Assembly: GCF_001522545.3 (NCBI RefSeq) | Contig: NC_031799.1 | Coordinates: forward strand, 44,182,981 to 44,246,980 | Reading direction: 5' to 3' | Length of the DNA: 64,000 nucleotides | Source: Parus major | Lineage: Eukaryota; Chordata; Aves; Passeriformes; Paridae | In this document: in pieces, positions 1 through 64,000 of the stretch | How positions within the stretch are numbered: the stretch's first letter is position 1 | Layout: each line of letters opens with the position of its first letter | The notes under the pieces: model-generated | Database searches by the model: none | What the model was told of the DNA's origin: nothing | Seen by the model: only the letters and a program-made list of their open reading frames with translations | Program-made: the position numbers and the translations under genes

Positions 1-529
1 TTCCTTCTGGAAGTGAGAAAGTCCCTTTTCTCCACTGCTGGCAGTGATGTTTGGTACCAACCAAACAACATGATTCTTGGCCATGCCCCCTCCTGCTGAT
101 CTGGGCTGGAACCAGGACACTGTTGTTTCTAAAAAAACACACTATTCGTCTGTGTTTGTGAAAGCTCTTATTGAGCTCAAGCAAACTTGCAGCACTGAAT
201 TAATGACCTCACTATTGGTGAATCTGGGATTGCTAATGTGGCTGGATTTCTGGTGTATCCCAGATCTCACTGAGCATGACCGGACTCACAGTGCCTAGCT
301 GTATACAATCAGAAATGAAGCCCAGATGCACCCTGCCCCTCTGATCTCCCAGGACCAGCTGGAATGCCAGAGGGCTTATCTTCTGCTGTATTTATATAAT
401 CTTGAAGAAGCACTCAGAAAAATTGACTTTTCTTTGTATGCTTTTTTTTTTTCATTTTACATTCTAGGTTGGAATTGTAGTATACCCTACTAAGGAGTAT
501 TTGTTGAATGAGGATATTTTGTAAGATAC
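1..529. other. Gene-free flank
   Basis: No coding exon, RNA gene or repeat that I recognise. There is a short T-rich run near 448-460. The stretch ends where a CR1 element begins. Confidence 0.5.
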
Positions 530-1825
530 AATCACAGAATAGCTAAGTTTGGAAGGGATCACTGGAGGATACCTAGTCCAACATCTCTGCTCCAGCAAGA
601 TCCCCTAGAGTACACTACACACAACTGTGTCCATATGGCTTATGAATATCTCCAGAGAAGGAGACTCCACAACCTCTGGACAACCTGTTCCAGTGCACCG
701 TTACCTGCACAGTAGAGAAGTTCTTGGTCATGTTCAAGTGGAACTTCCTGTGCATCAGTTTCTGCCCACTGCTTCTTGTCCTATCATCACCATCCTATCA
801 ACACCAAGAAGAGCCTGGATCCATCCTTTGGCACCCTCCCTTCAGATATTTCTATGCAGTGGTGAGATGCCCTCTCAATCCTCAGTTCTCCAGGCCAAAC
901 AGGCTCAGCTCTCTCAACCTTTCCTTTTAAGAGAGATGTTCTAGTCATCTCACCATCTTTGTCACCCTCCACTTGGCTTGATCCAGGAGCTCCATGTGTT
1001 TCTTGCCTTGAGGAGCCTGTACACAGCACTCCAGATGTGCCTCACCAGGGCTGAATAGAGGGTCAGGATCACCCCCCTTGACCTGCAGGCAGTGCTCTTC
1101 CTAATGCACCCCAGGATCCCATTGGCCTTCTTGGCCCCCAGGACACACTGCTGGCTCATGGACAGCTTGCTGTCCACTAGGACCCCAGGTCCTTCTCCAC
1201 AGGTCATCCCCAGCCTCTGCTGGTAACCCAATTGTTTCTTCCCAGATGCAAGACCCTGCATCTGCTTTTGTTCAACTTCAGACAGTTCCTCTCTGCTGAT
1301 TCTTCCAGCTTTTCAAGGTCCTTCTGAAACACAGCCTCTGGGGTATTGGCCACTCCTCTGAACTTCATGTCATCAGTGAACTTGCTGAGGAAGCATCTGC
1401 CCTTTCATCCAAGTGACCAAGTTGATCAACACTGGACCCTGTATAGAACCTTTGGGGGACACCACCAGTTACAGGCTTCCAACCAGACCTTGTGCCACCG
1501 ATTAACCTTCTGGGGTTAATCTGCCATTCAGCCAGGTTTCCATTTACTTCACCATCCATTCATCCAGCTTCTATTTCCTGAGCTTACTTACAAGCACATC
1601 ATGAGAGAGAGTGTTGAAATCCTTCCTGAAGTCACGGTAGAAAATGTCCACTGCTCTCATCCATCCAGAAAGCTGTCCCATCATAGAGGCAATCAGTTTG
1701 GTCAAGCATGATTCTCTTTTAGTAAATCCATACTGACTACTCCTGATCATCTTCTTGTAATCCAGTTGGATGGAGGTATCCTTCAGGATGAGCTATTTCA
1801 TCACCTTTTCACATGCAACAATATA
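530..1825 (-). mobile_element. CR1 LINE, 5'-truncated, inverted
   Basis: The + strand begins with the reverse complement of a CR1 3' end (atcacagaatagctaag, then a block resembling 'ggaagggatcactggagg'). On the - strand, broken translations resemble the C-terminal half of the CR1 reverse transcriptase: a KPVTGGVPQ-like block near 1440-1500 and a DSKLSMSQQ / [13 protein letters not shown] block near 1080-1180. The frame is broken repeatedly, so the element is dead. The left edge is the element's 3' end; the right edge is approximate. Confidence 0.9.
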
Positions 1826-3771
1826 AAGCACAAGTACTTTAGAATGCAGTGTAACATGAATTCCTTATGGAGGAGAGTGAAATTATTAATTTTTTATTAT
1901 TTTAATTATTAATGTTTTCCCATGCTTTGTATGAAGTGTTTAATGTCAAGATGTAACTTGATTTCAATGTGTATTTATTACACAAAATTGAAATATTTCC
2001 AAGCACACAAACCTCTGTATAGCTAGCATAATTTTCTAATGTATCATAATAAATTCTGAAACTAAAGAAAGACAATTAAATAACTAACGAATTTCACAGG
2101 GTATTTGTGATAATTATTAACTTGATTTAAAGTCTTCCTTTTTATTGCTCTTCTCCACAAACACTTAAGCAATCATTGTTCTCTGAAGAACTGGTGTTTC
2201 TTTGTGTTATATGTTGAAAACTTTTGTTTCTAGGATTTAAAGAAAAAAAGAAAAAAGTCAAGACAAAACTAAAAAATATGCAAATAGTCTTCTTCCTTCA
2301 ACCAAGTCCTCTTCACATACCACTTTCCAGAGGGGTGGTTTTCACTGTTAGTGACTGACCTATTGCAGCACACTAGCTATCACTTGCATTGCCACAGTAA
2401 GGCTGTACCTTCTCCAGTCATTGCAGCTGAGATATAGTTTTGCTTTATTTTTTTAAGGGCTGGCCTTGTCTTATTTGTTTAAGTGCTCTGCCTACATTAC
2501 TGATTTCATTACCCCATGTACCTCACTACTGAGAAGTCTCCTGAAGTGAAGCTGTGCCTCTTCCTAGCACTGAAGACTTCAGAATGAGTATACATCTCTT
2601 CTGAGATGTTTGCTGGTGGCCTGGTAAGGAACGTAGTTTACTCTTGATGGACAGTTGTAAATTCTTCTGCTGTCAGCTGTTTGTACCTGCATTTTATTAA
2701 AATGCTTGCTGCTGTTTAGCACGCTTAGGTTTTGGAGCAACACTTTCAGAAGCGATGAATGATTTAGAGAAGCTGAGCTCACCATGATGTGTAGCAGAAA
2801 TGTAGAGCTGCTCAGAAGGACAAGGGCTTTTAAGACCAGACACAGCCGTTTTTTTTCCTAGACAGCTTTTTGACACTGCTGTATTCAGGTGCTCTGGTGT
2901 GTTGTCCTGAATTCTGGAACAAGACAAAGGGAAACAGTGCTTCCAAATGGGCAGCACTTCTTTGCTCAGTTTGGGTACTTGAGTCTATCTGCTTCCTACT
3001 AGTGTATGTGCATTGAGACAAAAAGTATTAGTCTTTGAATTTTGAGAAATGTGAGAGCCTGACCATTAACAAATCAAAAATTTATTGAGCTAGAGCTCAA
3101 TTACTGAGCTTTCACTTTCAAAATTCAAGGTAATGAACTTGTAATGAACCCACTGTCTTCATCCCTGTTTCTACAGAATATGCTGTTTTGTTGTTTTACA
3201 GTTCCTGACTTAGGCACAGTGATGTGGAAGGAGAGAGCAGTGCATTCACCTGGAGCTATTATGGCCATATATCCTCACATAAAGAGAGATACATTTCTGC
3301 ACAGTTCACTACTGCAGCTGAGTAAAAGGTATGGGTATTATTCCTAGTTGAAAACATTATTTACCTCTACAAATTCAAATAAAATCTGTGTCTAGTGTTA
3401 ATATCTTAAAATGCTCTTTAGTTAGCACTTAGAATAAAGAGTAAGAATGGAGGCTCAGGGAGGTCTGCAAGAGCACTGAACTAGCTATGTTCACATCTCT
3501 TTTATAATGATACACTTCTGCACAGGTTAGGAGGTTACCCACACTGATTCAGTTATCCACTTAGGAAAGAAGTCTCCATAGCAGTGCATTGTAAAAGTCA
3601 CACAGATCAGTCTTACCAACTGAATCTTTGGGGAACAAACAGGGAGGAGCAATGACATCAGCTGTTTGCAGTAAGACATTACCTTTCCACTTTGCCCTCT
3701 GCCTGTGTTTCTTCTGTAGTCCAGTTGCTTTGGTTCTTTCTCACTTGCAGGCCTGCTAAAGATACCAAAAC
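1826..3771. other. AT-rich stretch upstream of the MAT relic
   Basis: No gene recognised. On the - strand, 2697-2957 is open for 86 codons with a basic run (KPKRAK) near its end and an AG just upstream of part of it. It matches no family I know and has no supported neighbouring exon, so I do not call it a gene. Any promoter of the MAT-like gene would lie here, but no CpG island or TATA box stands out. Confidence 0.4.
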
Positions 3772-3834
3772 ATGTCAAAAAACCCTAAAAACTATTTATT
3801 TTTACCTCAGAATCTGTTGCTGAAGGACATTCTG
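3772..3834 (+). pseudogene. MAT-like exon 1 (relic)
   Basis: Positions 3795-3833 read FIFTSESVAEGHS, against the family's F-x-F-T-S-E-S-V-G-E-G-H-P, and end with one extra g before a consensus donor gtaagt at 3835, the expected phase. The possible start codon at 3772 is one base out of frame with this block, and the block's own frame has a stop at 3786-3788, so a frameshift lies between. The left edge is uncertain. Confidence 0.8.
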
Positions 3835-6800
3835 GTAAGTAAAAATGCTGATTGTATCTTTGCATTTATTGATGCTCACACAGAAGAATGCTATCTGATG
3901 AAAAGTTCCGTGATATCTCCCCCCAGTGGAGAAAAGAAATAAGCAAATTTATACTTTTGAATAGACTGTGGATTAGAGTTTTTGTTTTCTTTACTAGTAT
4001 TTGTCTTATTTGTTTAGTATGCAATATAATCTGATGTCAGTAATTTTAAACTTTTGCTTGAGAAAAGCATGGATCAGTCTACAGGTAGAAGCGGAGCTAC
4101 CACATATACTACTCTTGTAATTTATTTTTTTTTATTCTGAAATGAAAAAAAAAGTAGTTCTTTATGCACATGTGTATTGCAGGTGATTCTCTGAAATGTT
4201 TGGAATATTAAGCATTAATTGGCATCAGAGCTGCACTGCAGATACTGCTGTAATAATTCATATGTCTATTTGTCACATTGGTTTTGGTAACACAAGTTTA
4301 CAATGAGTTTAGGTTGTATAAAACCATTGTATTTTCCAGGTCTTGAACTGCAAGATGATACTTCAGCTCTAATTGTTCACTAAACTCAGGTATCTGTCAT
4401 ACAGTTTTGTTTGCAATAAAATTTATTTAGAAGCTGTGGAAACTGAGTCACTGGAGGAAGTTTGGACCTCCAACACACAAGGTAATGACTCAAATTTACA
4501 GTAAAAGTAGAACTTTCAAATGGAGAATTTTAATGTTAGGAGTTAACATTACCTCTTAATTTTTCCAAAGTAGAAGAAAAGGGAAAAAAAAAAAGTGATA
4601 AATAGAGGGTGCTGACAAACACTAAAGGTTGGCAGTGAATTTTTACTGATTAGAGGGAAATGGTACAGTGTGAGACCAATTATACCAGCCAGACTGCCCT
4701 GCCCCTGATGAACAGCCTAACAGCTCTGAGACCTCTGCAGCATGTGGCACCATAGCTTGAGCTACCACTTGTTTGCTGTGAAACAGTGCACTGTATGTTG
4801 TAATGGTTCACATAGGCAATAAAACTTACCAGCAGTTAAAGGTTATGCCTTCCTGCTCGAGCCTTGGACCCATAGGTGTGAATGAGTTTCTCAGTCTTCA
4901 GAACTCAGTTTACCTCAGGGTATCAAACTGGCCAGGTGACGTGGCATTCCTGATTTTATGTTTGCTTGCACACATGACTTCTGGGTCTGAAATTATCACC
5001 ACATGTTGTTTCTGTCTTTCATCTTATGTCCTTGTGTCTTCTGTGCTCAATTTTTATCAATGAAGGTGAAATATAACTTATGGAATTGATAAGAATTCTT
5101 AGCTTTTGAGTAGCAATAAGTTTCATAAATAAATGCTTAAGTTGGGAAATAATTCAGCACAAAGAGCTGAAGACAGAATTTACAGTTATCAAAATGATGG
5201 TGTTCTCGTTTTGCTTTTTTCCAAGCCTCTAAATTTTTCAACTTACATTTAAAGAAATGCGGTTAGATGTTTACCTTTAGCTTTGTTTGGGTAAAATGCT
5301 AGAAGTAAAATGTAAAAAGTACAGAAATTGCTGATTCATGTTGTAAAAATAATGTCAGTGAAGAAGAAACCTGTTTTCCATAAGGAAATCTCATGAAGAC
5401 GTTGAGACCACTGTAGCCTGTGTGAATAAAAGGGCCTCATGTATTTTTAGCACTCATGCTTTACTTTTGGTTATAATTTGTATTTGAGTGTGGTGGTATT
5501 GATGGGACAATGGCTCATGAAAACTACCTGCTAGAATTTCTCCCTTTTCCTTGCTTTTAGATTGTGATGAAATATAATTTAAGCTCTCATACTAAAATTC
5601 TATTTATACTTAAACTCTGCATTGAATTACAGATCTTTTAGAGTACAGAACAACTCTACTCTTGAATTATAATTTCATCCTGATGTTTGTATGCTTCCAG
5701 GCCAGATTATCTGTAAAAGTAAATAATTCGTTTAAGGTGAACACTCAATTATTATTTTCATTAATTTTCTCAGTGGGCCCTCAAGAGATGCTACTTTCAA
5801 TTGGCAAGTATGTGTGTAATTACATAGACTGTTACAAACTATCTGGGCACTTGGCTCACTAATACCGATGATCTTGTAGATCCAGCTGTATATCTGTGTG
5901 GCTGGATATATTTTGGATGGCTTTTTTTGTAATAATGGTGAGTGAAAATTAATTCATATTCCTTGTGTTGGTTTTGCAGATATGCTACCTCTCTCTCTCA
6001 GCTTGTAGTTTTGAAGTAATAACATGGATTACTTGCACTGGTTCAGTTATCCTGATGAGATAATCCAAATGTGTCCCCTAAATTGTTCATTAACTTTTAA
6101 CAAATCAAATGTATTTGACATACTCGGGTCTCATGTGGAAAATAGGTCATAGCTGCTAAAGATGGTATAGGTAAAATCTTTTTTCTCAAGTGTTCTTTTC
6201 CTGAAACAGAAAGATTAGCAATTCAGAAATATTGTGAGGGGCCAATGCTTGACCCTGAGAGAATATTTGCAGAAGCTTTTCTGAACCTGAATGAATCAGA
6301 TAGCAGTTCATAATTGCATGAACAGACCTCAGTATAATGTACCCTTTTGTAGGGATAGCAATTCCTCTTGCCATCCAAAAAAATTCACACATGGTATATC
6401 AGAGGTCCACAGTGCAGGTACAGGAGGGATAAACAGAAAATTTCTTGTAGAAGTGCTGACCTCTGACAGTCATAAGATGCAGATCAAAACAGGTAATACA
6501 CACAGAAAATGCAACACACAGTTTAAAATAAGAGGAGAAGAATGCAAAACTGCTAAAGAAAGGTCTTAGCTTAAATACTTTTTCCAAAATTACTACAAGA
6601 GTACTTTATTATCCTGAAATTATCCTGATTATTTCAGATGCCTTTACAGGCATTTTTCATTGTCCTCTCACCAAGGAGGCTGCTGGCCTGTGCAGGTGAT
6701 AGTAAAATGTCAGAAGTGACTTGAGGAGATGAGTGAAAGCAGGGTAAGACATACATTTTAGGATTTGATAAAATTGCTACTAGGCAGATGCCCAAAAAAC

Positions 6801-6902
6801 AGAAGTCTCTAGGCCACTGGAAATTACATTTTATTAAGAAATTGTTTGGGGGGGTTTTAATCAATAAAGAAATGTGATTTCTGTCTTATTTTTATCTTCT
6901 AG

Positions 6903-6979
6903 AAAAGCTATGTGATCAGATAAGTGATGCTGTCTAGATGCTCATCTCAGAATTGATCCAGATGCCAAGGTTGCCTGTG
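6903..6979 (+). pseudogene. MAT-like exon 2 (relic)
   Basis: Acceptor ttctag at 6897-6902 and donor gtaagt at 6980. It reads DKLCDQISDAV, then after one missing base (near 6933-6936) LDAHLRIDPDAKVAC. Length is 77 nt where the family exon is 78, so a single deletion explains the frameshift. Confidence 0.9.
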
Positions 6980-8502
6980 GTAAGTACAACACAGATAGAA
7001 AAACAAATTAATGAAGTACAACATGTAATCAACATTGATATAATGTCTTTTGTTCCAAAATTCCTCCAATAGCTGGCTGCCAGTCAAGACTTTCACAGTC
7101 AGTAAAGAGCTCAGCTGTGGCACTCTGATTCTGAAGAGAAGGAAAACCAGTAAAAAACCAGGAAAAATGAACAGAATAAAGGAAAGACATAGTACTCCAG
7201 TGCAAATTAAAAATTGTGAAATGTAAGAAATACACCAGGTGGTATGGAAAAATAGGGCTGTCAGGTAACATCAGTAGATGTTACTGATGAATCTATGAAA
7301 ATCAGGGAAAATGTGTGGAAAGATATATGTCAAAGTGCATGTCTTCACAAAGTAATTAGGGCAATTCCCATTGTTCACAGGAGGGTAAGATCATTTGAAT
7401 GTGATTCTGATCAAAGTGGCTTACTATTTTGTGTGACTTTCCATTAGGACTAGGCATGGATGTTGTCACTAGCAGTAGAGGCTATGAACACGTCACCGAA
7501 TTGGAGTGAGCCGGATTGTCACAGAAAAATGGAGACAGAAAGGGAATGTACCTAAAGAGCTTTCCAAATACAGTGATTTTAGTTCTAAATTATGCCACCA
7601 AGGCCATAGTTACAGCACAGAGGACTAACAGCATCTCATAAATGCAACAATTGAATATTTTTAATCTGAAACATCTCATGTGATTCTTGGTGCACAGATG
7701 TGAGCAGTGAGACGTGAGGAGAGGGTCTAGCATATGTGTTAGACTTGATGAAGCTTGTATTTCCATACTTTAGGAAGTTATGCTTCTAAAACTGCTGAAA
7801 AATTGAAGATGGTAACAGAGGAATGCTGTAAAAATGTCAAGGAAGAATGTGTGTAAGAGATGTGAGAAACAGGTGTGCCATGATTACACAGACCTAGTAG
7901 ATCATATTGTTGTACCAGCTCTTTTTTGTAATTGTCTGCTATATGTTTTTACATAAAACAGAAAAGTTTGCATACCAGATGGACTCCTGAAACAAAAAAC
8001 AAAATAAAATATTAAAGTGATTCCACACAAAATTTCTAATGAAGTTGCATAGCTTCTTGCTCCAGGATCTTGTCTTGTAGAAGTTTTTGTGGTTGCCAAG
8101 GACAACTGGGTGAATTACTGTAATAAAAATACATCGAAGACTGGTAATACCATCTGTTAATAAATTATGTTCCTTTGGCTTCAGGAAAACACTCAGCTGA
8201 AATTCTTGTATTTGGAGAAACAGCCCTACATACTCGATCTGCTCTTAGAGACATTTGCTTCCAGCCAATGTGAAGATAGGATAATTGGCTACAACAGGCC
8301 CCAGATTCATGCAGGCTTTTAAATGTTCTTATCAGCTGAAGACAAGAGTTGTTGCACAAAGACGCATAAGTGTGCTAAGGCTTTACACTGAGTTTCCTCT
8401 GCAATTAGTCTTTTGTTCACAGAACCATCTTCAGGATCTCTCTGTTTAACTGTGAAATAGTATAAGTAAAATTCTGATATTTTACTGACATATTTTCTCT
8501 AG

Positions 8503-8625
8503 AGTGTGTGGCAAAAACTGGAATGATTTTGCTCTGAGGAGAGATCACATGCCAGGCTATAGTAGATTATCAACAAAATTTAAGAGGGACCATTAAGAGG
8601 ATAGGATATGAAGACTCTTCCAAAG
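8503..8625 (+). pseudogene. MAT-like exon 3 (relic)
   Basis: Acceptor ctctag before 8503 and donor gtgggt at 8626. The 123 nt align without gaps to the family exon: AKTGMILL, stop, GEIT, IVDYQQ, TIKRIGYEDSSK. The only disabling change seen is a TGA at 8535-8537 where the family has Cys in LLCGEIT. Confidence 0.92.
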
Positions 8626-8693
8626 GTGGGTGAGATGCATGGTGCTGACAATACTGATTGTGGGTTCAAAGGATATATTGTCCATTCACTTAA

Positions 8694-8762
8694 GAGTTGG
8701 ACTTGATGATCCTTGTGGGTCACTTCCAACTCAGAATATTCTGATTCTCTGTGATTCTCTAA
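8694..8762 (+). mobile_element. CR1 3'-end fragment
   Basis: It contains gttggacttgatgatccttg and a tail of degenerate attctgattctctgtgattct units, the usual CR1 3' terminus. It lies about 70 bp after the third exon of the MAT relic, inside its intron. Confidence 0.85.
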
Positions 8763-9670
8763 TGATATCTTACATGTGTTCCTTAATGGGTCTGTTCTGC
8801 ATGTGGCCAAAGTCATGTTTTTTTTTGTCTTCTGATGAACAAAATGAAATGCGTATCCAGGCCTGGAAGAAGATTCACAACTGTTGTTGATATGTATTTC
8901 TCACTGATGATATCAAAGGAGTTAGTTTAAGGTGGCATACATGTAAAAGACTTATTCTTGAAAGTGTCTGGTATCTCTTGCTTTTCTGATGCAGAAGAAC
9001 TAGTATTTGTACAAATGTCAGAAGGTGCTTACATCTGTAGCTTTGTACAATGAAATTTTAACAGTGATGTTCCTTGTCCTTGGGGTGCACAAGCCTGTGA
9101 CACGGGAAGTTCACACCAAAGGAATTCTTTATGCATTCTTTACATGTATCCCAAAGGAGTTTCCTTTCAGCAGCTGAACTACTTACATCACTACTCCCCT
9201 TCAGTCTTCCCTTTTCATGTATGATGCATACTTTTTCCTCTAATTCAATTGAATTCTAGAACATACTACAAGAAAAACTCAGTAACAGTTTCTGGTAACA
9301 TTTTCCACAGTCCTCTACCAGGTTTAATACCCAAATTATTTGAACCCTAGTCAAAATAAGCAATGTCATAATATGCAATATCATAATAAACATAACAATC
9401 TTTGGCAGGGTAGCCTGTAGGATCACATATATCCTATCAGTTTCAAGAATTCAAGTTCAGCCTAATAGCACTAACCTACCCACATCCTGAAACTGTTAAA
9501 TAAATGTGCTGATTGTTGGATTCTGCTAGCAATAAAAAATGTAGGAAGCTTACATGCATAGAATTTTAAAAGTTTTAGCTAAGATAACTAGATAATCCTT
9601 AAAAACTTCTCTAGCAATTTGAGAACTCTCAAGAATGTATGAGCTAATTTTACAAAACTCCTTTTACTAA

Positions 9671-9783
9671 GACTGGACTGGAAGACTTGCACAGATTTAG
9701 TGGCCCTAGAATAACAATGTAAAGAAGTCAAGCAAGCTGTCTTCCATGGCAAGACTGATGATGACATTGGAGTAGGGGATCAG
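9671..9783 (+). pseudogene. MAT-like exon 4 (relic)
   Basis: It reads LDWKTCTDLVALE, stop (TAA 9712-9714, replacing Gln), and ends DDDIGVGDQ before donor gtaatt at 9784. It is an ungapped match to the FDFKTC...VGAGDQ exon. The acceptor looks damaged: the preceding sequence is tactaaga, so the usual AG lies one base out of register. Confidence 0.85.
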
Positions 9784-10366
9784 GTAATTCTAGGCACTTA
9801 CTCAAATCTAGTTTAAGCACAAGCAGTTAAAATTACAATGGACTGGAGCCCTTCTTTAAAAACTATTGTGCAAATTGCAAGAATTAGCAGTTGAGCACTG
9901 TGCACTCTCTCAATCACCAGAAGTGTGAAAACATATCACAGCCTTCAGCAGTTTCAAGGAAAATGGCTTTCCCCATATTCAGTGGCCTTAAAAGGATAGA
10001 GCTACAATTAAGGTTTTTGTCAGTCAGTAAGTTTCTGATCTTTCAAGTTCTTTAGCCTGGCAACATTTTCTGTGTCATATGTGAGGAGAAAACGGAGCAG
10101 TCTTGATGAGCTTTATGTTAATGAAGCCTTTTCAGCAGGTTATTACGGATGTGTAAGACAGAGCCATTTTTGGGAATCAGCCCCTGTTATGGCTGTAATT
10201 TTTGCACATAAATGTTATTTTGGGCTGGTTTTATGTGAAGGGTATTAACTCTGCATGTTACTGCTGTCTCTTGCTAAGCTTGGGTGATTCTGAAGTACTA
10301 TGACGCAAAGAGGTGCAGAATGGAAAGAGGACATGGGGTAGCTTATTTCCCCACTTTTCAGTGCAG

Positions 10367-10509
10367 TTCCCTGATTTTTTGACTATGCCACTGATGAAAC
10401 TGAAGAATACATGCCCTTAACAGTCCTCCTGGCACACAAACTGACCACAAGCATAAGGGCTCCGGAACAGAATGGAACGTGGCCCTGGGTCAGACCTGGG
10501 AAAACACAA
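10367..10509 (+). pseudogene. MAT-like exon 5 (relic)
   Basis: Acceptor gtgcag before 10367. From 10384 it reads [20 protein letters not shown] and ends PWVRPGKTQ at 10509, followed by gtttgt. The first 17 nt (ttccctga then a T run) are two bases longer than the GLMFG segment they replace, a frameshift. One codon is also missing relative to the family in the variable middle. Confidence 0.9.
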
Positions 10510-11664
10510 GTTTGTAATAGATGCATCAACTGTAAGGGTAAGAAACAACCAAAATAATTTACCCTGTCTGCTACTATATTACAATTTATGTTTGCCAAAA
10601 TAGTTGCTGTTGTTCTCATGTTCCAAGGTGATGTGAGTTCCATGAGGTATGTTTGTATATAGGACCTACATTTGTTTAAACTGTTCTATCAGTGTCTCAG
10701 CAGGTCTTTTCAAAGCAATACTTGTATTTTCCTTGTTTCCCCCTGGAGATTAAGGAACATGAACAATTTACCAACAATCAGGTTTGGGTTTTTTCTGAAT
10801 AATTTTACCAGCTGCTGACAGCTGTGTTTCTGTGTTCAGTGGATTAGTCACTGAGCCTGCTGTAGGAGTGATGCACTTTGGCTGTTTCAAAGACAGTAAA
10901 TTCTCTGTTTTCTGCGCTGTGAAACCTGAAGGACAGGAAAGACAAAACATACATGATACATGCTGAGCTTTCTGTACAGCAAAGTGTTTCAGTCTTAATT
11001 TCTGTTATTTAGTCTGGATCAAGTGCACTGAGTTACACTGCTGCTGCTGCTGTTGCACTTCTACATGGATTGTGTCCCTGCCTCTTGTTAGGAGTGTACA
11101 GAACATGTCAACAGGCTGATTTATGATGTATCTATTCATGTATGTTGGAGGAGTAGGAAAGTAGAGAGACCAATTTAGTCTGTAAGAAAACGGGTACTAA
11201 GGATGGAGCAATGCCAGTTTATACTTTCATGTGTATAAAAGCTCTGTAGAAGGGTGCAAAGGATGCAGCCTATCATATGATCTACAGTTGTTAATTTTAG
11301 GAGGGTTCTCCAAAATTTATTTTTGTTTTACTTTGCTAATCCACAATTTGAAAATATGTTAACACAGCAAACCAGACTGATTAGCTTCAACTGCTAAAAT
11401 TTGTAGCTTTCTTGCTGTAATTTTACTTCTCTGTGCCAATACATGTAATATCACATAGTTAACCCCTTTGGTAGTGTTTTTACTTTCCTACAGTGACATT
11501 TAAGCATTGACAACAATCCATTATTTTTCATCTTATTTGCCTTCATCTGTTTAGCTACAGAAAATAGCTGTGAGGTTCATTTCCAGCTTTCAGACATGTG
11601 TTTTTGGTCCTGAGTGTTCATTTTGGACCTGAGTGTTCATTGTCCATTTTTATTTCCTCACTAG

Positions 11665-11885
11665 GTCACAATGGAATATGAGGAATGCAGTGGTGCACTG
11701 GAGCCCATCCGAGTGCACACACTTGTGATTTCAATAAAGCATGCACCGGACACGTATATGCTACAACATATACAGAATGAGCTGATGGAGAAAGTTGTTT
11801 AAAAAGTCATTCCAGAGAAGTATCTGGATGAGGGAACCATTCATCATCTCCTTACAAGTGAAAAGTTGTAGAAGGTGGTCCTAAG
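11665..11885 (+). pseudogene. MAT-like exon 6 (relic)
   Basis: Acceptor cactag before 11665. It reads VTMEYEE, then EPIRVHTLVISIKH, NELMEKVV, stop (TAA 11800-11802) and KVIPEKYLDEGTIHHL. A one-base deletion near 11857-11875 creates a second stop and then restores a GGPK-like end before gtatta at 11886. One codon is inserted relative to the family, so 221 nt fits 74 codons minus one base. Confidence 0.93.
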
Positions 11886-13307
11886 GTATTACTTTGAAAA
11901 ATAATAACCATGCAGACTTGGACTCCACCAAATGCTTTTAAATGTTCTCTTGAACAATAGTGTAATGGAAGAGTATTACCTTTAACCAAAAAGTCTTTGC
12001 AATTTTAAGGAAGCTTCAGTTATTTCTACTGGAGCTTTCCTACAGGACATCTGTCACCTAAACTGAAGTTATAACGTTTTGGAGAGCCACATGTACACAT
12101 TCCTGGATCTTTGTCTTGCTTCCAGAAAGTATTTTAAGAGTAAGGGAAATACAATTCTTAAGTTATGTGCTAAAATGCAGGCTGGAAGTATCTCTTCACT
12201 TCCACAATAAAAATCAAAACCAGAAAAAACAATTGATCTGATATCTACATGGAAATTATTCACAAAGCTGAACAAATTTCAAAGGAGACTTAACATACTA
12301 AATATCAATTGTCATTAGAATTTGACATATGTTCTGCTTTCTAGTGCAGGTGTTAGCACTAGATAAAAAAGACACTGCTATGAAATTGTAAAAAGTTACC
12401 ATACACAAAACTGCCTAATTTGTGCAAAGAGTTCAAAAGGATTAAAACTATGAGGTGTGCTTTTAACCATATTGGGATAATGAAGGAATACCACTTTAAC
12501 TGAGAAATAAAAGTTGGCTTTGCTCCCATATTACTTATTTGGAGATTTAAATTGTGGATTATTGCCATTTATCCTCTTTCAGGATGGAATTTCTCAGCAG
12601 TCTGGAGTTCATTTATCAGTGTGTAGTTGCCAGCTTTACTAATCTGACAGAAAAGCGGTGTATCTCTCTTGGCTGCGTAAGTTGGCTCAACCCATAATGT
12701 TGTAAGAGGCAGACAAAATCTATGCAAGAATTTGAGACCACTATCAGGGGCACAGGAAGGAAGAAAGAAGAAATAAGCATAGTATCACTTGTGTCACCAC
12801 TGAGCCATTATGTGAACTGAGGTAGAATTTCTCAGTATTCTTGTGCTGACAACATTGAGCTGCAGTTCTGTGAAGCCCCTGCTTCCCATTTAGAGTGTGT
12901 ATCCAGGTGAAGCTTGTTAACCTTCTAGATTGTATGTGATCTGCTTTTGTCTCTCTAAGTTCTTGGCCTTCATCAAAGTGTTGCTGAGTGAAGACTTAGA
13001 CCAGTAGCCCACAGAAAGTATTTCGTAATTGCCGATTTGAAGGGAGTGTTCTTTTTGTCATGTTTACAGTTGTGCTGCATTGTTAAAGGATTTCAAAAGT
13101 GACTGCAGCACAAATGACTTAGTACATTTTTGAAGAGTACTCCAGCCATCTAGTGAACTCTTTCATTAAGCAGTTGCATGGGAATGTGAACATTGTAAAC
13201 ACTGTCATATACATGACAAATACAAAAGAAAGCTGTACTCAATAACCTAATATGGGGTTGGATTAGCTATTGTGTCTTGTGAATAAATTTATTTATTTGT
13301 CCTTCAG

Positions 13308-13489
13308 GCTGATGCTGGACAGACTGGCTAGAAGATCATTGTTGATAGTACAGAAGCTGGGGAGCCCATGGGGGAGGTGCATTCTCTGGAAAAGATCCCT
13401 TAAAAGTTGAGCATTCTGCAGCAAATGCAGGTCACAGGATTGCAAAATCTCTGGTGAAAGCTGGTATCTGTAGAAGGGTATTAATGCAT
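13308..13489 (+). pseudogene. MAT-like exon 7 (relic), active-site loop region
   Basis: Acceptor ccttcag at 13301-13307 and donor gtaaga at 13490. It begins ADAGQTG, stop (TAG 13329-13331), KIIVD. After a one-base deletion it continues [24 protein letters not shown] and [16 protein letters not shown]. The 182 nt equal the 61 expected codons minus one base. The glycine-rich loop and SGKD are still readable. The residue after KD is Pro, where MAT1A and MAT2A have Tyr. Confidence 0.93.
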
Positions 13490-15431
13490 GTAAGAGCAAC
13501 TGTAACAGTAATACACCAAATTCTGAAACACAAATTCTGTCCCAGAATACATACCGCCATCACAGCCTCTCTCCAGTTTCAGAAAATCTTTTCTCATAGT
13601 AGAATGGGGCTCCAGGAATTTTTTTGGATCCTTACGAGGGAAGCCAAAGACACAGGCCAGGATGGTCCTGAAACAAAGACCGAGTTCTCAGTAATCTTCT
13701 TTCTCCAACTCCTTTGTCATCCCAGGTCTAGATACTTCTTTGCATTGTCCTTGCATTTTAGATGTTCTGCACACACCTGCATGCCCAGCACGCCAGCCTG
13801 GGCAGCACAGCACATTGCATTTATAGGAGCACTTCTTAGATGTAGCTGTTCAGCTTGCAGCTTGCAATATGGTCATACTGGTTGTAACTAATCTGTTTTA
13901 AATTACCTTAATTTGTCCGTAGTATTCTCCTCTAGGATAGGGTGACTTTTCTAGAGTTTAAGACAAGAACGACTTTCATTAGTCTTATATGCTCAGACAA
14001 AAAACAATGCACTTCCTTGTGCATGAATTTTTATTATAAATAAGTCAGAGAAGTAAAAAGAGCTATTTTACTGACACCTTGACACTTTCACATGAACGGA
14101 ATGTGACTATTAAACAGTGCCATTTGTCTAGGCAAGTTTCAATACTACTTCATACAAATAACTTTTTCTGAGTAGCTGCTACGTCCTAAGTAATTACATA
14201 ATATTTCCTAAGTAAAATGTAGCAGCAATCTGGCCAATGCTTTGCTGCAGTGATGTGTTTAAAACTTCTTGCTTTCTCTATGGAGCAGAGGAGACGCCCA
14301 CTGAATGTGAGTATGATCAACAACACAATATCCAGACATCCCAATTAGCAACAAGGCTTCTTGCTTCGGATGTTGTGCATTGTTTGACACTTGATAGTTT
14401 GCAGTTAGTCAAGAAAAGGGTAGATAGGGAATAAACCAAGCACAAATGAGTTTTGGTTAGCATATGGTTGATTTTTTTTTCCTAAGGTAAAGAAGAAAAA
14501 CTTCTGATCTTTTCATATGCACATCTTGAGAGTAATTTTTCAACATCTACATCACTTTTTTTGAGTTAGGTGGGGATGTTGTTATTCCAGTAATTTTAAA
14601 GGATCTTCCTGAAATACAAATTCTAGGCAAGGAAAGAGTGATCTTTTTAACAGCAAATTATGGACATCTCAGATACTAGCAATGAAGATAAGATGGGAAG
14701 ATAATAGATCTGAAAAGCCAATGTTCTTTTAAGCCTTGAAGGCTGGATTGAAGATTAACAAAAGGAAAAATCTGTTAAGTGGAAATGCGAAAGTGATTTC
14801 AGCCCATTACTATCTGTGTGCTAGAGACCTTGCCAGCCTTCACTGAGGCTGACAGCTGAGCTGGCTCTCCTATGGATATTGATTTTATGCTAACCATCTC
14901 TCACAACAAAAGGAAAAACGGAAAATAGAGGTAACTGCAGTCTAATTAGATGTATATTAACACAATATTATTTAGTGTTACAGAGAATTGTCAGCTTATT
15001 GGCAAATGGAAATCATAATCTCATAATTAGCTAAGGGGAAGATAGTAACGATTAGAACAGTTTCTAAAAAAACAAAAGAAAAGAAAAAGCCAAAACCAAG
15101 CCATAAATATTTATAGAATTCAGAGTCTCCAATCCTTAAGGCTTGAAGTCCTTGTGCCTAGCTGAAACTGAAGGATGAAGAATAGCAGTAGCTGAGGATG
15201 ACAGAAAGCACCTCTTTTGTTTTAAAGGAATGTCACGTATGTCTAGTATTTGACCAGGGTCTGAGGAAAACTTTGATTTTTTTAACATAAAAGACAAATA
15301 GCAAAAACATATCTCCTAACTTTCCTATGGCAACAGGATGTTAATAAACTCTACACTGATGCATATGATAAGCCTTTCCTTTGTCTTAAGCAAAAAGCAG
15401 GAAGGACTGTATTAGTTGCATTTGGATTGTA

Positions 15432-15565
15432 TGCTTGTGTTCTACAGCTACCACATGCCCTCTTGCCATTTCAGTGTTCCATTATGGAACATCAGACAGA
15501 TCTGAAGAAGAACTGCCCGAAATTGTCCAGAAAAACTTTGATCTATGCCTTGGAGCTATTATAAG
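15432..15565 (+). pseudogene. MAT-like exon 8 (relic)
   Basis: The 134 nt are ungapped against the family exon. From about 15459 it reads CPLAISVFHYGTSDRSEEEL, then PEIVQKNFDL and GAIIR, with no internal stop. The bases before 15432 end in ta, so the original acceptor AG is lost. The nearest AG is 16 nt inside the exon and would break the frame. The donor is gtttgt at 15566. Confidence 0.9.
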
Positions 15566-15635
15566 GTTTGTGTGATGTTAGTATTTACTGTATGGAATCA
15601 TATTTTTAATGCTCTCCCTTACAGTTTAATTATCT

Positions 15636-15705
15636 GACTTATAACCTCAAGAAAGACACCTTCATAATAAATCTCTAATTGATATAATTTCTGCTCTTCC
15701 CTTAT
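15636..15705 (+). pseudogene. Candidate MAT-like last exon (weak)
   Basis: With one base skipped (15642) the sequence reads DL-NLKK-DTF, matching the DLDLKKPIY opening of the family's last exon, and a Phe falls at the spacing of AYGHF. Two stops follow and the rest does not match. The implied intron from 15566 would be only about 60 nt, ending at ttacag (15624), with extra bases before the match. Confidence 0.35.
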
Positions 15706-18700
15706 CCATGCACCCAGTACAACCTACAAGAGCCAATTGATAAATTAGGTCACAAAGTACACTGAATAAGTAAGACCAGCCTCAATTACACCATGTATAT
15801 CTACCAGTAACCCTGGTAGTGAACTGTGTTGCAATTCATTAGCCAGGTGGTAGTGTGCCTGATGAAGCAGAATTAAAGTTTAACATTACACAAAGTTAGG
15901 CTTTCCAGTCTGTTTACAGGGTGTGTAAGGCTCCAAATCTCTGCCTTATCTGAAGGACAACAGAAATATCGTCTCTTTCTGGAAGAAGTGTTGGGCTCTG
16001 TGCCTTTGATATTCAGGTGGCAATAGCTTATAAGACAGCTGAAAGGCTTTGGTGCTCTCATGTCACAGTTTGGAGTCAACTAAATTTAACTAAAAATCCA
16101 TGTTTCTTAAATACTCTCTTAAGATCTGAATGACTGTGATGAAACTATTGTATTGAACTATTGTATAAACTTAAAAGCCAAAACAAGGACAGCCATGAAA
16201 TGAATGTTCTTGAAGTGAAAAATCACTTGTGATCAGAAGTGTCACCATGCAATCAGACAAGACATGCAAACCCAAACTATTAACACTGCCTTTTGCAGCC
16301 CACCATTTCTGGAATATTTCTGGGCCTGAAATAGAAGGTATCTTAGAAAAATGCAGCCCTTCTATTTAAAGAAGCATGGGAATTACTCTTTTCTTTGAGA
16401 GAAGAAAGGACTGAAGGAGAGGAGAAGATCAGTATATATCCTTATCAGCAGTTACCAACCTACATTCCAGTGAGTTGTAATTTGACCCTAGCATTTTTCA
16501 TTATTTTTCTGCCATTTGTGACTCATACGATTCTTTATGTAAACTTCAAGGCAGCAGAGCTTCCTGCCTTTTTGTAGTGTGGCTTCCTGAGACCAGAGTG
16601 TACAGGTTCATCTTCTCAGTTCTGAGTAACTTCCTAATCTCTTGGCTGATTTTCACCAAACCCGATAGACTGGACCTCTTAGAGGTTTTGTGAAATTCTC
16701 AAGCAACGGAAAGAAACACTATCTCTTTCCGCTTTTAAGGAAGCAACCACATTGTGAGCTCCTCCTTTATTTTAAGTCTGTGAAATTGACACAGGAGTTC
16801 AAGCCTGAGATAGATACCAGCAAGAACTCGAGTCCATGTGCATGTTTAGTTATTTTGAGCAATGCAGATTTTAAAAGCTCTGTTCTAAAATGCTAAAACA
16901 TAAATGCTACCTATTTCATTATTTGAGAAAAATGCTTTTAATGATTCACTTCTGCTTTAAATCCAGAGCTATTAAAATTATTCATTTCTCCATATTCCAG
17001 AACAATCTTGAACATAGTTGTCTTTGAGGGAAAAAAATATCAACATGTTAGTGAATAGGAAGCCTCTTTATTTTCCCTTAAAAAGGAAATACTTTTCTGA
17101 CAAGCTATATCAACATTCTGTTGGTGTGCTCAGCTTTTTGCATTCTTTTTCAGAGTATGCAATATAGATACTGAGAGCAGAGCTGACTTATAACTATAAT
17201 AGTCAAAGATAATGCAAGGCAAAATGGCAACTTCTATTGCCATAAAGTAATGTTTTCAAAGTGCTATCAGTTCACAAATACAATCAAAACTGTTCTTTAG
17301 CTTTATCATTATGGTAGTTCATCACTAATAATGTGTGGTGATCTCTGAACATTTATCTTGATTTGTTGTATTGAAAAATGTTTTAGCTTAAAAATACACT
17401 ATCATAATCCTGGAAGTGGTGAAGGCAAGTAGGAAAGGAAGAAAGCAGGCAATAAACCATGAGCATTGTTGAGTGAATATTTCCTTGTTAAACATCACCT
17501 CACCATATTTAAAATTCTAAAATTATGCTGGCTGTCCATTATAATCATTGACATAGTTCATGGTGTTTTACTTTTCATATTTCAATGGCATTTGGCTTAG
17601 GATCAAGCACATATGACTCCTACAGTAGCTACTGCAGCATGTGACCATGCTGCACAAAATATTACTTGAAACAAGACTTAGCTGCTCTATATCATACATG
17701 TCCACATAACTGCAAGAATGTGTATTGATTATCCTGTCAGTATCTGTACTTCTTTCCTTCCTTCGTCATTTCTCCACCGATCTTTTCTCCAGCAGTTTAC
17801 AACACAAACCATCTATTTTAAGAGCTTTCAAAGATAATTAAAGCAAGGTAATACCAAACAGAAGAAAGCCCAGGCAGACAAAAATGTTTCAGGTCTTTCA
17901 TGAAATGAAGAGAAACTTCTATAGATACCTGTAGCTAACGATGTATCATAGCTGCAATCCACTATATTATGCAGGCAAAAAGGCGATAAGCATGACTTGC
18001 ACCTTTATTATAATTTATCTGGTCATAATTATGCCATGTAAAGCTCTATTCTAAACAGAGACTTTGTGTCTCTACATAGCAGTAAAGCCTCCACAGTAAC
18101 TTAATTTAGTAGATCATCATCACCTTTGGCAGCTTCTTTTGAGAATTCTCTGCTTGCCACAGTAGCTTTAGAAAATATTCTATATAACACATGAAATAAC
18201 AGAAAACATGTAGATGCTTGCCCAGGTGCAGGTGAACTTTTTTCTGTTTAAAATGCTTCTGTACTGAAACATTTATAAAGACTAACAGCATACTTACTGT
18301 ATCTCTTAGACATTGGAGGAAATATGGCTACTTCACCTCAGTTAACAGAAGATAAAGGCTCCAGTGGTAAGTAGCTAATTATAGTCTTAGTCTCAAGCAA
18401 GTTTTTAAAAACTTCTTCCTTTCAAGCAAAGACTGACCAATCCACTGCTCTGTTGATAGACCAGAGCTGAAGTAGGGTCACTGTACATCTGTACCTGCAC
18501 CTTACCATCTAGCACAGGAGTACTGCAGTCAGTCCTTGTGACCTATATATGAGGCACATTTTTCTTCCATAAGAAAACAAAACTAATTTCTGTAATTCTT
18601 TTGTGGGCATTTTTTTGGAGGTTTATTTTATTTAATGAAAAGTTTTCCTTTTTATCACAGGAATCTGGACCCTATCTTGCATGAAAATAATCCAGTTTAG

Positions 18701-21700
18701 TTTGCTTATGTCCATGTAAGCATAACATCTATCATTAACCTTTATTAAAATTGTTCAGATTGGTATTGTCTAAGGAATGGTTATGTAGCTTGCTAATCCT
18801 GAAATGTCAGAATAACTTCCACTTTTAGTAGGGGTACAATGTTTAAATGGCAGGGGATTGCAGAGATGACCACAGAGTAAAATGACTACAATGACTTTTT
18901 AAAAGAGAGTTCAGTATATGGGCATATAGTGTCAATTTTACAGCTGTCTCAATTCCAGCAAGGATCAGTTTTACTGTCATAATACTTCACCCTTTCAAAA
19001 TGAAATAGTGATGCTTTGGTTCTCACAGAAGAAGACAAGTCTTCTGTTAAATTTAATAAAGAAATTATTTGTCCAATTGAGGTGTCTGTTAATCATGTCT
19101 TTTCATCAAACAAACAAACAAGTAAAGCAACACCTCCTAAAAAAACCCACAGTGTATTTCAGACAGTAAGAACACTGAAACACTTCTTTCACTTTCCTTT
19201 CTGGCTTCAAAGTTCAAGACCTTTTCTTCAAGGAATTGGGTGGACTCTTTCTTTCCCTTGTCATTGACTGGTGTTTCAAGGACGTCAGAAGCAGCAGCTG
19301 CAGAGGAAATCCCTAACTACAGACTGGCACAGGTACAGTGTACATTCAATCTCCAGACACCCTGCCCACAAATTTAATCCAGTTTTCTAATAACCAGTAA
19401 ATAAATTTTATTAATACAGGGTGGCTAATTTGCCCTATTTAAAAATTTCCTAAAGAACAGCAAAAAAGATATATGCCTTGTTTGAAGCCAGCAAGCAGAG
19501 AAAAGACACATCTGATAACTTTGTAGTGTCTAATCCAAAGCCAGAGACAAAACCATTGCTCCACAAAGCCAGTGAAGTATTTTTTTTTAATCACTGATGT
19601 ATTTTCAGCTATAAAGAAAGGGCTCCCAAATCAATAACAGCAGTTATTGCTGAGAATTTAGCTAAATTGGAATGTAGTGTACATACATAGAGATCAATTG
19701 AAATATCTTTATTTCCAAATGCTTTGAATACTGGTTTATTAACTGTTACATGACAATTAACATAACAAATATAATTAATATATTTTATTTATTAATACAA
19801 TTAATATAACAAATAACAAATAGCATGGGTGACAATTAACCTCATTATGTTAATATCAAATGAACAGGGTCTTATTTGAAATTCTTGGCTAAAGCACATT
19901 ATAAAAATCTCCCAATATATATCAGGTGGTAATCTGCATAAGAAAAATAATACACATCAGAAGAACACAACAACTTATGCATTGTGTTTTTGCAACTAAT
20001 ACAAAAAGAACCATGAATGAAAAAATTGTGCTGCACAGAATTACCTGGGTGTAACACGGAGGTACTACTGGCTATTCACTTCTCAAAGCTGCTGATTCTT
20101 GCTGGATTGTGTTAGGCAGAACTAAGTCTAGATCTTTCAAAAGGGCATAGTTTCAATCAAGATTATGCTAGCCAGTTGGAAAAGCAAAGGATTGGACAGA
20201 AATGCCAGCTTGGCTCTAAGAGTGGTATATTTGAGATCTGAGAAGAAATGGAGGGTCTCTGCATGCAAATCAAAGATTTTAAATTAAGAATGGTCAAGCC
20301 TCATCTCTTTGCTTTGTGTAAGGATTAACTGTATGACTACATTACAGGAGCAATTGCAATAAAAAGTACAAATATTGAAGAAGTATTTAATCTTCCTTCT
20401 GAGATGTACTTCTAAAACAGATTTTCAGCTGTGCTGAATTTAATGAACCCTATCTGGATCTACAGAGACATTATTATGTGTGCCACTTTCTAGCTATATT
20501 TTGATTAAAAGTTATATAGAGATTGCAAAGTAGAATGCTAATTCATTGCTGTTTAATTAATTTAATCACTAAGAAGCTGAAAGCAGTTACTGGGATAAAA
20601 ATTAAAGTGCTATCTTTACTACATGCTAATAGACAAAATGAACTTTTTATTTAATAATTTCCCAGTTTATGGTTCTGCCCTGCCTTGACCATACGACACA
20701 AGAGGAAATCCCTTCTTTACCATCTTCCCCACCCAAGGTTTTTGGGCAGAATGATTTGTGGTGCATTCTGGGTGAAGCTGTAGAAGAAAGAAGACTATGA
20801 GAGAATTAAAAGGGGAAGGTTGGAGCAGAGCTTTTTAATAAGCAGCTCAAGCATCCCACTGGAGTACAGTGTGGTTGTCAGAACTGGGATGCAAACTAGT
20901 AACAGATGCAACAACCTTGTTTTTCTGTGCTTTTCAACAGAAACTGCCAGCATATAAGTGGATAAGCCTTACACCTTTAGCAACTTTAAGAAAAAAAACG
21001 AAGTCCTCTTAAGATGCATAAATAGAAAAATACTTTAGTATTTTTCTACCAAGTATTCTTAAAAATGGCAGCATTTTACCACACTTTTGCCTCAGCAATA
21101 AATGAAAATGAGGCCAGCTGCCACTACTGCAGAGTCTTTTGCACTCACTTAATGATCTGCTTGACCTCTCCAGTATGATCCTGGATATTTAAAACCATAG
21201 GTCAGTAAAATATTACCCAGGTTTTCTTTTAAACTTTTTTAATCCAGAAAAGGTGCATTCATATCTAAGGTCTCCTATCTTACTGCAGTAGTTGCAGTGT
21301 CAAATCCATCCTGATTTTTTCAAGTGTAATGTTCCTGCTGCCTATCCTACATTTTTTTCTTATAGCTCCTTCATGCAGAACAGATAGTTAGTTACACCTC
21401 CTGCAATCTTTCTGAGAACAAGTTCCCACTGTAAGTTATGATGGAGAAATATTAAATGTATATATAATAAATATATTGAAATATGATATATGGTATAGAT
21501 TATATGAGATATAACATATATATATATATAAAATATTACATTATATAATATATCAAAATTCAAATAATATATATGAACGATTTCAAGCAACAATTGATTG
21601 AGCTTTTATTATCAAACCTCATACTTGGTGCCTACCTGCATATAATTTTTGGGCTGGAATTTTGATTATTTGTGTCAAGAGCCTTTTTCAACAGTCAAAT

Positions 21701-22586
21701 CTCTTGCATAAGCAGTAAACCCATAAAATTTTAAATATAATCAGTTTTCATGGATGGAATTTTATTTACTAATTTTTGTACATTAAAAAGGTACACATTA
21801 ATAAATAAGATTCTCAGGCAAGATATTTAATGGCATTTCAACAGGCATGCTGCTGCTTAAAAAAATAAAGTCCTGCTGCCTTTTCATCCTCAGTTGTTTC
21901 TTCTGACTTTGGGACATCTCTTCTGAGCTGAGATAAATGTGAGGCTTAGCAGTGAAATAAATAGACATGGAATTTTAGCATGGTGTTAAAGCTGGTTAGC
22001 AAAAAAACCACAAAACTCCAAAATTTCCAAAAGAGGTTGTTTCAGCCCAGATCACTCAGTCTGTTACTGAAGTGGCATCAGAAACCTCAGTCTTCATTTC
22101 AGCTGAACAAATATGAAGTAGTTGCCTCACATTCCATTTATGACAAAGTATTCCATTTGGGAATCACAAGAGGCCATGCCCCTGTAATGTACACAGTGGA
22201 TGAAGAACAGCAAGTTTATGGAAGTTGATTGAGAAATACAACTTCAAAAAATTTAACCAGTCATCTATGCAGGAGAAAGTAGCCATGGCCACCTGAAATA
22301 TACAGAATTTGGGGATATCTTTGATTGTCTCAAGGTGATGCCAGCTGGCAAGACGGAGACAGTAAGGACTAAACTTCTGAAAGAGAATCTTGCTATTGGT
22401 GTTATTTCTGAAAAAAAAAGTTTGAAGACAGCCTTGCTTCTAGTGATCTGCTATCTCAGGTCATACAGCCTTGCTCTGGAAATGGGCTGCTTAGTTTGAG
22501 ATCTACAAAACACGTGGAGGAGTCAGCCTTACCTGTAAAAACATAGGCTGACACTTCCTGTGGATATGACAATTCCCAACAATCTT
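15706..22586. other. AT-rich intergenic stretch
   Basis: No exon of a known gene recognised on either strand. It holds low-complexity AT segments (19740-19860 and 21430-21580) and scattered short open frames without family resemblance, including 21980-22228 on the + strand. I looked for TMEM175-like membrane segments, the expected head-to-head neighbour of GAK, and saw none. Confidence 0.5.
21430..21580. repeat. AT-rich low-complexity (TA)n-like tract
   Basis: Imperfect tata/atat runs, longest at about 21508-21530. It accounts for the Ile/Tyr-rich open frame on the - strand here, which is not a gene. Confidence 0.9.
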
Positions 22587-22591
22587 GTGTG

Positions 22592-23649
22592 TGGTGGTTT
22601 TGCACAGCCTGTTTTTTGGTAGCAGCAGGGGGCATGGAGACGCCTTTTGGGAGATGCCACCATGTCCAGCACAACCAGTCCCTGATGGCTCTGAATATGG
22701 ACATGCTGCTGGCCAAGGCTGGGCCAATTAGAGATGATGGTAATGCCTCTATGATAACAGATTTAAGAAGATGTTAAAACAAATGTAGCATTAGGGGTGC
22801 AGTTTTAATTCTAGCCAGAGAAGAGTATGAGATGAGAACATGAGAGGGAAAATCATGGAGACACGAAGGTCAGTGGAGAAGAAGGGGCAGGAGGAGCTCC
22901 AGGCACCAGAGCTGAGGTTCCCCTGCAGCCCCTGGTGCGGCCCATGGTGAAGCAGCTGTGCCCTGCAGCCCCTGGGGATCCACAGGGGATGCAGAGATCC
23001 ACCCACAGCCTGTGGGGAGGTGCCCGTGCTGGAGCAGGTGGATGCCTGGAGGAGGTTGTGATGTAGTGGGAAACCCGCCAGAGAGAGGGCCCTGCTTCCA
23101 GCATGGAGCAGCCTGTCCTTGGGGGACTGCACGCTGTGGAAAAGTGACCTTCACCACAGCAGTTTTGGGAGGATTGTGTGCCTATGGGAGGGATTCACAT
23201 AGTTTTGGGAGGACTGCTCCTCCTTAGATTTGGAGCCAAGCTGGAGAAGTTCACAGGAACTGTCTCCCACGGGAAGGGGCCCAGCAATCTCATAGGGGAA
23301 GGGCTCATTTCCCAGAGCAGTGGAAGAAAATCTTGAGCGCCGAACCGACCAGAACCCCACACCGGGTCTCCCTAAGTTGTGAGTGCAACGGAGGGAGCGG
23401 TTGGGGGAAGAAAAGGCGTTTATAAGGCTTTATTTTATTACTTTTCATAATCGTCCTCTGATTTTGTTAGTAACAAACTCACTTTTTATCTCTAAGTTGA
23501 GCCTGTGCTTGGAGTGTTTTCTCCCGGTCGTTATCTGAACTCACGAGCCCTTCGTTAATTTTTTCTGTCCTCTGTCCAGCTGTGGCAGGGGAGGGTGAGC
23601 GGGTGACTCTCGCGGATGCCTGGCATTTGGCCAGTGTGGAGCCACGACA
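22592..23649 (+). mobile_element. Solo LTR of an endogenous retrovirus, with target-site duplication
   Basis: The block starts TGGTGGTTTTGC and ends ACGACA (TG...CA). It is flanked on both sides by the 5-mer gtgtg (22587-22591 and 23650-23654), the signature of integration. Inside, GC-rich repeats of the 'cctgcagcccctgg' and 'ctggagcag' kind are followed by a TA-rich segment with gtttataaggctttatttt (about 23419-23437), as in avian LTRs I recall. No gag, pol or env sequence adjoins, so it is a solo LTR. It ends about 0.7 kb before the GAK start codon and could contribute promoter activity, which is untested. Confidence 0.75.
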
Positions 23650-24780
23650 GTGTGACAGACGGAGAGCTCTCCCCCACCGCGCCCTCCCGTGCGTCCCGGT
23701 GCTGGCACTGGGGGTGCAGGAAGGGCAGCGGCCCGTGAGGGTCGAGGGGAAAAGGGGGAAGGGCAGACTTGGGAAGGCCCCGTCCCGAGGGCAGACGAAG
23801 AGGGAAAGGACGGCAGCAATGCTCTGTGGGAAAAGCGCAGGTGCTGCCCAAGCGCCAGTGGTGCCGGCAGACAGGAGGACATTTATCTCTTGCCAACTGC
23901 CAACCTAAGTATCAATATGTGGAAACACCCCTGCCTGGGGAACGGCGGCCCTTCCTGAGGGAAAGCGCCGCGGGGAGGGCGGGAAGGCGAGCTTCGCGCC
24001 TTGCCCGCGGCCGACAGGAGCGGGGAGCCGGGACCGGAGCCGGAGTCGGTGAGGGGACGCGGCAGGGGCGGAGCAAGGCGGGGGCCGGGGCGGGAGCAGG
24101 AGCTCCTCCCGCGGGGCGGAGCCGCGCCGGGCCGGGCTGCGGCGGGCGGGCGGGCGGCACCGGGAGCGCGTAAGTGACGCAGCGTTCCCGGAAGCCGCCC
24201 GGAGCTGAGGGAAGAGCGGCTGAGGGGACGGTAGAGGAGGCAGGCGGGCTCTCGCCGCGGCTGTCGGTGCCTCGGCGGAGCCTTCCAACTCCGTCCCACT
24301 CTGATTCCATCCCTTTCTGTCCCGTTCTGTTCCGCTGCCTGCCAGGGGCCATGTCGCTGTTCCAGTCCGCCCTGGACTTCCTGGCGGGCCCCGGCTCACT
24401 GGGAGCCGCCAGCCGCGACCAGAACGATTTCGTGGGGCAGACGGTGGAGATGGGCGACATGAAGCTGCGCATCAAGCGGGTCATCGCCGAGGGTAAGCGC
24501 GAGCGGCAGGGCCGGGCCGTGCGGGGCGGACCCCGGCGCTGCGGGGCTGGGATGGGCTTCCCCGCGGGCCTCCCGCTCCTGTTTTCCCCGTCTCCTGTTC
24601 CTAGACCGGGAGGGTTTCCTCCTTGGCAGGCCGCACCCGGGTGGGGGCGGGCGGGCGGCGGGCGGGGCGGCAGTTCCGGCCTCTCGGGAAGGGCTGGAGG
24701 TGTCCGAGCCGCTCCGCGCCGAGCCGGTGTCCCAGGCACGGAGGGACGGTGTCCCCAGGCCCTGGGGTCGCAGCAGGGCT
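23650..24780 (+). promoter_or_regulatory. GAK: GAK CpG-island promoter and 5' UTR
   Basis: GC content and CpG density rise sharply, peaking around 23940-24720, in a window that is otherwise AT-rich. Visible elements include GC boxes (GGGGCGG at 24065-24071, 24087-24093 and 24113-24119), a run of GGG triplets at 24141-24156 that could form a G-quadruplex, tgacgca at 24175-24181 (CRE/AP-1-like) and an ETS-type ccggaag at 24188-24194. There is no TATA box. The pattern fits a broad housekeeping promoter. The exact start site cannot be read from sequence. No ATG lies between 24171 and the GAK start. Confidence 0.85.
24351..24492 (+). CDS. GAK: GAK exon 1 (residues 1-47)
   Basis: Starts [18 protein letters not shown], one residue shorter than human in the following linker. 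Ends in the first base of a Gly codon at donor gtaagc (24493). The beta-1 strand of the kinase domain begins near residue 39. Confidence 0.97.
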
Positions 24781-27700
24781 TGGTGTTACTGTCCTGCCTC
24801 AGGAATAGCCACCGAGAGCCGCTGTGTTGTGTGGCTGCTTCTTCGCTTGCTTTGTGGTTTAAAATGCCTTCACCGCATAGCTCAGAGGAGTTTGTAATCT
24901 GTCAGGGTCTTTATAATCTACTAAAGACCTCATGGAAGTTCTGGATTGTGTTTTTTATTTTATTGGTTTTTTTAAACGACAGTGTATGATATTATGCCAG
25001 ACATGCAAGATTGCCTCTGTTATTTGGGGTTGTTTAGAAGACTATGGAATGCAGGAAATGTGTTTGTTTCAAACACAGTTGTCAAGAGGTTGGTCTTACT
25101 GTGCACATAGATTTTGCTAGAGTACGAGGAGTTAAATATCTGGGCAGCTTCCAGTTTCAGTGAAGTTTTGGGTAGGAAGCCTGGCACATGACTTGTTAAT
25201 CTGTTTTAGAAAAGATGCAGTGTTTGATAGATGTAAATTACTTAGATATTAGCAGAAATTTGGATCATCTTGTGCTTGTGGTCAGAGAAAATGCAAAAGA
25301 AGAACCGCTGGAGGATAGTCTCAGAAGACTAAGATGTGAATTTCTATACTACTGCAGTGAAATATTTCATTAACTTTGTAGAGATGGTTGATGTTATTTA
25401 GGTTAAATACCTCAAAGCTCTATTCAGCACTCCTTTTCGTTATTGGAGTTTTTTTCTGTAGTTTCTTCTTGTAATTATCTGATACTAAATAGTTTTCTGT
25501 TGAAATCTAGGTGATCAGCGTAGAGGAAAAATTTGGTTAGAATTAGCTACTTCAAACCACTTATAAAAATTTTTGTGTTGTAAAACAGCAGCAACTGGGT
25601 CTCCACCACTGCTTTGTCTTCTTAAGGGCAATAATTTATCACTTGAATGCTCAAAGACTTCTGGCACATGATCTTAGAGAAAACCTGGCAGTTTTTTATG
25701 TAGTAAGTTGCATTTAAAACAGTACTAAATGTCGTGTCCTCCTGTTTGCCTTCAGCCTTTACTTACACCTTCTTTACAGTCAGAATTGTGATTGAAATGT
25801 CTTTGTCTTTTAGCATTCACATCCTCAGTAGGATGTGAATGCTAAAAGAGCTGTCTGTGCTGCTGATACTGTAACATTATTGCCCTCAGTGACCACAGCA
25901 GTTACCAGAGGACAAAGGAAAGTTAGGGCAGGAAGCTATTTTTGAAGCATATATGCTATTTGGTTATGCTTCTGTAGCAGGTATTTTAGTACTTCACTTT
26001 GACAGCAGCCTACTGTTTCCCAGAATCTGACACAGCCTTTGTAAAATGTCAAGGGAAAGATGCCAGGTTAGATGACTTAAAGCAAATGGAAACATGCTTT
26101 AACTCTACAGTTCTTGACAATTTCTCTGTAACCAGAGAAATTTGTGTTACATTTTTGTCTCAGTGTTATGGTATTATTTTATGTTGTCTTCTTTTCTTAT
26201 TTTGCCAACCAAAGTTGGACTAGTGGCTTGCTTTTTCTGGAAAATATAATTTTCTAGCTGCATTTCTTCAGTGTAGCTGGTCTAAAAGACCCCTTGTGGT
26301 ATATTGAATATAAAGCTAAAATAGATATTAAGTACAGAAGTCCTGTTCTCTCCTGCTGTCTTCAGTCTTGAATTTGTATAGTTTATTTTGTTGCTCAAAT
26401 TACGTTTATCTTTCAGCTCTGGATGTGTTGTGGTACCTTCTGATACATGGGTCCACAGCTGTGGCTTGTGTGTATTCCCTTCCACGATTACAAATATAGA
26501 ATCTGCATTTCTTCTAGATGGGTTCTCTCATGCCAAATTTCCTACTGGAAAGTCAAGTGCTGCTTTCTGAATTTGGATTTCAAATCCATGGTGAACTGTG
26601 TGTCATCTGACGATGCAGATAGAGAACCTTTTCCATAGGCTCGTATGCTCAGCTTTGTTTGTAGCTGGTGTGAACAGAGCCTGTGGTTTAGCACTGCGTG
26701 GTGTCATGTGGCAGCACAGGTTCAGTTGTTCCCATAGCCCACAGCTCCTTCCAGCTCTGTAGCGTGCAACAGTGCTGGTGCAAATTCATGTGTGGCTGTG
26801 CTCTGAGACTTCTTGCACAGGTTGCTTGGATGTGATTTCCTGTTTGTTTCACAGAGGTGTCATGCTGGGGTAGGACTGGGCTGATTGAAAATGTGATGTG
26901 CTGCTGCAGGAGGCTGACAGCAACCTGTGGGCAATGAGCTGGTGATGATCTCTTGTATTGATACTACCTCTAAATGCAAGAACAGACTTAAGAGTGTCAC
27001 AAACTGGACTGAGCACTCTTAGAATATGGTATCCTGGTTCTTTTTCTGCTTGGACATTTCAGTAGCTCACTGCAGATAAGATTTTAGAGGACCTTGGTGG
27101 GGGGCCTTTATATATGATCTCTACTTGCCCTTGGTATGATGGTGGCTTTATGTGTCATGGCTCTCTTGGATCCTCCCGTTAAGTGCACAGACACCCACAC
27201 AGTTTTACTTAAGTAAAATAGTCACATATTTCCTCCGTAATTAGTGAATATTGTTGCTTCTTTTGTATATGAGACTGAACAATTTAGAATAAACCAAGTG
27301 TTTGGTTGTGTGAAAAACAGGGAACAAGCAAGCACACGTTTAACAACCATTCTTCACGTGTAATGAGTTCTTAGGCTTCCTTTGAGCAAGACATTGACAA
27401 AACAGCACACAAGAAGAGAACATGATGAGAAAAAGAATGCATTATTCAATCTGTTTGATCTGAGTCTAAAGCTTTTACTGTAGTGGAAAATCATTCCTTA
27501 GTTAGGAAGATAGCAATAGGATACAGACATAAATGGGTACAGACTTTAAATTTTTTTTTTTTTTTTAGTGTAAAACTAGATGTCATAACTTGAAGCCACG
27601 TAGGTAGGTAACTTACTACGATCTGCTTTCTGTCAAGGTGAAACTTCTGCAATTAAAGCAACTTTTTTTTTTTTCTTTTCTTTGTTACTGCAGGACTTCC

Positions 27701-30700
27701 TCAGTATTTTGAGTGTGAGCAGGCAGTATTACAGGTTGCCAAACTTACAGGAACAATTCTATGGTCTGTGCAGCTGCTGGATTCATAGGATAATGATAAC
27801 CTAATTAAGTTGAGGCTTTTGAGCAGATTTAATTTGTAAACTTTTAGCATCAGAGGCACAATGAATGCTTAATGTTAAGTTTCTGTGGGTGTTGTTAATT
27901 TGCTGGTAAGTGGGGGGAAAATAAGATGATTCCTAAAGAGCAACTAAAGCACCTGACCTAGCAACTTTCCAGTTGGCATTCTCTTTACTGTAAATGTAGA
28001 CAATGTTTTCAACATGGAGCAGAACAGTTCTATTTTTTAAGGCTGTTGTTTCTTGGCTGTAGCAATTCCTGCTTGCAGGGTAGCTTTGAAACTTTCAAGA
28101 TATTCTACCTCTCTGCTTCTCAAGGGTGTGTACAGGTCTTTAAATTTGGGCCATCCTTCATTCTTGAGGCAGTTTCATTGTGTTACTAGGACTTTGCAAT
28201 GGACACAAATGCATGACTGGGCTTCAGAAGAAAAATGCTTGTGAATCAATGTGTGGCAACAATAACTGAGCGTGTTTTCTTTTTTGATACTCTGATAGAA
28301 ATCAAAGTTTTCAGGTAAGATGCACTGTAACTTACAGTCCAGATTAGAATTATAGTGTTTCAATCAAGTTATAGCATAAACCACTGAAAGTTGATATGGA
28401 AACGAATTTGGTCAGTATTTGGGAGGAGAGTAGAAAAGTCATATCAAATAGTTACAAACAGGAAGCTACCCGCACCCTCACTTTCTCATGACTAGTTAAG
28501 TGTGTAATGAAACAGTCAGTGAATTACAGTAGCAAGCAGTGTTACAATGTGGTTGATGTCCCTATTTTGATGCTCTGTATTTGTCACTTTACTGAAGCTG
28601 CTTATCTGAAATGATAATTTGTGGAGATGTGAAAAACAGGGACATGATAGAAAAGAACAGTTTAAAATTCAGCTTAATGTGTAAATGCAGTGAAGTTATT
28701 CAGTATTATGTGATGTAGGTTTGACTTGAGGGAGAATCCAAATGTCTTGGTTGGAAAAGCAGCAGTCTTCCAGTCTCTCTAAGAGAATGATGAGGTATTG
28801 ACAGGACCACTGCCTGAGGCCTGTGATGGTGCAAAGACAAGTGTAGAGTGCTCACTAATAAAGCAAATGAGCTACAGTTAGTTCCTGATTTTCATGGTGT
28901 AGTGCTCTGTAGCGAGCCTTGATGTGTGAGAGCTTGTGTCTACAGAAAAGAAATAAACCTAGTTTTCTTCTGCTGTAATTTCTGTACTAGAAAATACTGT
29001 CTGAGATGACTTTGGAGGGCTTGGGCTGTCTTCTGAGAACGGGGCTCTGAAATGCCTCACCAATGTAAAACCTGTCTCTGTGGGCAGCAGTTGGGATGGG
29101 TGTGTACATATCTCTACACTGGTGATCTGTATGGGAGAATACTAAGATGATTTTGCTGATACAGAAAGCCTCAGAAAACTGTCTTAAAACCATCTACAAA
29201 CATTTACATGAGTGGAAAAAATGAGTGAAAACACCCCAAATGTAATTACATTATTCAGATGCCCATCGAAGTTTTTCTTTTAACTTCCATTTTACGATTT
29301 GCCTCACTTAGGTCTGCTGTACAGGTGTTTGTAGAGGTTTGTTGAAAGTACTTTTTAAATTATTTTTTCTGAATGTTTGCAAAATATATTGGTCAGGGAG
29401 CTTGGAGTAAACTGTTATGGCAGATCAGAAATTTTGCCGGTAAACTTGTCCCTGATGAGGGTATATTAAAACTGCTTTAATAGACTACTTCTTCGAGGGA
29501 GCCAGCATCGAACTATAAATGAAACTGGTTTTAAGTAAGAAGCAGTAGGAATAGTTTTGCCTTTTGTGTAAGAATTGTTTTCACTAATAGCAGATGGTTA
29601 AAAAAAAAAGAAGTTAGAAGTATCTTCACAACATGCTGTAACTCCTTTGGTATCCCAGAAAATCCATGGAATTAAACATGGTATCTGCTGTAGAAGTGCT
29701 GCAGAAGTAATGAACTAAACACTACATAGAATGAGCCAAGTTGTATGGAGCTGAGTTTGTGAAAGAGTGAAAAGACAGAATGGGAAACTTACTTGAAGCT
29801 GATGTTTTGAAAGGGGCATACTTGTAAAAGGTGAGCTTGTAGGTCATAGCAGTTTCTACAGTAAGAATAGCAGATTCTGAGTAAGGCAGGTGTAATGAAG
29901 TAGGAATTAACCAGGCTCGATACCACTGGCTTTTCTCTGGAGATCTGCAAAGTTTAATGAACTCCATTCTGTTTAGCATTTCTTAGTACTTGATAATAAG
30001 GTACAATCACTGAAGTAGAAATGCGTATTTTAAGCTAGTTATGTACTCTCAAACTTCCGCTATCTCAGTGAGGTTGCACAGTGTTCTTGAGCAAAGAAAG
30101 AGAAAATAGATAATTTGACAAAAGAAATTTGAAGGAAAATATTTTATGGAATAACACATAGCAATTTAATAACAATATTACTGTTATTGGAATGTGTGCT
30201 TCAGTGCTTGAAAAAGATTTCTGCTTTTAATACAAAGCATGAAGCATGACAATTATCTTAAAAATAGGAGGTGTATGTTTAGCACTTATCTTCCTTTGTT
30301 ATTGCTGTATTTTATACAGTGTTAGCAGTGTAATATCAAAAAAGTTTAATTGAAATATCAGGTAGTATTTGCTTTAATGCAGTTTGGTTTTATAAGAAAA
30401 AAGTGTCTTCATAAGAAATCTGCATATGCAGACTTAAAAAAATGCAGGAGAGTAACAAAGTCAGTGTGCTCTTGACATATGTACAGGCAAGGAAGAGAAT
30501 ATCTGAAGTCTTGCTGAATATCAGCCATCTTGACCAGATGCTGAAAAATGTGTACTTGGTACGTTCAGACATGTATCTAAATTCATGTATTGATTCTGTT
30601 AGACTAAAAAGAATGATGTACATGAATATTGAAATTAAAACTGATGTAATGTGCCTTCTTCTTGTAGGGGGCTTTGCATTTGTCTATGAAGCTCAAGATC

Positions 30701-33700
30701 TTGGAAGTGGCAAAGATTATGCTTTGAAGGTAATATTAATTTACTTCACTATAGGTTTGTAAGGTCTGTCTTTTAGCTTGATATTTTAGCATGACAGTTA
30801 GTCCTTGATGTATGCCACAGAGCAAGTAACTTGGAAAAATTCAGTGTATTAGTGGTGTTTGTAGCCCACTATTTAGAATGATCATTCCAGTTAGAACCAT
30901 GCACTTCATTATTAGATGACAAACAGGGGAATTGATATTTTAGGTACCTCTGGCCTTTATTTTTTTGTTTGGTATAGAAATTCACGATCCAGTCAAAAAC
31001 ATTTTGTTTCATGGGTAAAAAGAATATTTCATAGTGACCTGAAGTAGAGTACAGGAATCTTCTTCACTTGTCAGAAGCAGATTTAGCCTACCTTTGTACT
31101 TTAAATTTCCTTAGTATTAAAAATAATGCTCCAGGCTTTGACTCATTGTTTAACCATTCAGCTTGGTACTTTTTAGAGATACTTTTCTGGATCCTTGGTT
31201 TCTGGAGGCTTCTGGTAACTGTAAACAGGGTTAGTTGTAGGAGGAATGGGAGAGGTAAGTTGGCATTATACCACCAGTAATAACTTTGCCTTTTCCCCTT
31301 TCATTCCACATCCTACAGTAACAAAACATGTGTTCAAAGATCCTCATTAAAAAAATAACAGGTAAAAGGTGAACCATTACTATACTTCGTCTTTTCTGTA
31401 AAACCAGTACTTTTGAAGTGAATGCTCAGGCTGATTGTAGTCAAATTTTGACTGCAAATCCAGGTAATACTAGAAACAGTAATGCTTAATTTTGCTACTG
31501 ATTACACAAGTACCATTGAAAAAGACAGGATACATGATCTGGTGAGTTTAGTGTAGAGTGAGTTGAAGGTTGTTGCTGAATATTTCAGACAGAAGGCGAA
31601 TCTTTCCTTGATAGCCCACAATGCTGCAGCCAGGAGACTTTAGCGCTTTATATATCAGAACTGCCAGAGCAGTTACTTTTAAGAGTGTAAAAAGTTACAA
31701 CTGCTCAATTATCACTAAACCTGAATAGTCCAGGTAACTGGAAAGCTGGTTATGATTTATGGCAGAATATCAAAATGTACAATAAGCCAGCTTGGTTTAC
31801 TGTCCCACTACAGTTCCTTAGGTTTTTGTCTATAGTTTATCCTTCATATTCCTTCATTGAAAAAAGATCTATGCACTGTTAATTCTGTAAGTTTCAGTAA
31901 CTATATCCTCTCAATTATTTTGGTTTTTTTTGGCAGCGACTGTTGTCTAATGAAGAGGAAAAGAACAAAGCCATCATTCAGGAAGTTTGTTTTATGGTAT
32001 CCTTTTCTGTAACATTTAACTGCCTAAGATTTCTGGGAAAGGAAAGATTGCTGTACAGATTCTGTTTTTCTTCATGCCATACACTGCCTAAGTGGACTGA
32101 CATTCTGGAGGTATGGGTTCATGGTTTGTTATGAATCTGGTGCCTACATCCAAAAAGTTCAATTCTTCAAAAATTGCAGTAATACAGTGTGTGCAGATAA
32201 TTTTTGTAGCTAGTGTAGACTTTGCCATGAACTTCTAGCAAGAAGATGGATTCTTATTTGAACTCTCTTGCAGCCCTTTGAATTTAGTCAAGAGACTTTT
32301 TGACTTCAGATGACGGTTAATTCTTAAATAGAGTTCCCTCGCATGCACTGAATTTATTGCTCTTTGCTTTTACTCTCAATGTTTATTAATTTCTGCTTTG
32401 GATACATCTGGCTTTAAGAAGTCATGCTGGATATAAAGGAAGAAATTTCTGTAGACTACATGCATCAGAAACAGGAGGCAGATGTTTCTCAGTGTCCTTG
32501 CTGTCCTCCATATCTGCAGTGATGTCAGATACTAAGGTATAATGTAATCTTGGAGTGTTTTCAATCCTTGATTTTAGGAAGTTCAATATTTTCTCCCTGG
32601 CCTGGCTCCTTATGGACCCTTGGTTTGTTTCAAGAGTCAGTGAATAGCTGTGGTGTGCTGATGTGTTCCCTTTTAAGCATTCAGCTTCATTTTAAATTAG
32701 CAGGCAAACCCACTGATCCTAATTTAAGCTACTCAAACATTTCTTTTCATGACTGCTGGTATGTTTGGCAAAATCTCAGCCTAAACACCAGTAGAAGTAC
32801 ACTTCCAAGGCAGAGTACCATAGCACTGTACATTTCCTGTTTATTCTGACCTTATCTTGGCAAGAGTAAAGAACTTAATGTTGATTGGATGTTTTTCACA
32901 GGTCAGAGTCATTAAAGCAGGTGTAGAATATGAAGAAGTGTTAATTGTTGCTAACTTTCTGAGATAAGACTGTGAAATGCAATTAATTCCTGCAGGTCTG
33001 AATAGAGGGTTGTGGAAGAGATGTGTAAGATCAGATTAATGTGAATTGTGTGGATCCAACTTGCCCTTTTTTAATAGCTTTGTTCTACTTACAGTATCTT
33101 TGCTTTTCTCTCTTTAGATTTGGTAAATGCATCCTGTAAAAAGATTTTGATTGTCTCACAGGCACAAATCTCAGTGTAGGCACAGACAGGCATAATGCAA
33201 CATAACTTCCACTAGCAGGAGCTGAGATCACTTATATTGTACTCCCCTTTACGTAGCTCAAAAATGATACCTCAAATTTTTGAACTGAAACATGATAAAG
33301 TTTTGTAGCATAAAAAAATATTACTAATGATGGGAGGGTAAGTTCCTTGCCCCTTTTGACCTCTGATTGTTTTGAACTCTATTTTAATTACTTAAAACTG
33401 AAGCATGGCATATTTAATACTTCCTTGGGAAAGATAGGTGAGGGTACAATAGCCCTTTCTTGATCAGCCATCTAGAGAAGCAGCTGATAATTAGAAGATG
33501 TCCCTGCTACTCATGCTAGGCTCTTGGCAGTCATTGTCAAAAAGCAAAAAGAAGTAGACCTGTTACTGAGTCTAGTTTCTTCCAAGCTGTAATCATAAGG
33601 ATTTTTTAATATTTTATTTTGACTTTTTATTACATCACCTTAGATTGCTTTCTCAGATTTCTTATAGTTGAAGCATATATTTCCCTGTTTTGCTTTGGGT

Positions 33701-36700
33701 ATTGATTGCAGCTGTTATGCTTTCTGTGGTTTTAAGCTAACTTTTCAAATGAACTACTGGATGCAGTAGTAGTAATGAACTTGGGAGTTCTCTTCCTTGA
33801 ACATGTTCTCCAGAAAAAACTTTCAGGTCATCCCAACATTGTCCAGTTTTGCTCTGCAGCGTCTATAGGAAAAGAAGAATCAGACACGGGGCAGGGAGAG
33901 TTTCTTCTGCTTACAGAGCTGTGTAAAGGTAAACTTTCTCTTTTCCCAGCAGTCCACATTGCTTCTGGCAGCTGTTTTGTACAAGCTGCTTGTTAACTTA
34001 CAGGCTTGGAATGACTGTAGAAGATATCATGGTTCAGTGGAGCCAGAGTTCAAACTTATCTTTTATAGGATAAAGATCATGGCTTTTTTTGACTATAGTT
34101 TAACCTTGTTTTAAATATGAGGTAATCATTAAGGTTGTTTTGTTTGAGACTAGTCAGAGAAAGGAAGAGTAGGAGTAGTTCCTTAGAGCACTCTTTTCTC
34201 ACTGTAGTCAGTGGGGACTTGCCATTTTCAGAAAATATATTTAATACAACTCAGGACTGTAAGTCTTTCCTTACAAGGGTCTGTTTGTGTAAAGCTTTCA
34301 GAATTTGCAGTGTTCTCTGTGTGCTTATGAGAGTTTTTCTCATTTCCTGCAGGACAGCTGGTAGGATTCTTAAAGAAAGTAGAATCCAAAGGACCTATCT
34401 CTTGTGACACTGTTTTGAAGATTTTTTATCAGACCTGCAGAGCAGTTCAGCATATGCATAAACAGAAGCCTCCTATTATTCACAGAGATTTAAAGGTATG
34501 TTGCAATATTTAAATAAAGCAGTGAACTTTTGAACAGGAGTGAAAGGAGCCTGTCGGGCTGGAGTAGTGTTAAAGATGATTCTCGAGCATAGTGTTTAGA
34601 TCTATTGCCTTGCCGTAACTGCTGAGTTTTAGTGATAGTCATCACTGAAATACTTTCATCTCTTCAAACATCTTTTCCTTGTATTTGCAGTTAGGCACTG
34701 ATTGTACTCTATCTGAAACAACCTGGCAGAAAGTTGTGTATCATGTTTTGCTGATTGAATTAGCCTAAATATTTTGTTTTGGATAAAAAAGTTTTTTACA
34801 ACTGATGAACCGTAGTTCTGGGTTAAGAGTGTGACTTAAAAGAGCAGATAAAGCTTTAAGGAGAGGAATATTGAATTGTCTGTGAAGGATTACATTGCCA
34901 TTGAGAATGTATAATAAGCTGTTAGTTTTGGAACTGATAACTTGCATACTTGCATTACACTTCAGTACTTGTTTTGAATTTGATTTGTAAAATTTGGTAG
35001 GCATAATTCATGTTAGATTTTCTTTCTTAGATTTTTGGTGTTGTTTTTTTGTTTGTTTTTTACCAGCTTGCTTTTTTTATCTTGCTTGATTTATTAGCCT
35101 TTAGCTGGGGTTATGCTGTAGAAAGTGTTCTACCTTTAGGAGCTTTGGAGATTTGAAAGGACTTATCTGAGTCTGAATTTTGTATTTTCAAAACAGGGGT
35201 TCACCTGTTCAATATACCTTAGATGAGGAAGCTCTAATCATCAGTAAGATTCTGCTGTCCTATGAATATATTTGAATTTTCATTAACATAAAAAAGAGAC
35301 AGAGGAGTTTCTTACTCTTTGAATAATGTCAAAGTTTCACATGTGTCTGTATCCATCCTGATGTGATTTCATTTGAATACAAAAATAGGAAAATTTGTTC
35401 CTCCTTAAGTACTTTGGGGAAAGGAAAATAAGACCACTTTTCTAGAAGTAAATGTGCTAATTATTTTCAACACTCTTGATGAAAGCTTTAATATTAGCTG
35501 TTAGTATAGCCCATAAATACAAACCTAACTTCGGTAACACAGCACTCCTTTTTTAGTCACTTGGTACCATTGAACAGGCTTTTATGTCGTGAGGTAGTGT
35601 TATAAAGACATGTTAACCATTCCTCATTGAAATTTCTGAATGCCAACCCCTAGCTATTTTAGAAAAGGTGTATCTCTCTTCTGGGAAAAAAGAAAAAGGT
35701 AAAAAAAACCTATTTACAAGTAAATACACAATTTCTTTTATAGCCAGCGGCATAGACATTGAGATAATGCTGTAAGTCAGAATAGTTTTTTCTTCTCAAG
35801 GAACATACCCTCCTGACAGATAAAACATGGGAAAAGACAGTTGTTTGGGTTTGTGTTGGTATCACGTTGCAGAGGCTGCAAAACAAGATTAAATTATTGT
35901 TGTTCTGCAAGATACAGAGGCCTTACTGCAGCCAGAAGCCAAATAGGGATCATTTAGCTCTGCTACCCTTTTTGGCAGTATAAACTAAAGTCAGCAGCAT
36001 AGAAAACTGTAAGTCGGAGTTTTGAGCCAATTAACTTTGATACCTTTTCCTAACTTTATTCAGAGGTAAATTTATTTTTATTTTAGTCCTTTTGTGATTG
36101 ACTCCAAGTACATCTGCCCAATACTTTTACTCTTTCCTTAAGTTTCTTTCACATTTCAATTAATAATACATTACAGTTGGAATTTATGAAGTAGAAAAAG
36201 GCAGAGATAATGGATGATGGTCTATTCAGGCAGCACATGGTCCTCAAATATCTGTTTCCTGTCTCTGCACAGGGTCACAGCTGCCTCTTTACGGGTGTCT
36301 CCTAGCAGACTGCTTCTCTACTAGTACCTTCCTGTTTTTTTTCTATAGCAGACCTAACCTTCATCCCGCTGCAGTTAAGCTAACAGTGTTCAGTTTTATG
36401 CCTGAGAACGTTTAGATTCTAAGACACTGCTTCTACAAGTTCTCATCTGAAAAACTGGCCTTTTGTTAGGCTTTAATGGAATTATTTTCCCCCAAGGTTT
36501 ATTTCTTGCTTTCCTGAATGTTTCCTGTTTGTGGTGTGCTTGGTGCTTCCTTTTAAAACTTGGTTTGTTGCTACCATGTAAAACTACAGTACTGTCTGAA
36601 ATCTTAGTTCTTCTGTAAACAATATTTTTGGATAAAGTGATTAGTTTTTATATTTATTCACAAGTAAGACAATGTGTGAAAGCATGTGTGTTAGTATACA

Positions 36701-39700
36701 GGGCAAAAAAGACACTTTTTAAAATATTTATTATTCTGCATCTTTTTGAAGGTGGAAAACTTGCTTATCAGTAATCAGGGGACAATTAAACTTTGTGACT
36801 TTGGTAGTGCTACAACTATAGCTTACTATCCAGACTACAACTGGTCTGCACAGAAGAGAGCACTGGTTGAAGAAGAGGTAAGACTATTTTAATGTGATTT
36901 AATTTTAATATCAACAGTGGATTAATTTAATTGTTACTATTAATCAGGTATTAATGAGACATCTAAGACAAATGAAAATTATTTCAGTTAGAGTGTTATT
37001 TATGAAGTTTCAGTTTTTTATTTGTTTTGTTAGATTTCAGAAACTGTCTGCAGTTACAATCATAGCTTGTGTTTTGTGGCTACATGTAGAAACACTGCTT
37101 CAGCATGGTCAGCATCCATTCTGCAATTTGCTGTGAAAATAGAAGTGGTTACTAGGGCTTCTTCTAATTGCACTCTTGACAAGAAACTGGTTGTGCCATC
37201 CTGATTCCTCCCAGTCTGTTTTTCTCAGTTGAATTATACTTTAATGAGAGGCAAGTCTGCTCAGCAGAATAGGAATATGCAGTATTGCAGTGTCTTTGAC
37301 TAAAGTAGCCAAACCTACCATGCAGTATACTTTTCCAAAATGCATTTATTCTTAGTATAGAGTTGAGAGTAATGCTAGTAAGTCTAATATAGTACATCAG
37401 TCAGAGAAAGACACTTAAGTTCATGTGTGCGACTTCTGACGAGCCCACGTTTTGCAATGTGGTATTCTTGGAAAGCATTCACCTAAAGAAGTGATGATGC
37501 TGTACCATTGTCTCGTATAGTCTTTGTAAAAAGGTGGTATAAAAGGTATTTTCAGGTGTTCTTATGAGCAGAGTTTCTCTTTGGATGTGTCTTCACTGTC
37601 ATTAAGTGTGCTGAGTAAGGGAGAGAGGTGCCCTGGAGCATGAATTTACTTACTGGTTTATTGTTGATTTTTGCTATTAGGCTTCCTATTCATTTTTGCC
37701 TCATGTAGAACAGTCACTTTACGTGCTTTGCTGTTTGGGAGGACTCTTTACTATCACAGTGTTATTTGAGTACTACTGTCTTCATGTGATCTTATGTGAA
37801 AGCTGCTATGACTATTGCAGGATTCAATTGATGGCTTTTTCCTTGACAAGTATTTCTGAAATTAATTTTGAAAATGAGAGTACTATCCATTCCACACAGA
37901 GAGCTGTTTCCTTGGTTGAATGCTGCTAAAGGTCATTGTTAAAGATTGTTTCAATAAATTTTGTCTTCTCCAGATCACAAGGAATACAACGCCAATGTAC
38001 AGGACACCAGAAATGATAGACTTGTATTCAAATTTTCCAATTGGTGAAAAGCAGGACATTTGGGTAAGAAATTTTTTTTTTTTTCTTGCTGCATCATAGT
38101 CGCTCATGTCATAGTCAAACTGATTTTGCAGGCTTTGCATGTTTGTTTGTTGATTAAATAACTAAAGCACTGAAATAAATGTAGAATGCTGTCTTAGATC
38201 AAAATAAACTTAAATAGTGTGGACTCTGTATCTAGATGTTAAAAGAATGAGACGTACCATTCAAGGTATTCTCCCAATGCTGAACTTCTCTAACGTTCAG
38301 TAGAGCTGTTGCTTAGTTGGAGCTTGCCACCATAAATCCAGATTACTTAGGTTCAAATTCTTGCCTTTTGTGCTCTGCCATGCATATAATCCTGGGACGT
38401 CTTATTGCTGAGTTCAAAATTATTACGTTGAGGTATGACATGTAATGTCATACATGCTGACAGATATCAAGGATGAGAACAGTGCAGAAATCATTCATGC
38501 CTTGTGTAGAAAAGATGGTAAGCTGCTCAGACTCACTAAAAAAATCTGTTTTCCAGCCGTGTAAGGCAGCAGTACTGAAGTACTCCCCGGCAGTGTAGTG
38601 CTTAGTGACTTAGTTTATGGGATGTTTTTTACAGAGGCAGGTGTCAAGCTGTTTAGTTCTTACCTGTATCAGTAGTGTGTCAAAAGACAAATTGAGAAAA
38701 TGTAATGCTGGCATTCAATTTATTAAATTAGTTGCAAGACATTGTGGAAATGCTTGTTCAGTTTCTATAGCTGTTCGTGATGTTCTTGTGGCATGTGAAG
38801 AAACACAAAGTAAAACGTAATTTTCTGATCACTTGGTCTCTTCATATGCATGAAATACTGTCAGTCTGAGCTAGGATTACAGAATCACTAGCTTGGAAGA
38901 GTCCAACCCATGCCTTAACACCTCAACTAAACCATGCCACCGAGTGCCACATCCAGGGGTGGTGACTCCACCACCTCCCCAGTTAGACAATTACAGTACT
39001 TTATAACTCTTGCCATAAAAAAACTTTTTTCTGATATCCAGCCAGTGTTTCTCCTGGCACAGCTTGAGGCTGTGTCCTCTCCTCCTGTCAGTTGTTGCCT
39101 GAGGAAAGAGACCAACCCCCACCTGACTACAAAGTTTTCAAGAAGTTGTAGAAAGAGATACACTTTCTCTGAATATCCTTTTCTCCCCGCTAAACAATCC
39201 CAGGTCCCTCAGTCATTCCTCACAGGGCTTGTGTTCCAAGCCCCTCACCAGCCTTGTTGCCCTCCTCTGGACATGCTCAAGCCTCTCAACGTCCTTCCTG
39301 AACTGAGTGACCCAGAACTGGACACAGCACTCCTGGTGTGGCCTCATCAGTGCCCAGTACAGGGGGAGAATGACCTCCCTGCTCCTGCTGGCCACACCAC
39401 TCTTGATCTTGACCAGGATGCCAGTGGTCTTCTTGGCCACCAGGGCACACTGCTGGCTCATGCTCAGCTGGCTGTCACCTGTACCCCCAGGTCCCTTCCT
39501 GCCTGGGCACTGTCAGGCCACTCTGTCCCCAGCCTATGGCACTGCAGGAGGTTATTGTGGTCAAGATGCAGGACTCTTGGACTTATTAAAATTCATCTTA
39601 CTTTACTCTGCCTGTCCATCCAATCATTCCAGGTCTCTCTGCAGAGCCCTCCTCCCTTCCAACAGGTTGACACATGCTCCCAGCTTAGTGTCATCTGCAA

Positions 39701-42700
39701 ATTTACTAATGAAAGACTCAGTACTCTCATCTATGTCGTCAGTGAAAATATTAAACAGAACTGGCCCCAGCACAGACCCCTGTGGAGCACCATGAGCTGA
39801 CAGCTGGATTCAGCACCATTCACCTCCACTCTCTGGGCCTGGCCACCCAGCCAGTTCTTAACCCAGCAAAGAGTGCTCCTGCCCAAGCCTGGCCTGCCAG
39901 CTCCTCCAGTGTGCTGGAGTGTGCTGTGGGAGACAGTGTCAAAGGCCTTGCTGAAGGTCAGGCAGACAAGATCCACAGCCTTTCCTGCATCCACCTTGTG
40001 GGTCAGCTGGTCAGGAAAGGAGATCGGGTTGGTCAGGCAGGACCTGCCTCTCCTAAACCAATGCTGGCTGGGTCTGATACCCTGGCCATCCTGTAAGTGC
40101 TGTGTGATGGCACTCAGTATAAACTGCTCTATTACCTTACTGAGTACTGAGGTCAGGCTAACTGGCCTGTCATTACCAGGATCCTCCTTCCTACCCTTCT
40201 TGTGGATGGGTGTCACACTGGCCAACCTCCAGTCATCTGGGAGCTCCCCAGTGAGCCAGGACTGCTGGTAAATGATGGGGAGTGGCTTTGCAAGTTCATC
40301 TTCCAGCTCCCTCGTCACCCTGGGATGGATCCCATCTGGTCCCATGGATTTATGAATGTCCAAGTAGCTCAGCAGTTCTCTGACTTCCTCCTTCTGGATA
40401 GAAGGGGGACCATTTTGCTCCCTGCCACCATCTACCAAACCAGGAGGACAGTTGTCCTGAGGACAAGACGTCTTGCCATTTAAGACTGAGGCAAAGAAGT
40501 CATTAAAGACATCCCCTTTCTCCTCATCTGCAGTTACTTAACTGAAATTCAGTTCAGTCAGCTAAGTGACAGGCTGTTCCTTGTCAAGTGATTTTTCTCC
40601 ATGCTTGAAAGGCCCTTCATATCTTCTCACTCTCAAAGATTTCTGAAAAAGCAATGAGTTGACTTGGAAAATGTTTCTTAAGGAACAAAACTTCAAAGTT
40701 GGGTTCTCCTTACCCAACTCTAATTAAAAAAATCTTAATGGTCCATGCAAGACATCCTGCAGCTTTTAGTTCAATGTGAGCTGAACAATCTCTTTAGGTT
40801 TCAAGGAGTTTGATTTTACTTTGGTGTAATATGTGTGTCATCCTGCAGATGTACTGTAGAACTTTAGTGTGCTGCTTGTTGCCGGAAGGTAGTCAGGGGA
40901 AAAATAACAATATTTTCATTTGTTCCAAACAATCCTACCCCTTCCTTATCATGTCAATCCCCAAACATTATCTGAACTGTCCAAAAATCCCACTGTCTCC
41001 TTAAAGAAGGTTTTAATTAGTTCCTGGTAAAGGCCCAGTAGTAGGTCAGAAAGTTACTCCTAGTAATTTTTGATTGCTTTGTGGTTCTGCTTTTTTACCT
41101 TCTGGCATGTGAGTGCTCAGATGGACCCGGGCAGTTTCTGTAAAGGGACTGTACAGCTTTGGGACAACCTTTTGGGAATGGACTTTTCTGTCAGGTGTAG
41201 CTGAGGCTGTATGGATGGTGTTGGCTTTGAGGAGTTGCCTTGCTGCAACTGAAATTGCCTTCTAGTCAAATTGAATGACCATGTTTAAAGCAGACAAAAT
41301 TTATCACAGTTACAATCCTAAATTGTAGGTAAAACAGAGGAAATTAAAAACATTCTCCAGCAAAAATCAAATCTGAGTGGCCTCTCAATTTCCTGTGTGT
41401 TCAACTGACTGCCTTGGTGGTTTTCTCTCCTGTGTGGCTGTGGGTGCTCTCTCCTGATGTGCAGAGTGTCTCGGACTTCACAGGGAGTAGTTTTGTTCCT
41501 CTAACTGAATGATGTCCTGTTTTGTAAGCAAGTGTTCTGTGGAAGAGTAGATGGTATTTTCTGTACTGCCCTGATGGATTAGTTAGTGTGGACTGTGTGA
41601 TGCTTCTATGTATATTTTACTGAGAGTTTTTTACAACCTGACAAAAATGTGCAAGAATATACAGAATTAATATATGTACTTTATTTCTGGTCCTGGACTG
41701 AGAGACTCAATAGGTCTACTCTTTAGAGTAACTAAATCCATCAGAGACACCTCAGAGACTTCAATAACTTTCAGACCTTAGAAGCTGTTCTTGGGATAAA
41801 TTGACAACCAAGGGCAGTTGGAGATGGTACACACAGAGGACTGGAGGCAGTGGGAAGTTTTCTTAGGTAACATCTTCATTGGATTTCTTCATTTGTGAGG
41901 ATTATAAAAGCCCGTATGCTTAGGCAACCATACATACTAGAGTTCAGAAGAAACTTTGAGGAGGAATTTTCCAATTTATGGAGGCATTGGGTGCTTTATT
42001 ATCAAACTTATATATTTCTGTTATGATAGTATAACTCTGCCAGCATATTTCATATCTTAATTTATTTGAAAAAATATATATCAATTTACATTTACTTCAG
42101 TAACAGATTCAATTATCCTAGCTAATCCATAATACCTAGATTATTCAGAGATTAGAATTCAAAACCGACTTCTGTTGTTGTCTTCTCAGGTTACAAAAAT
42201 CTCAAGTTGGATATATGAAGGAACTTCGAAGTTCCCAGGATGTGGTAGTCTAGGTTTTGTTATTTTTGAGGCTTGAATGAGATTGTCCGAAAATGGTCAT
42301 AAATTTTATTTATTTCAAGAGTTCAATAGCCATCTGACCATAGGGAATAAAGGGACTGTCGTTTTGGCTTATTTTCTTCAAACCTTTACCAGAAGATGCA
42401 TTTTAGAGAGATTGTTGTGTGTTTTCCGTGTCATTTAAGCAAATTGCTTAGCACTTACATAATCACCTAGTTTTTGTATTGCAAAACAATGTATCTAAGT
42501 TAAATCAAATTCTCTCTTGACATATAAAAAGTGTCACCTTGCAGCACAGGACGGAGATATGAAATAAAACATCTGAACTTTTTTTGAAGGAATAATCCTG
42601 TTCTTGGACATTTTCAGTATGGCAAGACTACTCATTTTTGTATGCTTTAAAATTTATAAAATGGATTTCTTGTAATGACTTCTAAGTGGTTTTTGAAAAT

Positions 42701-45700
42701 AGACTGGAATAGTTTTCCCAAGTAACAAGTGGAAATGGTCTCAAATTTCACAAGGGGATGTTTAGGTTGGATATCAGAAAAGATTTCTTCACTCTAAGGG
42801 TTATTGGACATTGGAAGAGACTGTCTAGGGCAGTGGTTGAGTTACCACTCCTGGAGATATTTAAAAGACGTGTAGATATGGTACTGAGGGACATGGTTTA
42901 GTGGTGGACTTTGCAGTGCTGAGTTGACATTTGAATCTGAGGATTGTAGAGGTCTTTTCCAGCCTAAAGGTCCCCATGATTCTATGCAGTATTTCTGTTT
43001 ATCTCTGTAGGCTCTGGGCTGTATCCTGTACTTGCTGTGCTTTAGGCAACACCCATTTGAAGATGGAGCTAAACTTCGCATAGTCAATGGAAAATATGTC
43101 ATCCCACAAAATGACACCCGCTATTCTGTGTTTCATGATCTCATTCGTAAGTTTACAGTGCAATTTTATTCGGTGTCTTTGTGGATGTTGTTATTGACAG
43201 TTGTTTTAGTGATAGTTAAATGTTATTGACATGTGATGGTGAAAAAGGTAAACTGCAGCAACTTCTTATTTCATTAATAATCCATTATAAAAAATAATTA
43301 AATTTTATGTGAAAGTTGCTTTTTTAGTTCTGTGAAATGTCTTGCATAGTATATGAATTAATCCATTAGAACAGCTAGTGTTTTGATTTGGTTTCTTTGA
43401 ACTTGCTTAAAAAATTCTATTAACTTTTGGTTTCAGTTAGATTACTGGAAATGTTAGTTACTGTTCCAGAAATGTATCCAACTGCAACAGTATGAGACAC
43501 AAAGTTACCTCTTATGTTCTTTATTAACTGATCTCAAAGTGTATTCTTTGAAATATTATTTACCCTTTGTAGTGTTGGTTTTTTTCTCATGGGTACTGTT
43601 ATGATAATTATATTTAAATATTGATTTAGCAGTTTCTTCACTCTGTTCATGTGTTTGCTTATTGCAGTAGAATGTATTGAAGAAATTATTATCATTTGGG
43701 AGAAAATCTCTGAAGGGTTTGTTATGTGGTCTGAATCTCCTTTTTTTTAGGCTCCACTTTGAAAGTGAACCCAGAGGAGAGGTTGTCAATCACTGAGCTT
43801 GTGAACCAACTGCAGGAGATTGCAGCAGCTAGGAATGTCAATCCTAAATCCCCAATCACAGAGGTAAAAATGTCTCATAAGGAGTATTATTGATTAGGCC
43901 TCCTCTCTGTCCTCTGCATGTATGTGCATTTAATAAAAGAATTCAAAGCAGGTCCCCTGTTCCTTAACAGTTTGAAAAGTTTGCACTAATTTATTTTGAA
44001 GTTCAGTTGAATTGCTCAGTATCACGTGTAGGATCTTGGAAAAATGCCCTTTAAAGCATGGAGACATTAAAAGAAATTTATTATTTCTTACTGCTTTTTG
44101 AAAATTTTTTCATCCTCTTGGTTTATTCCTTAGTATGCTAGCACTCTGTTTGACATGCTGTGTTTTATCATAATTAACTTGCACAGAAAAGTTTTGTATT
44201 TGAAGGCTCTGCCTACACTAACTTGTCCTGTTCAATGCTTAATCTGCACTATACTGCTGGTGAGTCAGTTAGTGTATCTTAATTTTCTGGCTTTGTCCTG
44301 AGGTTCAGTTTGTTTGCTCTCACCAAGTAGCAGTAAATTCCCAAGCATAGCAAGATGGCTAAATTAGCAAGAAAATTCTCATCTGGAGTATTATTCTCTT
44401 CAGCTCCTGGAACAAAATGGAGGCTATGGAAACAATGCTCAGCCTCGGACATCTGTGACCTCTGTTTCACAGAGCTCCAAGCCTGCAGGGCAGCTCAACA
44501 ATTTGTACAATGCAGGTATGTTCAAAAAGAAATGCCATTTTAGTATAAAGACAATTACATATCTTTCATGGGGGAGAAAAAATCATTTGGGATCATTGGG
44601 GGTTTTAGATACTTTGCACTAGTATTAGCTCTTTGGCATTTATATCATTGCTTCTAGCCTTGTATTAATTTTTTTTTGTAAGGTTTGATTTTATGTTGAT
44701 ACATGCAAATGTGAATTTCTCAAGTGCATTGCAGTGCAAGATAAAAATTATGTTTCCTAAGGAAAAATCTTTAAGGTGCACTATTGACCAGTAGAGCCAG
44801 GAGTACTGACATAAGTGAACTAAAACCAATGAAAGTGTGAATATGAGAAGCAATAATAGTCTAATGAATAAGAACTGTAGAGGAAGAGTCTCCAGGTTAT
44901 GACAAACAGGTGAAAATAGCTTATTTTAAACCCTGAAACTTTTTGATTCAATGAGGCAATGATATTTCAAAATGCATTGTCTCAAGGGCAGCATTTAATA
45001 GGCATTTGAATTTAAACTGTTAAAAATCCTTAGGTTGTGTATTTTAATTGAAACGTTACTTTGTGGCAGGAGGTATTGAAATCAGGACATAGCCTGAGTT
45101 TGTGTTCAACACTGAATCTCAGGTAAAAAAAGTGAGAGTTGCCTTTGCTTTTCAGGAGTAACTATTTACCATCAGATGTGTTACAACATAAAAAGGTAGC
45201 AGCAATTTGTGGTATGTTGGCATCGCTTTGTGTTAAAACTGGATTAATTTCTGAATCTCCAAATGGGAGAGGTTAGTAAAGAAATGAAAAAGCAGCTGTA
45301 GGAATTCTGGCTGTGGACCATAGTTGTTTAGTAATGCTCGGAAGTTGCTGACCTCATATGTATTTATTTTAGACTGCAAAAAGCCTGTATGAGGAAGAAA
45401 TACTTCCGTAAGCATCTGGGTCCACCTCTCTCTCCTTTTGTCTCCTGCCCAAGGAGACTTTTGACCCTCCATGATATTTTGAAGTGCATCTGACAATGAT
45501 AGTAGTCTAAAACTATTTAGTTTTTCATTTCCAGAAGATCCATGTCTGACAGCCTCAAAGAGAAAAGGCAGTAGTCTAAGTTTGGTCTAGCGGCTATCCA
45601 GTCGTTACTTTCAGGAGCAGCTGTAGCTGGTACTGCCTTGAGCCTAGCTAATTATGAGAGCGTTGTCCAGGCCAGACTTCAGGAGAGGGGTTGCACCACA

Positions 45701-48700
45701 GGATATGAGTGGTGAGGAGGAGGAGGAGCTGGGGTTCCATCTGAGAAGAATAGTGGTTGGATTAGCAGAACTAAATGGAATCAACCAAAATATGTCTCCA
45801 AAGTGACATAGTTAAAAGCTGACATACTTAGTCTGCAGAAATGGATATTCCAGAGTAGATTCAGTTGAAAATACTTAATATCGTAAAGAATTTGAGCTTG
45901 ATAGGCTTATTTACATCTAGTTTTTTACTATTCTTTCTGCACCCTTATTAATTATTATATCTGAATATAGAGCGCTTTAATTAGTGTAGAAGATATCAAG
46001 GGACTGTTTCATATTGTATTCCGTTTTCCTTCCAGCTTGATATTAATTATGATGAACTGTCAGTGAGACAAGAGATATTAATTTTCCAGGGGAAATATTG
46101 AAATTGGGTGACATTTATTGCACTAATAACATGTGTATATTAATTTCTGTGGAAGAATCCAGCATCCTATTGTAATTAAAATCAAAAGTCTGGTCATCTG
46201 TTTTGTGCAAGAATGCCTACTGTTTGTTTTATACAATCATATTAACAGGGATATTGCACTGTGATGTTGGGCTATCTGGGGATGTTGTGTTTAAAATTTA
46301 AGATTAACTATGCCAGCTGCTTCTGAAGCCCTGCATTAAAATGTGTCTACTGGAGATGATAAAGTAGATCTGCTAATGATAAGCTGCACTTTAGAAACTG
46401 GTACTAAAGAAAGGCATTGTTTTGCTGCATTAACACTATGGAATATATGCCTTACTTCCAGAATTTTTTACCTTGTTTTCTCATAAATACGGACAGCAAA
46501 TTAAAGAGTGTGTTAAGTATATCACTCGTAATTCCCGACTTCAGGAAGTACTGTTTTTTTGCATAGGTCATAGTTAAGGAGAACTTTGGAACTGTGAGCC
46601 TTACAGCAAGGTGTAGCCTGTATGTGCATTCACTTCCTTCCAGCTTTATAGGCATCATACTTTAAGTCATATCCTGGAATGGGCTCTATAATAAAGTACA
46701 ATTATTTTTATTCAACTGCTCTAGGCCTGACCGTTGCGGAATGTGACCAGACTTATGGAGGGTTCTTTGATATTCTGAGGGGTGGAACAGAGCGATTTTT
46801 CACTAATATTAAGGATACATCTTCTAAAGTTATCCAGTCTGTGGCCAAGTGAGTAAAAAAAAACCCCAAAATTTAAAAAAAAAATTGTGCTGGTAAGATT
46901 TCTAAATGAAGGCACAGGAGCTTTCTCCAGAAATGGTAAATTCAGCATATTTGTCCAAGTCTGAGCTGTAATAGCTGATAGCTACCCCTGAGATTTTATG
47001 TATGATATTAATAAAAAGGCTACTTCAACAGTCATAATTAATTATTAATAGGATTGAGAATGTTGCAGTAAGAACCTGTCCATAAGTACTACTTGCCCTA
47101 CTGTATTTTAGATACTGAAAACTGTTGAGATATGAGCAGGTGGGGGCTGGAAAAGAGTGGAGAATTGAGTTATTAGATGGGGCCTTCATGAATAGGAGAG
47201 GAATTAAAAAGGTGGAGTGGTGAAAGGTACAAATCAAGGGAATAAATGTGAGGAGGGGAAAAAGCCTGCAGGGAAATAAGCTCTTCAGTTTAGTTTCCAG
47301 GTGGAATCCTATGCCTTCAAGACAGTGTGAGACCAACTGCACTGTTTCTCTCCTTTGCCCTGTATTGCATGTATGAATGCTCACATGTTTAGAGGTGTAT
47401 GTTTTCCGATTCATATTGTGTGATTATTCTTTACAATCAGGTTGTCAGTCCCATTTCAAGTATTTCTAATACTTCCTTATGATCATAATAAAATTCTGTT
47501 TTCAGTGTTAAAGGGTTTTCTTTGTTCTAATAAGAGCAGGTAAGTCACTACTGAGTACTATGTCTGAACTAGAGCCTCCAAAAGAATACTCAAATCTCTT
47601 TCTCACTGTAGGCTTTGTGTCTTTTAATTGAGATATTATGTTTCAGCTTTATGCATATTTCTTCATATGTAGGTTTTTTTTTCAGAATTTGTGCGTTACT
47701 TGTGCATAGTACTGCTCTAAAATATTTATAATGATCAGGTTTTCTGTATCTGCACCTCTGTATCCACTTCAAGTGCATTTTTAGCTGTTTGCTCTTATGC
47801 TTAGACTGTTAAAACTTCTAAGTATGGCTTAGAAAGGCCAGGTATTTTGTTTTTTAAGGGTTGCAAAAGGTGCACTGCTTTGGTTTGTCCTTAAGCTTTC
47901 TATAGCAATAACTGGGACAGTGACATTAGACTTTTTTTCCAGGGTAAACCATATGGACACCGGACAGGGAGGTTTACAAGGGGAGCAAACTATTTCAGAG
48001 TGAAAAGCAGTTATGACAAAGCTACAAGCCCTACTTTGCCATGGCTGTGTGTTAGATCTTACTATGTTTTTATTGTACACTAAGTGCATCTGAAGTACTC
48101 CTACACTTCACTTTCTTATTCTCTTGACTCCACATGACTTTCTGTGTGCACCTCTGTCACTTAGTTATATTTAAAGTTTTCTCTTCCCGCTCTTGCAAAT
48201 GGTTTTCTCCTTAAAGGCTACTGGAAGTTTAATTACTTTTTTTGAATTTCATCTTGTGCAGCTTTTTCCTGTTCTAGTGGTGGTTTTGGACTGTCTGAAA
48301 TTATCTTTTTAACATGAAGTGGCTTGTGCTGTGCCTACACCTTATTTTTATTTCTCTTACCTTACAGATGTATGTAGCTTTTTACTTTGTGTGATTTCCT
48401 TTGCTTCCATAGTAAGTGTAGTGGGCAAGGAATAAAACAGTAACTGTACATCCTACCACTTCTGCAGAGCTCACCTAGCAACTTCTGAAGTACTGGACAG
48501 TGAGTACTTGCTGTCTGAAAAGACTCTGCTCAGTTCTCATGCTCTTCTCTACAACTGTTTGTTTAGTTTATGATGACTGCCAAAAATAAGTCTTGCATCT
48601 GTCTTATTGTCAGGACTTAATATGCTTCTTCTCAGTTGCTAGTTAGTTTTCTGTGGCTGAACACAACAGCTTAGGGCATGGCTTGTGGAACTTACTAAAT

Positions 48701-51700
48701 ATTAGGCAAAGGAAAACTCACTACTTTTACCTCGTTTGTTTGAATTACAGTATGTCACATATGGATGCTTACTGTTTACTAGATTTGAGTATCTTGAAAA
48801 TGTAATTGTTTGACCTCATACTGGTATGCAGCTTTTAATGGATGGGTATATTGTCATATCCAAATAAGATCAATTAGCCAGAGACCTTTTCAAGTACTAA
48901 AGAATACATGTTTGCATGTACTGTGGTGGATTGACAGAGGATTGTCAGTGTATGCTATGTCCCAACATTATCACGAGGGGGCCAGTCCCTTGGACTTGGT
49001 TGGTTGAGTAAGGGTTTTTGTTTAGGTGACTTTCGACCATCATCTTTGACACAATATGTGAAATATTTTTTGTTGAAGTTCTGCACTATCATAAGCAAAT
49101 TTTGGTTTTGTGGAGCACCCTCTATCTCCATACAACTGTTTTTTTCTTTTCTTGTGTTATCTAAGTGGAGTTAGTTATTGGGCTGAGGAATGGGAAAAAA
49201 GAGAGAATGCTCCAGCCATGTAATTCTGCCAGTGACAATCAGTCACTTTAATACTCTTTTTCCAGTGACTGAAAGACAAAGTCCACTTGTAATTTGCCAA
49301 AAAAAGTCCACTTGCCAAAATTACAAAGTCCACTTTGTAATTTGTAGAGTTGTGTAGTTTTCATTCTTTGTATTGCCTTTTATTTTGAATCCTTAGTGTA
49401 TTTAGCAGTTCAGTGAAATGGCAAAACATGAATTAACATGACCAATACTTAGTGTTCTATAGGGCTTGAGGTAGGCTTATGTTCTTTAGTATTGTATATA
49501 GTATATGCTAGCATTTAACATTCACTGTTCTGCTGAGAGTTCTACCACTGTGCTTGTGCATTCTTAAACTGTGTTTTAATCAAGCTGAATTGTTAATTCT
49601 TTGTTTGCATCTACTACAGGGCATGTCTGTTTCTGTCATGTTCATTTCTCTGCTTTCACAAACTCGTGTTGTGGATATAGCTGATACAATTGGCAATGTG
49701 AGAACACATCTTCTGCTGTTGCATCTTTGACTACTCTTCCGAACCCTTCAACCAACATAAGAAACAGACGTTCTGGAAAAATTGAAATGTTTCTTCTGTG
49801 TTGTGCATTTTCCTCACCCCACTTAAATACTTTTCGTATTGGAATCTATCATTTCATTAGGTCGGCTCTCTCCTTCCTACTTACCGTTGCTTTTCTGAAT
49901 TACAGAGTTACTTCCTTTGTCTACAGATAGACTTCTATCTCACTGAATCCCAAACTGCGATGTGAGATTTAAGTTTTTTTCTGTTGTGACAAAAAAAGTT
50001 AAGTTTTTTTCTTTTCTGTAGCTACCTTTAGCTTGATTCTGATTTTGGTCTCTTATTAGTCCTAATAAATGATAAAATCTGAAAACTGAAACACACATTA
50101 CAAGCTGCTAGGAACAGGAGAGTAAATGAGGACCATCTTTATTGTCCCCCAGGCTACCTCAGTTCCAAGTGTCATAACCTCTTTTGCAGGTTCAGGTCAG
50201 GCAGATGCAGCCTGATAGTTACATGAGAGAGGACAAAGAGCAACAGAGGTTCAACCCTCCTGTTACAAACTAACTTAAAAACAAGTACCAGGGTGGAGAT
50301 TGAGAAGATACACATTACTTTGTGAAGCGGCACCATCTTCACAAGCAGGAGCTTGGATCCAGCAGATATGGCCATGTGTGCCTGAAAGCTCAGCCTGCAG
50401 CTGTGCAGCCACAGTACTTCTCTGTTAAGCCCATCAGCTTCTCGCTTGTGGAGCTCCTGTGCCTATATGGATGCTAACTGTGAAGCAGGGAGCACAGTGC
50501 CTGTGGAATAGTCTTGCCTGAGAAAGTTATATGGCCTGCTATTCCACAGGCACCGTGCTCCCTGCTTCACAGTTAGTATCCATATGCCCGTGACCAGTTT
50601 TTATGCTTATTGACGCCTGCATCCATACAAGTTACAAATGCCCTGTCAAAAAACATAGCTAAACGTACTAAGGATCAGATCTTCACTGGTTTTGAAAACA
50701 GCAGGCAAAACTTGTGATCAGTCTTCCTTTGCTTTGTCAGAACAATCTCTTTTGGTGAAGAGATTATAATGTAGTAATCTAGGAACAATTAGCTGCCTTT
50801 TATGCTTGCTTTCTTTGCTTTTAAGGGCATTTTCTTGTTTAATATTTTATTTCATGGATCTTTTCATTGCACTAGGTAGTCACATGATTAATTCAGTTTT
50901 ATGAAGCAAAACCAAGTGGGAACAAATTGATATGAATTTTAGTGCTGTTTTCCTTCCTGGCTTTTAAAAAATAAGCTGAAAATAGCGATGGATAGATATT
51001 TTTTTCTAATCTTTTAAGTATAGAGATGTCTAGCAGAAGATTGCTTAGTATTAGGGCAGTATTTAACTTAATGGTTTATATCCTTACATTGTAGCTGTGC
51101 TGGTTAGTCTGTCATTCTTTGTTCTTTATCATCTTCAGTTGTTAGTAAACAGAAGGTATTATTTTAGAATGTTGTTCTGTATATTAACTAGTTTATTTTG
51201 TGAGCTTAGTTGCTAATTTTAGTTTTGTTTTAGTTTTTAATTTGCTGGAATGATCTTTTGTTTAATATTACAGTCTTTAGGTGCATCTAGTCTCTGGCAA
51301 GAATGATAGTGCCAACCATTTACACAGGGAGAAGTTTTTAACATGGAGTTAGAACTTCTTATTTTTGCTTTGATATTTATTCTGCCAAATCAGAATTCAT
51401 GTCTTACTTGCTTCATTTCATAGAATCAAGCAGTAGTTTGTGTTGGAAGCAGCATCTGATTGCCCTGAGCAATGGGCAGGGACACCTTCACTAGACTAGT
51501 ATCAATCTGCTTTCTTTAATTTAAAGCCATCCCCTCATATCCTGTCATTACAAGCCTTAGCAAAAAGTTCCTCCAGCTTTCTTGTAGGCCCCCATTAGAT
51601 ATTGTAAGGAAATAACTCTCCATACAGAGACTAGACTAGTCTCGTCCCATCCCACAATGAAGTAGTCCCAGTTTTGAAGAAGCCTGGTATCATCAGAAAA

Positions 51701-54700
51701 GTGACTAAATGCTGGTGTCGTATCACACTTTTTGTTGAGCTTAGTTAGACCCTTAAAAGCACACAGAATTTGCCATGTTGGATCACAGACTGAAAACACT
51801 CTGTGTATGTCTATGTTTGCACACTTTTCGTCTCTTACCACCTGCTAGCAAAACCGCTATCTAAATGAAATTTCTGCTGTTAAGGATATGAAAGACCTTA
51901 CTTGTGATTTTTAGTTAGAGAGTTTTATATTGAAATGCATAGGAACGCTTAAACAATGAAGAATACATTGCTATTCTTCTATTCATTAATAATGGTAACC
52001 TTCTTACCATTTAAAGAAATCTCAGTTACCATTCTGACATAAAACACTCTGCTGAAAACAGAATAGCTTGTGTTCAGGTCTTATTACTGAAGTAGCTGTG
52101 AAATATTCAGAATCAAGTTCAGTGAATTCAAGGACATGGTGACATGTTCTGTAAACTTGTGTTGATTTTACAGTTAAGAAGCTTCATTTTAATTAAGACC
52201 GTGCAACAATTCTGAAGCTTTTTCAGTGTAATAGTCATATACTTATTTAACACTCCTGCAAAATATAAAGCTAAAGTTGGCTATGCTGTGCTCTGTTGTT
52301 GACATACTGAACTGCACTCTTACATCTCTGTGTGTATGGTGAGAAACATGCTCCTGATGTTGCTCTTTAGTTTATACAAATGTAAAAAACAAAGCTGAGT
52401 TGAGCAGTGTTGGTAGCAAGAAGTCAGTATCTGAAAGTCTTACCAAGGGAATAATGGATGTCAGTATTGTTGGTTTTTCGCTCTTACTAGTTTTGTGCTA
52501 ATGTTGCAAGTTGCTGATTAACCTCAGTGTTACAGCATTGCAGGGATAATGGTTCTGTGTTCTACAGCTGTCATATTAGTTGGTCCTTTATCTTGATACC
52601 AAAAAAATTGATAATAGAATGGTTACATGTTTTCTTGCTTGAAGCTTCTTGGATGTAATCAACAAATGGCATTTGTATTTCTCATCTCTATAAAGACTAC
52701 AATCATCACAAATTTTAGTGAGCAATCATTATTAGCTCTGAATGTAAGTGTCTGCCTTAATTAGTTTGCATTAGGATCCTGTCTGCAACAGGATTACCAC
52801 CTGAGCTTACAGGATGAAGTATGTCCTTCCAAAGCTGCAAAAAATTGTGAAATTGTGCCCATTTGTCTACCTCTTTATGCAAGATTTCTCAAGGCTGAGG
52901 ATTTCGGTTTCTTTTAAATGCTTTGTCTAGTGAGACTTAAACTTCCTTGTGGTTTCAGTTTAAGACAGTGAATCATTATCATTGCTAGGACGCTGACTAT
53001 GCCGTTCTGCATAAATGCTGTTAAATGGCCTTGCATTCAGAAGATTTTTTTCTTCCCTGATCTAAAATCCTCTTCACTATCCTTGTATATTAAATATACA
53101 TTTATATATGTATATACAGATATAATGTGTATATATACAATATATATTTTTAATCAATCCCTCTAACCTCCATCATTACTAGCAAGCAGTAAAGAATCAA
53201 AACTTAATGTTCTTTCTTGTGATTCAAAATTTCAGTGTAGTATCCTAGGTCTGCTTTTCTAAGTAGTGTCTTGAAATTTTGTTGGGATATAGAAGTTTTG
53301 TTGGTGCCTCTGAATTAATTATATGCATCATAGTGTTTTGATGGAGTTTTGATATTCTGGAGTCAACAGGAGATATTTAAGTTAGGGATGTCTAAATCAA
53401 ATTCTGTTGGTGAGACTTGTTCTTATTTTGCCAGTCCAGGAATGCAGACCTGTGTAGTTATACTCAAGGTTGTTGGCCTGCACTGGGTCTCTTCAGTTTT
53501 TTTCTCTTGCTTTTTTATTCTGCTGCATAGAAGATGCCATAGAAACAACAAAAATATAATAGTGGTTTTAAATTAGTTAATTGTTGCCATAATGTGGATG
53601 ATTAGGTAAAGGCACAGGGAACAGACTTAAGTATCACCAGGAGATTTTTTGAGAAGGCTGCACTTTTAAACTGTGCACAGTTGTGTGAGAGAGAGATGCA
53701 TAATGACTGATGCCTTGCTCACTATGGGAATTCTGGAAGTGAATTTTTGGAAGAATTATTAAATGAGGAAAGAGATTTAAGTACTCTCTATGTTGAGTGC
53801 AGATAGCTTGGGGTGCAACTGCAGTGGGAGCTTCAGGTTGAGCTTTCGCTGGGAGCCTGAGGAAGGAGGTCAGGAATTGCCAGTGTTTGGCACAGCAAAG
53901 GTCACAGGGACCTGTGAGCCAGCCAGGTGACTGGACACTGAGACATGGCAGGAGCCAAGGACTCAGGAGGAAGACACAGATTTTGGCACCCATAGACCAC
54001 TGAGAGTGTAAAAGCCCACCATTTCCTTTCTTGGGAGTCTCTCCTGGGAGGCTCCAGCTCCAGCTCTGTTGCTGCAAGAGGATTAAATAACTTAAAGCAG
54101 CCATAGATCTGGGACTCTGCTATGGGAAGCCTGTGGTCCAGCTAAGGGAAGGTGGTCTGACTGTGTGAGTGTGGGGTGTGTTAGGAGTGAAGTGGGGCAC
54201 CCATTGGGTCTCCAACTGCAAAGGGGCCTCAGTCCCGGCAGTGACAAGCTTGATGGTGGTTTGAGTGTGACTCAGTCCTTCCTGAATGGCTAGACAGGGA
54301 AGTGTTCCTAACACTGTCCATATGGAATTCTGATATTGGGCACCATGGCCATCTGTGTTAGACAGCAGCATGCCAGAGCTATGTATTTTAAACTTTGATG
54401 TTCAGCTAGTAGTCTTTCTTTTAAGCATTGTGATATTCTTCATTTAAGATTAATGTGACCTCATTAGGCTTTCAAACTGACACCCCACAGTGCATTTTTA
54501 TTAGTAATAGCAGGAGCTAGAGGAGTGAGTTCAGAGATTAAAGGCATCTGTACAAATCCCACAGGTGGTTTTGGTGCAACTGATTTAAATGAGTAAGTGC
54601 TTAAACACAGTATCTGTTCTGAAAGCTCTGTTCTGAAACTCTTAAAATGTAATTGTAACAAGCCTCAGATGGAGGAAATGAAATACTATTTGTAGTGGCG

Positions 54701-57700
54701 GGTGTCACCTGAGAGATCTGGCTTTTAGACTTAAATGGTTATATCTCCCACTATTAATGCCAATGTGTTCTCTTTCAGTTATGCAAAAGGAGACTTGGAT
54801 ATATCATATATCACTTCCAGAATTGCTGGTATGATATCTATATCTTTCTTAAACATAATTTCTCCTTGGTCATGCTATATGAAAAATTTCAATTGCTATT
54901 TGTTCTGTCTTCAGTGATGTCCTTTCCAGCTGAAGGTGTAGAATCTGCCATCAAAAATAACATAGAAGATGTGCGGTTGTGTCTGGACTCTAAACATCCT
55001 GGCCATTATGCTGTGTACAATCTCTCTCCAAGAACATACAGGCATTCAAGATTCCATAACAGGGTGTGTATAGTTTTTGTGTATTTTTCTAAAGGGCCTT
55101 GAAACACAGTTTTAATTACACCTTCAGCATTTTATTGTAAAATGGGCTCTAGTAGGTTAATCAAAAAGATGACAAAATAGTAAGTATTAACACAAGATCA
55201 AAGAGTAACCTATATTCTTCTCGTCTTTGCTTTAAATCCAAACTTAACTGGAAGCGGATCTTTAATCTTACTGACTAAAGTCAGTTTTTTCTAGGACAGT
55301 GATATCATTGAAAACATGCCCATGTACCTTATGTGTTTCAAATTTAAGTGGCGAGTACTTAAAGTAATTAATGTCGTACTAAAATGTCAATCTCTCCTAT
55401 ATTCTACCATTTTCGTTTATCAAGGACATTTTCCATTATCAAAACATAGTGACTGATTTGCATAACCTGTTCACTGTAGTTTCTCCTTGTCCCACTACAC
55501 ACCATTTGACTCCCATATGACTCTTCCATAGCTGACTGATTGTTCTCACCATCCTTAGTGTTGTTGTAGCTTAGCTGAGCCTCCATTATCCTTCCTGGCA
55601 ATTTATCTAATATAAAGTCATATGATACTAATATTAAGTCATTTGCCTAATTCAGCAACAAGGTATTGAGGACATCTTGTTAGGTGCTGAGATACTGGAC
55701 TTCAGTGTCTGCTCCTAAGTAAACCTCAATTGTCCTGTAAGAGGCTCAACAGTTGGGACTGTTACTGTGTTCTGAGTTGTCCAGCACCTTAATAGTCTGT
55801 AGTGATCATGCCCCTTCCACGAATACTGTCTGCCAAGAAGACAGCCTAGAACCATTACTTGTTGCAGAATAATAAAGCCTTTTGGGCCGTATGCAGAGCC
55901 ATCCTTAGCATTATTTCAGTTATCAGAGTTGACTTAACATGTCAGGGTGAGGTATATTTAATGTATTTTTCCTAATGCTATCACTCCTTTACTTTCCTTG
56001 TGAGCAAGATGAAGTATTGTCACACCTGAAAGAAGTCATTACTGCCTCTTTGGATGAATCCAATCAGCTTCTTTGTCTGTATCTGGTTCAATATGAGGTC
56101 TGGGTAGAGGCTATTCAAGATGGAAGGCAAAAAAACTTGAATATGCAGGAAATCTACTGTGTGATTATTTGTAGCAGGTACCTTGAAGCAAAATGTTCAG
56201 CAATTCTTTTTAGGACTAGATTGCTGGAAAGTCTGAGACTGGTGTAGTGAACTGATTTATTCCACATCCTGCAAAGTGATCAATCCCTGTTTATGGAATG
56301 ATAAATTTTGTGACTGCGAATTTGCTTACCAATGGATTTTCTGGTTATGCAAGTCTAAGGTGTCTGTACACCTGATGTATTGGTACTAGGAATGGTAATA
56401 TGATCTTGGTTTTGTTGGGAAGTCATAGTAGGTCATAGTTAGTTGAAACATTACAGGTTCATGACCACTTTATTATTTAGGAGTATTTAGGAAGGCAGTT
56501 ATTTTACTTGGAAACAAACTATAATTGTATTTGGAACTCTTACCTGCCTATTCTTGAAATTGAGATGTCCAGCAATACTGACTAACTTAATTGTTCAGTG
56601 CTGGGTGAGAGCAGCCATGTAGGAACCTAAAGAAGCTTAGTTTTACTTTAATGCCTGCAAAAGATGATTATGGGAAGCCTTTAAACATGATTAGAGGAGA
56701 AAAGCTTCTAGAATTCTTAATTCTGACACTTTACTTAGAAGGTATGTATGAAATTACATATTATTGATTTCTTGTTTTTGCTATTTGTATGGAACTTCTA
56801 CAAATTTATTTAATCTTGGTTAAAATTAATGGTAGTTTTGAAGTCTTCTCTGCTAGTTTTGAGTCCTTGGAGTAGGTTGCTCTGATAGTTTGTGCACTAT
56901 CCATCATTCTACTAATTGTCAGGACACTTAGAGCTTAAAACACAGCAAAAGAAACAGAAAGTAATGTTTTTGTTACATCGTGTAGGAAACCTAGTGTTTG
57001 AGTAGAAAATAAATGGCAAATTAGAAGGAAGAAAGTCTGTATTTTTTGCTTTTTTGTATACACATGTTTTTTAAGGCTGCATTCTTGTCTGAAGCTGCAA
57101 TGCTTCAGGATGATTCTTTTGCCGTATTGTCATTAACTTCAGCCAGCAACCAAGCCCCACACAACTGGTTGTCTATTTCTTCCTGGTAGAACTGGGGAAG
57201 GAATCATGAGGTAAAAGTGAGAACTCATGGGTTGAAATAAAAGCAGTTTAATAGGTAAAGCAGAAAACACAGGTGCAAGCAAAGCAAAACAAGTAATTTA
57301 TCCACCTTTTCCCATGGTTAGGCAAGTGTACAGCCATCTCCAGGGGTTCAGGGCTCCATCATGCATTATGATTACTTCAGAAGACAAATGCCATCACTCT
57401 AAATGTTTCCCTTTCTATTCTTTTCCCCCCAGCTTTATTGGCTGAGCATGATGTCCTGTGGTATGGAATATTCCTTTGGTTAGCTGGGGTTACCTGTCCT
57501 GGCTGTGTCCCCTCTCAGCTTCTTCTGCACCCTAAGCCTACTCACTGGTGAGATGATGTGAGAGGCAGAAAAGAAATTAACTCTGTCTAAGCTGTGCTTA
57601 GCAATAAAAATAAAAAAATCCCTGTGTTTACAACGTGGTTTCCCTCACAAATACAAAACACAGCCTCATTTAGTTACTACGGAGAAAATTACTCCAGCTG

Positions 57701-60700
57701 AAACCAGCACACACTACTCTTGTAGTATTTGAGATGTATTGAAGCCCACATTGAATCTTGTGGTGAACATGGATAAAAAGGACTTTTTGCCTTAGCTTTT
57801 CTTTGTTTACCGGTGATCTTACATAAGCTTGCACTAACAAGGAATGTGCAATTTAAATCTCTTGCAAAGTGATGCTTTCTGGAATGGCCTTGTTTTTAAT
57901 TAAAATACTAGAGTACAATGAAAAGTTGCAGGAGACTTAGACTGTTTATTTGAGCCTTTTTTCCTGTGCTTGGCACAAATGCAGTTTTTTGTGTTAATCA
58001 GTTGAGGTGATTCTTTTCAGAGTAACTCTTGAACTCTTTATCAAGTTAGGAGGACATGTTGCTGATAGGAAAACTTGGTCTTCAATATCTGGCAATTGCA
58101 GTTGAGACTAAAATAGAAAAAGCTTCATTTGTAACTTGCTTCCTTGATCATGAACATATCTATTCTTCAGGTGCTTCAGGTGCTCCAAGAGTCAAGTTTC
58201 ATATGCTACATCCTTACTGGACAGTTAATTTTAAGGCTATGGATTCTTAGCTGATTTTCTGTTAGTGTTTTGTTAGTGTTTTTTGTTAGTGTTTTGAAGC
58301 AGTTACTGTTTCAAGCTCTTTGAACAAAGGATAAATATTAAAAGAAGCCTAATTTTTCTGATACTGAGTTTCTTTGGGGATTTTTTGGTTTTTTGTTATT
58401 TTTGCTGAAGTATACATGCACAAATGAAGTTGAAAGCTGTTTTATTTTACTCGTTGCTCTAAGAATATTTCAGATAGTAATCTGAGTTCTCCTTGTGCAG
58501 TTGATTTGTAGACAGAACTGAAGTTTTACTGCACTTCATCCTAAAAAGTGGTGTTTACACTCTGTAAGACTACTTTCCTTGAGCATCTTGCTTCATTTCA
58601 ACATGAAGGTGGCATTAAAGTGTAAAAGTGCTTTGTAGACATTTGCATAACCTAAGTTGTGGCAATATAATATGTGACAATATAATACTGTATCTCATGT
58701 CTACTGTCTCTTGTCTCTCTTGTTGCAGGTTTCTGAATGTGGCTGGCCACCAAGACGAGCACCAAATCTTCAGAATCTCTATAGCATTTGCAAGAACATG
58801 CATTTATGGCTGAAACAAGACCAGAAAAATGTTTGCATTGTGCATTGCCTTGTAAGAAAACAGTTTAAGTCTGAAGTGCTTTGTTCAATAGAGCTTTAAA
58901 AATTGTGAATAAGGGTGTTACTATTCATTCAGTTTGTGACTGTTACTGGCTTTCTTTACTGGAAGCCCCAGGGTCAATTCCTTCCTGCTGTGTTTTTAGG
59001 GAAGTTACTTGTATCAATTTTCTCCTTAGGGAAATTGGAAGGGTAATGGAGTCTTGCACTTAGAATGGAAGGCAAGTATTAAGGCAAAGTAGCTTTTGGA
59101 AGAAAAAAAAAATCTACTCTACTCTTTCAGTATTTGCTCCATTTTTTGTTTTCTGTGTGATAGATGGGTGTACACTGCATATCTCATTACTGTCCATTTA
59201 GAATGTAATCTGTAGGCACAGAATTTCAGAAACTGACTGTTAGACATCTGGTGTACTTTGTTTTGCTGGCAGCAGATTGCTCTGTAGACTTCACTATTCT
59301 CCAAAGTGTTATTAAATTTGATGTAACCAAAAAAATCAATTAAACTGTCTATAGAGCTACCTCATGTCAAACATGAGGGTGGGAGGAATGAATTAAAAGA
59401 ATATTTTGCTCAGAATTCGAAGATTAAGTCTCTTACATTTGTTTACGAGAATTGCATGTGAAATTTTGAAATTCTTATTTTGCTGCCAAGTAAAAAAAAT
59501 GAAACATGACTATGTGACAATGCTTGCAATGCTGCTGGAAAGCATTAAGAACCTGTTTGGTGATACAGCATAGCTGTCAATAGGGAATACCGCTATCAGA
59601 ATCAAACTAGGATTTGTTAATCTGACAAACCATATTTGTGGGTTATGTAGTGTTTTGCAAGTAAAAAGCCAGTTCATGTCAGCTCCTGAGAGCCAGTATA
59701 ATTTTCAGTGCTGCTGTGAGGATAGGCATCTAATTCTATATTAATGCAGTACTTCTAATACCCTGGTGTTGCACGATTGCTGGTCAAGTAGGTAAGAAGC
59801 AGATGTGATGACTTAGCACCAGTTTTTGTAACATCTTTCCCTCAAAATGTTTTGTTCAATGTACCTAACCCATTCCTCTTCCTCACATGTGAGGGAAACT
59901 TTTGTATATACATGGTTTGAGTCAGATGTGATGTAAAAAGTACACACCAGAACTTTAAGAAATGCATGCTAAAAATTCTGTTCCATGTTGCTAGCAAACA
60001 AACCTGGAGAAGTTGTGTTCTGTCAACCATTATCTCTTTCAAATCTTCTGCCTTTTATAATACAGGGATATCTGAGATATCTGCGTAACTAGGATTCCTG
60101 CAGAAAGAAACTCAATGTTTTAATATCTTTCTCTTGGTTTCTTGGCAAGCTGTTACCAGTTTTAGACAGAAGTCTGAAGAGTTTAGTGAGATTTAGTTCT
60201 TTGGAATCTTTGTACTTCTCTTTTAGCAGAAGTCCATGGCTGTCTGTCCGAAATAGCAGTGTTTTGGGATTTCAGACAGCAGGAAACAAACCTAAAAAAG
60301 GGGTATTACTGACCCCTTTTTAATACTTTTAATACTAGGGGTATTACTTACCCCTAGTAAGATAAAGAACATAAATTGAAAGTTTCAAATAGCTAAAGTA
60401 GTTATTCATATTTGAACAAGAAAGTTATATGTAGTATCTTTTATATGGTGTGGAAGTTAAATGAAAACCTTACACGCTCAGATACAAACTTCAAATAATG
60501 GCACTATTGGACACCATGACTGGACTGCATCAACATCATGACATTAAATAATGATGATATATAAGATATATAATGGGATGTTCTTCAGTAACTTAGGTAA
60601 TGCTTTTTCTGCTAGATTTACTAATAAGGCCACTTTTTTTTCAAACCAGGATGGAAGAGCAGCATCTGCTGTTGTAGTTTGTTCCTTTCTGTGCTTTTGT

Positions 60701-62658
60701 CGTCTCTTCACTACTGCTGAAGCTGCTGTTTATATGTTCAGTATGAAACGCTGCCCACCTGGCATTTGGCCTTCTCATAAAAGGTACTGTAAGGTACTGT
60801 TGAAGCAAGTAGTTATTCAGTTTTGAATATTGTAGAGGGTGTCTTTAGAAGCATAAATTATTTCAATAATGTCTGTATTCAAACATCTGCTTTTCCAAAT
60901 ATTTTGCTGTAGTGTGAAAAAAAGGTAGTTTTGAATTTTCTGAGCCTGAAAGTACCCATTAGATGTGGGTCAAATATGCGCTGTGGTGAAGTGTTAGGAA
61001 TGAAGGCAAGAGTATGCAGAGCTTTTGAACGCTTTCTTAATTAAAAAATCCTCTTCCACATGTGTAAGACTTATTTCATGTTTCCTAGTTTATTCCAATA
61101 GGTTTTATTATGTCAGAACACTGCAAGCTCTGAGGGAGTACCAGAATTTATTTCTGCCAATTGGGTAAAAATGCCCAGTGCTTTTTTTTCCTTTGGAGTG
61201 CATCCAGAGACGACTTGCATGTGCTTTGACAAATGTTTTAAAATGTTTATTTGATTTAATTTGGTAGATCTTAAAACCATAAAGCATGAATAACAATTGA
61301 CACTGGTAGTAAGGGCGTTTCCTACAAAAAGGATTAGATTTTGAAGGGTGGGAAATAAGGTATTAGTTCAGTATAAATGATAGATTATGTTTTTGTACTC
61401 ATTTAGTTTATGTATACTTAAGGGGATCTCCACAAAATAATATATATTAATCGGGAAATTTAAAGCCTTTAGGAAGATTTGAGTGATCCATTATGCATAA
61501 GATACAAAATAAATAGTTCTCTTAGTTTAGTGTTTTGAAGCCTTTTGAAATAGTGACTAGCTTATTTTACAAGTCATTGTATGTAAAGCTACAGACCCTT
61601 TTGTGTCATTTGATCAGATTTGAAAACCTGTTTGCTGTAGGTGGTGATAAATGTTCCCACTGTTTCACTGTTAACACTTGACAGTGCTTAGTGACTGAGT
61701 AAGAACTGAAGTAACTCACTTATGTGTTCACCTGTTTCTTAGAATTTCGTGCTCTGACTAAATGTACCTTCTGGTTTTGGCAGATACATTGAGTACATGT
61801 GTGACATGATGGCTGAAGAACCCATTATTCCTCACAGCAAGCCCATCCTCGTCAGATCAATTGCCATGACTCCTGTTCCACTTTTCAGTAAGCAGCGTAA
61901 CGGCTGCAGGCCTTTTTGTGAGGTTTATGTGGGAGATGAGAGAGTAACCACTACCTCCCAGGAATATGACAAAATGAAGTAAGTACAGATTATGACTTGC
62001 TCTGAAACAGCAAATTATGTTTTTCTAGATTCTAGCATTTACGTGTTTGTGGATTCCTCTGTCTGCTTTTAACTGGTCTCAAAAGGTAAATTGTGGATGT
62101 GGTTGTTACAACAGCTCGGATCTGGTCTTGCAGAACAGTGAGGGTGGTGGTGGGCTGGCACACTAGACACTGTGAGGCAGTGAGCAAGACCCTCTTCTCA
62201 CGCCATGAGATGTAAGACTGGGAACGTTGATCCCCAGTGTACTTGTGCTGAGCGTAGCATCGTGTTTGAGTCATGGAAACTGTAAGGATCCCCCAGGCAT
62301 GGCAGCTGCAAAGTGACTGCTTATTAGCCCCTGTACAGCTCTGGTGTCTGCACAATTGCAAATAGTACTAACACTGCTAGATGTGGGTAATCACAGACAA
62401 GAAAAATGGGAGAATACTAAAGTTCTAGCTTTTCAGCTACTGAAGGCCTTGGAGAAATCAGGTTAAATCTAAAGTAATACACTATTTCATCACTTTTTAA
62501 ACTAAATAAACTGTGGTTATGGGTTTTTTTTTCCCTTTAGAGAGTTTAAAATTGAAGATGGGAAAGCGGTAATCCCGCTGGGTATAACAGTCCAAGGAGA
62601 TGTTCTCATTGTAATCTATCATGCCAGGTCAACTCTAGGAGGACGACTACAAGCCAAG
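24351..62658 (+). CDS. GAK: Cyclin-G-associated kinase (auxilin-2), 5' part: 17 coding exons
   Basis: GAK is a cytosolic, Golgi- and coated-vesicle-associated Ser/Thr kinase of the NAK family. It phosphorylates AP-1/AP-2 mu subunits and works with Hsc70 to uncoat clathrin vesicles. The 17 exons join in one frame for 664 codons, about half of the roughly 1310-residue protein, and align nearly end to end with human GAK. Kinase landmarks: glycine loop GGFAFVYE (47-54), Lys68, alphaC Glu84, gatekeeper Thr122, HRD Asp172, DFG 190-192 and TPE 227-229. A PTEN-like domain follows (~395-562) with the degenerate P-loop HCLDGRAAS (Cys514), then a C2 domain from ~565, cut by the window edge. The ATG at 24351 is the first in frame after a stop at 24171-24173 and has G at -3. 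No disabling change is seen, so the gene should be functional. The clathrin-binding region and J domain lie beyond 64000. Confidence 0.97.
25806..25849. repeat. Perfect 20-bp inverted repeat, 4-nt loop
   Basis: Arm 25806-25825 (tcttttagcattcacatcct) is exactly complementary to 25830-25849, separated by cagt. As RNA it would form a 20-bp hairpin with a tetraloop in GAK intron 1. Confidence 0.95.
27551..27566. repeat. Poly(T) run of 16
   Basis: Homopolymer run inside GAK intron 1. A second interrupted T-run lies at 27663-27680. No retroelement body is seen next to either. Confidence 0.9.
30668..30729 (+). CDS. GAK: GAK exon 2 (residues 48-68)
   Basis: Reads [21 protein letters not shown] across the junction: the glycine-rich ATP loop and the catalytic Lys68 (human Lys69). 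62 nt, acceptor ttgtag, donor gtaata. Confidence 0.97.
31937..31996 (+). CDS. GAK: GAK exon 3 (residues 69-88)
   Basis: Reads [20 protein letters not shown], the alphaC helix with Glu84 that pairs with Lys68. 60 nt, phase 0 on both sides, acceptor ggcag, donor gtatcc. Confidence 0.97.
33814..33928 (+). CDS. GAK: GAK exon 4 (residues 89-126)
   Basis: Begins [19 protein letters not shown] and ends FLLLTELCK, with gatekeeper Thr122 and hinge residues Leu124-Cys125. 115 nt, donor gtaaac. Confidence 0.97.
34353..34495 (+). CDS. GAK: GAK exon 5 (residues 127-174)
   Basis: Begins [17 protein letters not shown] and ends PPIIHRDLK, carrying the catalytic HRD motif (Asp172). 143 nt, acceptor cctgcag, donor gtatgt. 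Confidence 0.97.
36752..36877 (+). CDS. GAK: GAK exon 6 (residues 175-216)
   Basis: Begins [20 protein letters not shown] with the metal-binding Asn177 and the DFG motif at 190-192, and ends ALVEEE. 126 nt, donor gtaaga. Confidence 0.97.
37974..38063 (+). CDS. GAK: GAK exon 7 (residues 217-246)
   Basis: Begins [19 protein letters not shown], the activation segment with TPE in place of the usual APE, and ends EKQDIW. 90 nt, acceptor ctccag, donor gtaaga. Confidence 0.97.
38874..40545 (-). mobile_element. CR1 LINE with reverse-transcriptase remnants, inverted
   Basis: The left edge is the reverse complement of a CR1 3' end. Reading leftward, the - strand from 40438 is open for 235 codons and shows reverse-transcriptase blocks: [35 protein letters not shown], then a KAFDTVSH block. 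Further along, a [16 protein letters not shown] block (39213-39461) is the C-terminal part. The element is 5'-truncated with stops and frameshifts between blocks. Long + strand open frames here are antisense shadows. Confidence 0.95.
42725..42987 (+). mobile_element. CR1 3' end, sense, next to GAK exon 8
   Basis: Reads like the last ~260 bp of CR1: a ttggatatcagaaaagattt block, gggcagtggttgagt, gtcttttccagcctaaa and a terminal gattctatg. It ends about 24 bp before the exon 8 boundary at 43011. Confidence 0.93.
43011..43146 (+). CDS. GAK: GAK exon 8 (residues 247-291)
   Basis: Begins [20 protein letters not shown] and ends SVFHDLI, the kinase C-lobe alphaF-alphaG region. 136 nt, acceptor tctgtag, donor gtaagt. 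Confidence 0.97.
43751..43863 (+). CDS. GAK: GAK exon 9 (residues 292-329)
   Basis: Contains [20 protein letters not shown], the end of the kinase domain with the conserved RLS arginine, and ends [10 protein letters not shown]. 113 nt. Confidence 0.97.
44404..44515 (+). CDS. GAK: GAK exon 10 (residues 330-366), variable linker
   Basis: Begins [11 protein letters not shown] as in human GAK, then becomes Ser/Gln/Asn-rich ([17 protein letters not shown]), where human is Gly/Pro-rich. Frame and splice sites (ttcag; gtatgt) are sound. This is the linker between the kinase and PTEN-like domains. Confidence 0.93.
46725..46848 (+). CDS. GAK: GAK exon 11 (residues 367-407)
   Basis: Reads [18 protein letters not shown] then [10 protein letters not shown], the linker helix before the PTEN-like domain. 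Ends with aa, completing Asn408 with the next exon. Donor gtgagt. Confidence 0.97.
49261..49345. repeat. Clustered 'aaagtccactt / gtaatttg' repeats
   Basis: Three copies of aaagtccactt (near 49278, 49305 and 49325) mixed with direct and inverted copies of gtaatttg. A local duplication, not a known element. Confidence 0.75.
50465..50586. repeat. Long near-perfect inverted repeat (47-bp arms, 27-nt spacer)
   Basis: Arm 50465-50511 and arm 50539-50585 are reverse complements with only two mismatches. Both differences are transitions. The spacer is tcttgcctgag...ggcctg. The transcript of intron 11 would fold into a 47-bp stem. No terminal duplication or transposase sequence is seen, so it may be a MITE-like element, a local inverted duplication or a structured RNA. 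Confidence 0.93.
51418..51620 (-). mobile_element. CR1 3'-end fragment, inverted
   Basis: Reads tcatagaatcaagcag, then gggcagggacaccttcacta, ttaaagccatcccctcatat and ccagctttcttgtaggcccc, the reverse complement of a CR1 3' region. It has internal deletions. Confidence 0.88.
53085..53150. repeat. TA-rich microsatellite
   Basis: Imperfect tatata/atacat units in GAK intron 11. Confidence 0.9.
53590..54380. other. GC-richer unassigned block, possible LTR relic
   Basis: This segment is richer in G and C than the flanking intron and has a promoter/LTR-like style (gagtctctcctgggaggctc, ccagctctgttgctgc). It is open for 156 codons on the - strand (53634-54104) with no family resemblance. No terminal TG...CA or target duplication could be fixed, so the identity is open. 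Confidence 0.35.
54779..54828 (+). CDS. GAK: GAK exon 12 (residues 408-424)
   Basis: Reads [16 protein letters not shown], the start of the PTEN-like domain. Only 50 nt, followed by an 86-bp intron (54829-54914) with donor gtatga and acceptor cttcag. Confidence 0.97.
54915..55063 (+). CDS. GAK: GAK exon 13 (residues 425-474)
   Basis: Begins [20 protein letters not shown] and ends RHSRFHNR; contains [15 protein letters not shown]-like domain core. 149 nt. The donor gtgtgt is weak compared with the others. Confidence 0.97.
57120..57720 (+). mobile_element. ERV/LTR-type remnant
   Basis: A block with 'gggttgaaataaaagcagttt', 'agctttattggctgagcatg' and 'gctgtgtcccctctcagctt' followed by an aataaaaataaa signal and 'gaaaccagcacac'. 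From memory this word order recurs in many bird genomes as an LTR-retroelement-derived repeat. Its edges, strand and exact family are not certain. No viral coding frame is intact. Confidence 0.6.
58261..58296. repeat. Short tandem repeat gttagtgtttt x3
   Basis: Three imperfect copies with varying T-run lengths in GAK intron 13. Confidence 0.9.
58729..58851 (+). CDS. GAK: GAK exon 14 (residues 475-515)
   Basis: Begins [20 protein letters not shown] and ends VCIVHCL, where Cys514 is the counterpart of the PTEN nucleophile. Leu515 replaces the Met seen in human. 123 nt, donor gtaaga. Confidence 0.97.
60295..60359. repeat. Two adjacent small hairpins with near-identical loops
   Basis: Stem aaaaagggg/ccccttttt (60295-60321) around loop tattactga, then stem tactagggg/cccctagta (60333-60359) around loop tattactta. 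They lie in GAK intron 14, about 290 bp before exon 15. Confidence 0.85.
60650..60783 (+). CDS. GAK: GAK exon 15 (residues 516-559)
   Basis: Begins [20 protein letters not shown] and ends PPGIWPSHK, the rest of the PTEN-like domain. The PTEN catalytic Arg position is Ala520. The donor gtactg at 60784 is part of a 10-bp tandem duplication. Confidence 0.96.
60781..60800 (+). promoter_or_regulatory. GAK: Tandemly duplicated splice donor of GAK exon 15
   Basis: The 10-mer aaggtactgt occurs twice in a row (60781-60790 and 60791-60800), giving identical candidate donors at 60784 and 60794. The first keeps the frame into exon 16. The second adds 10 nt and yields a stop (TGA) right after the junction. 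Confidence 0.85.
61784..61978 (+). CDS. GAK: GAK exon 16 (residues 560-624)
   Basis: Begins [20 protein letters not shown] and contains [18 protein letters not shown]. It covers the junction from the PTEN-like domain into the C2 domain. 195 nt, acceptor ggcag, donor gtaagt. Confidence 0.97.
62541..62658 (+). CDS. GAK: GAK exon 17 (residues 625-664), last in window
   Basis: Begins [20 protein letters not shown] and ends [10 protein letters not shown], beta strands of the C2 domain. Ends in phase 0 at donor gtaata. The next exon (expected to begin Met-Ala-Ser-Met) is not in the window. Confidence 0.97.
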
Positions 62659-64000
62659 GTAATAAGAAATTTAAGATCCTGAATTGAAGATTTGCTCTTT
62701 TTTGGTTGCAACTTTGCATCCTACTAATTATCTACTGAGTACTTTGCTTTATTTTCTATTCATTGTTCAGAGAAATGAATAGAGGTTTTCATTCACTTGT
62801 GAATTCAGCCTTCTCCAGCCTTCTGGATACGTTCACTCCTAATGCTGTACATATAAATGCTTTCATAAACATTTCTGGAAAGTTATTCAGTATTGATAAT
62901 TGTTATATTTGTAGGGAAGAAAGCCCCTAGCCAGTATTTTTGAGGCAGCAATTAATATCTGTTAAGTTGCACAAGAAGCCAGAACTTTCTAATTCTGTGC
63001 ACACAAACAAACTCCAAAGGAAAAGCCCCACTCAGCAGAAAAGTGATGTTTGAGAGACTGCCTGTACAAAACAGGCTAGAAAAATCCATGTGGTTTTATA
63101 GCCTATTTCTAAAGTCAGGTTCCATTTTTGTAGCTGTTTTTCTTACTTCTATGTGCTACTAGGGAGAATGCATATTTCCTTTTAAAATTCAACTATGGGT
63201 GCAAATGTAGCGCAAGATCACAAAAAACATGTTAATGAAGCCTGTCTTCAAATTTTTTGAAAGAGAGGCGTGTTCTTTTTCCTCCAGATAAGTAACCCAA
63301 ATTAAACTTGGAAATCCATGTAAAAGATAAGGAGGGGTAGTGCAGGGTTTAGAGCTTGGAGCTTTATGGAAATTGATCAGCCAGTTTTTGAGCCAGTTTC
63401 AATTCATGCAGGACATACATGTGTATTCATACCCAGTAAGTGTTACTGAAGTTGTTTTCCCTTTTTTCTTTCTGCTTTGTGAGTAGAAAGGTGTCATGTT
63501 GTCGCATTGTAGAGGCTCAACAAGAGTTTCCAGAATACCTTTAAACTAAAAACTCACTGAAATTATTCCTTAATGCACAAAAATAACTACTGCATGGTTC
63601 AAGGTCATCAGGAGAAAGGCATAAAACTGACAAAATTTATCCAAGGTTAGGTTATATTCCTTGTACCATCTCACTTTTATTCCTGACAGTTTCTTTGATG
63701 TGGTTTCTCTGGCATTTATTCAGTGATAGAAAAGATTAGAATTTTCTCAGCTATCAGCTATAACACATGGTACGTAACAGTGTGTGTGATGATCTGGGTT
63801 TGGAGGTTTGGAACAATATTCGACGTGTCCTTAGGTTTTATGTGCTGTAAATTGCCCCCTGAAGTTCTCTGCAGATCTCTCACAGAGATTAACCACCACA
63901 TTTCAAGATTTCTCCTGTGTTTAAAGCTGGCCGTTGTGAATATCTTCTACTTTCTTCCAGTCCCAAATTAGTTTGGGAGAGGATTTAGTTTATCTTCTAG
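62659..64000 (+). other. GAK: Start of GAK intron 17, runs off the window
   Basis: No sequence matching the next part of the C2 domain, and no repeat or RNA gene that I recognise. Confidence 0.8.

Follow-up and report, generated by a model that had tools for sequence, protein, structure and literature searches.

Accounts of S-adenosylmethionine (SAM) synthesis in vertebrates usually name just two genes, MAT1A and MAT2A. Here we address the question raised by a third, visibly decayed MAT gene of Parus major, which lies in a stretch of 64,000 nucleotides (hereafter the window; contig NC_031799.1, positions 44,182,981 to 44,246,980): is it a spoiled copy of one of the two known genes, or what is left of another lineage? 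We conclude that MAT2AL, which is the third MAT gene of vertebrates, has almost certainly become a unitary pseudogene at this locus of an oscine passerine; no other copy of the gene was found.

A tblastn search of the window with human MAT2A yielded eight ordered exon matches, which place exons 1-8 of the relic on the + strand at 3772-15565. E values ranged from 4e-17 for exon 7 to 0.003 for exon 2 and 0.056 for exon 1, and the best match outside the relic locus had an E value of 0.82. The exons measure 63, 77, 123, 112, 143, 221, 182 and 118 nt, as compared with 94/91, 78, 123, 113, 144, 219, 183, 134 and 103 nt in this genome's MAT1A and MAT2A, both of which are intact. Matches and lengths together bear out an earlier, sequence-only reading of the eight blocks as successive MAT exons. 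The one lost acceptor that it had also proposed was not confirmed: acceptors are AG at all seven sites and donors GT at all eight. Seven introns are retained, with exon junctions at conserved MAT positions, and a processed pseudogene (retrocopy) is thereby ruled out, as that reading had argued. Isoforms of chicken (P0031) and gharial (P0088) skip whole exons at junctions that are kept in the relic.

The disabling changes are spread over the gene (all exons on the + strand). Exon 1 (3772..3834) has its start codon and a GTAAGT donor, with a frameshift between the ATG and FTSESV; the codons 5' of the ATG spell R-Y-Q-N, a feature shared with the over-long model of the living Chaetorhynchus gene (P0002). 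Exon 2 (6903..6979), bounded by an AG acceptor and a GTAAGT donor, has lost one base, and exon 3 (8503..8625) contains an in-frame TGA at 8535. Exon 4 (9672..9783) is one base short at its 5' end, which shifts the frame at the exon 3/4 junction, and has a TAA at 9712; exon 5 (10367..10509) has gained two bases near its 5' end and lacks one codon. Exon 6 (11665..11885) carries a TAA at 11800, an added codon near 11752 and a one-base deletion near 11866. In exon 7 (13308..13489), a TAG at 13329 is accompanied by the loss of one base near 13347; PF02773, a Pfam domain of the MAT family, matches this exon (C32:44196326-44196490) above its curated cut-off (E 1.3e-10), with one TAG inside the match. 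Exon 8 (15448..15565) has kept its AG acceptor and ends at a GTTTGT donor, and 16 bases are missing near its 5' end. The count thus comes to four in-frame stops, where at least four had been claimed, and seven frameshifts, where several had been. The combination of an open frame and an intact active site that marks a functional MAT enzyme is absent from the relic, which also has substitutions, among them D31E and D291E, where the reference set does not vary.

Nothing was recognised 3' of exon 8, from 15565 to 15705. The best score for avian MAT2AL exon 9 was equalled in 51 of 100 shuffles in the interval 15560-24340 and in 21 of 30 in the whole window; the best scores for exon 9 of MAT2A and MAT1A in 15567-24000 were equalled in 127/200 and 81/200 shuffles, respectively. 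A whole-genome search revealed exon 9 only at the MAT1A and MAT2A loci, and none on C32. Exon 9 of the relic may have been deleted, or may be concealed by decay.

The relic is situated between TMEM175 and GAK, neighbours that were established in this genome only. GAK exons, located with a human GAK probe, extend over 24351..62661 on the + strand and form the anchor 3' of the relic; further exons follow on the same contig, to window coordinate 84974. The position upstream of GAK given in the sequence-only reading is therefore correct, with both genes on the same strand.

The extent of amino-acid change is consistent with decay at an approximately neutral rate. In the relic, departures from the majority state in birds number 14 in the 122 columns that are invariant in 48 living MATs, 14 in the 120 that are invariant in birds only, and 19 in the 81 that are variable within birds. 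At universally invariant columns, the living bird MAT2AL models have 0/122 (Pipra), 0/115 (Mohoua), 3/111 (Chaetops), 3/118 (Eudyptes) and 6/128 (Chaetorhynchus) changes. Because some living models also depart from invariant columns, such changes alone are no proof of death, unlike the stops and frameshifts, which prove that the relic is dead. In simulations of neutral decay, the observed amino-acid change of 11-15% fits about 0.06-0.08 substitutions per site. Neutral sites of passerines evolve at 2-3.5e-9 per site per year, and at this rate the decay of the relic would have lasted roughly 17-40 million years.

The sequence-only reading had left two options for the origin of the gene, a decayed copy of MAT1A or MAT2A and a third lineage that might persist in other sauropsids or fishes. 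A tree of 50 rows, of the kind it had called for, placed the relic inside MAT2AL as sister to Chaetops (support 95/84), within a set of six passerine rows (97/96). Since the Chaetops model (P0010) is partial and reads into intron 4, the relic's place in the clade is more certain than its exact position as sister. When the relic was forced together with the eight MAT2A rows, the only alternative submitted to the AU test, lnL dropped by 156.7 (p-AU 7.7e-110). The relic shows the MAT2AL state in all 16 readable columns diagnostic of amniote MAT2AL, and its HMM scores are 584 bits for MAT2AL, 465 for MAT2A and 460 for MAT1A. A segmental duplicate of MAT1A or MAT2A from this same bird would account for the exon lengths and phases, which the relic shares with both genes. 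The relic aligns with MAT2A over exons 1-8 but is identical to Chaetops MAT2AL at 252/299 positions, as against 207/323 (64%) for its own MAT2A and 195/323 (60%) for its own MAT1A, and it falls outside both of these clades. Both genes, moreover, stand at separate loci (MAT1A on C8, MAT2A on C23), each with nine intact exons and open frames. Tree, AU test (for MAT2A), diagnostic residues and the two intact genes together lead us to reject a recent duplicate and leave a decayed segmental copy only a negligible probability; of the two options, it is the third lineage that gains support. At 395/395 positions the intact MAT2A matches that of Passer domesticus, and it has no mismatch to that of Poecile either; the intact MAT1A is 98.7% identical to that of Hirundo rustica. 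Taken with the tree, these identities indicate an oscine, probably a member of Passerida.

It is also very improbable, if slightly less so, that the relic is the dead duplicate of a second, living MAT2AL copy in the same bird. The assembly consists of 1669 contigs and parts may be absent, so that the finding of no further MAT2AL copy, intact or not, applies to a possibly incomplete genome. However, MAT matches occur at three loci only, all 21 genome matches to the closest living MAT2AL fall on MAT1A, MAT2A or the relic, and the relic has kept its seven native introns. That the dead features are artefacts of assembly or annotation in a living gene can be entertained insofar as the evidence comes from one assembly, but it would have to explain four stops and seven frameshifts over eight exons, the lack of exon 9, and more changes at universally invariant positions than in any of the living genes from Pipra to Chaetorhynchus, in an assembly in which MAT1A and MAT2A are clean. 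We give this explanation hardly any credence.

Relatives of the relic with open reading frames have been annotated for birds, turtles, a crocodilian, squamates, lungfish, ray-finned fishes and a chimaera. The relic agrees with living members (e.g., Pipra P0001, Malaclemys P0003 and zebrafish mat2al) in clade, diagnostic residues, exon junctions and a divergent gating loop, and differs from them in its stops, frameshifts, D31E and D291E, and in the lack of a recognisable exon 9. Judging from active-site residues, living MAT2AL is probably a catalytic MAT that converts ATP and L-methionine to SAM, with its divergent gating loop. In the passerine lineage it would have been dispensable beside intact MAT1A and MAT2A; stops and small indels would have built up approximately neutrally while the gene stayed where it was, between TMEM175 and GAK, and exon 9 would have been lost or altered past recognition. 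Even if spliced correctly, a transcript would go out of frame in exons 1-2 and then meet more stops, so that no protein should be possible.

A third MAT lineage is not new as such: its zebrafish gene already bore the name mat2al ('methionine adenosyltransferase II, alpha-like') in 2012 (PMC3410756). Trout mat2al appears in a primer table (PMC8954868), and another table gives its gene id as 'S-adenosylmethionine synthase-like' (PMC7459646). The sauropsid genes are annotated under this same name, and our literature search found no paper on MAT2AL in sauropsids, birds included, or on its loss.

The relic represents a genuine gene loss within a known, little-studied enzyme family, whose MAT2AL branch still looks alive elsewhere, and no new kind of system. 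It places the third MAT gene of this bird between TMEM175 and GAK, and indicates that this gene can go while MAT1A and MAT2A stay intact. More tentatively, MAT2AL may be an early-vertebrate paralogue whose gating loop diverged in bony vertebrates, with 18 of 19 examined active-site positions kept, and which was lost repeatedly and independently (perhaps in mammals, amphibians and penguins, and here in a passerine lineage); the interval would then make a natural series in which to explore the role of a third SAM synthase. TMEM175-GAK is a clear site for mapping such losses over birds, mammals and amphibians and for relating them to methionine metabolism.

The window search with human MAT2A returned eight exon matches in order on the + strand (3795-15566; E 4e-17 to 0.056), and the best match outside this locus had an E value of 0.82. 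Bounded by splice sites, the exons of this relic of a methionine adenosyltransferase (MAT) gene lie on the + strand at 3772-3834 (63 nt), 6903-6979 (77 nt), 8503-8625 (123 nt), 9672-9783 (112 nt), 10367-10509 (143 nt), 11665-11885 (221 nt), 13308-13489 (182 nt) and 15448-15565 (118 nt). GT is present at 8/8 donors and AG at 7/7 acceptors; the one lost acceptor claimed in the sequence-only reading was therefore not confirmed. A ninth exon of the relic was sought and none was recognised. The bird's own genome (1.02 Gb, 1669 contigs; window at C32:44182981-44246980) carries MAT1A on contig C8 and MAT2A on C23, which, when joined, each have nine exons, consensus splice sites and no internal stops, with exon lengths of 94/91, 78, 123, 113, 144, 219, 183, 134 and 103 nt. 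The length differences of relic exons 2-8 from these genes are frameshifts and two codon changes, and exon 1 is shorter also because the N-terminus is shorter in living avian MAT2AL, the third vertebrate MAT lineage.

A frameshift-tolerant alignment with a living manakin protein (Pipra, P0001) identified four in-frame stops, seven frameshifts, one lost and one gained codon; 270 of the 338 codons aligned were identical. A further frameshift mark, placed where exon 8 ends, reflects the split codon and was not counted. The earlier observation of a dead MAT gene at this locus stands. It differs from the avian majority at 47 of 323 readable codons. Changes affect 14/122 columns invariant across 48 living MATs, 14/120 invariant in birds only and 19/81 variable among birds; the two invariant classes changed at similar rates, which is the expectation in the absence of selection. 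In the living controls, universally invariant columns were changed at 0/122 (Pipra), 0/115 (Mohoua), 3/111 (Chaetops, perhaps through its intron read-through), 3/118 (Eudyptes) and 6/128 (Chaetorhynchus). Simulated neutral decay produced relic-like change at about 0.06-0.08 substitutions per site, where four stops fall inside the 5-95% range; with a substitution rate that we assume, this is crudely equivalent to tens of millions of years. We infer that the relic makes no protein product.

The joined exons (X at stops, a few bridging residues at frameshifts; X only in the tree version) were searched against proteins, as had been proposed. Among the best 120 of 7997 matches, the top ranks went to bird, turtle and lizard proteins annotated as 'S-adenosylmethionine synthase-like' or with a METK name, and next came 'methionine adenosyltransferase II, alpha-like' proteins from lungfish and fishes; neither MAT1A nor MAT2A was among the first. 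A tree of 50 rows placed the relic inside the MAT2AL clade, as sister to Chaetops (branch supports 95/84) in a passerine set (97/96), and recovered separate MAT1A (98/91) and MAT2A (97/93) clades. Forcing the relic into MAT2A cost 156.7 log units (p-AU 7.7e-110; AU test run on the MAT2A grouping). As the relic also has the MAT2AL state at 16/16 readable diagnostic columns, descent from a third lineage, the bolder of the two origins offered earlier, stands. The closest living MAT2AL (Chaetops, P0010) gave 21 matches in the whole genome (eight on C8, seven on C23 and six in the relic), and this search revealed no further MAT2AL copy.

Orthology is also visible outside the coding sequence: the codons ahead of the relic's ATG read R-Y-Q-N, a string shared with the living gene of Chaetorhynchus papuensis in its over-long model (P0002), and intron 4 begins V-I-L-G-T-Y-S versus V-I-P-G-N-Y-S read through in the Chaetops model. 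Exon 5 alone is missing from a chicken isoform (P0031) and exon 7 alone from a gharial isoform (P0088), both at the relic's junctions. The relic is flanked by TMEM175 (- strand, about -4317 to -13876 in window coordinates) and GAK (+ strand, exons 24351 to 84974), which were located with human protein sequences; in human, we take the two to adjoin each other head to head, with no intervening MAT gene. An AT-rich, simple-looking stretch lies between the relic and GAK (21444-21600). ORF fragments on the - strand at 962-1312, 39213-39512 and 39731-40537, the latter two within a GAK intron, look like CR1 retrotransposon reverse transcriptase.

By best profile score, 249 proteins (best 120 per listing) were assigned to MAT2AL (109), MAT1A (109) and MAT2A (31). 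Among the matches listed, the named MAT2AL-best proteins (11 were without name) belong to birds, turtles, Gavialis, squamates, Protopterus, ray-finned fishes and Callorhinchus. None of these 109 carries the name of a mammal, an amphibian or a coelacanth (best 120 per listing), which hints at independent losses and is suggestive, not proof. Callorhinchus groups with MAT2AL (100/99), and lampreys are sister to the MAT2AL clade (97/87, 50-row tree), although the lamprey proteins score best with the MAT2A profile, by margins of 8 and 5 bits. The split therefore dates back to the jawed vertebrates or earlier, subject to the caveat that a single mollusc roots the tree. Zebrafish mat2al maps to chromosome 10, with CNS-enriched expression at 1 dpf (PMC3410756). 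Novelty is limited because the family already has a name in zebrafish and annotated members among public proteins; searches of the published literature found neither the avian relic nor the pattern of MAT2AL loss.

Of 19 positions that we take to be active-site or ligand positions of MAT2A, 18 are kept wherever filled in 24 living MAT2AL rows, apart from three single-row exceptions (E23Y in one, Q113H in Buteo, R264Q in Carettochelys); partial models leave gaps, which at E23 reach 8/24 rows. C takes the place of T58 in 24/24 rows, and G248 and Q256, near the active site, are changed in most or all amniote rows tested. Human MAT1A and MAT2A share the gating loop SPDIAQ with the mollusc and the lamprey, whereas the MAT2AL rows displayed from bony fishes and tetrapods have altered loops (CKEIKH and the like). 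Callorhinchus milii MAT2AL (P0241 / P0238) keeps the ancestral core SPDIAQ. Judged by these residues, living MAT2AL would be catalytically active in SAM synthesis, with its gating or regulation altered.

At 185 reference columns invariant in 30 non-avian rows, the relic departs at 26/162, compared with 6 to 12 departures in nine avian MAT2AL rows and 0 to 2 in nine MAT1A/MAT2A rows from birds. Higher avian MAT2AL values were found in Chaetorhynchus (15/185), Eudyptes (16/175), Eudyptula (19/175) and Nyctibius grandis (20/172), the last with 14 of its 20 departures in one C-terminal stretch, which looks like model error. Six reptile rows depart at 7, 7, 8, 9, 13 and 20 columns, the highest being Varanus, where a single N-terminal stretch accounts for 8 of the 20. 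The changes in P0002 (Chaetorhynchus), which include E23Y and G133E adjoining D134, may reflect either a relaxation of constraint or a gene model of poor quality. The little penguin (Eudyptula) model (P0012) has I-R-A-T inserted between exons 7 and 8, as if a GT donor had been lost; the start of relic intron 7, V-R-A-T (13490-13501), matches this site. Decay of MAT2AL may also be under way in penguins (Eudyptes, P0011; Eudyptula, P0012). We conclude that the relic is a unitary pseudogene, in an oscine passerine, of a known, hardly studied third vertebrate MAT.
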